A stretch of 64,000 nt of DNA, from contig NC_079879.1 of the NCBI RefSeq assembly GCF_029227915.1, positions 3,970,001 through 4,034,000 on the forward strand, given 5' to 3'. Below the pieces are notes generated by a model. It made no database searches. It was not told the origin of the DNA and saw only the letters and a list, made by a program, of their open reading frames with translations. This DNA comes from Hydractinia symbiolongicarpus (Eukaryota; Cnidaria; Hydrozoa; Anthoathecata; Hydractiniidae). Shown piece after piece: positions 1-64,000 of this stretch. The translations under genes were made by a program, and so were the position numbers. Numbering within the stretch: position 1 is the first letter of the stretch; every line of letters begins with the position of its first letter.

Positions 1-1739
1 CATAAAAATGTAACAGAGACCCAACACAAAGTACAAAAAATTAATTCAAGTGAATAAAAAAGTATTTTTTTGTTGAAAAGAATTATTCAGGCTTAAAAAA
101 ATAGCCTTTTGGCCACAGAAGGTTAAGCGAATGCGAAATATAAAATTACATTGGTCATTCTGTGCAATTACAATCAACCCAATACAATATAATTCACTCA
201 AGTTTGGAAAAATAAAGTGTAATGAGACATCTGCCTCCCACGAGACATCTGCAGGTAGATCAGGACTCAGCATGTTACTGAGAGATTTCATGAAATAATA
301 TAGCAGAACAACTTCACGAAACAAAGACAATTGTTTTCACAAATAAGAAAATCATTACAACGTATAAACAATGCAATGTAGAAAACCTGAAAGCAATAAA
401 CTGATGAAAATTTCACCGCCGCCCAGGTTATTGGAAAATGTTAAGATTGTTTGCAAAGGTGATAATAATATGCTGATAATACGAAATGACAAATTAGTTA
501 CTTTTGGCAACGCCACCGCACGCACCTCTTATGTTGCGCAATTCGAGAATCCTGCAAGAAATAGAAGCAAGGTCATTTTGAGCCTTTTGAAATATAAGCA
601 GAAATGTTAAAGGTAAACTAAAATTTACAAAGCATCAAAAGACTGGTAATATGGTGGATCTTGTGGAATATTTCTGCGTGGAGCTGCTGCACGATCAGTT
701 AATATGCGCGGTATATTCTTTTTTACAAATTATGCGAAAATTAGGATGCTCAGAAAAAAACAGATTTGAAGAATTGTAATACTAGCTCTCACACAAATTA
801 ATTATAAAATTAGAAATCATTAAATATATCGCAATATTATCAGCGTCGGTTGGAAAGATTGAAAGCAAAAGCCACAAAAAAAGAACAGTTTACCAGATAA
901 CATAACTTTACAAGTCGATAAAGTACAATATGTTATAAGGGAAATAAAATTTAACTGAACCATTTCCCTGCAAACATTATTATAAACTAAGTAATTGGAT
1001 TTTCTGGAAAGAAAGCTGGTTAGCCTATTACGTCTAATTAAGATCAACTATATTAAAAATAGAAGTAAAAATAAATTTATTTTACATAACCTAAACTAAA
1101 GATTTGCAGTGTAGACTATCCAACTGCCGAATCTTTTTGCAGAAAACATTAAAAGACTTCTCACTTTTCATTGCCACTTGAAGACCATCCCATTACTGAG
1201 CACCAGTATAAGAAACATATTGTAGACCGTGTCTCACAATCCTCTTTGCAAATTGTATGGTGAGCTTTCTATAAAAGGAAAACGCTCTGCGTATAGGATG
1301 GGCCTAAGCCATTTCTAGCCTTAATTTCCTCCTGAAGTAATATCTCACAAAAATGACGGTGCATTCTTTTGCAGGCGGATCTCTCTTGTGCAGGGTCATA
1401 ACACAACTTAAGAGCTTTGCTATGCACTGTTTTTTTTCGTAAGAGATGAATTAGTAGTGAATGAGTAAATGAGAGGACAATATCTGTTTTCTGACGCTAC
1501 AAACGAATTCGCTATAACTTTTCGTTCAATAAATGACATAAACCGATATTCGTTTTAAAGCAGATAATTTGGCGCTGGCCCTTTTAAATAATTCATTACC
1601 ATGCTTTGTGAAAGAAAGCGCGTTGTCAAAAGTTATTCAATTTCACATTATTTTAAAACATTTCTCATTAAAATTAACTAACTAATAATTAACATTTATC
1701 AACATTAAGTTGAAGACTATTTCTAGAAAACTATCACAA
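1..1739. other. AT-rich intergenic, no supported gene
   Basis: Short open frames exist here, for example at 46-330 on the minus strand and 371-610 on the plus strand. None has a signal peptide, a recognisable motif, or a convincing splice structure. I see no repeat or RNA gene. Confidence 0.5.
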
Positions 1740-2440
1740 ATACTAATACAAAGGTTTTTCTAACTTCTGCTTCACCTTTATGATATCAGTAGACGATGCA
1801 AAAAGGATATTTTCATCGGCATAGGGGGGTATACCTACGTCATTATCACTAAAATCTAACACAAGGTCGTTCAAATTAATATTAAAAAGCAAATGCCCAA
1901 TAATCGAGCCCTGAAAAACATCAATAAACAGATCAAATCAGGAGCTATATTTGCCACCTACCTTTTACTCACGACTAGTGAGGTACCTATAAAGAACATG
2001 TGAAGCCTAATTTGAGAAACTATTTGCAAGCATCTTTGCAAAAAGTAATTCATGATGCAGTCAAATGCTTTACTCAAATCTATTTAAACAGTTACTACAT
2101 GTTTTCCTCGATCTAATCCTAATGTCAGTCGCGCAGGATGAGTAATAAGGCATAGTGTGAACAGTAGCCCTTCATGAAACCACTTAATAACAGTGACATC
2201 TTACACAACATAAAAAATTGATATCTGATTATTTAAAACACGTTAAAATATTTCAGAGACAGATAGGAACATATTAATAGGCCTAAAGTGTTAATTTTTT
2301 GCCGTCGTCAACACATTTCAATAAATCAGGAAAACTTTGTTCGTAAACACATTCAATGTTGAAAAGATAAGTATGGTCTTTAGTATACGCATCAACAACC
2401 TGCTTTAATACGTTTGCCGGAACATAATTTCCAGACGAAC
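1740..2440 (-). pseudogene. Decayed LINE (CR1/Jockey-like) reverse transcriptase fragment
   Basis: Read on the minus strand in shifting frames, this stretch keeps the order of RT motifs of a non-LTR retrotransposon. First comes a degenerate fingers segment (RPINMFLSVSEIFQRVL), then the palm motif IDLSKAFDC (about 2050-2090), then QGSIIGHLLFNINLNDLV (about 1860-1910), then the catalytic-loop remnant YADENILFASS (about 1790-1820). The usual second aspartate of YADD is E here. Several in-frame stops and frameshifts show that it is dead. The endonuclease and 3' end are not recognisable, so the insertion limits are approximate. The family is known from established RT motif order; the exact clade is inferred. 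Confidence 0.75.
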
Positions 2441-3221
2441 CTTTATTTCACTTCAAATTTATAATATGTTTCTTTGTCGTGTCTTTATCGTTTTAAATAC
2501 CATTTCGATATCCTCGGATAGATTGTTTGATCTTTTAAACTTTGAGTTGATTTCGAATTTATAGGTAATTTCAACCCAACATTAAAACATCGAATGTAAT
2601 GCCAGCGATTTCCTTCAGCACCATCCCGAACATAAATTGGGCGGAATTTCAAAGCTCGTAACCACAAGCAATTTGGAAAGCCGTTTCTATATTAGTAACA
2701 CACACTCAGAACTTGATTATGTTCGCAACTGACTTAATTCTGATCTTAGTGCATGTTGGTACTAATTTTTGTCAACGGCAGCACGTGTAGATCGTTCGAT
2801 TTTATGCACCCTTTCCAGGTCGCGTAGCGGATCATTTCATAATGCGGTTAATGTGGAAAGTGCAGTCAGCGTTGTTCACTCGGCCTACACCACTGCTATG
2901 GTTACAGCTTTACAGCGTACCGTCTGCAGAGTATTTGCCAAGCAATGTTGTTTCTTGGAGAAATAGCCAAAAAGGTGTTTGCTAAAATATTATGTCCTGA
3001 ATTGTATATTAGAAAATTTTAAAACATTACGATAAATTTAACTCAATGAAAACATTGCATTACAAAGGTAGTTAGTTATTCAAATATTACCAGAATATGC
3101 AAATACGTTCATCCAACAGGTCAAGAAGTTGCTACATTTTACACAATGTTCCAACAATTCATGCATATGCTCGCAATATTCGAACAAGAAAGCCATGTCC
3201 TTATAAAATAGTTTTAGCAGA
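2441..3221. other. Intergenic, no supported gene
   Basis: A slightly GC-richer open frame at 2769-2966 has no recognisable domain. Minus-strand sequence at 2485-2667 might be further LINE remnant upstream of the RT fragment, but no motif confirms this. Confidence 0.4.
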
Positions 3222-4613
3222 TTAAAGGTTGTTCGGCGGAATGTGTCGTAAAAACTTTTTAAACACTTTTCGGAAGGAATGATACATCCGCGCATAAATA
3301 AAAAAGTTCACACACGAGTTGAATGCGTACAATGTAAACAAACTATAATTCAAGGAGACAAGCATGTCGTTGTATGTTTGAAATGTTGTCCAATCAAATG
3401 CTTGTATTGCGGTGTATAGGAACACAAATATCCAATATGGTGTCGTAAGAACGACGAAAACAAAAACAATTAAAGCAAACATATTTGTGATGCGTCGATT
3501 TTGCTGAATTCTTTTGGCAGTAGCAATGCTGTTATGGTGAATTTTCACACGTTTATGGAGATGATATGCGGATAATGTGTAGGCTATGACCATTACAATA
3601 ACAGGTATAAAACTGACAACAATAATAAAAATGGTAAAGTAAATAAACTGCTGCTTTTGGCTGCTCCACATGGATGCACATATATCATCTCTCAATTCCT
3701 GGAAATGACAATAAGGATATGTAACCAAGAGGGATAAAAACCAAACAAAACACACGCTGCTTATTTTGTTGGACCGTGATAGCTTTGCTTTGAATGGATA
3801 CAATATAATCCTAAAATAAAAGTACAAGTCATGAATGAATTAGACACTGCACTTTCGAATGCACATAAAGAGATCCTTACTTCGACTACGTAGCTAAGTC
3901 GCACTTATATTTGAGGTGTTGTTTTAGTTACTCGGACTATAAACCGGTTATCCATCTTATATGCTGTAAAAACCTTTATTGATAATTATTATTTACGCGC
4001 ACATTTCAGGACCGGAAACGCGGTTTTCAGAGTGCAAGGGCCATAAATACATTTTTCGAGACCCTTGAATGGCTTCAAATTGCTTCGTTTTAAATTACTT
4101 TGGAAACAGCACATTAACCTTTTAACATTTGAAAGTAACTATTGTCCTTCTTAAATCTTGATTCGGGGTCGGGAAAGGATGGGCATAAAGATCAGGTTCA
4201 TGTGAGGTTGATATTCTTCCTTAAAAGTTTTACCTTAAACGGTCTACAGAAACAAGGACTAACGACCATGCTGATGCGCATATGGTAAATCCATTCATCG
4301 ATGGTAAAATTTTACATAAAGCATAACCAAGATGCCATGCAGGACAGAGTAAGTCATATATCATGACAAGCGGTACATTTAGTGATGCCAAGAAATCAGC
4401 AAAAGCCAAAGAAGCGATCAATACATCCGACATTGTGTTGCGTGTTTTCTTTCGGTGTATAACATACAATACAACGGTGTTGCCAACCATGCCACATAAG
4501 AACACAAAACTGTAGGCTGCAATAAGTATTATTTTCCATCTGAATTCCATAAACCACTTAGAAGGTGAAAGAGTTGGTGATGTTGCGTTTTGTAATGCTG
4601 CAGGATCATCCAT
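3222..4613 (-). CDS. Class A (rhodopsin-like) GPCR, neuropeptide-receptor type
   Basis: Two coding exons, 4613-4234 and 3810-3222, are joined across a 423-bp intron (donor AAG|GTAAAA, acceptor TTTTATTTTAG|G) with phase 2, giving 322 residues. Seven membrane segments are visible. TM1 has the GN motif. TM2 has LAFAD. Before TM3 is the conserved Cys (LCKILPS), which pairs by family rule with the Cys in extracellular loop 2 (DDICASMW). TM3 ends SVDRL (D124-R125-L126), followed by YPF. TM4 has its Trp, TM5 its Pro, TM6 reads VLTTPYW, and TM7 reads NSCVNFFIY (residues 291-299). The intron falls right after the DRY-equivalent, a common position in this family. The loop pattern resembles peptide receptors of the galanin/allatostatin/somatostatin kind, but the ligand cannot be told. 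There are two oddities: DRL instead of DRY, and NFxxY instead of NPxxY. The C-tail is short and basic. The frame is fully open, so the gene is probably functional. Confidence 0.9.
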
Positions 4614-4625
4614 GCTTGTCTGTTA
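4614..4625 (-). promoter_or_regulatory. Possible splice/trans-splice acceptor just before GPCR start
   Basis: On the minus strand the start codon is preceded by GATTTTAACAG|ACAAGC-ATG. A pyrimidine-rich AG thus sits six bases before the ATG. It could be the acceptor of a 5'UTR intron or of a spliced leader, which some cnidarians use. No upstream exon could be identified by eye. Confidence 0.3.
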
Positions 4626-7397
4626 AAATCAAGCGCTTTAAAGAAGAAATGAGGAGGTTACCCTGTTTTACTTAAAACCGATGTGGTTACATCGAAAAAT
4701 AAAGTTTTAAACTGGTCACTCAGTGTTTTTCGAATTCCATGTTTGGCATAGAATGCTGTAAATATTCTTACTGTTTTCTTTATATATTCTGTTCGTCATG
4801 TGCGTCACAACTATACAATTCCTTTTCGCATTTTTGTTTTTTTATTCAATGAATTTTATTCTGTTAGTAATCAACTTACATTTCTATTTATTATTTTTCT
4901 ATAACTGTTTGGGCTAATGAAGAGTTTTATTTTAAGTTATTCCACATTTGCAATAGAAAAAGTGATAAACTCGAGCTGTCAGTAACATCAGTTTCTAGTT
5001 TAAACAAGCATCCACAACACAATAGTTATCAGAATAAATATTTTTTAACCATAGAGAAATTTGAACAAGGTCAAAAAACGTTGTATAAAAATTACTTAAA
5101 ATTATTAAAACAAAACTGGTGAGAAAGTGTAAAAGAGATTCTTCGACATGTTTAGTCTGCTTTCATAAAATGTAATTCTTGTTATTACGCAACCAAAGTT
5201 TTAAAAACTTTCGCCTTTACGATAATTTTAACGACAACGGTTCTAGAGATCAGATTGAACATGTTCAGGACGATCAGCTTCGTCCAATACGTTGAACTGA
5301 GATGTCGAGATAAGCTTCGTCCAAACTTTTTGTCACTTTTTATAAAATTGCTTAGGAAAGAACTGGGACGTTAACATGTAAACTCTTACGTGAGGGTGAC
5401 AAACGAAGATGTTATATGTTAACCACGTGATATGGCTACTCAATAACAAAAAAATTAAAGATATAATTACAACGAAAAAATGTTAATTTTTGACTTTACC
5501 AACACAATCGAAAATCAAGGTAACAACAGTAAAAAATTTCACTAGCACCTAGGACAAAAACCATGCATCTGTAATAATCTTAATATCACATTGAACATCC
5601 AAATTTATAAAAGGTTGCAGAGCGGGAACAGGTTCCTATGTTCGCAAGTGAGAAACTTTATTCTGCTCCATAACAAATATGGAAAGAGTTTTTATCTGCT
5701 ATAAAAAACAGTTTAAATATGACCTTAAAAGGAGTTCCTCAAGTAAAATGCCATCTTTTCCCCAAAGCTTTTTTTCTGCTTTTTGATATTTGTGTGCCGG
5801 CGTGACACTAGCGACATATCAGATTGCAAAAAATAAGCCCTTGGAAAATATATTTTCGCAATATACAATCTGCGATGGATTGAACTGAGCAACGCTTATA
5901 GAAAAAATTCAGGTCAATTTGTTTTATGGTTAAAGATGATTTTTATCATACTGTGTATTCATATCAGAAAATCATTAAAAATCTCAATTGATGTGTCTAG
6001 CTAGCTAATCCATACTTATCAAAAATTACAAAAAGCTGCAGACCAACTTAAATCTATTTTTTCTTGCTTGTGTCTTAAGGAGAAAATTTTATAGCTTATT
6101 ATTATTCGAACTACTAACCTTATTTGACTTGTTTTTAGATGATGGTATAAAATTCCAATCATTTGGTAATATTACACCAACTTAACTTACGAACTCATAT
6201 AAACAAGAAAAAAACGTTTCCAGTTTGTTTTGTTTTTCACAAATTTATTGGAATGATATTTTTAAATAGATCAGCAACCATGTTCCCCGCAGAACGTTTA
6301 AGGAAGCAGGAAATAAATTTAGAATAACCGAGACTAAGGAGATTTGACTTATCTAGTAAAAAACTGACACTTTCATCGACTTTTTTTTTAAAGAATTGAT
6401 TTTTTCCCGCTGTATAGTAAAAAAATAGAAAAAAAATATGCGCTTGAATGTCAAATGGGCTCCGCTGCGCTTAGCTCACTTCACAAAAATCTTGTAGATG
6501 GAATCACTAATAATTATTAAGTTTTCCCTTATATTTTAAGTTCACCATCCCCTAAACTTTACTTTTAAGTTAGTATAAAATTAATACCGCACGCTTTCGG
6601 TGAAGGGGCGTGTAAGTAATTTTTATCGCCTAAAACACGACGTTAAGTTGGAGAAAAGTTTTTAGAACAAAAAGGCCATAAATATACAGGCCCTAAGAAG
6701 AGTGGATATAAATATGTTTGGCTTGGATAAGCTTTCGCTTCAGGTTCAGGCTGGGGGTTACGTGGTACCTCTTAGACAAGTTTAAGCTGAATTAAAATGT
6801 AATGTTTTCTTATAAAAGTTTAGAACTGTTAATACGGTTACTGCTTTTATTTTTGCTGTTTTTTTACTTTGGATCGCATTTAATAATCACGTATACCGAG
6901 GTATGAAAAAACTCACAAAAACGTATTTTTTGGCAGGTAAATATGTTCATACTTAATGCATAAAAACAATTTCAACACAGTGAAAGAAGTTACTTACAAA
7001 TCCTACATGGCTACATAACATAACTTAAAATTATGGCGAGGTGTAACAGGAAACGAAAATGTAATAGTTAAAGAACTTACTAACAAAATAAAATACATTG
7101 AAATGTAATCACACATCTGATTTTAATAACAACAAGAAGCCCTGGGGGCTCTAAGAATTTCCGCTCACTACCAAAATATTTGATGAAAACCTGCTAATTC
7201 GTTGTGTTATCGTGCCAAACATTCGAAGGGGTTTGGTGCAAGAAGCTCTGAAGATAAAGCACACAAGCGACATTATATCTTACAACAAACGCAAACAAAA
7301 CGAAACGTGTCATAATAAACTCACATTTTAAAAAAAATTGCTAAGAAAAAATACAGCCTATCATTCATGGTTGAAAGTCTTGCGATTGAAACGTTTA
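4626..7397. other. Intergenic upstream of GPCR
   Basis: AT-rich DNA with no open frame that I can support. It may hold the GPCR promoter or 5'UTR exons, but no motif distinguishes them. Two short similar segments (GCTTCGTCCAA near 5275 and 5313) are noted only. Confidence 0.45.
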
Positions 7398-7772
7398 TGG
7401 TCTTTAACGGCATTTAGTTGACAAAAAAACAAAATTTTGGTGTGACCATCATTTTCAGCATACTTTTTTTATTAACTGTGCCATTTTTTGTTGAAAATAA
7501 AGTAGTTCTAATTCTTGGACCAATTTTGGCCTTAAATGGCATTTAGGTGACAAAAATCAAAATTTTGATGTCACCATTATGTTCAGCATACGTTTTTTGT
7601 TAACTCTACAAAATTTTGTCAAAAATAAAGTAGTTTTAATTTTTGGACAAATTTTTGCCTAGAATGACATTTAGGTAACAAGAAATCAAAATTTTGATAT
7701 CACCATCATGTTCAGCATACTTTATTTGTTAACTGTACCAAATTGTGTTGAAAATAAAGTAGTTTTAATTTT
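7398..7772. repeat. 128-bp minisatellite, three copies
   Basis: Three consecutive diverged copies of a unit of about 128 bp. Each contains CATTTAG (7411, 7540, 7668), then a CAAAATTTTG palindrome, a TTCAGCATAC block, and an AAAATAAAGTAGTT block. The copies differ by scattered substitutions and small indels. No coding potential is seen. Confidence 0.85.
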
Positions 7773-8599
7773 TTGTTTTAAAGAATTTCCTACGCCTTCG
7801 GGCGCGGAAATTCAATTACGAAAATAACAAAAAACAAGTAAAAAAATAACAGTACCAGCAACTTTACACCTGAATGAAATCGTTATTCCTTTAACATGCT
7901 ATACTATAGCGTTCACTTTCATATTTTGCTGAGAAGGAAGATCGGTCTTGATTAAGTCTCCAGAGCATGAAAATAGTTGACTATTTATAGCGTGTTAACT
8001 TCTTAAAATATTGTTCTGATTTAAATATAATAGTATTACAATATTTAAAAGGACGCGTATAGCATGATAATAATGCAGCGCGACTGATTTTGATGTACAG
8101 GTTTTGAGAAATATTTGTACAGCCATTGGAAACAAATAAAATGTTACACTGCTCATAGTAAAATACTCAGAAGTAAGACCATCTATTAACTTTGCTAACT
8201 GTGTTAATATCCACATGTCTATAATAGTGTTTAAATTTGTTGATTGATTTTTATTTTCTGAGAATCAAATGTGACTTTGATTAATCTACAGACCAAAATG
8301 GTAGCTGCCAAAACCAAAGGGCGCATTTGCGTGGTATATAACTTGTTATTGTTATTATTAGAAAATCTTTAAAGAGGATATACAATTCAGTTATTTAAAA
8401 ACAATATGCGTCCTCTATTCGACTTGTATTGTTTAACGTTCTTTAAATCACGTTGTTAGCGATCTTAATCGATATGTACATATGACGATCTGTATCTGCT
8501 CTACTTTAGTTCTCCGTTCGAGAAAGTTGAAAAAGGAAATAATAGATAAATATTTAATATTATTTCAAACAGTGTTCTATCAAAAGGGATAATTATTGT
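7773..8599. other. Intergenic, no supported gene
   Basis: AT-rich DNA between the minisatellite and the Penelope-like element. No motif, tRNA or credible ORF is seen. A 73-codon frame at 7995-8216 on the minus strand has no features. Confidence 0.45.
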
Positions 8600-10790
8600 C
8601 TAACTCCATCAAGTTTACCAACTGAAGAAATTTTTGCGAGTGTGGAACAGGCAATTAAAGTATTGTCAAAGGAAGAAGCAGACACTGTCCGTGCGAAAAT
8701 TAGCCTGACTCTACAAAATGCGAAAGTGCCAAAAGACAACATGACGAAACAGGAACGCATCACACTGTCCAATTAAGAAGGGACAAAGATAATATGATCT
8801 TGCCAGTTGATAAAGGTCGAACGACGGTCATTTTAGACAAAAATACATAATATCTGATTTTATATCAGATATTATGATCTTGCCAGCTGATAAAGGTCGA
8901 ACGACGGTCATTTTACACAAAAATGATTACCTTGATAAATGTTATGACCACATTAAAAATGGTCCATATGCACGCCTCAAAGCATGACACAAGGAATATC
9001 CTGATACGTTTAAATAAAGACAATAGCATTGATGATAGACTGTATTACAAACTTAGACCTTCAGAGGCTGCCTCGATTCTATGGTCTTCCTAAAATACAT
9101 AAACCTGGAATTCCTATACGCCCAATCGTGTCATGTACAGGATCGCCTTTGTATAATTTATCGAAATACCTAGCTTTTATTCTTAGCAATTACACAAAGA
9201 GTGATCACTGTAAACACTCGAAAGAGTTTTCGGAATTTATCAGAAACATACGGATCGAGGACGACGTGTGTATGGTATCATTTGAAGTTATTTCACTACA
9301 CAAATGTTCCGATAAAGGACACAATTTATATCATCAGGGAATTACTGTTAAATGATGATGAGCATGAGAACAAAACACGCATCCCTATTGACAAACTAAT
9401 GTCCTTGGTCCAAGTTGTACTTACAAAAACATGGTATGTATTTGACGGTAACCTCCTTACGCAAACTGACGGTGTGGCTATGGGTAGCCCAACATCCTCT
9501 GTGGTAGCTGAAATATATATGCGGGCTCATGAGACTACAGCTTTAACAACTGTAGAACACGCTCCAAGAGTTTGGAAAAGATTTGTGGATGACGTCCTTT
9601 TAATAATAAAAGGAGCACATCTGGACAAATTTTATGAACATATCAATAATTTGCACCCGAAGATTCAATTTACAATTGAACATGAGAAGAACGGTGCGCT
9701 TCTTTTCTTAGACATTCTAGTATCTCGCAACGGTGGTAACTTATCAGTATCAGTATACCGCAAACCAACTCATACTGATTAATATCTCAACTACATATCT
9801 AATCACCAAATGTCATGCAAAGAAAGTGTATTGTCCTCATTAGTGGACAGAGCAGTCAATGTAGTCAGTGGAAAGAATGACCGAAAGAAAGAGTTATCTC
9901 ATATAAACAACGCCTTACTTGCAAATGGGTACTCGAGACAGGCCATTAAAAAGGTTGAGAGGGAAATCAAGAAAAGGACTGATAAGAGCAGCGACGGAGA
10001 GTTGCGGAAAATGAACCAGTAGCCACAGTATGTAACATATTTTGTCGGGTATTGAAAAATCATAAAATGTAGCTAGTGTTTCAATCTAAAAACACGCTAC
10101 GTAGTATACTGTCGTATCCGAAAGACGAAATATGTCTAGAGAGTCAATGTAATATTGTCTACGAAATCCCGTGTAAGGATTGTGATGCTGTTTATGTCGG
10201 TGAAACAAAACGAATGTTTAAACAACTTGTGCAAGAGCACAAAAGAGCCGTACGCAACGCAGATACAGACAAAAATGAGATTGCGGACCATAGCTGGAAG
10301 AATGATCATGTTATAGACTGGGACAATAAAAAGATCATACACGGAGAACCTGATTGGACAGCAAAAAAAGTAAAAGAAACCATAAATAGTATAGACAGAA
10401 ATACTCATATCAATGGTATTTCCTATCAACCTCCAGAAATATGGTTACCCGCACTTCGGAAAGCGAACATTTAGGAAAAAGTGCAAAAAATGGTTCGGGA
10501 GAAACGTAACAAAAAGCGAAATTTTAGAAAAAGCAACGTAACATAAAGCGAACTTTTAGAAAAACGAAAGATTTTAATCAATCTATCGCTTCCATCTTGG
10601 TCCGTGAAAAAGTTAATTACTTTAATTGCTGTGATTTGATTGGTTAATTTCAATCCTCTATTTATCTCTTCAAATAATATATAGGCAAGGATGATTACGA
10701 TCATTGCCCGTCGATGAAAGCTGTAGCTGTCGAAACGTAGCCTAAAATAAACTCGCTTGTTCATGTCATGTAATATTATCTATATTACTC
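8600..10790 (+). pseudogene. Penelope-like retroelement (RT + GIY-YIG endonuclease), broken
   Basis: The parts follow the order of Penelope-like elements. A leading RT segment (LPTEEIFASVEQAIKVL, then ADKGRTTVIL, 8603-8930) is followed by RT core GLPKIHKPGIPIRPIVS (about 9080-9130), then DGVAMGSPTSSVVAE (about 9468-9510) and the catalytic FVDDVLLI (about 9582-9605). The YRKPTHTD end of the RT follows. After a linker, a GIY-YIG-type domain begins with VYEIPCKDCDAVYVGETKR (about 10156-10215) and ends at 10474. Damage includes an 80-bp internal direct duplication (8794 and 8874), a frameshift near 9300, and nonsense codons near 8774, 9781 and 10021. The non-coding 3' part runs to about 10790. 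In such elements the RT uses a GIY-YIG endonuclease for target-primed insertion; this copy cannot encode an intact protein. Confidence 0.85.
8847..8875. repeat. Hairpin between the two duplicated PLE segments
   Basis: A perfect 12-bp inverted repeat (ATAATATCTGAT and ATCAGATATTAT) with a 5-nt loop lies exactly between the two 80-bp-spaced copies of the ATGATCTTGCC...GTCATTTTA segment. It could have promoted the duplication by replication slippage. Confidence 0.7.
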
Positions 10791-11276
10791 AATGACTGGA
10801 TAGAAGCGGATAGAAGACTGAACCGATAAGTGGTAATATTTGTAAAATTAGAATACATATCTCATCAACAGTTCCCATAGTATCGCCTAAAATTTAAATT
10901 TTTTTTGTTTTTATCGTTAAGTCAAAAAAATGGGCATAAAAATGCGTGTGAAAATCCTGTCGAACATCTTTTTAGTAGGTGTCTGACAGATTGAGCCGTA
11001 GTCATGTCTAAGCATCCTTTGTAGCACTAACAATAGTTTTATTATTTACAATACAACACTTTTGATGTTAGAGATTTTATAAAAACCTCAAACATTTTAA
11101 GTAACAACAAGAGCATCGTTTAAAGTACGAACGATAATTGTGAGCTGTTCCAAGATTGGAATGTCAATCCATTCATCAGCAATGAGGCTTTAAATCTTCG
11201 ATTTGTGCGCGGGCGGTACACAGGAAATCAGATGGACGCAACTTTGCGAACACGCGGGGGCGGCGGTCACGATAGA
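10791..11276. other. Intergenic, no supported gene
   Basis: No motif is seen. The 11205-11276 end is markedly GC-rich (CGCGGGGGCGGCGGTCACG) and forms the flank of the chimeric retro-insertion. Confidence 0.4.
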
Positions 11277-11622
<346 letters not shown>

Positions 11623-12770
11623 CATCAATATTTACCCAGGATATACATTTCAGAATAAATTTCTGCTTTTCAAATGTGTCCTGCTAAAATTAAAATCAAA
11701 TACTCTACATTATATACAATTAAATATAAAATCGTCGATGTTCTAAAATCCAATAAAATGAAAAGGAATAGGCAAAACAAAAAGAAAAACGCTAAGCACA
11801 TAGATGAAATGGTGAAAATACACTAAAGATAAGATTATAGGTGTCCATGAGTTAAGCGCTCAAATGGGAGATAATTGGTATAAATGGGTGAGGCAACAAA
11901 GCTAGTATAATATATGAAATATTGAAAATGCTATACTAAGAAACGAAAGATGAAACATGCCATATCACAAATGCTTCCTTCGGCTAAATGTCGAATGAAT
12001 AATCGGCAAAAAACATTTTAATTCAAAACCGCGTATGTCATAAGCTTGCAGTATCTAAAAACATCAAGTAGAAAGGGTGAGAAACAGAGGTGAAAACATA
12101 TAAATAAGGAAGACTAGACAAGGTTTAAGAGCTTCATATTGTGTTAGGGTCCAAAGTCCAAATAAAGTGTGTAAGTAGGCCAAACGATTAAAAAATATGG
12201 TTATCCAATTTATTTTTAAATTTCATATAACTAGGCTCCCTTCGTATATCTATTGGTAAAGAATTATATATACTGGCACCCATATAGTAAAAACCATTTC
12301 TTGCCATATCCAAACGTACTGCTGGTAACTTTAGCGAATAAGAATTGTTTCGAGTCAGTCTTTGATGGTTTAGCAGCTGAAAGTGGTTCCAATAATTTGA
12401 GCATGTTTTTCGATCAATACATTTTCTGACAACATTACAAGCATTTCGTTGAATTTTGTCGTAAATGGGTTGTAAACTGTTGTTGTTAGTTACTACTCTG
12501 GCACGTCTATCCAAGGACTGCAGTTTGTTCAACTGGGTGTTATTCAGGTTCAAATTGATGATACTATTGAATGTAATGATTGGAGTTATCATTGTTTCGT
12601 AAATCTTTTTAGCAGTTGTATCGTCAACTTCGGATCGTAGTCTCGTCAGTAAACGGAATCTTCCAGATGCTTTTTTGTATGTAGAGTCGAAGTTGTTATT
12701 TAGAGACAACTTAGGATCAATAATTGATCCCAAATACTTGTAGCTTTTCGTCTCATTAATCTTAGTATGT
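11623..12770 (-). mobile_element. LINE 3' end: RT C-terminal region plus 3'UTR
   Basis: The minus-strand reading frame from about 12770 to the stop at 12188 encodes the region after the RT palm of a CR1/Jockey-like non-LTR retrotransposon. It contains [16 protein letters not shown] near the start, KIYETMITPIITF in the middle, and SIYNSLPIDIRREPSYMKFK at the end. About 565 bp of 3'UTR (11623-12187) follow, then the (AAAT)n tail. The element is strongly 5'-truncated, and its upstream neighbour on the same strand is a carrier cDNA, not RT. The frame is open to the stop, so the insertion is not very old. Confidence 0.8.
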
Positions 12771-13394
12771 TCCATGGACCCAGACGAACAAAAGTTGGAA
12801 TAAATCCTTTATATAAAGCCATAGCACCTTCGGTTTTACATGTCCTAATAGCACAGTCTAGTGAACTAGTGTACAAAGTGGTTGCTGATGTGTTTGCCAC
12901 TTTGCGTTGATTCATCATTCGTGTCTTAACAACATCAATTGGATTTGAAGCTATTGCTCCAGCTAGTCCAGCAATAATACTTGACCTGCCGTCTGGGCCT
13001 GGAGAAGCACTTTTAAGACATCAGTTGGATTACATAAAGCAGATGAAAGAGCACCTGCAATTATACCAGCAAACATATTTGATGCCAAAGTTTCATCTTT
13101 TGGATCCTTTGTTATCAAACGTTTGATTCCATGGTAAAGTCCAATTTTAATTGTTTCATATGTCGCTTGGCGTAGTAGTGCAGGCTTTATACCATTATAC
13201 AAAGCCGTCACACCCTCTTCTTTGCTAATCCGGTACATTGCATGCAACATACCTCTGTATCGCATTTGTTTTAATGAATTATTGATTACTTGACCTTGAA
13301 CTTGTAGCCTTGTTTTTGTTGTATCAATAGGAAAAGTACCCATTTCTGCCCCCATTGACGCCAAACCTCCAAAAATGAACGGTTTCACATCCAT
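12770..13394 (-). pseudogene. Mitochondrial carrier retrocopy (SLC25A14/A30-like), deleted and fused to a LINE
   Basis: The minus-strand start at 13394 opens a frame ([17 protein letters not shown]) with no intron. It shows carrier signatures [14 protein letters not shown], the repeat-1 segment [18 protein letters not shown], and NPTDVLK (repeat 2). Just after LLQAQ the sequence jumps to [24 protein letters not shown] of repeat 3, in another frame. About 75-80 residues expected between the second and third repeats are missing and the main frame stops at 12963. The third repeat continues to [14 protein letters not shown] and then changes abruptly into LINE sequence near 12770. Relatives of this family are inner-membrane transporters close to the uncoupling proteins. 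The lack of introns, the internal deletion and the fusion say processed pseudogene; the exon-skipped look of the deletion is inference. Confidence 0.85.
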
Positions 13395-15144
13395 TTTAAA
13401 TTCTTTGTTGCTTTATTTCGGGTTTATAGCTACCTACAATGATACTTCCAACCTTTGTCCCCAGCGACAGCAAAAAATACTAATTGAAAGTTTTCAAATC
13501 GCATGCAGGCATGCTGCACATAGCTCCGTCTGCAATTACTGAATAACCGTACGAAGATCGGTACGTCAAGTACAGTATTTTTGATGTTTCTAAGCTGAAA
13601 CATAGAGATAAAAAATATAAACTAAACAACGGATACAGCCTTTGTCAATCAACGAACACAAAATAGAAAAATACAAAGAGAACCTGCGCCAATGAGCAAA
13701 ATAATGCACGTACAAAATACATAAAACATAAAATACTAACTGATGCATCGTTCCACTGTGCTAGCTTTATCAATGCCGCTGTTTAGAAGTTCATCACGTT
13801 AAGAGATTCCACAGAATAAAAACAATATTTTCGATTTTAAACTTTCACTAGATTCATGTAACCGACATAAGTTTCATGCTGTTCTAACAACATTAAAAAA
13901 AGGAATCCAATGTGTAATCTGTATTCTTTCTAGCTGAATAGTTAGGTGCGCAATATTACAATTTTCTTAATGTGTTGACTAGCTGGGATCGTATCGCACG
14001 ACCAATGCAACGCCCAGGATAAATGTGTTTGCATTCTGCAGATTACTCATTCCCTGCAAGGCATTAAACTAATTTAAATTCTTGTGAAGTACAACATTCT
14101 GGAAATGCGCTGTAAAGCGCGCACCCAATTTCTCTTGACTAAATAAAACATTTAACATCAAACCTAGAACATGTTTCATTTAGACCCTATTTGGTTTATT
14201 TTAATCATGAGAATTGCCTTTATTGGTTTCTGCATTTTCTTCGTGAAAATTGCCCGTATTCCCGAAATGCCAAAAATTAAGAAAGTCAGGAAACTATGAT
14301 GTTGCTTCAAATTATGCCATGACGACGTCTTTGGACGGTGGACGATCTAACGTAATGGTGGCTGAAGGTTTTTAGAACGTTCTTGGACCGTGTGGTTATC
14401 CAGCTATCTGTTTATTTATATCTGACCTAAAAGTAAAAGTAGCCAATATTCTTAAGCAATTATGCTAAATACAGTAGCTTTTACTACTGTCATGAGAACT
14501 TGATCTACAAATAAAACTGACGAGTTATTTTTTTAACTGGATAGGGTAGCAGGAGGCGTTTTCCTGTATTTTATTTAAACCGAATTTATAATAAAGCTGA
14601 TTTGGAAAAGGTTATTAAGCCTATATGGATATACAAGAAAATTTACCTGTACTAATCGGTCAGCCCAGTGTCACGATTAGTTTTTAGACTGTTACGGGAA
14701 CTTTTCCCGCAAAATAAAGCAATTTTGCGCGATGTTTTCGCTTGAACAGGGTAAAATCAAGTTGTAAACTGTGTTTTTATTATTGTTTTGGCTGCGCACT
14801 GTGTTTTTATTTAAACTGAAGTTAGGATCTACTATTTTGGAACAAGGTCATGTGCCTATTCAGATTCACGACACAGTTTGCCGCTACTAAGTGCTTAGTA
14901 CAGTGTTACGATGGGCTGTTAACTTTTTTGGAAAATAATATTTATACCTAAACAAATATGCGAAATTGTTTACCAGTACTGACTGTTCAGCTCGAAGCAA
15001 CACAAAAAAGCTTGACCAATAATATATAGCTAAAACTATATAATTTTTATTTATTCTTGATAATGGGTGTTGACACCCAAAACGCGTCAAAACAATGTCG
15101 TTTTTATTCTCCAATTTAGTCCTTGCCAAAACCAACAAGTTCGA
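13395..15144. other. Intergenic with part of a dispersed repeat
   Basis: 13395-13440 may be 5'UTR of the carrier retrocopy. The rest has no supported gene, apart from the dispersed repeat copy listed at 14405-14790. Confidence 0.45.
14405..14790 (+). repeat. Dispersed non-coding repeat R1, copy 1
   Basis: Shares ordered blocks with copies at about 20.4-21.1 kb and 32.6-33.2 kb: TACTGTCATGA, CAAATAAAACTG, TTGGAAAAGG-TATTA, ACCTGTACTAAT then TCAGCCCAGTGT, and AACTGTGTTTTTAT. All copies have the same orientation. No ORF is conserved among them. Confidence 0.7.
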
Positions 15145-15498
15145 TCAATATACCAACGACGCATATTGTACGTAATTCAATATCTGCAAGTTATTATAAT
15201 TATGTTTTTGAGAGTGACAGTTATCGTATTTTTGTTCTCGATCCGCCTTCCTCTTTTTATCCTCGGAGTCATTGTCAAAACTATCGCGCAATCGCGGAAT
15301 CGCTATGACGTTAACACGATCAAACGTTTTTTGAAAATTTGAAAAATATGACATGAAGTTGAGGAAAGCGAACTCAGATCTTGATTTCCTACAACATTGA
15401 CACAACTGTGGATTGACTCCTAAATTTCTACAACTTCGATTAACTAACAGAAACGTGAAGAACACAAAAAGAAAATACAAGAAAATAGGTTTTTTCAT
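15145..15498 (-). CDS. Candidate secreted protein (117 aa), unrecognised
   Basis: The minus-strand ATG at 15498 starts a textbook signal peptide (MKKPIFLYFLFVFFTFLLV). A short Cys cluster (residues about 23-36, ending QLCQCC) follows, and then a basic hydrophilic tail with a single further Cys. Upstream, TTTTTAG lies about 22 bases before the ATG and could be an acceptor. An AATAAA lies about 40 bases after the stop on the same strand. I recognise no family. A chance ORF remains possible in such AT-rich DNA, where hydrophobic codons are common. There is no relation to the six-Cys family found elsewhere in the window. Confidence 0.35.
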   Translation of the reverse strand: MKKPIFLYFLFVFFTFLLVNRSCRNLGVNPQLCQCCRKSRSEFAFLNFMSYFSNFQKTFDRVNVIAIPRLRDSFDNDSEDKKRKADREQKYDNCHSQKHNYNNLQILNYVQYASLVY

Positions 15499-16210
15499 CT
15501 CACGGAATAATAGTCACCTAAAAACGATCCAGAAAAAGTTATTTTTAATTTTTCTAGAAAAGCATTAAAAATGCTTTATTCATAGCATAACTAATAAAAA
15601 ATGAGCTTTTGGTGCTTGTTTTACAGAGGAAAAATTAAACAGGCTGCCAAAATTGTAGAACCTTTCTGTTTAGTAACTGAGCAGCAAGATCAATAACAAT
15701 ATGCGTAATTGTTCAAATTGGTAGCTGAAATGCCATTTTGCGCCAAGGACGCCCCAAAAAGGTATGACAAGGAGAGGCTGAAAGGTAGTCCAATAGAACG
15801 CCTCTTCTAGACATGGTGTGCAGAAAATTTCTACAAATCTGAACAATCTGAACTAGTTTTATTTTGATGCAGCGTTGTCTATGTTTTACAGCTCTGTACA
15901 GCTATCTTTTTTTTTAGTTTGGCGCAATCTAAATATTTTGAACCTTCTTAAAAGCAGTGAGTTAATTTTACAACCTTGTCCCCAGTCTTCTTCTACGCCT
16001 ATGGTATTGAGTTTTGATATATTCTCACATGTCAGCTGCAGAAACGAAAGGCACTAAGTACAACTATTAGCTGGCTTTAATTTTGCTTTCAACTTGCAAA
16101 ATGTTTCGAAATTTTTTTTATTTGCTTTAGTTCCTTTTGTTGTAGTCCTCACCAAACCTCAATATTGATTTATGAATTTGTAGTTACAAACGGTAATTTA
16201 ATGCGCCTAA
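15499..16210. other. Intergenic, no supported gene
   Basis: No motif, repeat or credible exon noticed. Confidence 0.45.
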
Positions 16211-16699
16211 AGCCTAGTTCCCATCAAACGCGTTTATTATTAAACATATGTTTATTACTGAGCGAAGAAATTTGAACTTTCACAAACCAATTTTTAAGAA
16301 AAAGAAATAACGTCAAACCTTGTTCATGCTCTAGTTTTAATCTCTATCTTTCAAACATTCTCTTGTCTGACTATGTCTGACTATAGAGACAGCTCTGACA
16401 GTGCTTTCTCTGCTACTATTTCTATTTCAGATTTCATTACGTATTATTATTTTCGTTTTTTGTCACTGTCGTTTTTTCTACTCGTGCAATGCATTTATGA
16501 AAGCCACTCTCACTTTGAGCATTTGCGCTGAAAATAATAGATTTCTTTGATGTTGAATAAACTCATGTTAAACGCATGGTTTTAATATCAAAACTATTTG
16601 ATATTAAACGCATGCATGAACATATATTTATAGCATGTATAATCATCATGCGTTTATAAACATTTGTTTATCAATAAATGCATTTGTTGGAACCAAGCT
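16211..16699. mobile_element. MITE with imperfect TIRs, TAA target duplication (PIF/Harbinger-like)
   Basis: The left end AGCCTAGTTCCCATCAAA is matched, inverted, by the right end (reverse complement AGCTTGGTTCCAACAAAT). Similarity continues through ATTAAACATATGTTTAT versus GATAAACAAATGTTTAT, so the TIRs are about 45 bp and diverged. TAA flanks both ends (16208-16210 and 16700-16702). A 3-bp TWA duplication and AGCCT-type ends suit PIF/Harbinger. There is no coding sequence, so it is non-autonomous. Confidence 0.55.
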
Positions 16700-16702
16700 T
16701 AA

Positions 16703-19700
16703 ACAATAAACTGTCTGCAGAGTACTAAAATATTATGCCTGGAAGTGTAGGTAACTATGTGTAGGTAACTGGGCTTTATATAAAACAAAATTTATGAAGC
16801 ACTTTCAAGGGGCGGATTAAGGATATTTTTTTATTTATAGTGGTGCAAAACAGCGTCAAAAAGTTTGGGGAACGGCGTTGTAAGTCCCCCAACAGTGACA
16901 AATGTTTTTAACGCGATGTAGCAGTTAAAAGCACTTAAAATTCAACTCTTAAATTTGTCAATCTGAGTTGGCAAAGTTGTGACCTTTATTTCAAATACAT
17001 ATTTTTCACTTTTTTGCAGCATAAATATTAGGTACCGTACGCAGGTGTCTGTCGACATAATTATCTGTGTTAAAATTTGTACGTCTTTTTTGATAATTAC
17101 ACAAATGAAATACCAGGATGTGTGAACTTGTAAATAAAACTTATCCAATAATTTTTTTTATTGCGTCAATATCTAATTGTCAACTTGCAGAACACTAAGA
17201 CAATATTTTTATGTCTGCTAAATGGGTAAAAAAAATATTTTTTCATTTATAGAAAACTTGCTAGTTCTAGTATATTTATATATAAAATGAAATAATTCAA
17301 TATTTACCAAATCATCAAATCATAAGAAATACAAACAAAGAATATACAAAATTCACACAAATTGTACAAATCAAATGTCATATATAAAGTGATATAAAAA
17401 TTAAGTAAAAACATATAATGTAGCTAGTTAAAAAAATCCACTGCAATAAAATCACTGCTTTAAAGTAAGAAAGTGTTTGTGGAAGAAGCAGATCAGTCTT
17501 ATTGCGAAATTGTTGCATTTTCCACAAATAACCTCTTCTGCATTTTTGCGGATGAACTGTTGCAAACACTTTCTTCTCTCAAATTTCATTCTTTCCACCA
17601 TGTTTGATGTTGTTGGGTTGCATAATTGCAATCAACATGGTTTGTGAATTTTCTTTCATGTTGTATAGTCCACTTCATAAAAGATCTAGATTAAAAATAT
17701 TAAATAAAGGACTTCAATAAAAAGGAAAACGCAGGAAGATGAAACACACTTCTTCTTGCAGTAACTTCTTGATGAAAAAAAAAGTGATTAATAGGATAGA
17801 TTTAGATTGAAAGTATAGCAACCTTCCAATGCTCTAGTTAGCCACGATTAAGTATAAAGGAGTTCGAGGTATATCTTTTATGTATAAAAGCATTTCCACA
17901 CAACACATTTCTGACATTTCGTGAAAACTGATTAATTACATAACTTTTTGATAAAAAAACATTTTGGGTGGCTGTAGAAAGCTACGATGGAAAAATCACT
18001 AAAAATACCTGGCTCTAAAATAAAAGAAAAGCTAGGTATCTACTAACTAGGGCACGCTCTAGATACATAACTACATAACAAAAGGAGCAAATAGCACCAG
18101 GCGAAATGCTCAGTTTTTAAATAATTTAAACTTTCCCGCTGTTCACATTTCATGCGCTTAAGAGAGGACTGGTGACTAGAAAACCGGAGAACACAACATA
18201 AAATTCTATTCTTTTTCTTGCAACTATGGTTTAACAGTTAAATAAGAATTAACCTTGCCCTTATGCTAGTAGCACATGTACGTCACATGAAAAAAAAAAT
18301 TTGATAGCAAGGAAGTAAAAACAGAAAAATGTCGGCGAACGTGGTTCCTACTTGAAAGAATGTAGTCGAATTGATCAACATCGAGTGTTGAAAGAGATTA
18401 CCGCCATAACTCTTCCCACTTGCATTTGATCGAACACAAATTTTAACATTAACGTGGTCTTATCGGAAAAACAAATTTAAAATTGTTTAGCTATAATGAA
18501 AAATATTGTGTCAAACCTATTGACCAAACCTAGTATTATTTGTAGTACTTTCAGGTTTAATGAAAGGTTAGTGTCTTAGTGCAGAGGGTGGAATTTAATA
18601 AAAAGCAAAGACATCAATCCATAATGCACGAAACGAATCATCTTATTACAAATATTACTACTTCCTTATTAGATTTTAAATTCTGTGTAATTCAAATATC
18701 TTCAATTCATAAAATAATAACACGTGGCTTAATACGCGTCCAAATTGTCAATTTCACTTTTACGTTCAATACATTGTACTGTCCAATTTGGGAATACGGA
18801 ACGTAACGAGGCATAATAAAAGAAATACCGACACGATAACAGTTTTTAGATTAAACAAGAAAAAAGTTTGAATTAAATAAATACAGAATTACGCAGGCCA
18901 AAATTAACAATGATAATGACCATTAACGTGCTCAGCTATCATTTATTGAGTGTAGATGGTAGTAACAGTGTTCACTTGACAGCCCTCTAAAGTGCAAATA
19001 ATTGTTGAGTATTACTTGATACCTTATTTTTAATAAAAGAAAAGAAATTGACCTTCGTTGCTCTTTAAGTGGTTTTAACGTGTTCTTTTTGCACTTTTAC
19101 TATCAACAGCCTTCAAAGCTTTGATGTGGCTAAGTGGGATCGCGTTTACACGAAGTTTTAACCCTAGAAAATGTTTCGGATAAAACAATGACTTACGCTA
19201 TTCATACTATGGAAGGGGTCGGGATGGAGGGTACTTTAGCATAAACTTACGTTTTATACTGCTCCAATGTGGCTAAAAACTCATCAAATTTTAATATTTT
19301 CTATTTGGCAACTCTTCTGCATTTAGTGAGTTGCCATGGAAACCGTGTTACTAAGTTGGTTCTTCTTTTCAAACACGCAAGGGACAAAAAAAATTGTTTG
19401 AGGTAGAGAAAGTTCCAGAAGAAAGCAAAAGGGGTATTGAAGGTTGACTGATGTTGTATTATCACGTTTGCTAAACATGCCAGTATTTCTTACCACATCT
19501 AAGTAAATTAAACATTTGATCGATGCTTTTGAACAACAGCATCAAATATTTCTTTATTTGAATCCTTTTTCTTCTGTCCTCATTTTCTTGTCTATTCGTT
19601 ATTTCTTCTACGGTAACAACGTCAGAAATCTAATATAGTGGCTGTGACATGATCTGATACCACCAAAGAAATAGCTTTTCTTTTTTGACATGCCGTTATT

Positions 19701-20219
19701 TCGAATTATTTCGCACTTCTTCCCTAGGGCTTTGTTTACAAGATTTCGGATTACATCCAAATTTTATTAAAACGGGCGGTCTTAACGTCACGACTTTTAA
19801 AGTCCGACCTGGCCCCGCGTCCTAGCTCTTCCGTACCTATCTTAGTATTGGCAAAATTGGGGAAGAATGAAGACTGCGTTACGAATTTAATCACAAATAT
19901 TGTTATAGACAGGTGTTTTATTATTATTTAATTTGCTATGCTAGATACTCCTTTAAATTTTCATTTCCAGTTATGTTCTTAATGAGGCGGATTTTGTTCA
20001 ACTAAACCAAGCCCTAGGGGTTAAGGTACGAGTCGGTTCTTTTGAGGGACCGAGTTCGCTATATTGATTATACTCCAGCTTGTTCACCAATCTGCAAAGC
20101 GAAGTGTTTTGAAGTTAAGAGAAATATTTGGTTGGGTTAGTATAGTTATTTAACTGCCTCAAGTTCAGTTCTATCAACGTTTAAGATATTCTCTTTATTG
20201 GGTCTAGGTTTTGACTTGT
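16703..20219. other. Intergenic, no supported gene
   Basis: 3.5 kb of AT-rich DNA. The short open frames (for example 17378-17569 on the minus strand and 18579-18806 on the plus strand) show no motif or signal peptide. No RNA gene recognised. Confidence 0.45.
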
Positions 20220-21250
20220 TAAAATGAAAATATCATCACGTTTGCTAGCCATGCATAAATCTAAAACAAACCAATTTTAAGATTTTAGCTTCCTAGCTTT
20301 ATTTATTCTTATTATGTTAAAGCTTGGTATATTATTATTTATTTTTATGCTGGGGCTGTAGCTTTGGCTGGAAAGCAGAAGTACCCAAATGCAGAGCTAC
20401 AACAAAATTCTCAATCAGTATTTCTTATAACAAATGCAGTTAGTAGGTAGCAACACCTTTTACTGCTGTCATGAAAACTTACTCCACAAAATAAAATTGG
20501 TGGAGAATTTTTGTTGTTGCACGGGTAACGTCAGGCTGTTTCCCGTGTTTTTGTATAAACTGAAGTTGCAATAAAGTTTTTTTGGAAAAGTGTATTACGC
20601 CTATACACTTGTGCAACACCGTTTACCTGTACTAAACGCTCAGCCCATTGTTAGCAACAGATTGTTTCTTTACTTATAGTAGTATTACGCCTAAACAGTT
20701 TACCTGTACTAAGCGTTCAGTCCGATGTTAACGACAGGGTGTTTCCTGTGCTTCTGAAGATCCGATAAATTTTTTTTTGAAAAAGGGTATTATGGATGAG
20801 CTATATGGATGAGCAACATTGTTTGTCTGTACTAAGCACTTAGAGAAGAGTAATATTTATTTTTGAACTTTCAGCGCGAACATTCTCCAAAAAATAAAAA
20901 AGGCTGGTCAACTGTTTTTGCTATGACATGGTAGCAAGGAGTTGCAAACTGTGTTTTTATTTCAGCTAAAGTTATGGAGAGTTATTTTTTGAAAAATATA
21001 TCACACCGAAAACACCATAATTTTGTGCGCCTATTTTTTGAAAAATATATTACACTGGAAACACCATAATGTTCTGCGCCTTGGCCAATTTACAACATAC
21101 TATACTAAAGCGCCCCACCTAAATGTGTGGTACAGTTTACGGCTTTTATTAATTGCTCTTCCGGGCGTTGAAGGCCAGGTAACACAGTGGCTTGTGACTT
21201 AACCTGGTGTGGCGATCCCTGACTAGTATAAATACTAATGCCATGGAATC
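20220..21250 (+). repeat. Dispersed non-coding repeat R1, copy 2 (longest, with internal monomers)
   Basis: Contains several internal versions of the CTGTACTAAnCGCTCAG block (20625, 20705, 20829, and degenerate at 21100), so the repeat has sub-monomers of roughly 80-250 bp. The leading part (TGTTAAAATGAAAATATCAT, near 20219) matches 30870 and the trailing part (ATGTGTGGTACAGTTTAC, 21132) matches 33100. This suggests that the 30.9-33.2 kb copy was once a single element of similar length. Confidence 0.65.
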
Positions 21251-24200
21251 ACAATCAATCAATTTACAATCAATTGGATTTAGTCTATTTTGTTAATTCT
21301 AAACCGATGAACGTAGTCATAACCTTTTTGTTACTTTCGCCAACTTCTACTTATTTTCTTTGTTTTTAAAATTAGTAGGATCCAACTTTATGGTCAAATC
21401 TTAGATATCTTAAATTTCATAACAGTTTTAGTCAGTTGCCAAACCGTTTCCCTTTCTTTCTTACGAATTTTAATTATAGCACAGTATTGTTAAGTAATAA
21501 TTTTCACAGATTACTTTTGTACATTCAGGGAGACCTTAATTCTAATATAATTGAAATTTTTTAAAGATCTACGATAAGTTGCGTCACGGTAATGTATTGT
21601 CGAGAAAACATATTGCATAGAGAAGGGGGTGACCAACAAAAAAAGATGTACCTGCTGTTATACACTAGAAAATGTTTAAAGATATGCTAATAACATTGAA
21701 ATAATTTCAAAACCAGGTCGAAATAAATCAAAAATTAAAACCTTAAAAAATCCAAGCAATTTTTTTGGTTGGCAACTGGCAAATAATAGGATTGAATCCT
21801 ACTCTTTCGCCTGGTCACTGCTACCAGAAGAAATGTTTCCACAAGCATCTGATTCTAAAGTCTGATTTACTTGCATTTTTTTACCGCTTTGAGCTATTTA
21901 ACATATGTCTCTCGCTTTGCCCGCTAACAGTAACACATTAGTTTGTTCTAGACTGTATCTCACGCACTCCATGGAACAATTTGCAAGATAATACCATGGG
22001 ATAATGCTTGTTTATTTGAAATGACAGAACTAGATTGTAGAAGTTCTATACAAAACAAGCTACTGGCGACCTCAAACGGTATATATAGGAAACAAAATTG
22101 CACACGAAAAAGAATCCGAAATCTTTTAGCCTGCAAGGGCTTTTCATTAATTTTCCTTTTAACGGTTGACATCTTGACAATCGAACAAAGTATTTTTTTT
22201 TGTTTCTAACCAAATATAAAATGTTGAGTGTTTTGAGTAAATTTAAATTTATTTTGTTTTCGACCTCTTCTGTTCTTTGTGCTTCGTAGACGAACCCTTA
22301 GAAAACAAAAACGTCCGCATTAGAGAGAGAAAAATACGCAAGGAAAAAAGAGTTTTGTTCGATAAAGAAAAAAATTCAGATAGAGAAATTCAAGGTAAAA
22401 AGAGGAAAATAGTTTAGAGCGTACACAATAGCCCAAGGGACCGAGACGTTTGTTCAAGACAGAGTAGTCGACATAGAGAAAGGGTCCACTGTATTATAAT
22501 AATAACATAGAAACAATTTAGGAAAAAAGAACTCTCTTGCAAACCAATCCAATCGATCATAATGGTCAGCCAAAAAAACAAATGAAAAAATAATGCTTTT
22601 AAATCTTTATCTCCACCAATCAATCTTTTTTACATATTCCTGCGGATTTTCGTTTGTGGTGGTTAAATCCACTAACTTCTGGGATACTCGATACCAAAAA
22701 AAGAGCAGCAGAAATAGTACCTAAGTAGAACCTATTTATTTAATTCCTTTTTATAATGGTTACGTAGATCTGTTTTATTTAGGTCACAATTATATGAAAC
22801 AGGCCTTTCCTGTTTTGTTTTTACCACGTATAACTTTGCAATATAATATTTCGCTTGTTGTTTCTCCTATTATTTTTTCTTCCTTTCAAAACGATTTCTT
22901 AGAATGTGTATCGATTTGCAAAACTTATTAACAATTTTGGTACGTGTATGACCGAAACGTTGATTAGTCAAAGTTCCCACGGTAACAGGCCATAAAACTT
23001 TTATTAGCTTCACCCGACATGACATACTTAATCAAGCGTAGGATCATTTTCTAATTGCGAAGGAGCAACTTGTTACTAAGATACATTTGTTATATTAGTC
23101 AGATGATTACTCCTCATAACAAATATGGTGAATATTGAAAACTTTGGCAACCCTTTTATAAGATTTCATAGATGGCTTCTTTTTAGTTAAACTGATTTCT
23201 GAACACACGAATTAAACTCTCCCTTTTTAATTATCACAAACCACACACTGAACTTTCACTAAGTGAAAAGGAAAAAAAACTCAAACACGAAAGCAATTTA
23301 GAAAAATAAAATAAAAATCGTAGAAAAATAATGCAAATGATAAGTACACGAACATCTCTAGCCTTTCGTTTTTCGGTATTCATTCATAGACCTGCCTGAT
23401 TTAAATTACTTTAAATAATTTTTCATTGAAAAACCATAAATAGTCCTTTCGCACATTTTTTTACCACATTACACGTTTTTGCAAGTGATTTAGAAAAGAC
23501 ATTATGGTTTTCCCATACAACTAAGACCTGCTTAAATTCATGCTGCAACAGCATGAAGAAATATGCGGTGTTCGTGACGACCATTTCAAATAATTAACAT
23601 TCTTCATCATATGCGTTGATGTGAAGATTTGAAATATTTAAAATATTTGAAACACTTAAAGGCACACATCTTTCAATTTTATGCAATTATTATGCCTCTG
23701 TCCCCTTTACGTCATACCATATTGCTTAATTCAACATTTAGAGGTTAGCAAGAAAAGTCTTAAAATATTTATGCATATAAATTATAAAGTAATGAATTCA
23801 CAAACTGATCGTTCCCACAATTTGCATTGTTATACAGTATGATATTTTTACCAGATTCTATTACATGTTGAGTTGATAAGTTGAAACGATACTCAAAAAC
23901 TTCTCTTACGGAAGGTCAAAAATGTAGGATGCTTTCTGAAGTCCGTCGGATGTCAAAAACTATTTACTTACCAACGATTGAACATTACGTCTACTGGGTG
24001 GCGAAAAAGCAGTCCATTTTTTGTGTCACTAATTGGACTTAATTAGTAGAAATGCCGTTCGCATTTATAAATCATAATTCTTGCTTAAGTAATTTTTTTT
24101 CATCCAACTACAATCTGAGAGAGCATATTACGGCTCTGTTGGCTAATTATGTGGAAGCTAACTTGGTGTACATGGTCTGACGGCTTGAAAGGACACGCGT

Positions 24201-24563
24201 CTATTGGTAATAATACCATCTAAAATTACCTCATATAGAAAGCCGTTAGTATCACTTGGTTAAGATTTTAGCAAACCATAATTAAGTTTGTATGTATCAG
24301 TAACTATGATGAATTACTAGCTTCCTGCTACAGAGATTTAATCATTTTAAAAGGTATCATAATTAAAAATACCACATTGTCTAATGATGGTTATTTCTGA
24401 ACTTCTGATTGGTGTATTCAAACAAAGAAACCCTAAGTTTAAGACTTTACTATCTATTTACTTTCCATCACTTTACTCATAGCTATCGAAAGCGCTGGTC
24501 GCATTCAGATTAGAAAAAACTTAGCGAAGTTTTTGCTGTTCAAAGAAGTGAAATTTCATTAAT
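21251..24563. other. Intergenic upstream of six-Cys peptide gene 1
   Basis: No supported gene. ORFs at 21960-22172 and 22414-22623 (minus) and 22021-22209 (plus) lack any feature of a real protein. Confidence 0.45.
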
Positions 24564-25268
24564 ATGGTAAATATGATTTGTTGTTGTCATGTAGAACTGG
24601 CCGAAGACCTTGCAAGAATTGTTTTAGTAATTTTGAGTTAAAAATTCTGCATACAAAGTAAAATAGAAAGAAGGAAAAGATAGGGCATCATAAATAATAT
24701 ATTATTGACTGCTATTATTTAGGTTCGCGTATATTTGTTGATGGTTCTTCTAACCGCATATACGTGGTGTTTGCCAGCAAGCAAATCACATGCTGTCAAG
24801 AACAAACCAATTTCAGATAGCCTGTATGATTTTAAAGAAAATATTATGGTAAGAGTTAAATTATCTTCAATGTACTAAAGTACTGGTTCAAATGAAAGAT
24901 ATTTAACTGTTAAGCTTTAAGTAACTACCGTTATTAAGGGTCCATTGAAACAATCCCATTAATAAAAGAAACCGCATAAATAAAGTGTAGAAAGTAATTT
25001 GCCTACACGTAAGCATATTAGAGCAAGAAAACCTAATACAGTTAACGACAGTCTATTTTTGTCTCTTTTTTTCAAATAAACGATCATTATAATTATTATA
25101 TAGGTGAAACTAGCCAAGGAAAATATCAAGTACTCGCTACGTCATTGCAGTATGTTGTTCAGAAAATGTGAAACAGACAGTGACTGTGGCTGTTTCTCCA
25201 TGCTGAAGTGTTCAAAACTGTTAAGTAGAAAACGATGTGTGCACAGTTATGGTGTCGATCCAATGTAA
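24564..25268 (+). CDS. Secreted six-cysteine peptide, family member 1
   Basis: Proposed exons: ATG alone at 24564-24566 (donor ATG|GTAAAT); 24723-24848 (acceptor TTATTTAG|GTT, donor ATG|GTAAGAG); 25104-25268 (acceptor TATATAG|GTG). All introns are phase 0 and give 97 residues. Exon 2 supplies a signal peptide (VRVYLLMVLLTAYTWCLPA) and a short linker ending FKENIM. Exon 3 encodes the whole cysteine domain, opening with LAKENIKYSLRHC and ending DPM-stop, with spacing C-x6-C-x5-C-x-C-x5-C-x8-C. By my alignment this exon matches member 2 at 34 of 54 residues. AATAAA follows at 25526. If the one-codon exon is wrong, translation would begin at an in-frame Met seven codons into exon 2 with a shorter signal peptide. 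The product is predicted to be exported and disulphide-bonded. Function (signal, defence or venom-type peptide) is unknown; six Cys with CxC at the third and fourth recalls knottin-like folds only loosely. Confidence 0.75.
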
Positions 25269-25792
25269 CGTGTACCTTTCCAAATCCTACAGTATCTCAC
25301 TAACTGGATAATTTCCGTGAAGATGTGACAATATTTTTTCTTGAAACCTTTTACGCAAACGCTTTGTCTTGATGAATATTTAGAATGAAATATGTGTAAT
25401 ATATATGTATATATATATAATGAAATTTATCGAGAATAATGAGAATATATTTATTAGCATATTTGCAAGATGAATGTGAATAGTATATAAATTAAAAGTT
25501 GGTGCTGTAAAACCTGGCTGTTGTTAATAAACTATTGGTGCTTACCGAAGTTTGAATGTGACAAAGAAATAACGAATTATACTGTAAGCTTTTATAAGTC
25601 TAACAGCAACATTTTCTAATGGAGCATTGATTTGAAAACAGATATGTGTAAATTTAATTTAGTGTTTATCGGGTGTAAATCTATTGATGAAGGGGTTTTA
25701 ACCAACTCTGTTTATTACGTGGCTTCCGCTAAATTCGCGATATTTGCCATTTTTACAAAATTAAGTCTTCGCGAAAATGATTATAGCCATCA
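25269..25792. other. 3' flank of six-Cys peptide gene 1
   Basis: Likely holds the 3'UTR, with AATAAA at 25526-25531. Nothing else is recognised. Confidence 0.5.
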
Positions 25793-25988
25793 TTTGCAAA
25801 GCTAAAGCCCTACAAAAATATTACAATGAGTTCCACTATTTGCGAAACGGTAAATGTAAAAAGAATTAATGTTATATTTTTTCCTCGTGATTTGCGAAGC
25901 TAAAGCCCCACAAAAATATTACAATGAGTTCCACTATTTGCGAAACGGTAAATGTAAAAAGAATTAATGTTATATTTTCTTCTCGTGT
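25793..25988. repeat. 98-bp tandem duplication
   Basis: Two head-to-tail, nearly identical copies (25793-25890 and 25891-25988) beginning TTTGCRAAGCTAAAGCCC and ending in a TTATATTTT-CTCGTG block. Only a handful of differences separate them, so the event is recent. Confidence 0.9.
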
Positions 25989-28003
25989 ATTATGATAAAA
26001 TCGTGCTACAGTACTTTTTTTAGCTTTTACTCCCGTTAAGGTATGTTATTTGTTAAAATAAGGAAACCAATTTAGTTTCTTTGATCTCTCCTATTAAAGG
26101 AAAATTAAAAATAAGTTATTAAAATTATTTTATAATTTTTTCACACACACCTACACATGCTGCTTTAATCTCATTTGTAACCTCATATAGTGATACACTT
26201 AAATAAAATTCAGGAAACATCAGATTTGGCAATTGAGAAAGTGCTGCTTAGATGCAATTTTCCAAATTCCATTTAAGAAACTTGATAGCACTTTTTCTTA
26301 GTTGGAAATCTCGATCTTTACAGACCTGACAAAGTCCACAAAAGTGACTCAGTATAGATGATATCTATACTAAGCCACTTTGAGCCTCCCAGATTGAAAG
26401 AAACTTAATTTCTGCTTAATGCAATCATTAACAGAGAAATAGAGGTCCCATAATTTCTAAAAAAGGTGAAAACGGCCATCAAAGAATTAATATTTTATTA
26501 ATATTTACGTTATTATTGACTCAGTCCTAAGCACATTTAACCATTCACGCCAAATACACTAAAAATAAAACAACATTTAGAGGAAAAAACATATGAATGC
26601 AATGAGGGATGAGTCGCCCACCATTTGAAAGTAATTTAAGTCGGCGTATATGCTTAATTACTTCGTTACGGAACTAATTATCAAATAAGTATCAACATGG
26701 TGCTCGAAATAAAAATAACTGTCCAATGAGTTTATGTTCCCTATAATTTTTCAGTCTTCCATCACTTCTTTTTTTACTTAGCTAAACGAAATCAGCCTAT
26801 CCTTGAGACATGTTTATTGGACATAACCTCATCTAACCATAGGTTACCGGTAAGGTATATTTCGTACCGTTGCTTCGTACTTTTGAGTACTAGATTTGCA
26901 ATGAAACAAAACCAGCTTGTACCTTAAAAATCACTGGGAGTGAAATTTTATTAAAATTCCATACACAATAATATATAAAAAATCTATTCTTATTACTGGA
27001 ACCAAAGCAATGTGTTATTAACATCACGCAATGGCATACAATTCTTTAAAATTTGATAGGTTCATTGAGTCGTTCAAGAAATAGCCAGTGGTTTAGGTCA
27101 GGAAAGCAAGAAAAGAGAACGCCCTGTCCGCTCTGTCCACCCTGGCCGCCCTGTCTTGGAAGTTGCTAAAGCTCTTATATACAAATATAAAAAATTAAAA
27201 AGTATAAATAAAGATATACTTCTCTGAAAAATCTAACTCACTGTATGCGCTAATATATCATCAAAAAGAGTGTATATATGAACGCCTGACAGAATAATAA
27301 TCAGCAAGACACAAAAAACGGATTCAGGGAAAACTAGGTTGGAAGTATAAACAAAAATGGATAACCCAGTAGAATACCGTACTTGCTGTTGACCTGTATT
27401 GACTGATATGAAATAAATTTGAGTTGACCGGTCACAAATTAGGAGATAACACAACTAAATACAGTAATGCAATAACATTTTCCAGAGACAATGATAAACA
27501 AACTTATTTTAAATTAGTTTGCCATGACTCATATATAATCGCAGGTTATTTTATAAATCAATTACCTTCACAAAATGACTCAACAACGGTTCATATATAG
27601 TTCAAAGTTGGGAAAAGAAGTGAGCAATGGAAAGTATCTGAAACTGATTCAGCTTCGTTTCCATTAAAATTTTTTCAATCCTTCGACAGTCATGCAACCT
27701 CTTTACAACATAATGGAAAAAAAAACCCGCACAACATTTACTTATCGTAAGACATTTATATGTCGCGCGATTAATATCGTGGAGATATCGACAAATGAGA
27801 TTGCAACAGAATAAAAATATTTAAACAAACCTTTTTTCTTAAAATAAAGTCATCACAGAAATCCCATGCATACAATTTCTAAGTAAATGAAACGTGCTGA
27901 TTTCTTTTCATTTAAATAGGTTATCAGTTTTCTTTGTCTAGAAAAAGGGATGTGCATGCAAATGCTGATAATAAATAAGTATCAGCCACTAAAAAAGCTT
28001 TAA
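25989..28003. other. Intergenic, no supported gene
   Basis: AT-rich DNA. A short degenerate CTGTCC / CCCTG run lies near 27120-27155. No exon, RNA or element recognised. Confidence 0.45.
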
Positions 28004-28142
28004 CCCTATTCGGTCGGAGAAGGGAATGAGGGGATTTTTATATTTCGCTTTAATAAATCATTTTGGCTTAAATTGCCAGCCGTGGAACTGGCTTCACAAA
28101 TGATTGATGTAAAAACCGTCAAATTAAATATTTTTACTCAAG
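28004..28142 (+). mobile_element. Truncated copy of the piggyBac-like MITE
   Basis: TTAA (28000-28003) is followed by CCCTATTCGGTCGGAGAAGG, nearly the same end as the full MITE at 45623. Further in, the TTTGGCTTAAATTG region resembles GTTTGCTTAAATTG of that element. No inverted end is found downstream, so only the left end survives. Confidence 0.55.
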
Positions 28143-28270
28143 GCGTAATAGCTCAGTTGCCTAAGGCGTTGTAACAGGAACACGAATCCAACCGAAGGCA
28201 GTTTTTCAATAAATAAAATTGGTGACTCCTTGATGACGTAGAAATCACCCATTTCGCACGTAGTTAGTTA
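28143..28270 (+). repeat. Possible tRNA-derived SINE fragment
   Basis: GGCGTAATAGCTCAGTTGCC resembles a tRNA D-arm / pol III A box, and CACGAATCC about 25 bases later is a weak B box. No full cloverleaf forms. A tail with TAGTTAGTTAGATAGTTAG follows. Confidence 0.3.
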
Positions 28271-30414
28271 GATAGTTAGGTGTTAGAAAGCAATATTATC
28301 CTTGCAAGCGAGATAGTAATAAGACAAGACAACAAAAAATCAGTCGTGTAGTCATAGAAGGAACAGAACTCTGCGGATAAAGCGCTCCGGTTCAATCTTC
28401 TACAAACAACAGGTTTCCATTCGTCCTTAATAGCCAATTTTCAATCTTGTAGCTCAAATAGAAAATTTAAATAGTCAGTGGCATGATAGAACATCATCCA
28501 ATTTGGTTGAAAGAAAGGTCGATGAACAATATTGGAAACAGGTTCCAGCCAAGCCTACTTTTTTGTATATCGGTTAATGAATAAAACTGTACCGTGAACG
28601 CCATAGTGTGACTTTGCATTGTGGGTAGAAGCTATTGTCTTTAGTTAGTACCAAAACTTTAGTCCAGCATAAAAACAAAAGTTGTCCCTTGTTGCTCAAA
28701 TTTATAATAAAGGGGACATCGTATAACTCTTTCACAACCGAGACACCAGATGCAATGTGGATTACTGTTACTAACAAGTAAGTGCTTCTGTTAAACAAGA
28801 ACAGTAACGAGGGTGGTTTAGTAGAACAATCCGCAAGAGCTAAAAGACTTACATGGTTGTGAAACCCTTCATTATCAAAACTGTTTTGTTGATAAAATGG
28901 TATTTTCTTAAGTTGCAGAAACTCTTTTACACGTTTAACTTCCGCGAAAGTCTTAAACGAAGAAACTAACTTTGTGAAATTCACGAATAGTGGCCGTATA
29001 GTGATTGAAAGTACGCCATCTTACAATCCACTTCCTTTAAGTGGTATTTTCCTTCCAAGATGTAAAAGAAAGATTACTGCGTTACCAGTCCAACACTAAA
29101 CATATTTGATATGACGCTTATTACAGGGCGAGTATTGAAAGTGTCAAAATATGGATAAACACTACTCTTAAAATCAATAAACACATGGTCTTCCTGTTTA
29201 TACTAGTGTAGGTTACTCATTATGTCACCGCAGATCATTAGAGCAATCGGATGCATCCATGCTTTGTAGACAATTAGGCCAATCTATACATCAAAGTTAT
29301 TACTGTGAGTAGACACAGTTACGCTTGCATTAACGACCTTTAAATCAAAATTTTGACAACGTGTAATTTATTCTTTGCAGTTGGTAACCACAGGACTGTT
29401 ATTTTTTCCTCTCAATTCTTCTTTTTATCTCCTTCCTTTTGGTTTCCTTATACCGGCTGGCCGTAAGAACTTAGTACGTCATTAATATTATGTAATTTTT
29501 TACTTCAGTTAAAGCATGTGTGATAAAAAAAAGGTTTTTCTTTAAAGTATAAGCTCGCTTGAAGAAGGTCTGAAAACATGTGCTGGGCAAGGAACATCCA
29601 GATAATGAGAACAACTGCCTAAAAGGGATGTGCTTTCTTTATCAAACAATGCGCGTTTCCCATGACAATTCTCCTAAAAAAAAAGTGAATGGCTATGAGC
29701 CAGGCCAGCTCTATTTATAACGAAAATGAAAACCCTGCTCATAGCACATTTTCTTCACTCATTAATAAATTATATTTATATACGGAATAACATTCTGTAT
29801 CAACAGCAGGTGACTTCCAACAAAGGACTTCTGAACTTAGCAGGTGGAACTTTATTTCGTAAACTTTGTTTACATAAATATATTCCAAATACAAAGTTAT
29901 ATTATTTTTATAATGCGATGCATATAACTGAGTAATTACTAATTAGCTAAAGTTCTTTAGTTAATTTTATTCTCACTTATCTGCCCCGTGTTGTTCACAA
30001 CATGTTGAAATTTTTAAATTTCTCCCGCTTGTCTCAATCACGTGACCAAGGCTATAGTTTTATCGAGTGAATTGTGCTGCTGACATCAGCATGCTGAGGT
30101 TTCATAGCTATATATGATCGCACATTTTCTTTAAGGGAAATAGTTTTTACATTCGCAAAAGTTTTTTCGAAAAATATTTTCTATTTCCACGAGACATAAT
30201 TTTCTTAAACGTAGAAAGTCCTGATATTTCGTAAAAAATATATTTGATTAAAGTAGCCTTTAAAATTTTTAATCTAAAGGGAAACTGAAAAGTCGATACA
30301 GGTCAAAAAAAATTTCCATACCATTAAAGGAAAAGGGGTACATGGGAAATAGGCCAAAATGGCTAAAATTAGTAAAATTGATTCCTATAAAAATTAATTT
30401 CCTAGGATATACCA
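28271..30414. other. Intergenic, no supported gene
   Basis: A 136-codon open frame at 28574-28984 on the minus strand is the longest here. It has no recognisable domain, no signal peptide and no splice context, so I do not call it. Confidence 0.4.
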
Positions 30415-30522
30415 TCTCTTTAATAATAGCCGTATTTTTTCTGTGTGTCCGCGAAGGAAACACGAAATGCGATATATAAAGGACGGGCGATCTCGTGGAT
30501 TTTTCCACGGGTTAACGGCTAG
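30415..30522 (+). mobile_element. Candidate mini-Helitron (108 bp) or Helitron 3' end
   Basis: A|TCTCTTTAATAATAGCCG starts at 30415. The 3' side has a hairpin CGTGGA-TTTT-TCCACG (30494-30509) and ends GGGTTAACGGCTAG|T at 30522, which is the Helitron terminal signature. The same hairpin plus GCTAG end occurs in the 2.66-kb Helitron at 49514. The next bases, TCTCTATAATAGCCGT, again look like a 5' end, so two elements may lie head to tail. The 3' end is firmer than the 5' end. Confidence 0.5.
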
Positions 30523-30870
30523 TCTCTATAATAGCCGTAGACTGTCACCGCGCAACATGGCATTGCAAGTAGCGAGACACACACAAAATTTCCGCGGCTC
30601 TGCAGCTTTACTTTGGATCCCGAAAAACCCGACCGCACACGCATATTAGAGCAGTCACGAGGCTCGATTTTAACTAATAACTAAATCAAGTTCTTTAAGG
30701 CCCCAACATGCCAATCGAGGAAACATGCTACGATCGACCTGCTCTAACGAAGGCCATTTTGGTTTGGAAGTGGTGGTGTGAGTTTTATAGATCTCTGTTT
30801 AATCGTTTTCTCTTCTGAGTACGTTGTACATATAGGATTATTTATTTTCTGTGTGTTTCCAAATGTTAAA
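30523..30870. other. GC-rich patch, perhaps second Helitron 5' part
   Basis: 30523-30660 is much richer in CpG than its surroundings and starts with a Helitron-like TC end. No CTAG end with hairpin was found downstream. An open frame crossing it (30443-30649) spans the element junction and is not a gene. Confidence 0.35.
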
Positions 30871-32589
30871 ATGAATATTTCATTACGCTTTCTAGCCATG
30901 TATAAATCTTAAGTATACCAATTTTCAGATTTTGAGTAGCAAAAAACGCAGATTGCGATGGTGCCATCCTGCTTAAGCAGGAAAGCTATAGCTAGGTTTA
31001 TTAATTCCTATTGTTAACCGTCTGGATTTTGCCAGCGGGCATTACGGATTTTTAGGCATTCTGATTGGCTTAGCGCTCTTAATGACGGGCCGATATTTTG
31101 CGGTATTACCCGTCGTCAAGAAAAATGGTAGCTTAAAATGTAAACAAGTACGAAAAACAATTTTTAAGAAGCATTGAAAATGATATATATAAATCTAACT
31201 CCTACAATACATTTACCGATAAAAACATTTTCATAGGATAGAAACAACAACAATGTCAAGTTTAATAGTTAAAATAACCAGATTCAGCAACATTCCGTCT
31301 GGATGCTTCTTCAACATAGCTAGTTAACTAGCTACATTGTCCATAAAAAACGATGATCTGATTTCTAGTTTTATAAAAAATATTAAATACAGGACGACGA
31401 AATTATAACAAATATGTCTCCTCTCATTTTTAGACTCGTTTTTTCAGCTTTGTGGTTACAGAGTCAATATAAATCTCGCTGAAGCACATGCTATTCTTGG
31501 CTAGCTAGTTAAAAAAATTACTTCAATATTCGTTGTCAATATATTTTAGCTGCGCATTCAACTTGGCACATTATTCTGTACGTGTCGAACATCGTAATGT
31601 TTTGTTTACAAATTTTTGCGGAGAGTAGCGGAGCGTAGCGGAGCCTATTTCCTCATTATATAAGCCAAATATAAGGGAAAAGAAGTACGATGGAGAGTAT
31701 ATAGCATTTCTATGCGATTTCGTCCCTATACATCCGTATTATAAAAATTCAAACAAAAAATCACAGTAATCCAGCAATTTAACGTGGTCATTCTTTAGTA
31801 CAGTTTATAGTAAGCGAGACAACGTGTTTATCAAGGAGCAAAGCGATGGAGTGTTTGTTGTTTTTTAAAGATGGTGCCAAGCGGAAAATGGGGACGAACT
31901 GATATTTTCAAGAAAACGAAAGAGGGAAGTATGAATAGCTAGCTAGTATATCACTATTTTTTACATGTAATGAACCTCTTCTCACCCACACCTAACTAGC
32001 AAATAACTACCAACATATGTGGCAAAAAAGCTGGTATAACACTACCAAATTGGCTAGCTAGCAGCATAAACTAGGTAGTTAACCAGCACAAAACTGTTTT
32101 TCTCACTAGCTACTTATCTGACATAAAACTGGCTACTTGGCCGGCATAAAATTAGCTATGTAGCTAGATTTAAATGATCCTTAAGACATATTTTCTAGTC
32201 ATACACATACTGCACAATGAGTTAATTATGCTCTGATTAGGAAAGTACCATCAAATATCTACAATTATCCACAAAATATGTTGGTTCTAACAATTTTAGA
32301 CAAAAAACTAAGAACTAAAAGTTTAGCCAAATCAGCAAAAGAACATTGGTATAGACATATATTCTTTTTAGCAGAAGAGCCTGGACTTTTTTTATAAATA
32401 AAAGAATAAATGCAACCTCCATAATGTGTTTTTTGCAACCTTGTCCATAGTATTTATTTTGAAAAATATAGTGAAAATGGAAGGTTATGTAGAGCTATCA
32501 CTATTTTTCACTTTTAGGTCATTCACACCCCTAAAAAGCTCCCTAATATTGCAGGATTCTTTTTACTTTAGGAGTGTAAAAACGGGTTT
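30870..32589. other. Intergenic; start resembles repeat R1, middle unassigned
   Basis: 30870-31010 matches the leading part of R1 copy 2. 31020-32400 holds unassigned AT-rich DNA with many CTAGCTAG-type stretches (for example 31920-32170). No gene is supported. Confidence 0.4.
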
Positions 32590-33190
32590 TAAACTGTGTT
32601 TTTATTTTTAAATGTTACAAAAACTTTTCCGCAAAATAAAATTGCTGAATGATTGTTTTAGCTGTGTAGGATAACAACAGGGTGTTTACTGTCTGTTTAT
32701 TTGAACCGAAGTTAGGATAGTTTTTCGGAAAGGGGTATTATGTCGAAACGTATGTATGCGCCACAGTATATCTGTACTAATCACTCAGCCTAGTGTTAAC
32801 GACAAGCTATCACCTGTTTTTTTTGAAAGGGTTTGTTTACCTATACTAATGGCGCACCACAGATTAAAGTACATATATATTTTAAGTTTCACCGGGAACA
32901 TTTTGTGAAAAAAAAAAGGTTTGCTGACTGTTTTCGCTATGACATGGCACAATATGTAAATTGTGTTTTTATTCCAGCTAAAGGTGAAGGAATTATATTT
33001 TCTGAATCTAAAAATAATTACACCTGAAACAGCTTAAATGTTATGTGTTTCACTCGATTTACGATATACTGCACACCTGTACTAAGGCGCTCCACCTGAA
33101 TGTGTGGTACAGTTTACAATTTGTATTAACTGTTTCACCAAGCATTTTACGCCAGGTGACACAGTTACTTTTGGCTTAACCAGCATTTCT
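32590..33190 (+). repeat. Dispersed non-coding repeat R1, copy 3
   Basis: Carries the R1 blocks in order: TTTTCCGCAAAATAAAATTG, GGTGTTTACTGT, TCTGTACTAATCACTCAGCC, TTCGCTATGACATGG, ACCTGTACTAAGGCGCTCCA, and ATGTGTGGTACAGTTTAC. It has the same orientation as the other copies. The open frame inside it is not conserved. Confidence 0.7.
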
Positions 33191-33205
33191 CAAAAGGTTA
33201 ATTAA

Positions 33206-33637
33206 CTAGGCTGTGTGCTGTAAATTCCGAAGTGTATATCTTGACCGTTTAGAAAGGAATGATATGAGAATGGTTAGGTGGATGTGTAACGCCAGTCTGA
33301 GAGACAGAAAGAGTTCAGATGAGCTAAGAATCAGGCTAAGTCTCCGTAGAATTAAAGATGTTATCCAGATAAGAAGATTGAATTGGCTGGGGCACTTGGA
33401 AAGAATAGAGGAGGATAATTGGGTAAGAAAGTGTAGAGACTTGATAGTTCCTGGGGCAAAGCCCAGAGGCAGACCAACAAAGACTTGGCAGGAGGTTATA
33501 AGGACAGACTTGATACAGAGGAAGTTGAGTTTAAATCTAACACAGTCTAGATCAGATTGGAAGAGGGTCATTAATATACCCCGTCCAACCCATGCTACCA
33601 TGGAAAACGGACGTTAAGCCGAGAATGATGATGATGT
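33206..33637 (+). mobile_element. 5'-truncated LINE: RT C-terminal tail and ATG-rich 3' end
   Basis: An open frame ending at 33617 encodes the extreme C-terminus of a non-LTR RT polyprotein. Hallmarks are DMRMVRWMCNASLRDRKSSD, RRLNWLGHLERIEEDNWVRK and GAKPRGRPTKTWQEVI. After the stop the DNA reads GCCGAGAATGATGATGATG, the short (ATG)n tail seen at the 3' ends of such elements. The element is truncated just before 33206. The frame is intact, which suggests a fairly recent insertion. Confidence 0.85.
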
Positions 33638-33676
33638 ATATAATATTCACCTGTAAAGTTTTATATATATATTTAT

Positions 33677-33744
33677 GCCCTGCTGGTCTAATGGCTATAG
33701 CACTCATGCAAATGAGAGATCCAGGTTCAAATCCTGGACAGGGC
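33677..33744 (+). tRNA. tRNA-like sequence (SINE head or tRNA pseudogene)
   Basis: The acceptor arms GCCCTGC and ACAGGGC pair at six of seven positions. TGGTCTAATGG forms an A box/D arm. CCAGG-TTCAAAT-CCTGG is a perfect T arm with a B box. The anticodon arm is defective: CTCAT-GCAA-ATGAG leaves a four-base loop instead of seven, so no functional anticodon can be read. It is therefore a tRNA pseudogene or the head of a tRNA-derived SINE. Confidence 0.6.
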
Positions 33745-34305
33745 TAGGAAAAACATAATTATCTTGCACCTACAACAACCAGGTTTTCATAAGTATATGA
33801 TATTAGCTATATTGAATATAATAGGTAATCTTTAAGTCGTAGAGGGGAGAGTTGCATACATTTATCACTTTCATTTATAGAGACCAAAAATGCTTTGTTT
33901 TTTGTAATAGATCTATCACTTTATAATAAAAAGTTAAAAAGGCGTTTTTTAATAATTTTTTTTTGCCTTTCTCGTGGACTTCTCTGATTATTTCTAATTC
34001 TTGACTTTTTAATGTTGTTGTCATTGGAACCAAGTTAATTTTTAATCTCAGATTTATCAAAAAATGATAGTTTTTTCGGCGTTATGACCGATTGTTTAAA
34101 TGCTTGTATTGGCACATAATTCTACTATCATGCTTCACTGTATATTGACCTGATATAAATTTGAGACCTTTTTGATAAACTATTGAATTTGAAATATTTG
34201 CACCTCAATATGTTCTATACTCCTGGCCTAATATGATACATATCCTAGAGATAATGAGTATACATAATCTTTGAGTTGTGGGTATTTTCTATTAAGATAC
34301 CTGAC
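33745..34305. other. Intergenic, no supported gene
   Basis: Could include a SINE body after the tRNA-like head. No end or tail is visible. Confidence 0.4.
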
Positions 34306-34510
34306 CCTGCATTGCCGTTCCCTGGCCTTGCCAGTGCTGACCGTTCCTTTGCCTACTCTTCCTATGCCTTTTCTGGTGCCTGCCTACTATGCTCTTGCCT
34401 GTGCCTCCGATGCCTTGCCTACCCCTGCCTTGCTGATTCCTCTTCCTGTTTCCTTGCCTGCCTTTTCCGTGCCCTTTCCTTGCCGTGCTTAATGCCTTTG
34501 CCTTGGCAAC
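34306..34510 (+). repeat. Degenerate CCTTGCC / TGCCT simple repeat
   Basis: Pyrimidine-rich run with many variants of CCTTGCC and TGCCT at irregular 6-12 base steps. The Pro/Leu/Ala-rich frames over it come from the repeat and are not a protein. Confidence 0.7.
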
Positions 34511-36479
34511 CTCTCCGCAAAACTTTCTATATTGATATTCTGTAGGGACTTTTAATTTCTAAATAGAATATTTGTTTTTAGACAGGACTGTTTCGAATTT
34601 TGACCTCGAGTGTTAACAAAAGTAGTGCTAGTGAATTATATTGTAATATTCCTTGAAGTTTTTAAGTTATTGTTACTGATTTCTAATAAGGGTTGCGGCT
34701 ATCTAACCAGCTCTTAGTATCTCTGACACTAAAAAGTAAAAGTAGCCAAATACAGTTTGTCTTTATTTATTGAGAAAACAAACAGAGAAATTTTAATTGT
34801 ATATAATCACGAAAGAAGCTTATTTTCTATGTTTTATGGGTTATAATTACAATTATTGTCTTTTACGTTACCCTTTGTGGTATAGCGATGCAGAATCGCA
34901 GCCTGTGTTACTGTGTTCTATAAAATCTATCAGCTTTAACGGTTTAATTTTATTATACTAATCACCTTCAACACCGTAATAGTCATCATTATAGAATGAA
35001 TCCTTTGAATTTTCTTGCAGTTTTAAAATTCTGTCGGAAGCCCTTTCTCTGCTTTTTTTGTTCGAAAACGTTTCTGTATTTGTCTATCAACATTCTCTCT
35101 CAGCTTTTCTGAAGATATGAAGGATCTATTACAGCTGCCCTGAAATTCTTGTTACATCACAACTCTTAGTAAATAAGTCCGTGAAGGTGTTTTGCTAAAA
35201 TACGTTATAATATCGTCCAGCGCAATAACAGCATCATGAAGCGTCATTCAGTCCTCCGCTGTAATTAGTACCTGACAGCGTGATGTCTTCTTTATATCTG
35301 ACATTTTTATTGGCTTACATTGATTACGTGAGCAGGCGCTGTTTTTCTGCTGCGACCGGCTAAAATGTACACACAAAAAGTAAACAAATTTACCTGAAAT
35401 TTGAACGCTGTCAAACGTCCATATAAAATCCAAATTTTGAACTAATTGATTTTAGCTTTTGAGAGGTCGATGAAATAGGCCAATTTATACTTGACCAACA
35501 GTTTCTGAAAACGAAGTATGGTGCGAAATATTGAAGCACCCCTACAAAACACCTAACAAAACACACCGTTTCCCAAAATCTCACATCTTGAGTTCTTTAA
35601 GCAAGGATAAAAATATGCACTAAACACCACTTTCAAATCATCATCAACCAGCTCTTCACAAAAAGTTTAATATGATCTCTCTACAAATTCTTCATTTATT
35701 TCTGGTTAATTTTAAAAATTTCTGGTTTAATTTAACAACAAAAAAACACACCATCAACGGCAGATATCAGAACTTTTAGAATAGAACTTTAAGTATGTTT
35801 ACATTGTGTTCAAAGAAGAAATCATATTCGGTTGATCGAATGTTTATACGAGGACATGGTTTCTACATACATAAACATGTATTTTATTTCTCATCCAAAT
35901 GCCAATGTTTTTGTGACTTAGATCAACTTTGGCTATAGATCACTTCAATTCTTTTGTTTTTATCAGGCTACCAGGTACATAAATAACTTCGTTGCTTGCA
36001 TGGCCCCAAGTGCGTTTGGACCACGACGTTAAACCTCGGCTGCTAATCTCCCTTAGTGCCCGACTAAACGATTCATAAGCCATTATTAGAACCTCGCCGT
36101 TTATTGTTTATTTTACTTTTAGTGACAGTACAAACAACTTCAGCAAGTGAGTAAGCTTTATTTTGCAAATTGTTTTTTGGAAAGTTTATTTTGAATGTTT
36201 TACTTTTAAGTGAGTCGTGTTAAAAAATGAAGAAAAAAATTAAAACCATGACATTAGAAATTTCGTTAAGATTTTGTTGCGTTATACGAGCTAATTTTAG
36301 TATTATTTGATCGTATTAGTTCTTTTTTTACTTCTGAAATATTTATTTTCAACTCATTATTATAAAATTACACAGTATCATCCGTTTATTCGGCTTGATA
36401 CCTTGAAAGTTCATACACATGTTATTTTATATAATTTGTTTGGTCTATTTCTATAGCGGGGACTGTTTTTTAATTAGTT
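34511..36479. other. Intergenic, no supported gene
   Basis: AT-rich. Minus-strand sequence at about 35000-35150 gives lysine/arginine-rich frames without a recognisable motif. Confidence 0.4.
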
Positions 36480-38035
36480 AATCTGTTGGACGTGTTTTCG
36501 ATAGTTCAAAAGCCTACTAAAAACGACTGATGATTTACTACATTTTTCTGTTTTGTATTTTGATAAGTGCACATTAAAATTTCTTAAGAAACATTAAGAT
36601 AAGCTTGGTTAGCATATTTGTTAAGGAGAATTCGCAAAAAACCTAATCTGTCGGACGGATTTGATAAAAATTTCATTCCGAAGATTTCAGATTTGTAGTT
36701 CTATATTATCGAAAAGAGGAGATTTGCTAAAGGAAAACACATGTATTTCATGCAGGAACTATAATGGAAAACATTGAAAAAATAAAAATTGAAAATTTAT
36801 TTACCCACAAAATATTATTTATAAAAGTATACCAGTGGATATATCTATTCACAATGAACTTTGTAGGAAAGTAAAATAAAACTAAAAAAAAATTAAAACA
36901 CATCATATATTTATAAAATAATCACAGAAATTAGAAAATTAAATCCGTCCAACAGATTATTCTAATGTACCGATCACTGTTCAAAACAGTCTTCATGGAA
37001 CCAATGCATGCACATAGGGCACCGTAACCAATCCTCCGTCTTGTCTACTTCCACATGTCTGCCCAAGCAATAAGCACAAGTGCTTCTAAATTATGCGAGA
37101 GAATCAAAATCGCGATTGATATGTCCACATCCAATTTTTGCTGAAAAGGTTTTGGTGTAACATGGTTCATCTTCGTTTGACAGGAAGAAAAATTTTACTT
37201 CAGTTTTATCATTTTTAATACTTGTACCACGAACAAATTTATGAATTTTCAAAGTCGAAGGTATCACTGGTGCACTTTCTATATCACTGGGTTCGCTTAA
37301 GTCTGAATCCGAGTTGGAATAATGTGGTGATAGAGGGGCAGAACCTGTTTGCTGCACGGTAAAAATCTTCGGCTGAATTAATAATAACTTGACCAGACTT
37401 GACGTGACGGAATACGACATTTTTAACAGTACCGCCTATCCCGTCCATGGGACCCTTTCCATGATGTGCCTCATTGTAATGCCAATCGATTGACAAATCT
37501 GGACAATATGAGGCAGTCAGTTTGAAGACAAAGCGTGAACAGAACTGCGCTACACATCCATCACTCCAAAGGATCATTTTTTTTTAAACTTTATATGCTG
37601 TCGAACTTCTTTGACAACAAAATCGATACATGTCAATGCAGCTATTCTGGAATGGTCGCTACTTGCACTAACCACAGTTATAGGGCGTTTGACGAGGTCT
37701 CCACTTTCAGCCAGATGGTACACACAGGCAGTGAAAAGACTAAACGACAATTGGCCAAAATATGTATCTCATCTTGCTGCTTATTTTTGTAAGACTCGCT
37801 ATAGTCTACGTAAAAGATTGCCTTCCGTTGCTTTAAATATGATTTAGAAGAATTGTAAGCAGCAACTTGAGTCAAACTCTAAACAGCTTGATATTGCTAG
37901 AAAGTTAAGCAAAATGTTTCATATAATCTACCTATCCCTTTAAAATATCCTCAAAATCATTTCTAATTTAAAAATTTCTAATCGACACCACCACAGCTTA
38001 TTATGCATTTTTAAGGAACGTCCGTCCAACAGATT
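36480..38035. mobile_element. Unclassified DNA element with repeated AATCTGTTGGACG terminal motif
   Basis: AATCTGTTGGACG at 36480-36492 recurs inverted at 38023-38035, a 13-bp perfect terminal pair. A second pair lies inside: AATCTGTCGGACGGAT (36645-36660) and its inverse ATCCGTCCAACAGATT (36943-36958). The outer pair encloses the pseudogene listed at 36974-37875. No clear target duplication was found, so the exact ends are provisional. Confidence 0.55.
36974..37875 (-). pseudogene. Element-encoded protein with WSDGC/HGKGPMDGIGG motifs and C-terminal zinc finger, broken
   Basis: Minus-strand frames carry, in order: AIFYVDYSESYKNKQQDEI (near 37840-37785); a linker; WSDGCVAQF (about 37571-37545); DWHYNEAHHGKGPMDGIGG (about 37480-37425); SAEDFYRAAN; KFFFLSNEDEPCYTK (about 37190-37150); and finally CAYC...W..CPMCMHWFHEDC (37070-36980), a PHD/RING-like metal-binding cluster. 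Breaks are a frameshift near 37690, one in an A9 run at about 37577, one near 37310, and a TAA at about 37085 before the zinc finger. I recall similar motif sets in uncharacterised multicopy cnidarian and insect proteins. Invariant Asp residues suggest a nuclease or transposase, which is inference. Confidence 0.6.
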
Positions 38036-38235
38036 AAAACGGGTAATTAGCACTGAAGAAAGAGTTGTAAAAAATGTTTAACACATGAAGTCGTAAAAAA
38101 AATTTTTGATACAAGTTCTGAAGTGGTTACAGCAGCTAGATATGAATGTTAAACCCAAAAAGAACTACAAAAAATACCAGAGAGAGAGACCCCCGCTCAA
38201 AATATATAATATTTGTATAATACTACTTCGGCTAT
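38036..38235. other. Spacer between two element remnants
   Basis: No motif. Contains an AGAGAGAGACCCCC run near 38180. Confidence 0.4.
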
Positions 38236-40200
38236 CGGAATTCCCTTACTTCTGATAGTGTGTTGGTCAAAGACATGACGATATCAGATATGTCAACATC
38301 CAGTCGCAATGATCTAGATCCACCCGGGCATAGCAACGTCGATCGTAGTAACAAAAAGCAAATCTTCGTTATGATAAACGTCATAGCGATCGACGTTGGT
38401 ATACCAAGTTTATCTGCTATCAACTCAGCAAGACGTTGATACAACCTCTTGCACTCTCTCCCTAACCCACCGTGTGTAGAAAAACCCCTTTTGTTGTATG
38501 ACCTTTTCTTTTCTTGCTTATTCCATTAATAGCAACGTTTGATGTCTATGTTCCTGTACCTCTGGGCGTTAAGGTCATCGCAGAATACCCGTTGGCCAGG
38601 AATCCAGAAACCAAGCGCGCTTACATCTAATCTGGTTTCATTGGATGCAATCGCACTTTTCTGTTCAAAGTGTTTGTTTTGTAGTTGAGCAAGCATCGGT
38701 TCAATTCGTACGTCTTTACACACTTATTTCAAAAGCTGAGCAGTTATATCACGAACTTCATCATAAAATTTTGTGACAAACCCACTCTTTTTGCAGGATA
38801 ACGCATGAGCAAGATTGATCTTTGAGCCACATGTACATTCAAATGGTAACCTGGATGATTTTCAGTTATATCGAATTTTCAATGCGTCGAAAAATGCTCC
38901 TTTGTGAGGCAGTAACCACCACTCGCTTTTATTGGTCAGTTTGACGCACCCGTTTAATGATCTACTTCGTTCTGCCTCTTAGTACTTTCATCTATGTGTG
39001 ACTGTCTTTGTAGAGTATTTTGATGACTTTTATTTCTCTCAGACTTTATTTGTCTTTTCGTTTTACTAATCTCGCTTGCATTTTGATCTTGTCTGAGAAG
39101 AGTATTCACAAGCTCCGTCGTCATTTTCTGAGAATTCTCGTATTCTGTGTCGGAAACATTCTCAAAAATTTTTATTACCAAGACATGGTGGCAAGGACAT
39201 TAGCTCCCTCTCTACATCGTTTACAATATGACTACCAGTAATCGCCAGCAGCAGTTGGTGTCTTATTACACTTTCGTAGTAATGATGATATTTCTGGCAT
39301 GGTCCGTAAATAGCATGTGAAGCGATTTTGACATCCACTAACATGTAAGCTGCTTGTGGTTTGATAACAGCCATTTCGGAAATTAGTGTGATTTTTTCTC
39401 ACTCATTTCGCGACAATGCCTTCCTCATGCTCTTTTCGGAAGCCTCACTGCGAATAACTGCTCCGGGATGTCATTCTACGGTACATGTAATTTGGATAAT
39501 TGTTCCTTTGGTCCTCTAATGTTCTTATCTTTCACAAATAGCAATGATTTCTTTGGCTGTGGTTGGTAACCAAATTTTGGGCCTTCCACAATGACCTCGT
39601 CCCACCATTTCTGAATAGTGGAAAACTTTCCAACAGCTGTGAAGTCATCAGCAAAAGCTACCAATTTCATATGAATATCAGGAGCGTTTTTCATTCTATC
39701 AAAAAATGGTGTGAGTCCTATTGTGTAAAATTCCATTCCCAACAGGTCACCTACTCCTGAACTGTCGTGCATTTCAAGAGTTTCGTCATTTAAAGGAAGT
39801 ATTCCTCCAGTATATTAAAAGGAAGTATTCCTCCAGTATATTTTTCGTCACCGCATTAATCGCTTTCTTAAAATTTCCTATTTACATATGGTTCCGGAGT
39901 TATCTTGCTTTTTTATTAATTTAGGCAGTCGGCTTTGAATCATCTGTGCCTTATCCATTAAGCTCATAAGGTCTCCTTCAAACCATTAAGCTGGACGTCT
40001 GTTTAATGCTTCTACGTGCTCCTTTGATTCCGATGCTTGTGATGGTTTTTAGAGCAGCAGAGCAGGCACGATATGTATAGCTTTTAATGCTAATGCTCCT
40101 AAAGGTGTGTTTTCAATCCACGCATTGAGCAATCGTGTTGTGTCGCGTATGTAAGGTTTACCTGCGTCTCCATTAGGCAGCATAAACAAGTTTCATTTCC
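38236..40200 (-). pseudogene. Decayed unusual reverse-transcriptase retroelement
   Basis: Minus-strand frames, read from 40200 downwards, give: ALALKAIHIVPALLL followed by KPSQASESKEHVEALNRRP (N-terminal signature, about 40110-39980); GVGDLLGMEFYTIGLTPFFDRM and the catalytic FADDFTAVGK (about 39760-39630); WWDEVIVEGPKFGYQPQP (about 39610-39555); LLLAITGSHIVNDVERELM (about 39270-39200); CTCGSKINLAHALSC (a C/H cluster, about 38830-38790); ETRLDVSALGFW (about 38640-38605); and KICFLLLRSTLLCPGGSR (about 38370-38310). I recognise this order from multicopy RT proteins of marine invertebrates, where the last part ends FFDVRVFNP-like and may be a nuclease. The fingers region is deleted and there are several stops. 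A 25-bp tandem duplication (about 39792-39841) sits at the deletion. Confidence 0.65.
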
Positions 40201-41584
40201 AATAAACAATTCTGCTGTAACATTCTTCAATATCATTGACGGCTTCGCTTCATTTAACATTACTCCAATAAAACTTTTCTGGAGCATCAGCAAAATGATG
40301 TTAAGTTGAAGTTGCGTCTTCGGGAACTTTTCGTTGTTGATTTGTGACCTGTTGTGTTTGTGCAATGTTCTGTGTCAACACTTCTTCAACACTTCAAGTG
40401 CCGTACCAAACCTCTATACGTTTTAAAATTTCGATCAAGTTTCATACGCGATTGTTAATCGTGTATGAAATGTTAATGTGACATTAATGATCAACCTTTT
40501 CTCCCCATTTTCCTCTCCCCTCCTCTCTTCCGTCTTCCCTCTCAACCTGCACAACCTACAATTCCGAGTTTATACAGATACTTATTAAACATCAAAAGAA
40601 CAGCGTTATGGTCTGCTTAGCACAATCTTACAAGAACAAGTTCAAGCAGTTTGTAAATTTGCGGCTATTATTTGAGTTGATGCGAAAAAAAAAGAAAAAA
40701 GTTGTACACAAAGGCGGTGGAATTCTAACAAAACCACTGGCCCCATTAGTAGCTAAATTTGAAAAAAGGAATACTGTAAAAATGAAACATCGTGATGATC
40801 AATGTTTCATTTATCTTTTAATAATCTCTCCTCTTTAGTATCTGTCTAGAAAATCCTTTTCTGTTTGTTTAATGAATCTCCTTCTGATATTTTTTGTATC
40901 CTAAATCTACTGAAAAGAAATTGAGAGAATAAGTAAGCACTATTAAAATTAATTATAACAATCTCCCCTTAAGTAATTTGTTTTAATAAATTATAAAAAT
41001 ACGGAGGCACAACAACAAAAGCCATTGATAACTTTCAACAACTGTCTGTCGTAATTAGCTGAAAGATTTTAAGTCTATATTGTGTTAAACCTTTCAGCCA
41101 TATAAAGACCATGTAAGCATACATTATTAAAATCAACATGATGTCGGTGGTAGTTGCCTAATGATTCTGTTAACCCTTTTCTTTGGAGATGACACCACTA
41201 CAAAAAAAAGTACATAATTTTGAACATGATGCATTGCAACAAGGATATGTAGCCACTCTGGGAAATTTACATATGTTGCAGTTGATAAATGCCTATCTAT
41301 TTTTTCAAGTACTTGACAGTTAAAATAGGTGGTTTGCTCATTGCAAATAGGTAATTTCACAAATAATTCTACAAATACTTGGCAATCTTTATCTTTTATT
41401 AAAAAAGTTTGTTGTTTTCACTTTTAATGTTTTGGAATGTGCTTTTAAACGTGCATGGTTTTTACATCATTATCAAATGTATTTTCGCTCTTAAAAAAGG
41501 ATTTAGTGGGAAGGTTAAGTATACTTGAAACAAATTTTACGTCAAGCAGCAACGTTTAATTTTAGCGTCCTCTTTACAATTTAT
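40201..41584. other. Intergenic between RT remnant and tandem duplication
   Basis: The minus-strand frame at 40099-40365 could be further N-terminal RT remnant. Beyond it nothing is recognised. Confidence 0.4.
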
Positions 41585-42015
41585 TTGATATTCTCCTATT
41601 GTCTCTTGAAGTAAATGTATCACACAATTATTTCGCCGTAAATCTACCTTGTTTTCAAAAAGAATTTTTTGTGCCACAGAGAAATTATTCTTTTCACCAA
41701 CTCTGATTTTGGCCTCAAACACGTGTATCAACACAAAATTAGCTTTTTATGATGTCGAACATTTAATGAGGCATCAATCAGTCATCATCTTCGAGGACCA
41801 AACGCATTTAATGAGTAGTTACGTACGATATGAGTCTTTCTTTTGTAGAGCAAGGATAAAAATGACTTAGTTGTTAACTTTACCATAGTACTTTATAACC
41901 AAAGTAACATAATTTGAAATTATGTTTTTTTTATTCTTCACTTGTTCTTTGCTCTATAGAAATGATATAACATTAAATAATCATGAAAAGGACACAAAAT
42001 TTAAAGAAAATAATG

Positions 42016-42021
42016 TTTATT
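42016..42021 (-). terminator. Poly(A) signal of six-Cys gene 2
   Basis: AATAAA on the minus strand, about 275 bases after the stop. It is conserved in unit 2 at 52220-52225. A closer AATAAA near 42128 exists only in unit 1. Confidence 0.45.
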
Positions 42022-42293
42022 ATGCATACAGTATATATGAAACATTTACAATTTAAAAGCAGAAGAATATTTAATTTTGCTTATCGTTATTTGATTTCGC
42101 AAAATCGCGGATAACGGTCCTTTATTTCTGTCTATTCAGAGTCATAATGCCGTTCTAAGTTATATATTCTGATTTTCAATGGACTTGGAATTCTTCTTCA
42201 CGTCTTTTAGTTACCATGCATTCCTTAACAACTTAAACATGTAAGAAAATGTTGCAGTAGATGTTGAAAAGCAAGCTCCTCCGTGCTCATAAC

Positions 42294-42859
42294 CTACATA
42301 GGATCAAACTGATACTTGGTAACACATCTCTTTTGATGCAACAATTTCATACATGCAAATACTTGCAAACATTTACAATCAGAATCGTCTTTACATCGTC
42401 GAAACAACATTGGGCAGTGACGCAATGAGTATTTTGTATTTTCTTTTGCCAAAATAATCTAAAATGAAAATAGGTTTGCTAACCAGAAACGTTTTTGTTA
42501 ACGATAACCCTATTACGCCTCTTGTATCATGACAGTGTGATTAAACAGCTATAGATGGGCTATCAACGGTGATGTTTAATTGTACCTTTATGTCTATTTC
42601 CTACATAGATTTTACGTTTCACAAAGTGTCTATAAGATAACCAAGATTATAATCAACGCTGCAAATATTATATATCTAAAAACAATTTTGTTCAAGCAAA
42701 ATTCGAAATATTGCAACTTACAATAAGTTTATCTTTAAACTGATCGACGCCATTTCCTACATCTTTTTTATTTTCTTTTGTTTGACGTGTTGGATGTGTG
42801 GAGACATCTGCGATAGCCAGAAGCAAGAACACTGCACAGATGCATGTCACCAGTTGCAT
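42294..42859 (-). CDS. Secreted six-cysteine peptide, family member 2
   Basis: Exon 1 (42859-42722, 46 codons) encodes a signal peptide (MQLVTCICAVFLLLAIADVS) and a hydrophilic linker ending FKDKLI, with donor ATT|GTAAGT. After a 263-bp intron (acceptor CATTTTAG|ATT), exon 2 (42458-42294) encodes 54 residues plus TAG. These open LAKENTKYSLRHC and end QFDPM, with spacing C-x6-C-x5-C-x-C-x5-C-x8-C. The protein has 100 residues and a phase 0 intron. It matches member 3 at 89 of 100 residues and member 1 at 34 of 54 residues over the cysteine exon. The frame and both splice sites are intact in both tandem copies, which argues for selection on the protein. The product should be secreted with three disulphides; its role is unknown. 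Plus-strand frames overlapping it are shadows. Confidence 0.85.
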
Positions 42860-42940
42860 ACTTAAAGAAATGGAAGATGAAGAACTTTATGTCAGAAGTC
42901 AGTCGCCTTTAATATATCAATTAACATTTACTAAGAGAGG

Positions 42941-42960
42941 GACGTTATTTATATCATTAA
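42941..42960 (-). promoter_or_regulatory. TATA-like box of six-Cys gene 2
   Basis: On the minus strand TAATGATATAAATAACGTCC lies about 90 bases before the ATG. Unit 2 has TAATGGTATATATAACGTCC at the same place (53149-53168). It is a TATA-like core flanked by conserved sequence; the role is inferred. Confidence 0.4.
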
Positions 42961-42999
42961 TTCTTTTGTTTATAGAACAAAGAGGACACCAATTGCAGT

Positions 43000-45622
43000 A
43001 ATAAGGAAATTTGGCATCAATTAAGTTGACTTTTGCGATATTTAGGCACAGGAAACGAACAATTAGTCATTCTTTTACGAACTGAAATAACACTTGAAGT
43101 CATTGATTTGACAACGTATCCAATAACTAAACGTTATTATGACTGTTAAGCAATGCCGATTAAGAGTAAGCTCTATTTCGTGATTTCCTTAGCAAGAAAT
43201 TTAACTTGTTTGGTTGAATTTTATTAATTTCACCAACCGTACTAAGCGAGGCATACTATTTCAACAAGTTTAATGAAAGTTATTTATTAAACTAATTGCG
43301 ACTAATTGCGAAATAATTATGAATAAACATGCATTTTCTGTTTGATAAAGAAAACAGTTTCATTTTTTACAGAAACGAATTACTTGAAGTAAAAGAAGAA
43401 GTACAAAAATAATTCTTTAGCAGGAAATATTAAAACGGCCTAAAACCAATAGTGTGACTGCTTCAAACACAGAATGAAATGTGCAGTAGACTCTCCGAAA
43501 TTCAACTAGCTTTTTGTTCATATAATTTTCGTGTTAAGGTGAAAATTCCACAAGAAGTCTCATATGTACCTCTCCATAATTCAAATCCCAATTAATCGAA
43601 CAAATCAATAATTTTGACGTTATTTTCTGTCGTTAGAGCATAACTGCGTCATGTGTAAATGGTTTAAGCAAATAGCATCTCACAAAGATTTCTAGCTACT
43701 GTTGATTTAGATGATTTCTGACTTTACCCCTTTTGACAATAAAGCCGAACTAAACTTCATCGATACACAGATATTTCAAAACATTTCAACTGTATATTGC
43801 GAACACATTTTCTGGTCACGTGGGTTAAAATTGTAGGCTACTGTAAAACGAAAAGTTAATTTTTCTTAGAATTATAAAATGTGTGTTATATGAATCATGT
43901 CTGCCAATGCATGTCAAACAGCAGGTTTCGTTTTTACCTGCAAGTTATGAATAAATTAAACTGTATTATTTTACTCCGCATAGCTAAGCTGTAAAGGGGA
44001 ATTTAAAGAAGCTAACTAAACAAGCATTCTTTATAAAATCTTCATAAATGTTCCGTTTTGCCACACGTAAAATGTCAGAAAATTTATTATTAATTTTGCT
44101 TAGAATGTGTTTTAGTTTTACTTCCATCATTCATAGGAAATTTATAATTACAAATAAAAGAAGGAGGAGATGCTAACATATGTAAAAACACCTTCAATTG
44201 CAACTTCATATACGGATATTAGTCAAAGATATACAAGATATTACATTTTCTGCGCTTCATGATCACTACGAAGGATGCATCTGAAGTAATTAAGAGCGAT
44301 ACACATGTTAGCGCTGCCGGCACTGGTTTCCCATTTTAATTATTGTTACTATGTGACGTAATGTAGTGTACGTGTATTGTATATTTAGTGAACGACGTAT
44401 CTGTGAATTTGTAATACTCTGCTCTGATAGGAAACTCACATTCACATATTCTCGATTATTTCTGTCGCACAGTTAATGTCTTTGAGTCAGGAAAAGTGTC
44501 AATAACATAAAGAAGGTACCGTTTATAGCTAAGATACAGGTTCTACAAAAAGATCACAACCCTGCGAAAAGCTTGAACTCGAGCGACCCACCAAATGTCA
44601 ATATTTTTAAAAGAAAACAGTTCAAATTAAAGATTTGTATACAAACAATTGGCTGGAAATATCTTTCATACTCATATATGCACCATAGCTAATACCATCT
44701 TAAATTCCTCATAGTATCTTAAATTCTAGTCATAACGTACTATGTTATTTAAACTAAAATTACACGTTTTCAGAAATACTCATTCGCGAAAATGTATCCA
44801 CGGAACCCATCCTCTCTGTCCTTTTACAGAAATATGCACATGTAATTAAAAAAATAATTCCACCTTAGAAGTTATGTCCAAATCAAAACTATATTTTTAC
44901 ACTAAGCAATTTTCACTAATAAGACAGGCAGATACAAAGGCAGAAAATATAACAAATTTTCTCTTGATCCAGTACAAAATCGCTTCTGCAGTTATATGCA
45001 CACGAATTTTTGTAATACGCAGCTTTTTTATTGTTTTTTTAATTTTGTTTTAGAGATTTCAGATGTTGTGTTAATAACACTACTTCAGCAAGTACTAACT
45101 TATTTTGAATTTGGTAAGTATTATAATGCAGCGGGAAGAAAAAACTAGAGTTGCTTATAAAAATTTTCCAATTGATTTGACATCTTCTACTGTCCTACGC
45201 GGTGTCGAAACTTATAACTCATAACATTTTCTGATCTTAGTCAAAATTATACATGATGCAATTTGTTGTAATTAGCAATAGCGTCACAGTGGTGCACATT
45301 CATTGTTAATTAAAAGTTGTCTTCCTCAGTTTGACCTTGATACAGTAGTTCACATCATCCACCTACATAAAGACCACATATCATCATGAATATATCAATA
45401 ACAACAAAATTCAACAAATACTTCCATCGATTGTTGTACTTGAATATTATTTTTGAGAGAGAGCAGAACAAAATGTTTGTTAAAGGCGATGCTATTCATC
45501 TTATAACATTTCATAACTGCCATTGTGAACTGCTCGTATGTGGAAGAATCCATACCATTGCTTTCTATTGATATTGTTCTGAAACAAAATTTTGGTATTA
45601 GTGATTGCGCTGAATGTCTTAA
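43000..45622. other. Upstream part of unit 1, no further gene seen
   Basis: Aligns with 53210-55900 of unit 2 without a shared open frame. Probably holds regulatory DNA of gene 2. Confidence 0.45.
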
Positions 45623-46338
45623 CCCTATTCGGTCCGGGTTTTTTTTTTGAACATATTATGACCAGGGGGGAGGGGGGGGGGGGGGAGGGGCGGATTCCCC
45701 TTCTTAATAACTTTTCATAAGTTTGCTTAAATTGAAGACAACTTGGCAGAATTACACTACGTCACAAAAGAAACAAAATGTCGGTAAAAATTTTTTTCTT
45801 GTGTCAGCACATTTTATGTGACGTCATAAAAGCTTGGAGTTTGTTCAAAATACCAACTTCTGCTTGAAATGAAATTAATTTAGTTCTAAGCGAATTTTTA
45901 CATTCTGTTTGAAGTTTCTAAAACCTACAAAAAAGTTATTTAACATATTTTCCAGTTTTTGCATAGGTCGTTTAAAAAATTGCCGAAAATTGCCCGAAAA
46001 TCGGGAAATGATATTAATTACGTGTCCAGAAAATGGAAAATGATTCTTCTTGATGAAACAAAGTTGTGTTGCAAGTTTTAAGTTCTAAGGATAATCCTAA
46101 CAAGAGTTACTATATTACCCCCATTCATAGAGATTTTTAGGGGTAGTTAATAATTTAATTGATAAATAGACAATATTAAAGCCTCTGAAAGGCATGAAAC
46201 GTAAAAAATTGGTTTGCCGGGGTGAAATAGATAAATATTGAAACTCAGCAAATATCATAGCCATGGAGCGTAGCGTTAAGGAGATATTAAAAGAAAACCG
46301 TCGGTGGGGTGAATCCGCCTCCCCCGGATCGAATAGGG
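45623..46338. mobile_element. piggyBac-like MITE with TTAA duplication
   Basis: Ends CCCTATTCGGTCCGGG and, inverted, CCCTATTCGATCCGGG (15 of 16), flanked by TTAA (45619-45622 and 46339-46342). Unit 2 shows the empty site GAATGTTTTAAAACTG near 55912 with a single TTAA. Length is 716 bp with no intact ORF. A CGGATTC block recurs near both ends, extending the TIR. TTAA specificity and CCC-starting ends are typical of piggyBac. Confidence 0.85.
45665..45690 (+). other. Poly-G tract (G6-A-G14-A-G4), possible G-quadruplex
   Basis: Near-uninterrupted G run inside the left end of the MITE. It could form a quadruplex, and it is also a likely site of assembly or length error. Confidence 0.8.
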
Positions 46339-46434
46339 TTAAAACTGAAATTTTTTGGATGACAATAATGCACAAAAATTTGACATGTAAAAGCCAAGTC
46401 TTGTTTTACAGCAGTAGCAGTGTATGCATGAAAG

Positions 46435-47211
46435 CTTGGAGGAAAGAATACGGAAGGAGAAACAACTTCATTTCTGTACGCTTTAAATGCATTGAATTGT
46501 CTATTGTTTTTAATTTCAAAAGAATCAGTGCGTGAGGTGCTCGACCGAGTCTTTTTCGCAAAGAAATGATCAAATTCCATATTCTCCTTTAATAGGGGCT
46601 AACTTTTTTTTATTGAAATCTGACTGTAACACGCTGCAGGCACGTGACATTTGTATGGAAAGTGTGCCTAATATAAGCCAGTAAGCATTGCTGTTAAAAA
46701 CTTCAACAATATGTTTGGAAATAAGCGTTTAACCATGATATTAACCTATTTTTGCAGGCTTGAGTATACCACTTTGATCATGAAAAACAACATAGATAGA
46801 TATGCGCCGGACGAGTGCCGACAAAATGTGGGCTGGATTAATGTTTATTCTAACTAAAGAAATAACTTCTTGTAACAGAACGTCGTTTTAAAACGAGATA
46901 TAAACTTTTTCTTTTTGTTTACAAAAGTGTCGAGCATGTGCTTCTTCGCTAATTATGTTAACATAAGAACAAAAGAAATTTTACCGATTTCAATATGGCT
47001 TCTTGTTTTGATAATATTATCAAATCCATCATCAAATTATCTAATTGTTTTTATAACCAATCATAGTTGCGAATTGTTATTCACAAATAATTTAGTCACA
47101 CAACCGCCAAAATTTCAAATTAAGTTTCTATACAGACACCTGCTAGAACCTCACGCAGTGTTTCAATGGAATTAAAAGAGTTGTTTCTCCTTCCGTATTC
47201 TTTCCTCCAAG
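46435..47211. mobile_element. 777-bp element with perfect 33-bp TIRs and 7-bp target duplication
   Basis: CTTGGAGGAAAGAATACGGA begins a 33-bp end that is repeated perfectly inverted at 47179-47211. ATGAAAG is present on both sides (46428-46434 and 47212-47218). Unit 2 has one ATGAAA and no element (about 56005). No transposase is encoded. The superfamily is uncertain from a 7-bp duplication. Confidence 0.85.
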
Positions 47212-47218
47212 ATGAAAG

Positions 47219-48829
47219 TAGTAATACGAGTCTTATGTTTTAACCAGCAAAAAAAAATGGACTGTGTATCATATCACCCCTCTACCAACGCCAACTATAA
47301 TATCTTACTTAAATTATGTTTGAAATAATTTTTCAGCAGACGGAAATTACAGATATAAAATTGTGTTTAGCATGAATCAGCTTCAAAATATGCAACAGAC
47401 CGTTTATTTTGCGTTAAAATTTTTAACACTTGAGAAAACGCAGCCTAATTAACGCCACTAGGGTAATTAAACTCCTTCGCAATCAATTAAGGTAATCTAT
47501 TTGGTCGCTAAATTAGTTTGAATTGAATTAAGAGAAAAAAGTTTTGTTTGTATCATCTTGCGGAAATAACTTGTTTTAAAATCTTGTTTTAAAATTTACT
47601 AGTCTTATTATCATTAAATGAAGTTTGTCAATACTTCGACTCAAGATATATTGTGTAAAAACTTTGGTCATTTTAACTCCTTCTTAGGAATTATATAAAG
47701 CAGTTTATCATAATTCAGTCCTATGCAAGCATAATTTATTTGTCTCCGCTAAGTCAAAAAATACCCCTGCGTCACAACAAGGAGTTAAATGTGATAACAT
47801 ATTGCTTAATTTACAATGCAAAAAATGTTGTATCAAAAGGCCAAGTTTCTCTTGCCATTTTTAGTGGATGATTAAAATCTGAGGTCAATGTAGATTTTAA
47901 AAATAGGCAAAATATAAAAAATAACAATTCTGTCTCCCCTTTTTAATCAATCTCTTGCAACGATTGCTCTTTCTTCGCAAAGATACTAACGGTAGGAAAG
48001 TCAATGAAGCTGGTCATTTCTGTTCTGGTGTAGCTGTCTATAAAAAATGGCGGGTGCGTAGCAATAAAATGGAAATATTTTAGATATGCATTTAGATTTC
48101 GTTTAGTATATCCAATAAGTGTGATGTATAACTATGTTTTTGTCAGAATATTATAAGGTTGTGCCCTGCTAATTTCACTCTAAGACAGTATTACAAAAAG
48201 AAAAAATAAGCTTTCCGAACGATTCACTTTTAATTTTATTTGGCTAATTGTTTTTTATTGAAACATTAAGCGTTGCTTTTTTGTTGTAATTATTTACCAC
48301 GTCGTTCTTTCTCTTCGCCCATCTGAATTTAGAAGTTTTTCTTTATGACAGAAAGAATACGCCGATTATTAAGATGGAGTTTGATTAAACTCGAGAGTAT
48401 TACTTGTAAGAAAAAGAGAAGTGAATATTGCACAAACTGTCACACAAACATGTCACATAAGCCTGTCGTATAAACAAATTCTTTATTATGTGGTTTTAAG
48501 AGAAGTAATAAAGAAAATCTAATTGTGAAAATTATTGTCATTTAATGCATTTGGCATAATTAAACGCCTTTGCAGTTAATTAAGTTAATCGAGCGATTGA
48601 GTAACTTAGTTGGATTTACAATCCAAGCAATTACTTCGTAGTCTTCATCATTTCACGGAAATAACTTTTAGTTGTAGCTTTAATTAAGGAAATTGGTAAC
48701 TATAGCTACGATAAAAATGACTTTAGGCAGCTTGTAGATAGCCATACCATCTTCACCAAAACAAATTAAGAACAATTCATATTTTAGTACCGGTATGTCT
48801 GTTAGTTAAAATCGTAGCTGATTTACTAA
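47219..48829. other. Unit 1 sequence, no gene seen
   Basis: About 600 bp at roughly 47830-48430 has no counterpart in unit 2; it is either an insertion without visible ends or a deletion in unit 2. Confidence 0.45.
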
Positions 48830-48950
48830 CGGTACCAGTTCATTTATGTTTCAACGCTTGCGCCATTAGATCGTATCAACGTGAATTTAGTGATAATCTT
48901 CCAATATGACTGAACTCCGCCGCGTTAAAGGGTAAAATGATCGACAAAGC
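48830..48950 (-). repeat. Satellite-monomer fragment in unit 1
   Basis: ACGGTACCAGTTCATTTATG and the following GTGAATTTAGTGATAATCTT match the monomer arrayed at 57.4-60.6 kb. It has the same orientation as the copies at 57466 and 58234. Confidence 0.6.
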
Positions 48951-49513
48951 AACACGTTTGAAATTGACTTAAACTTTTTCTTAATAATTGTGACAAATCT
49001 GGCCTCTCGAATACAAAAAAACATTCTATCAATAACTGTAATGGCATTAAATATTTTCCTATAGTCTATTAAAGGATATGTATCCCACAATTACTTCGCT
49101 GTGAACTTACTTTGCTTTAAAAAAATAAATAGCTTATGATGGAAAATTGTGTAATTATTGTCAGGACAATCAGCATGCGCGTGTGACCGCTCTCCGGAAA
49201 CGCAATCTGAATTGTGTGCCACAGAGAAATTATTATTTTCATGAACACTGATTTTGGCCTCAAAATCGTGTGTCGACACAAAATTAGGTTTTTATGTAGT
49301 CAAGCATTTAATGAGCCATCAATAAAATGGTTTCCACCCTCGAGGTTGAAACGCTTTTAATGTGTAGCTACATAAGAAACAAGGATACCAATTACTTAAT
49401 TGTAAACTTCACCATATCACTTTATAACTAGAGCAACACAATCAGAAGTTATGATTTTGTTTTTATTCTACGCTTGTGTTAATACAACCTTTGCTGCATA
49501 GAACTAATAAACA

Positions 49514-52175
49514 CTAGCTGTTTCCCGTGGAAGAATCCACTGTATTCCATTTAATTTATGTAGCAGATATATGTCCATCAAAAAACAAACAATACAGCAG
49601 TGCGCATCTTACATCTGCATTATTATATAAATGACCAAAAAAATTAAAGGTGTGCAACAACTGCAGTGTATATGTGACATTTAAAATCTAAATCTACTAA
49701 AATTACTGCTCTGACCATCTGACAAATGCGAAAATTATTCGGAAAAAAGTTTTAAAAGCATTTCAACATACATCTCACCCATAAAATTTAAATCACTCAA
49801 AACGCCACATATATACAAAAAAGCTGATCAATGTCAAACACAAATCTCTCTCATTGTATATGTTAAAATCAGTTAGTTTATTGCAAACCCTGCCAAAGGT
49901 TGACACAAAATATGAAAAATAAACAATAAATTTTGCCTAAGTAGAAATTTTTATCTAAGGTGTTAAAAAGGGATTTGCAAGGATAAATTATAATGCAATA
50001 AAACATTATTTGATATATTGCATACGGTCCTTCCTCACCAAACTTTAGACAAAATGCCAACAAAATAACGGTGTTTAAATCTAAAATTAATAAAGTCCTT
50101 TTAGCAATTTGCATGCTGTTTTACCATCAATAAAGTAAACAAAATTTCAAATCTCACATAGTATTTAGTCACAAATTTTCATAAAATATATATATAAGTC
50201 ATAATGAGTCATGTTAAACAACAGCAATCAATCTGTATATAATTTTATTTTATGTCAATTTTTGCACCAATTTTGCAACACAAAATATATACAAATTCTA
50301 AATAATACTAAAATCTCTTATTTTGGTCCTTCGCATACCGACGGTCTCCCACAAAAGTTTAATCAAAATGAAAAAAATGAGAGGTAACGACAAAATCAAA
50401 GTTTGCAAAATTTAATTATTTCGGTACATATATCTACTGCATATGCCCTCTAAAACAATATTTTAATCCAAAATGCCTAAGAAAGACAGTTTGCAACAAA
50501 AATCAGTTATTTCGATAATATTGCATACACTCTTTCCTCACAAAAGCTTCACAAACTGTAAAAAAAGAATGGTTGTAGGGAGTGCTTCTGATTCAACAAA
50601 AAAAGTTTTTTTGACATATTGCATCTAGCCCTTACCCATTAAATCTTACACAAAATTTCCAAAACTATATACGATTTAGAACACATCAAATTTAAATCGA
50701 GAAGGATCAGTCATTTCGATATATTGCACGGAGTCCTCCCCAGTAAGAATTTATACAAAATATAGAAAAACAAAGCTTGCAAGGTGTAAAATTGAATTCT
50801 TCTTCTGTATATATATATATGGTCCTTCCTCGCAAAATTAACATAAAATGTCAAAAAGGTTCAGATATAACATCTAACACAACAAAAATCAGTTCTATCA
50901 GTATATGTCATGTCATTGTCTTCCACCAAATGTTCCCCTTAAAGTTTCACAGACACAGCCTGTAAATTAAAAACAACTAAGATCAGGCATTTTGGTCTAT
51001 TTCATACCATTCTGTTCCAAATAACTTATAAAATGTAAAAATTGAGTGGTAAGACAGAAATTTGCAAAATTCCATTTTTTTAAATGCATGTATATTATAT
51101 GCCTTCTACAACAATAAGTTAATTCAAAATGTCAAAAAGAAGAAAAAAATAGCTTACAAAGAGTATAAAATTTAAATCAACAAAGTAGCTCTTTTGGTGT
51201 ATTAAATATAAGCCATACGCACAAAAGTTTACACTAAATGTAAGAAAATGGTTGTGTTTAGTAATTCTAAATTAAGAAAAGTCAGTTCTTTTAGCATGCT
51301 GATTAAGGTTTTTGCCCACAAATTCTTACATGAAAATGTCAAAACCACAATTTGAAACAAATTAAATTTACATTTTAAAAATAAGTAATTTCTGAACTTT
51401 ATTTTCAGAATATTTGGAGGAAAAGAACTTCGCAAACCAAAAAAACCCAGGAAAATGTTTAAAATCTTCAGGGTTAATAACGTTTGATGGGTTTTGTGGG
51501 AATATATATACTGGGAATCTTTAGTTTAAAGCTAGCATTAGCTAGCTACAGCAGCTAATAGCTAGTCACTTAAATATAAACTGGAGACTTAGCTAGGTAT
51601 AAAGAACATGGCTACATATATATATATATATTCCTAGCTAGCTAGCTAGTTGTTGGTGGTGGTTGGCTTTTTATGATGCTAGCTATAAAACATGTCTGGC
51701 AACAATAATATAGTAAAAACTGAAAATAAAACATGAAAAAAACCTTACAGAACCTTGCTATGATTAATTTATAAAACGATGCTCTTCTTCAAATGTTTTT
51801 TTAAAGATTTATTTTGAATGAAAGAGTAGAGAATACTCAAAAAGAACAGCCATCTTTTTCGTAAACACAATTTCCGTTTTATGCTAGGAACTTCATTTAA
51901 CAGTCCGTATGCTTTGTGAATATCTAATACCGTTTCATATGTAGCGATACCTATATATATATGCTAACATAGAGTTTTTTGGCATAAGGGTATATATATT
52001 TATATCGTTATTAGCAGCGGGTTATATATTTACACCTTATGTGCGATTTCTATGAAGTACATCCCTAATCTTTTTAGTTAAATTTTAGCGTACAGCCACG
52101 TCATAAGAAAGTGACCCGTGATTTCCGTGTCGTGGACTCACAGTTTTACTCACGCAAGGGAATTAATATATAAGA
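49514..52175 (-). mobile_element. Non-autonomous Helitron, 2.66 kb
   Basis: On the minus strand it starts A|TCTTATATATTAATTCCC (52175) and ends with hairpin GTGGA-TTCT-TCCAC, then GGGAAACAGCTAG|T (49514). These are the Helitron A-TC...CTAG-T rules with a subterminal hairpin and no target duplication. Unit 1 preserves the uninterrupted site near 41960. No Rep/helicase is encoded. A ~95-bp tandem array fills the middle. Its 5' 250 bp is nearly identical to 63747-64000. Confidence 0.85.
49830..51390. repeat. Diverged ~95-bp tandem array inside the Helitron
   Basis: About 14 degenerate units, each with a CAGTTATTT-GATATATTGCAT core, then GGTCCTTCCTCAC-AAAA, then TTTACACAAAATGTCAAAA. Unit cores lie near 50011, 50327, 50418, 50505, 50610, 50712, 50797, 50890, 50985, 51080, 51187 and 51280, so the period is 85-107 bp. 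Confidence 0.75.
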
Positions 52176-52219
52176 TTTTATTCATTATGAAACAAAAAGG
52201 AATTGAAAAATAATTATTG

Positions 52220-52225
52220 TTTATT
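52220..52225 (-). terminator. Poly(A) signal of six-Cys gene 3
   Basis: Minus-strand AATAAA at the position conserved with unit 1, about 275 bases beyond the stop. Confidence 0.45.
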
Positions 52226-52497
52226 ATGCATACAGTATATATGAAACATTTACAATTTAAAAGCAGAAGAATATTTAATTTTCCTTGTCGTTATTTGCTT
52301 TCGCAAAATCGCGGATAACGGGCCTTTAATTCTGTCTATTCAGTGCCATAATGTCGTTCTAAGTTATGTATTCTGATTCTTAACGGACCGGGAATTCTTC
52401 TTTACGTTCTTTAGTTATCTTTTATTTCTTAACAACTTAAACATGTTAGGGAATGTTGCCATGGATGTTGAAAAATAAGCTCCTCTGTGCGCATTAG

Positions 52498-53068
52498 CTA
52501 CATAGGATCGAACTGATACTTGGTAACACATCTCTTTTGATGTAAAAATTTCATACATGCTAATATTTGAGAACATTTGCAATCAAAATCGTCTTCACAT
52601 TGTCGAAACAGCATTGGGCAGTGACGCAATGAGTACTTTGTATTTTCTTTTGCCAAAGCAATCTAAAAAGAAAATAGGTGTGCTAACTAGAAATGTCTTT
52701 GTTATCGATGACCCTGTTACGTCTCTCCATTCTCACGAAAGTATGATTAAACTCCTATAGATGAACTATCAACGCTGATCTTCAATGTATATACCCTAAT
52801 GACTATTTCCTACATAGCTTTTACGTTTTAAAAAGGGTCTATAAGATAACCAAGATTAAAATCAACGCTGTATATATTATATGTCCAAAAACAATTTTGT
52901 TCAAGCAAAATTCAAAATATTGCAACTTACAATAAGTTTATCTTTAAACAGATCTACGCCATTTCCTACATCTTTTTTAGTTTCTTTTGTTTGGCGTGTT
53001 GGATGTGTGGAGACATCTGCGATAGCCAGAAGCAAAAGAACTGCACAGATGCATGTCACCAATTGCAT
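52498..53068 (-). CDS. Secreted six-cysteine peptide, family member 3
   Basis: Exon 1 (53068-52931) encodes signal peptide MQLVTCICAVLLLLAIADVS and a linker ending FKDKLI, with donor ATT|GTAAGT. The 268-bp intron ends TTTTTAG|ATT, and exon 2 (52662-52498) encodes 54 residues and TAG. The cysteine spacing is identical to members 1 and 2. The protein has 100 residues. Compared with member 2, I count 3 changes in exon 1 and 8 in exon 2, mostly between the second and fifth cysteines; every Cys, the LAKENTKYSLRHC lead and the KRCVTKYQFDPM end are kept. Start, splice sites and stop are intact. It lies next to a Helitron inserted just beyond its 3' end, which does not disturb the gene. Role unknown, as for member 2. 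Confidence 0.85.
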
Positions 53069-53148
53069 TTTTAAAGAAATTGAAGATGAAGAACTTTATG
53101 TTAAGAGTCAGTCGCCTTTAATGTATCAATTAACATTTACTAAGAGAG

Positions 53149-53168
53149 GGACGTTATATATACCATTA
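53149..53168 (-). promoter_or_regulatory. TATA-like box of six-Cys gene 3
   Basis: TGGTATATATAACG on the minus strand, about 90 bases upstream of the ATG, aligned with the TATA-like box of gene 2. Confidence 0.4.
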
Positions 53169-53209
53169 ATTCTTTTGTTTACAGAACAAAGGGGACACCA
53201 ATTAAAGTA

Positions 53210-56200
53210 ATAAGGAAATTCGGTATTAATTAAGTTAATTTTTTGCGTTATCTAGACACAGGAAGCGAACAATTACTCATTCTATCATGAACTGAAATAA
53301 CATTTGGAGTCATTGCTTTGAGAACGCATTTAAGAACTAAACATTATTAGGACTCTGGTAAACAATGCCGATTAGGGGCAAGGTCTTTGTCGTCAGTTTC
53401 TTACCAAGAAATTTAAATTGTTTGGTTGGATTTTTATAATTTCACACGCCGTACTGAGCGATACATATTCCTTCGAAGCGTTTAATGAAAGTAATTCATT
53501 AAGCTAATTGCGACTAATTGCGAAATAATTATGAACGAACATGCATTATCTGTTTGATAAAGAAAACAGTTTTATTTTTTAACAGACTTGAATTACTTGA
53601 AGTACAAAAAGAAGTACAAAATCACCCATGCAAATAAACTTTTCCTCTCACTGAGTTTTCTCTAGCAGGAATAGTTAAACCGGCGTAACGCTATTAGTGT
53701 GACTGCTTTAAAAACAAAATGAAATTAGCAGTAGACTCTACGTAATCAAACTACCTCATTTTTATATAATTTTTTTGTTAAGGTGAAAATTGCATAAGAA
53801 GTCTTATATCTACCTGCCCATAATTCAAATTCCCATTATTCGCACAAATCAATAATTTTGACGTTAGAGCATAACTTCGGCATGTGTAAATGGTTTAAGC
53901 AAATAGCATCGGACGAAGTTTTTTAACTACTGTTGATTTATATGGTTTCCGACACTTCTCCTTTTTGACAATAAGGCCGAAAAAACTGCATCGATACACA
54001 AATAATTTCAGTAACTCTATATTTCGAAAACATTTTCTGGTCACGTGAATGTTCGAGTTATAGCCTACCTAAAGTGTAGTGAATTTTTCTTAGAAATATA
54101 AAATCTCCAATATATGAACCATGTCTGCCAATGTATATCAAACAGCAGGTTACGTTTTTATCTGCAAGTCATGAATAAATTAACTCGTATAATTTTACTC
54201 CACATAGCTAAGCTACAAAAAGCAATTTTACGGAGCTAACTAAACAAGCATTCTTTATAAAATGTTGATAAACGTTTCGTTTTTCAAAGCGCAAAATGTC
54301 AGAGAATTTGTTATTGTTTTCCTATAGAATGCATTTTAGCTTTACTACCATCATTTATAGGAAATTATAATTACAAACAGAAGAGGAGGTGCTGGCATAT
54401 GTAAATGACTTCCATTGCAACTTCATATACGGATATTAACGGAACATCAAAGAAATGAAGAGATTACGTTTTCCACCATTCACGATCACTACAAAGGATG
54501 TTTCTAAAGTAATTAAGATTGATATACATGTTAGTGTTGTCGGCACTTGTTTCCCACCTTAATTATTACTACGCTGTGACGTAATCCAGTTGTACGTGTG
54601 TTGTATATTTAGCGAACGACGTATCTGTGAATTTTTAATACTCTGCACTGATAGGAAACTCGCATTCACATAAGCGTTATTATTTCTGGCGCATATTTAA
54701 TGTCTCTGGGACAGGAAAATGACCACAACTCTGAAAAAATATCGTAACATTGTGAAAAGTTTAAACTTGCTCGACCCGCCAAGTATATCTTTTGCAAAAT
54801 TTATAAAAGAAACCAGTTTTCTGTAATTTAATAGCCCAGTCCTTAATTGTTTTTACTTTAACGACTATAAAGATTTGTATACAAACAACGGGCTGTAAAT
54901 ATCTGTCATACTCATATCAGTTTATTCTCTTCTGGCTTATGCACTATACGTATTAAAATCTTTTATTGAAATTCGGTCATACCGTACTCTTCTTTTTGTA
55001 CCTAAATATTTTCAGAAACACTCATTCCCGAAAATGTATTCACGTAAACCCCTCCTATCTCTCCCTGTGCGGAGATATGGACATGTAATTAAAAATAACA
55101 GATTCATTCTTTAAGTTATATCTTTCAAGTCATGTCCACGTCAAAACTATTCTCTTGCAATCAGCAATTTTCACTGAAACAACAAAAGCAGATACAAGAG
55201 GCGGAATCCAATAAAAAATTGCTTCTGCAGTTATATGCACACGTAGACTTCAACAACTTTCTACTTTTTTTTGAATTTTTTAAATATAGATTGCGCCAGG
55301 AAAAAGAAATAATGCTCGTTGTAAAAAAATTGTCTAACTGGTTTGATATCTTCTACGTTCCCAAACTGTGTCGCGAGAGATTTTTTTGTCACTTCAATTC
55401 TTTGTAATAACTCCCGGACTTTAAGCGAAACAAGTGCAAACTCATAACTCATAACATTTGCAGATTTTAGTCAAAATAAAACATGACGCAAATTTTCGTG
55501 GTTAGCAATAGCATCAGAGTGATACACAGTCATTGTTAATTAATAGTTGTATTGCTCAGTTTCACCTTGATAACGTAGTTCACATCATGCACCTACATAA
55601 AGAGAACTGCATATCATCATGCATAAAGATCACTAACAACAAAATTTAACAGATATTTTCGTACTTGTTGTACCTAAATAAAATTGTTGATGGAGAGAGA
55701 GAGAAAAAAGCAAAATGTTTGCTAAAGACGATACTGTTCAACATTCGATATCTTATCACTGCTATGGTGAATTCCTCGTATGCAACCTTGTTTCTTTTAA
55801 AATCCTTTGAAAAAAGGGTATCAGTTAAACATAAATGTGGAAGAATCCATACCATTCGTTTCTATTGACATTGTTCTATAACACAAAATTGGTATTAGTG
55901 ATTGCGCTGAATGTTTTAAAACTGAAATTTTTGAGATGACAATAATGCAGAAAAAATTGACATGTAAAAGCCAAGTCTTGTTTTACAGTAGAAGCATTGT
56001 ATTATGAAAATAATCACACGAGTTAGTTGCGCGATCAAGACGTAAATCAGCAGTAAATTGACTGTGTATAATCAAATCACATCTCTTCTGTACCTACGGA
56101 AGCTATAATACCTCACCTAAATTATGTTTAAATTGATTTTTTAGCAGACTGAAATTACAGATAAAACTGTCTTTAGCATGCATCAGCTTAAAATTATACA

Positions 56201-57170
56201 ACGGACAATTTAAAACATTTGTTTTCTAACATTTGTGAAAACGCAGCCTAATTAACGCAACTGGGGCAATTAAACACCTTCGCAAAAAATTAAGTTAATA
56301 CATTTTGTCGCAAACTTAATTGAAATTGAACTGAGAAAAAAAAGTTTCATTCGTATCATCTTACTGTAATAACTTGTCGTAAAGTCTTGAAAAAATTTAC
56401 TGGTCTTATTATCATTAGATAAATTTGGTCACTACTTTGACCAAAAAAAGTATTGTGTAAAATTTTTAGTCATTTTAACTCTTTCTTAGGAAGTATATAA
56501 AGCAGTTTGTAACAATTCAGTCCCTGCAAGCACAATTTATTTGACTCCGTTAAGTACAAAAATTATCCCTGCGTCACGTCAAGGAGGCAAATGTGATAAG
56601 AAATTGTTTAATTTGAAATGAAAAAGAGGTGTGAATTTAGCTCATAATGTTACACAAACATGTCACATAAGGCTGTCATATAAATGAATTACTTTTCATT
56701 CAGTTCTAGGAGAAATGCAGAAAATCTAATTGTGAAAAATATTCTCATTTAATGCATCTGGCATAATTAAACGCCTTCACAGTTAATTAAGTTAATCCAG
56801 CAATATAATAACTAAGTTGGATTTGCAATCGAAGCAATTACTTCTTAGTCTTCTTCATTTCACGGAAATAACACTTGGTTGTAGCCTTATTTAAGTAAAT
56901 TTGTAAATATAGCTACGATAATGAGATTTTAACCAGCTTGTAGTTAGCCATACTAAATCTAAAATCTCATTTTAGGCTTCAATTTCATCTAGGATTTGAT
57001 ACCTGCTAAATACACAAATGAGAATTCACAAATAGAAAGCGTGAAAAATTTAATGGCAAATTTTATTTCCAACACTTCGAACACCTCTCTCTACCACGTC
57101 TTTAAGTGTCATCGAAAATGCAATAATGTTGATAGAAAATTAAGAACAATTTATATTTTGGTACCAATAT
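53210..57170. other. Upstream part of unit 2, no further gene seen
   Basis: Collinear with 43000-48760 of unit 1 apart from the insertions there. The open frames (for example 55132-55407) are not conserved in unit 1. The frame 56996-57316 lacks an ATG start and overlaps satellite sequence. Confidence 0.45.
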
Positions 57171-57179
57171 GTCTGTTAG

Positions 57180-58440
57180 TTCCAATACTAGTCAATTTAC
57201 TAACTGTATCACTTTATTTGTGTTTCAACGTTTCCTCCAAAAAATCGTACCAGCATGCATTCAGCGATCTTTCACTGGGTTTCGCCTTGTTTAAGGGTGA
57301 AATGATCGACGAATAGAACCGTTTGGAATGGAATTAAACATTATCTTAATAATTGTAATAAAGTTGACCTCTCGAAAAGAAGAATGACATTTTTTCAACT
57401 CTACGGTCAGTTTACATTCTGTACTACCATTTTATTCAAAAGTTAAAAGAGATTGCGTCGTTTTCACTGTGGTACCAGTCCGACCAGTTAACACGAACAA
57501 CGGAAAAAAACACCTCCGAAAACAACATTTCATTGACTATCTAGCTGTACCAGTTCAGTTGGGTTTCAAGGACTGCGTCACACATTCGTACTAACACGAA
57601 TTTAGCGATAATTTTCCGATATTACAGTTTTTGTCTATTTCTCAGGTGAAACGATAGGCATATGGAGACCCGATTAAAACATTTTTGTACTTTGAAATGA
57701 TAATTGAGATAAATGATTTCGACTGAGGAAGAATAACTTTCCTTATCCCGTTGGCACGATTGCTTCAGCTCCGAGACGAGCGTACTCGCTGCGTTAACAT
57801 ATTGTGGGAACATTAACTTGTTTTATTAATTTTCAATATGGTGTAGCATTATAACGAGCGCCCAAAAAACAGCAACAATTGCAAAAATTGCATTTATTGA
57901 ATTCTTCGCAGTTCCAGTCCCTTTTTCTGCATCAATATCGTTACACATTGGATTAGTATGTAAAATAATTTTTAAATTTGGAGTCATAACTGCGACAAAT
58001 AAAGCCTTTCGGCTGCGGAATATAACATTTAAAAACGAAAAAGTATTAGGCAGTTTTTACTCTCCCTCTACTCAGCGCCTGTAACACGCGCAGAAGAAGT
58101 GAAAGATTCGAAGACAACATTTTCGTGACATTCCAGCGGTGCCATTTCTTTTTTGTGTCATGATGTGAACTGCAGAGCGATATTGATGATTGTGCTAGAG
58201 GTTTATTCAAAAATGAAGATAAATAAATCATATTTCACTGTGATACCAATCCTAGCCCTTAATGCATGTTAAAAAAGTGAAGACAGTTTCGAAAACTGCA
58301 TTTCGTTGGCTTTTTAACGGTACCGGTCGGTTTTTGTCAAAACAGTTACATCAAATATTAATACCAACATGAACTTAGCAATATCTTCCGATTTTACCAG
58401 AATTCTCCCCCTTTATTAGTGAAATAAGGGGAACGTGTGA
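57180..58440 (-). repeat. Satellite monomers, minus orientation
   Basis: At least three diverged partial monomers, with conserved CACTGTG-TACCA (57466, 58234) and GGTACC-GT followed by AACACGAATTTAGCGATA-type blocks (about 57230, 57550, 58320). Confidence 0.65.
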
Positions 58441-58539
58441 CGCAAGCGTATTGATTTTGAAACTTGGTGTGATAACTGCGAGAAATGAAACCCTTTAAAC
58501 CTTTAAACTTAAACTGACTACGTGAACTCTGCAGCGATT

Positions 58540-60570
58540 GTCATATCTACTACTCTGAAGATTACAATCATATCCTTTGCGATCCAAGGTCAACGCGCGC
58601 TCAATCTTGCTGCGAAGTTAAAGCTGTCATTCCAGGTTTAGGATAATGTTATTTCTCACAGTGAAAATGACTCACTTATCACATTTATTACGCCGAATTT
58701 TTTACGTCACACGGCCAATCGTTTCACCATTTAAAGCGACTAAACCTAGTAATATCGAAAGATTGTCACTAAATTCGTGTTCGTACAAATAGATGGCGCA
58801 GTTGTTGCATCATAAACGAACTGGTACTGTTTGAAAGCCAATGCAATCTAGTTTCCGAAACAATCTTAACTTCTTCAGCGTGTGTTAAAAGTTAGGATTA
58901 GTACCACAGTGGCAAAATGGCTCAATTATCCTAATATTTGAATAAAGCGCTACTAACGCGCTCAATCTCGCTGCGTAGCGCAAGCAGTCATTACAAGTTT
59001 GGCAGCATGTTAGTTCACGCAGTGGATAGGTCTCGTTTATCAAAGTCATTACACCGAAATTCAAAATCATTTTACTTGTCATTCACCATTAAAGGCGACG
59101 AAACCTGGTAATACCGGAAGAGTATTGTTAATATCATGTTAGTATGCATATGTGACGCAACTGTTCTAACATAAACCGTTAAAAGCCAATGAAATATTGT
59201 TATTTAAACTGTCTTCACTTCCTTAGCCTATGCTAAAGGCTAGACTTGGTACCACAGAGAATAATTATGCATTCATTTTCATTTTTGAATAAAAAGCCAG
59301 CACAGTGCACAATCGCTCGGCATAGTCCACTCAGCCATTTTGAGCTTCAAAGAATGTTTTTTCTCGCAGTTGAATGTCTCATTTATTAGATTTACTACGC
59401 CAAAGATTACAATCATATCGTTCGCATTCGACGGTTAATTGTTTCACTTTTAAAAGCAATAGAATCTAGTAATGTCGGAAGGGTTTTGCCACATTCATGT
59501 TGGTACGAATAAGTGATGCAACTGTTTGAACAGAAGCGGACTGGTACTGTTTGAAAGCCAATGAAATGAAGTTTTTGAAATAGTCTCTTCTCTTCTTCAG
59601 CGTGGGTTAAAAGTTAGGATTAGTACCACAGTAGCAAAATAAGTATTTATCTTAATATTTGAATAAAGGGCTATTAAAGCGCTCAATCTCGCTGCTTAGT
59701 TCAAGCAGTCATTCCAAATTCGGCAGAATGTTATTTTACGCAATGAAATGCCTCGTTAAGGCAGGTCACTCGTTGATAACAGTGCAGATATATTATATCA
59801 TACTGAAGATGTAAACCTGTATAAATATGATTAATAATAATAATAATAATCACAGTTATTACGCCAAAGATCACAATCATATTATTCGCGTCCCACGGCC
59901 AATCAAGCAATAAAGTAATATGGAAGATGATGGACAATTTTATGTTAGTAAGAATGTGTTACACAACAGTTTGAATACAAACTGACTGGTACCGTTAGAA
60001 ACACAATTAAAAGTAATTTTCGCAACTGTCTTCACATCTGCGGCGAGCTCTAAAGACTAGGATTGGTACTACAGTGTCAAATGATTTAGTCATCATTATT
60101 TTTAATAAAAAATAAAAAAAATTATCTTTAAAGAAAAACCTAGTTATGTCGAATATGTGACGCAACTGGTTGAACACAATTGTACTGGTACCGTTGGAAC
60201 GCCAATGAAATTTAGTTTTAGAAACAGTTTTCACTTTTTCATCGCGCTTTTGAATCTAGCATTAGCACCACAGTTAAGAATGGTCGGATGTTTTTAATAC
60301 ATGAATAAAATGCTAGCACAACGGCTAATCTTGTTGCAGAGTTCACGCAGCAATTCCACGTTTACTTCTCGTAGTTAAAAGCGTAATTTATTACAACTAC
60401 TTAGCCAAAGATCACAATCATATCTTCTTCCTCCCACGGTCGATCGTTTCACTAATAAAGCGATAAAAGCTAGTAATATCGAAAGATTTTTGCTAAATTC
60501 ATGTTGCTACGAGTATGTGACGCAACTTTTTGGCACAAGCAGACTGGTACGGTTTAAAAGACAATTCAAA
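58540..60570 (+). repeat. Satellite monomers (~355 bp), plus orientation
   Basis: About six copies. The block ATCGTTTCAC...CTAGTAATATCGAAAG then GTGACGCAACT and ACTGGTAC-GTT recurs near 58721, 59083, 59440, 59890, 60141 (partial) and 60441. Blocks GTACCACAG and GCGCTCAATCTCGCTGC recur at matching offsets. The array is inverted relative to 57180-58440. An (AAT)n run at 59829 interrupts one copy. Confidence 0.8.
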
Positions 60571-60721
60571 ATTTTATGGTAAAGCTGGCCTCTGTTTTAA
60601 GGATGGCAGCCTGTACAGAGTTGGTACAATGAGAATATGAATACATCTTTTTTACCTTTCACAATAAGAACGGCTGCGGGAATTAATTATTACAATTATG
60701 GTCCAATTTGTTGCGCAAAGG

Positions 60722-60758
60722 AGGTGAGGTTATTGTTATTTTTACAATAACCTCACCT
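60722..60758. repeat. Perfect 15-bp stem hairpin
   Basis: AGGTGAGGTTATTGT, a 7-nt loop (TATTTTT), then the exact reverse complement. It could be a transcript hairpin or the relic of an inverted duplication. Confidence 0.9.
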
Positions 60759-63746
60759 TAATTAAAAGATAATTGCTCAGGAATAAAGTAATCAAATTTG
60801 AGCCGAATTTTAGTTTACCTAGCAATTTTTCTTACCGACATTTTTGTTGTTGTTGAGTAAAACATTTTTTCACCCATTTTAGTTAACAAAGTTTAATAGA
60901 GAATACGGACATCAATTTATAATAAAAAATTTTCAGCTTGTTTTACCACAGATATATATATTTAGTTAAGGTTTTTTGATAAGAATTTTAATTAAGAAAT
61001 TAATTTATTTAATAATTTAGTATTAAAACCAACCCACAAAATTCTGCTTCCCAGGGTAATTTTAATTCCCTTTCTGAAGCCCCTTTACTACAACAAATCA
61101 CGAAACAAATTGATGCAGAATCGGTCAGACAGTAAGTCATCTGTGGTAAAATTTGCATGCAAAGAATGTGTTCGGGAAAATATGCACACCAGATTTACCA
61201 TGCATATGTAGGCTATTTTGTTTAGTAATTACAATAAGTAAGTAACTTGAGGTCATAAACAACTTTTTATAATGATGACAGTAAAAACGGTGAAAGTTGT
61301 TAGCGGTGATGAGTTTGTGTAGATAGATTTAGATGAAAATGTATATTGTTATGTATAGGCAAACAGTGGTCATGATGAATATGTTTTACTGAAACTTTGC
61401 GCTTGCGGCTCTTTTAAGCGGACACTTACGTGAGCAAAGATCTTATCAACTTTAAAAAGGTGTCCCCTTTGGAGGAATAAAGGAAATCGCGGCCAACTAA
61501 CTACTCTAATGGTATTTAAAGCTATACTAATACTCATTTAACACTAACCTTAATAAACAAATCAATAATGCAATGTTTGGTAGACACAAGCTATTGCCTC
61601 ATGTTGTTACCAAATGTTGATAATCAAATTGTATAAAAAAATTAATTTTGCCAATGCTGCAAGAAAACCCACCACATCTGTACTACTACACTTCAAACAT
61701 AAAATTTTTCTCATAAGTTATCCTGTTTTCATGTTATTCTGCATTTTCTCTTGTATATTTCGCGGGACGAAAACGATTATAAAAATGGGTCAATTGTTTA
61801 ACTGATTGGTAATCATTAATATGTTGTACGTTTCGCATTTCTTAATTAACTTTCTCCTTATATTCGTTTAAAGCGGGATACATCATATTCAGAATATGAG
61901 CAACTTTTTCTTCAACCTTTACGAAGCTATAAATTTGTTCCTCTAGCTCAGGTATATTCAATAAACAAGGAAAGTTAAACGTACCCTAGGTCTAAGTTAA
62001 TGAAAACGTTTTTAAAATGTTTTTTACTTTTCCTCGTTCTTCATCCAATGCAGGGCAAGATTTAAGAAAAGGATATCAATTTTTTGCAAAGTCTATTGCC
62101 ATAAATCACCACTTGGCATCTAAGATGGGTTTTGTGTAGAACTGTTTACACGATGTTAATAAAAATGGCTCTGGAATATACGAATGATCTTACATTACAT
62201 GAATAAAACAGAATAAAAGTTCAGAGACAAGCGATCAACAAATGATCCCTGTTTTGTTTGTGCGGTTTGCTAATACAGGCCACATAAAACCGATTTGCCG
62301 ACAATTTTATGCTTGTCAACAGTCCGAAATCAACCCTATTCGATCGATCGTTAACTGGCAACTTATGATAAACACTAAAGATTCCTAAATTATATACTTT
62401 ATGGGTAGCAATGAATACTCTCCGATACTATATATTTATTGGGGGTGAAGAGTCATTTTATAATTAGATTAGCCCTGTAAATATACTTTATTTACCTACT
62501 ATCTTGCTATCTAACATACTTAATAAAGTTTCTTCATTAAAAGCGATCTCTTAGCAGTTTTTTAGCAAATGCTGGGATTCTAGGAAGAAATTATATCAAT
62601 AATCAAAATGCCAGATCAACGTTATCTGTAGTTTAAAAGTTAACGTAACTGTACACTGTCAAAAATATTGAAAAATACTATTGCAAAAATTGACCTATTG
62701 CAATATTTTTAGGCCACGATGGCTATGGTCTCGACACATTCTAGTCAATAAGTATAAAGCGAATAACTACCCTGCATACATAATACACCTTCGTAATTCC
62801 GCGGTAAAAATACCACATAACTATATTTATGGCGTTTAACAGCTTTCGGTAACACGCAAAGAATCGAATTTGTGCCAAGTTTTTAGTGAGAGCGTTTTTC
62901 TATTTTTAAATTCAGTTGGGGTTTTAAAATTAACACTACTATTCCAGCCTAGAAACGAGACAACCCCTCTCCCCCTCCAAAAAAAAAGAAAAGAAAAAAA
63001 AAAGAAAGTTGCTTAGACTTTTATAATTTTTGCGAGGTAATAACTTTGTCGTTTATTTTATTACATTGAGATCCGTGCAATGGCAATTATAGGTTTCAAA
63101 ACGAAACCTCTATTGTTACTAAGTCGCTGCTACGCTACAATCGTGATCCACCTTTCGTTTCTCTGTTAAAATAATACGAAACAAACTAAATCCAGGGGAA
63201 GATTTAGAGTTCGGTCACTGGCACTTGCCTAAGTATTATTTGCCAATGCGAAAATTCTGGACCCTCTTAAATCAGAAATTTTGTGACGTAAAGAAAAATC
63301 TCACCGAAGTCGTTAAAATTTAAGGAAGCAGAAAGAGTGGAATTAGGGGATGGTGCATTGGAATAATACACTCTTCCTTCTGTTATTGCTTCGAGGGTGT
63401 AACCGGTTTTTTTGATAAGTTAGGCTAACTTCTTCAAGCTGTAATTCAGAAGTGTTTCTGATTCAACATTTCAACAGAAAGTCGGGTGACGAAACGAAGA
63501 AAATAACTGTGTCATTTGTGATTGTAGAAAAAAACAGTCGTGGCATTGATTACTTAATAAAAAATTACATAATGTGCAAATTTCATCAAAGTGGTCTAAA
63601 AATACTCCTAAGTAGTAAATTTTAAGTCAATATCTTACCATTTACCAGAGTTATTTCACTTTTTACTTCTGCGAAATAGACCTGAGAAAGATCATTTATG
63701 GCTAAATCCTTGATATTTTCCTTTTTTTTTAATGTTAGCTGTTAAA
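60759..63746. other. AT-rich intergenic, no supported gene
   Basis: No motif-bearing ORF. An isolated CCCTATTCGATCGATCG at 62335 resembles the piggyBac-like MITE end but lacks TTAA next to it. A purine-rich run lies at 62975-63010. Confidence 0.45.
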
Positions 63747-64000
63747 TCTTATATATTAATTCCCTTGCGTGAGTAAAACTGTGAGTCCACGACACGGAAA
63801 TCACGGGTCACTTTCTTATGACGTGGCTGTACGCTAAAATTTAACTAAAAAGATTAGGGATGTACTTCATAGAAATCGCACATAAGCTGTAAATATATAA
63901 CCCGCTGCTAATAACGATATAAATATATATACCCTTATGCCAAAAAACTCTATGTTAGCATACATATATAGGTATCGCTACATATGAAACGGTATTAGAT
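63747..64000 (+). mobile_element. 5' end of a second Helitron, cut by the window edge
   Basis: A|TCTTATATATTAATTCCC starts at 63747. The next ~250 bp are the near-identical reverse complement of 51926-52175, with only a few differences. The element continues outside the window. Confidence 0.85.

Follow-up and report, generated by a model that had tools for sequence, protein, structure and literature searches.

As far as the accessible parts of the relevant papers describe them, several venom, antimicrobial and neurosecretory peptides of cnidarians form tandem, cationic, disulphide-rich families (PMC10945409, PMC10210398, PMC12225738). The same partial texts describe the HyCWR peptides of Hydra, PF1 of Clytia and SA8 of a sea anemone (PMC10945409, PMC12225738, PMC10210398), and the coral SCRiPs are the subject of a further paper (PMC2652719). 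In the portions at hand, the cnidarian cystine-knot peptides come from sea anemones (PMC9866706, PMC10210398), the scorpion inhibitor cystine knot (ICK) consensus is given as CX6CX4DCCX2-4K/RC... (PMC3694633), and the Hydra peptide NDA-1 has ten cysteines (PMC5614986).

The window analyzed here, 64,000 nucleotides of Hydractinia symbiolongicarpus (positions 3970001-4034000 of the 35.0-Mb contig C5), was found to carry three genes, A, B and C, whose last exons encode six cysteines with the spacing C-x6-C-x5-C-x-C-x5-C-x8-C. In all three, the last exon measures 165 nt including the stop and is preceded by a phase 0 intron. The initial annotation had proposed these coordinates, splice sites, frames, exon length and spacing, and all were confirmed by reading the DNA directly and joining the exons. 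The features are as follows.

42722..42859, minus strand: gene A exon 1, with start codon, putative signal peptide and N-terminal segment (46 aa); 94.2% identity with B
42459..42721, minus strand: gene A intron, phase 0, 263 nt
42294..42458, minus strand: gene A last exon, 54-aa six-cysteine module and stop; AlphaFold2 model made
41998..42293, minus strand: probable 3' UTR of gene A, AATAAA at 42021; common to B, with the duplication stopping just past its end
52931..53068, minus strand: gene B exon 1
52663..52930, minus strand: gene B intron, phase 0, 268 nt
52498..52662, minus strand: gene B last exon, six-cysteine module and stop
52201..52497, minus strand: probable 3' UTR of gene B, AATAAA at 52225
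24564..24566, plus strand: gene C start codon, the final bases of the first exon (ATG, then GTAAAT)
24567..24722, plus strand: gene C intron 1, 156 nt
24723..24848, plus strand: gene C exon 2, putative signal peptide and N-terminal segment
24849..25103, plus strand: gene C intron 2, phase 0, 255 nt
25104..25268, plus strand: gene C last exon, six-cysteine module and stop; AlphaFold2 model made
41998..49032, no strand: segment with a second copy at 52201-57398, 75-87% identical in pieces; gene A lies in one copy and gene B in the other

Joining the minus-strand exons gave precursors of 100 aa for both gene A (42722-42859 with 42294-42458) and gene B (52931-53068 with 52498-52662). The gene C precursor comprises 97 aa if the ATG at 24564-24566 is spliced to 24723-24848 and then to 25104-25268. 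The donors of A, B and C read GTAAGT, GTAAGT and GTAAGA, and the acceptors ATTTTAG, TTTTTAG and TATATAG, respectively. The products are probably secreted, judging by the hydropathy of their N-termini (maximum of 3.27 over 11 residues in gene A exon 1). The GC content of the window, taken in 2-kb steps, was 29-39%.

A relaxed cysteine-spacing scan of the whole window in six frames returned exactly three sites, corresponding to A, B and C, and a profile of these three sequences detected no fourth member in the window (next best E 0.17). Two weak echoes, at 501-572 and 56473-56562, proved on reading in three frames to be short partial similarities closed by stops and were taken as chance. The resemblance between the three genes is not due to chance, with tblastn of the last exons within the window giving E 1e-31 for A-B and 7e-22 for A-C. 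The family is larger than the three genes of the initial annotation: across the genome, 24 matching exons were found (480.9 Mb, 76 contigs; 24/24 candidates scored and matched), a count that may be a lower bound. Queries from the 12.4-Mb and 3.79-Mb groups recovered the same 24 exons, which fall into four sequence groups, all on contig C5. Fifteen uninterrupted loci and a relic lie at 3.79-4.39 and 12.39-12.47 Mb, and eight loci, seven of them uninterrupted, at 34.42-34.99 Mb. The six cysteines occur at the same spacing in each of the 22 uninterrupted exons (22/24), with an added seventh cysteine in L010. The copy at 34663937 contains an in-frame TAA, and the relic at 12429852 has a TGA and lost cysteines. 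The family is real and tandemly expanded on one chromosome, and there is strong support for its being a set of short, spliced genes that encode secreted six-cysteine peptides.

An upstream signal exon was present in 22/22 loci examined (A, B, C, L009-L024 and L026-L028, with L025 and the relic left out), although in L013-L016 it was called by similarity to the exon of C only, being below the hydropathy limit of the script. A script assembled complete precursors for A, B, C and 12/21 loci outside the window, the other nine being the 34-Mb copies (one with a stop) and the relic. The signal exon contains the ATG in the A/B group. In the C, 12.4-Mb and 3.79-Mb groups this exon opens at an acceptor AG and is separated by an intron from the start codon. 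A first pattern, ATG then GT, was found 156-435 nt upstream in 14/16 loci of these three groups, and with a looser donor in L019 and L020 as well. At a distance of 100-450 nt ahead of the signal exon, ATGGT[AG] occurred in 16/16 loci (10/10 representatives), compared with 23/144 same-size control windows further upstream and 0/6 in the A/B group. The 81-residue model of L028 is provisional because the donor of its exon 1 is not certain. Annotation can easily overlook small spliced genes whose start codon is split off.

The precursors share a layout of putative signal peptide, short variable segment, conserved arm, six-cysteine core and a tail ending in PM. In an alignment of the 16 distinct proteins, the invariant positions were K5, K9, S11, L12, R13, C15, F19, C22, D27, C28, C30, C36, R44, C45, V46, P53 and M54. 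The C3-x-C4 step was present, and tryptophan absent from the C1-C6 core, in 16/16. The 12 residues ahead of C1, with the consensus KENVK-Y/F-SLRH, were strongly conserved. No amphipathic helix was detected in this arm beyond shuffled sequences (0.68, 0.47, 0.085). The modules are cationic, but in A, B and C the C1-C6 core taken alone carries no more than +1 to +4.

Constraint is visible between A and C, which share 63% of the 54-residue module. Their last exons differ at 67 nucleotides with only 20 residue changes; of 10000 neutral simulations, none gave as few, and all cysteines were kept in 0.03%. The A-B pair alone provides modest evidence, weaker than that of A-C, with 23 substitutions and 11 residue changes in the last exon (P 0.02; dN 0.054, dS 0.196) and 43% of simulations free of a premature stop. 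In NG86 comparisons of the last exon in 20 chosen pairs, the 15 computable values of dN/dS were all below 1, from 0.035 (L020-L021) to 0.62 (C-L018), and included A-L023, which is near saturation (dS 1.98); five pairs were saturated and gave no value. The surrounding DNA had been described as drifted. This is true for C, where the only DNA similarity to A that is significant (E 7e-4) falls within the cysteine exon, but not for A and B, which share the duplicated segment, with identities of 94.2% and 90.9% in the exons, 86.3% in the intron and 81-91% in the flanks. A search of that segment for other shared coding exons revealed no second convincing gene, and the many aligned frames on both strands are expected from DNA so alike.

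In Pfam, no family reached its cut-off in the three precursors or the 16 distinct cysteine modules. Toxin_12 (PF07740) was listed for 11/16 modules (best 16.7 bits, cut-off 21), squash inhibitors (PF00299) for 8/16 (best 15.4 bits, cut-off 22), Nodulin_late for 5/16 and EGF_3 for 2/16 (best E 0.02, 15.6 bits, cut-off 28.5). ShK and the Prokineticin, Dickkopf and colipase families were not listed for these precursors and modules at E up to 10, although most matches above 0.1 are removed by the filters of HMMER. On spacing, the EGF, Kazal and defensin readings were rejected. Sequence and profile comparison with the PDB gave no significant relative, and 59 and 73 pattern stretches in the viral and prokaryote collections yielded no confirmed one. 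In the literature, largely that outside subscription, the family was not found, and its spacing was absent in five printed formats. The label "unrecognised" given by the initial annotation thus holds for Pfam, the PDB and this literature. Membership in the Prokineticin/Dickkopf group fails, since the domains of that fold family contain ten cysteines and the present modules six.

AlphaFold2 models of A and C, built on three-sequence alignments with a mean pLDDT near 60 in only 2/5 and 1/5 models, respectively, gave a cysteine core at pLDDT 70-76 with strands arranged as in an inhibitor cystine knot, and an arm at <50. In both, a predicted antiparallel hairpin holds C5 and C6. The fold matches were not significant: E values against the PDB were all 1.2 or worse, the best in the viral structure collection was 0.26, and for C the Foldseek rows mixed ICK peptides with unrelated proteins. 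The PDB follow-up lists covered the 30 and 57 chains that Foldseek had returned and speak only for the families represented among these. The weak sequence and fold matches were mostly to cystine-knot peptides, plus Dickkopf, none of them significant. A knottin-like topology is a supported but weak reading of the models. A knottin had initially been mentioned only as a loose analogy; although every single match is weak, it is the best-supported fold reading here, and the structural type is probably that of a cystine knot. We read the peptides as a new family within a known fold class, marked by the unusual C3-x-C4 step and the conserved arm before C1.

We give about even chances to the explanation that this is a tandem family of secreted ICK-type peptides acting as disulphide-locked ligands through arm and hairpin. 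While the gene models, family size and constraint are observed in the DNA itself, we infer that the genes are transcribed and that the precursor would be exported as a secreted peptide, its core locked by three disulphides with the expected pairing 1-4, 2-5, 3-6. The arm and the C5-C6 hairpin would bind a membrane protein, either an ion channel or a receptor, on a target cell; the arm is unusually fixed, which speaks for a specific partner. For the function, which we rate lower than the structural type, our best guess is an extracellular ligand that is locked by disulphides and serves in venom, in defence of the epithelium or in neurosecretion. The lack of a significant fold or profile match, the absence of any of the 16 modules at a Pfam cut-off and the unusual C3-x-C4 step count against this explanation, many ICK toxins having adjacent C3C4. 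So do the modest pLDDT of most models, the unrelated proteins among the Foldseek rows for C, the Pfam listings of EGF_3 and Nodulin_late and the low charge of the C1-C6 core. A role in venom would not be surprising, given that 10.5% of venom-like transcripts in the nematocyst-enriched transcriptome of Hydractinia have unknown annotation in the available part of that report (PMC8917316), but nothing ties these genes to venom.

Most rival explanations share the fold, and their odds therefore overlap with those of the explanation above. Cationic peptides secreted onto the epithelium against bacteria, like the lineage-restricted families of Hydra, would be compatible with a knottin, and the cationic module and tandem clusters are consistent with such mucosal defence, as are the Hydra antimicrobial families, which the accessible text describes as paralogous, cysteine-patterned and genus-restricted (PMC10945409). 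We consider this unlikely, as conservation is highest in an arm of mixed charge whose residues are exact (S, L and R invariant in 16/16), more suggestive of specific contact than of membrane action. A signalling ligand or neurohormone, with arm and knot binding one dedicated receptor within the animal, is suggested by the mean entropy of the arm (0.56 bits at positions 3-14 in the 16 members, versus 1.02-1.56 in the inter-cysteine loops and 0.85 in the tail) and by the A-C arm, in which 11/12 residues are identical despite seven silently changed codons (permutation P 0.010). Toxin-like peptides in cnidarian neurons, reported in the available portions of two papers (PMC10210398, PMC12225738), point the same way. 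We hold this equally doubtful, for even without the duplicate region at 34 Mb there are 15 uninterrupted loci with divergent loops, many for one hormone, and no conserved dibasic processing site was seen by eye. Quite unlikely, in our estimate, is the more specific proposal of hydrozoan-specific knottin-like ligands in which the knot serves as scaffold, the arm KENVK[YF]SLRH binds one conserved receptor and the loops diversify; if true, a colonial animal capable of regeneration would have a system of signalling or recognition confined to one chromosome.

A six-cysteine fold other than the cystine knot, either new or resembling half a colipase or Dickkopf domain, would agree with the Dickkopf chains among the best fold matches, the poor PDB E values and the C3-x-C4 step, but we regard it as unlikely too, because hairpin and strand placement fit an ICK in both models and the ten cysteines of Dickkopf and prokineticin domains, a number stated for NDA-1, do not fit. 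Inhibition of proteases in the manner of squash trypsin inhibitors, in which loop 1 (C-x6-C) would be the reactive one, is very unlikely: squash chains top the PDB profile lists and the Pfam model is listed for half of the modules, but the match stays below its cut-off and ends at or just past C3, C3 and C4 are separated by one residue rather than three, and position 17, where the reactive residue would lie, holds M in 9/16 and K in 7/16. Decaying duplicates or chance open frames almost certainly do not explain the family, since against the one copy with a stop and the one relic stand 22/24 uninterrupted exons, invariant cysteines and dN/dS values down to 0.035.

Knottin miniproteins are tough and are used elsewhere as venoms, inhibitors and signals. 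A hydroid family of two dozen loci with clear exon anatomy and a fixed putative recognition arm offers a testable set for asking how a single scaffold gives rise to peptides of venom, immunity and the nervous system.

Among known systems, the family resembles the ICK/knottin superfamily (scorpion lambda-MeuKTx-1, 8f2f; spider gating modifiers; Metridium Ms11a) in being small, putatively secreted and built on six cysteines, with the C1-x6-C2-x5-C3 start in 22/22 uninterrupted loci. It differs from that superfamily in its five-residue loop 4, in the conserved arm before C1 and in having no significant sequence match to it. Most members begin CX6CX4DC as in the scorpion consensus, and the two models suggest a hairpin with C5 and C6, but one residue separates C3 and C4 here, whereas the two are adjacent in the scorpion peptides. 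The first half, C-x6-C-x5-C, is also that of the squash trypsin inhibitors (PF00299), which head the PDB profile lists, but the second half is C3-x-C4-x5-C5-x8-C6 in the family and C3-x3-C4-x-C5-x5-C6 in squash inhibitors. Like Dickkopf, prokineticin, colipase and Hydra NDA-1, the peptides are cysteine-rich and putatively secreted, and part of Dickkopf1 superposes on the model, but they have six cysteines in place of ten. Further parallels are HyCWR of Hydra, PF1 of Clytia, SA8 of sea anemones and the SCRiPs of corals, lineage-restricted secreted cysteine peptides of cnidarians in paralogous sets. SA8 is set apart by its described ShK-like spacing, and HyCWR, which shares the number of six cysteines in the part of its description available (PMC10945409), is tryptophan-rich, whereas the core of the Hydractinia family is free of tryptophan.

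Copies of the six-cysteine secreted peptide family were found in near-colinear order in two regions of the 35.0-Mb contig C5, at 3.79-4.39 Mb and at 34.42-34.99 Mb, the latter lying at the contig end. Seven corresponding pairs between these regions were 94 to 98% identical across ~4 to 5 kb. The region at 34.42-34.99 Mb may have arisen by duplication of a large segment at 3.79-4.39 Mb, or it may be a second haplotype that was retained.

Within the window, the probable 3' UTRs of the family genes A and B were 91.3% identical over 150 nt (window 42000-42149), with a lower identity of 81.2% in the adjoining 144 nt. Other features noted in the window were as follows.

3222-4622, minus strand: class A peptide-type GPCR, two open frames, 7tm_1
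9014-10474, plus strand: reverse transcriptase fragment and the frame after it; RVT_1 match (E 4e-4) under the RVT_1 cut-off
11270-11700, plus strand: long tetranucleotide-type repeat array, three frames open
12700-13412, minus strand: mitochondrial carrier gene, with E values of 3e-18 and 1e-30 for two open frames that overlap
51922-52178 and 63744-64000: 257-bp repeat, near-identical copies (99.2%) in inverted orientation

The end of the inverted repeat was separated by ~20 bp from the duplication unit carrying gene B. The reverse transcriptase fragment presumably belongs to a Penelope-type element. For the GPCR, the two frames matched 7tm_1 with E values of 1e-18 and 2e-16, and the nearest solved chains were the neuropeptide Y, opioid, substance-K, and related receptors.
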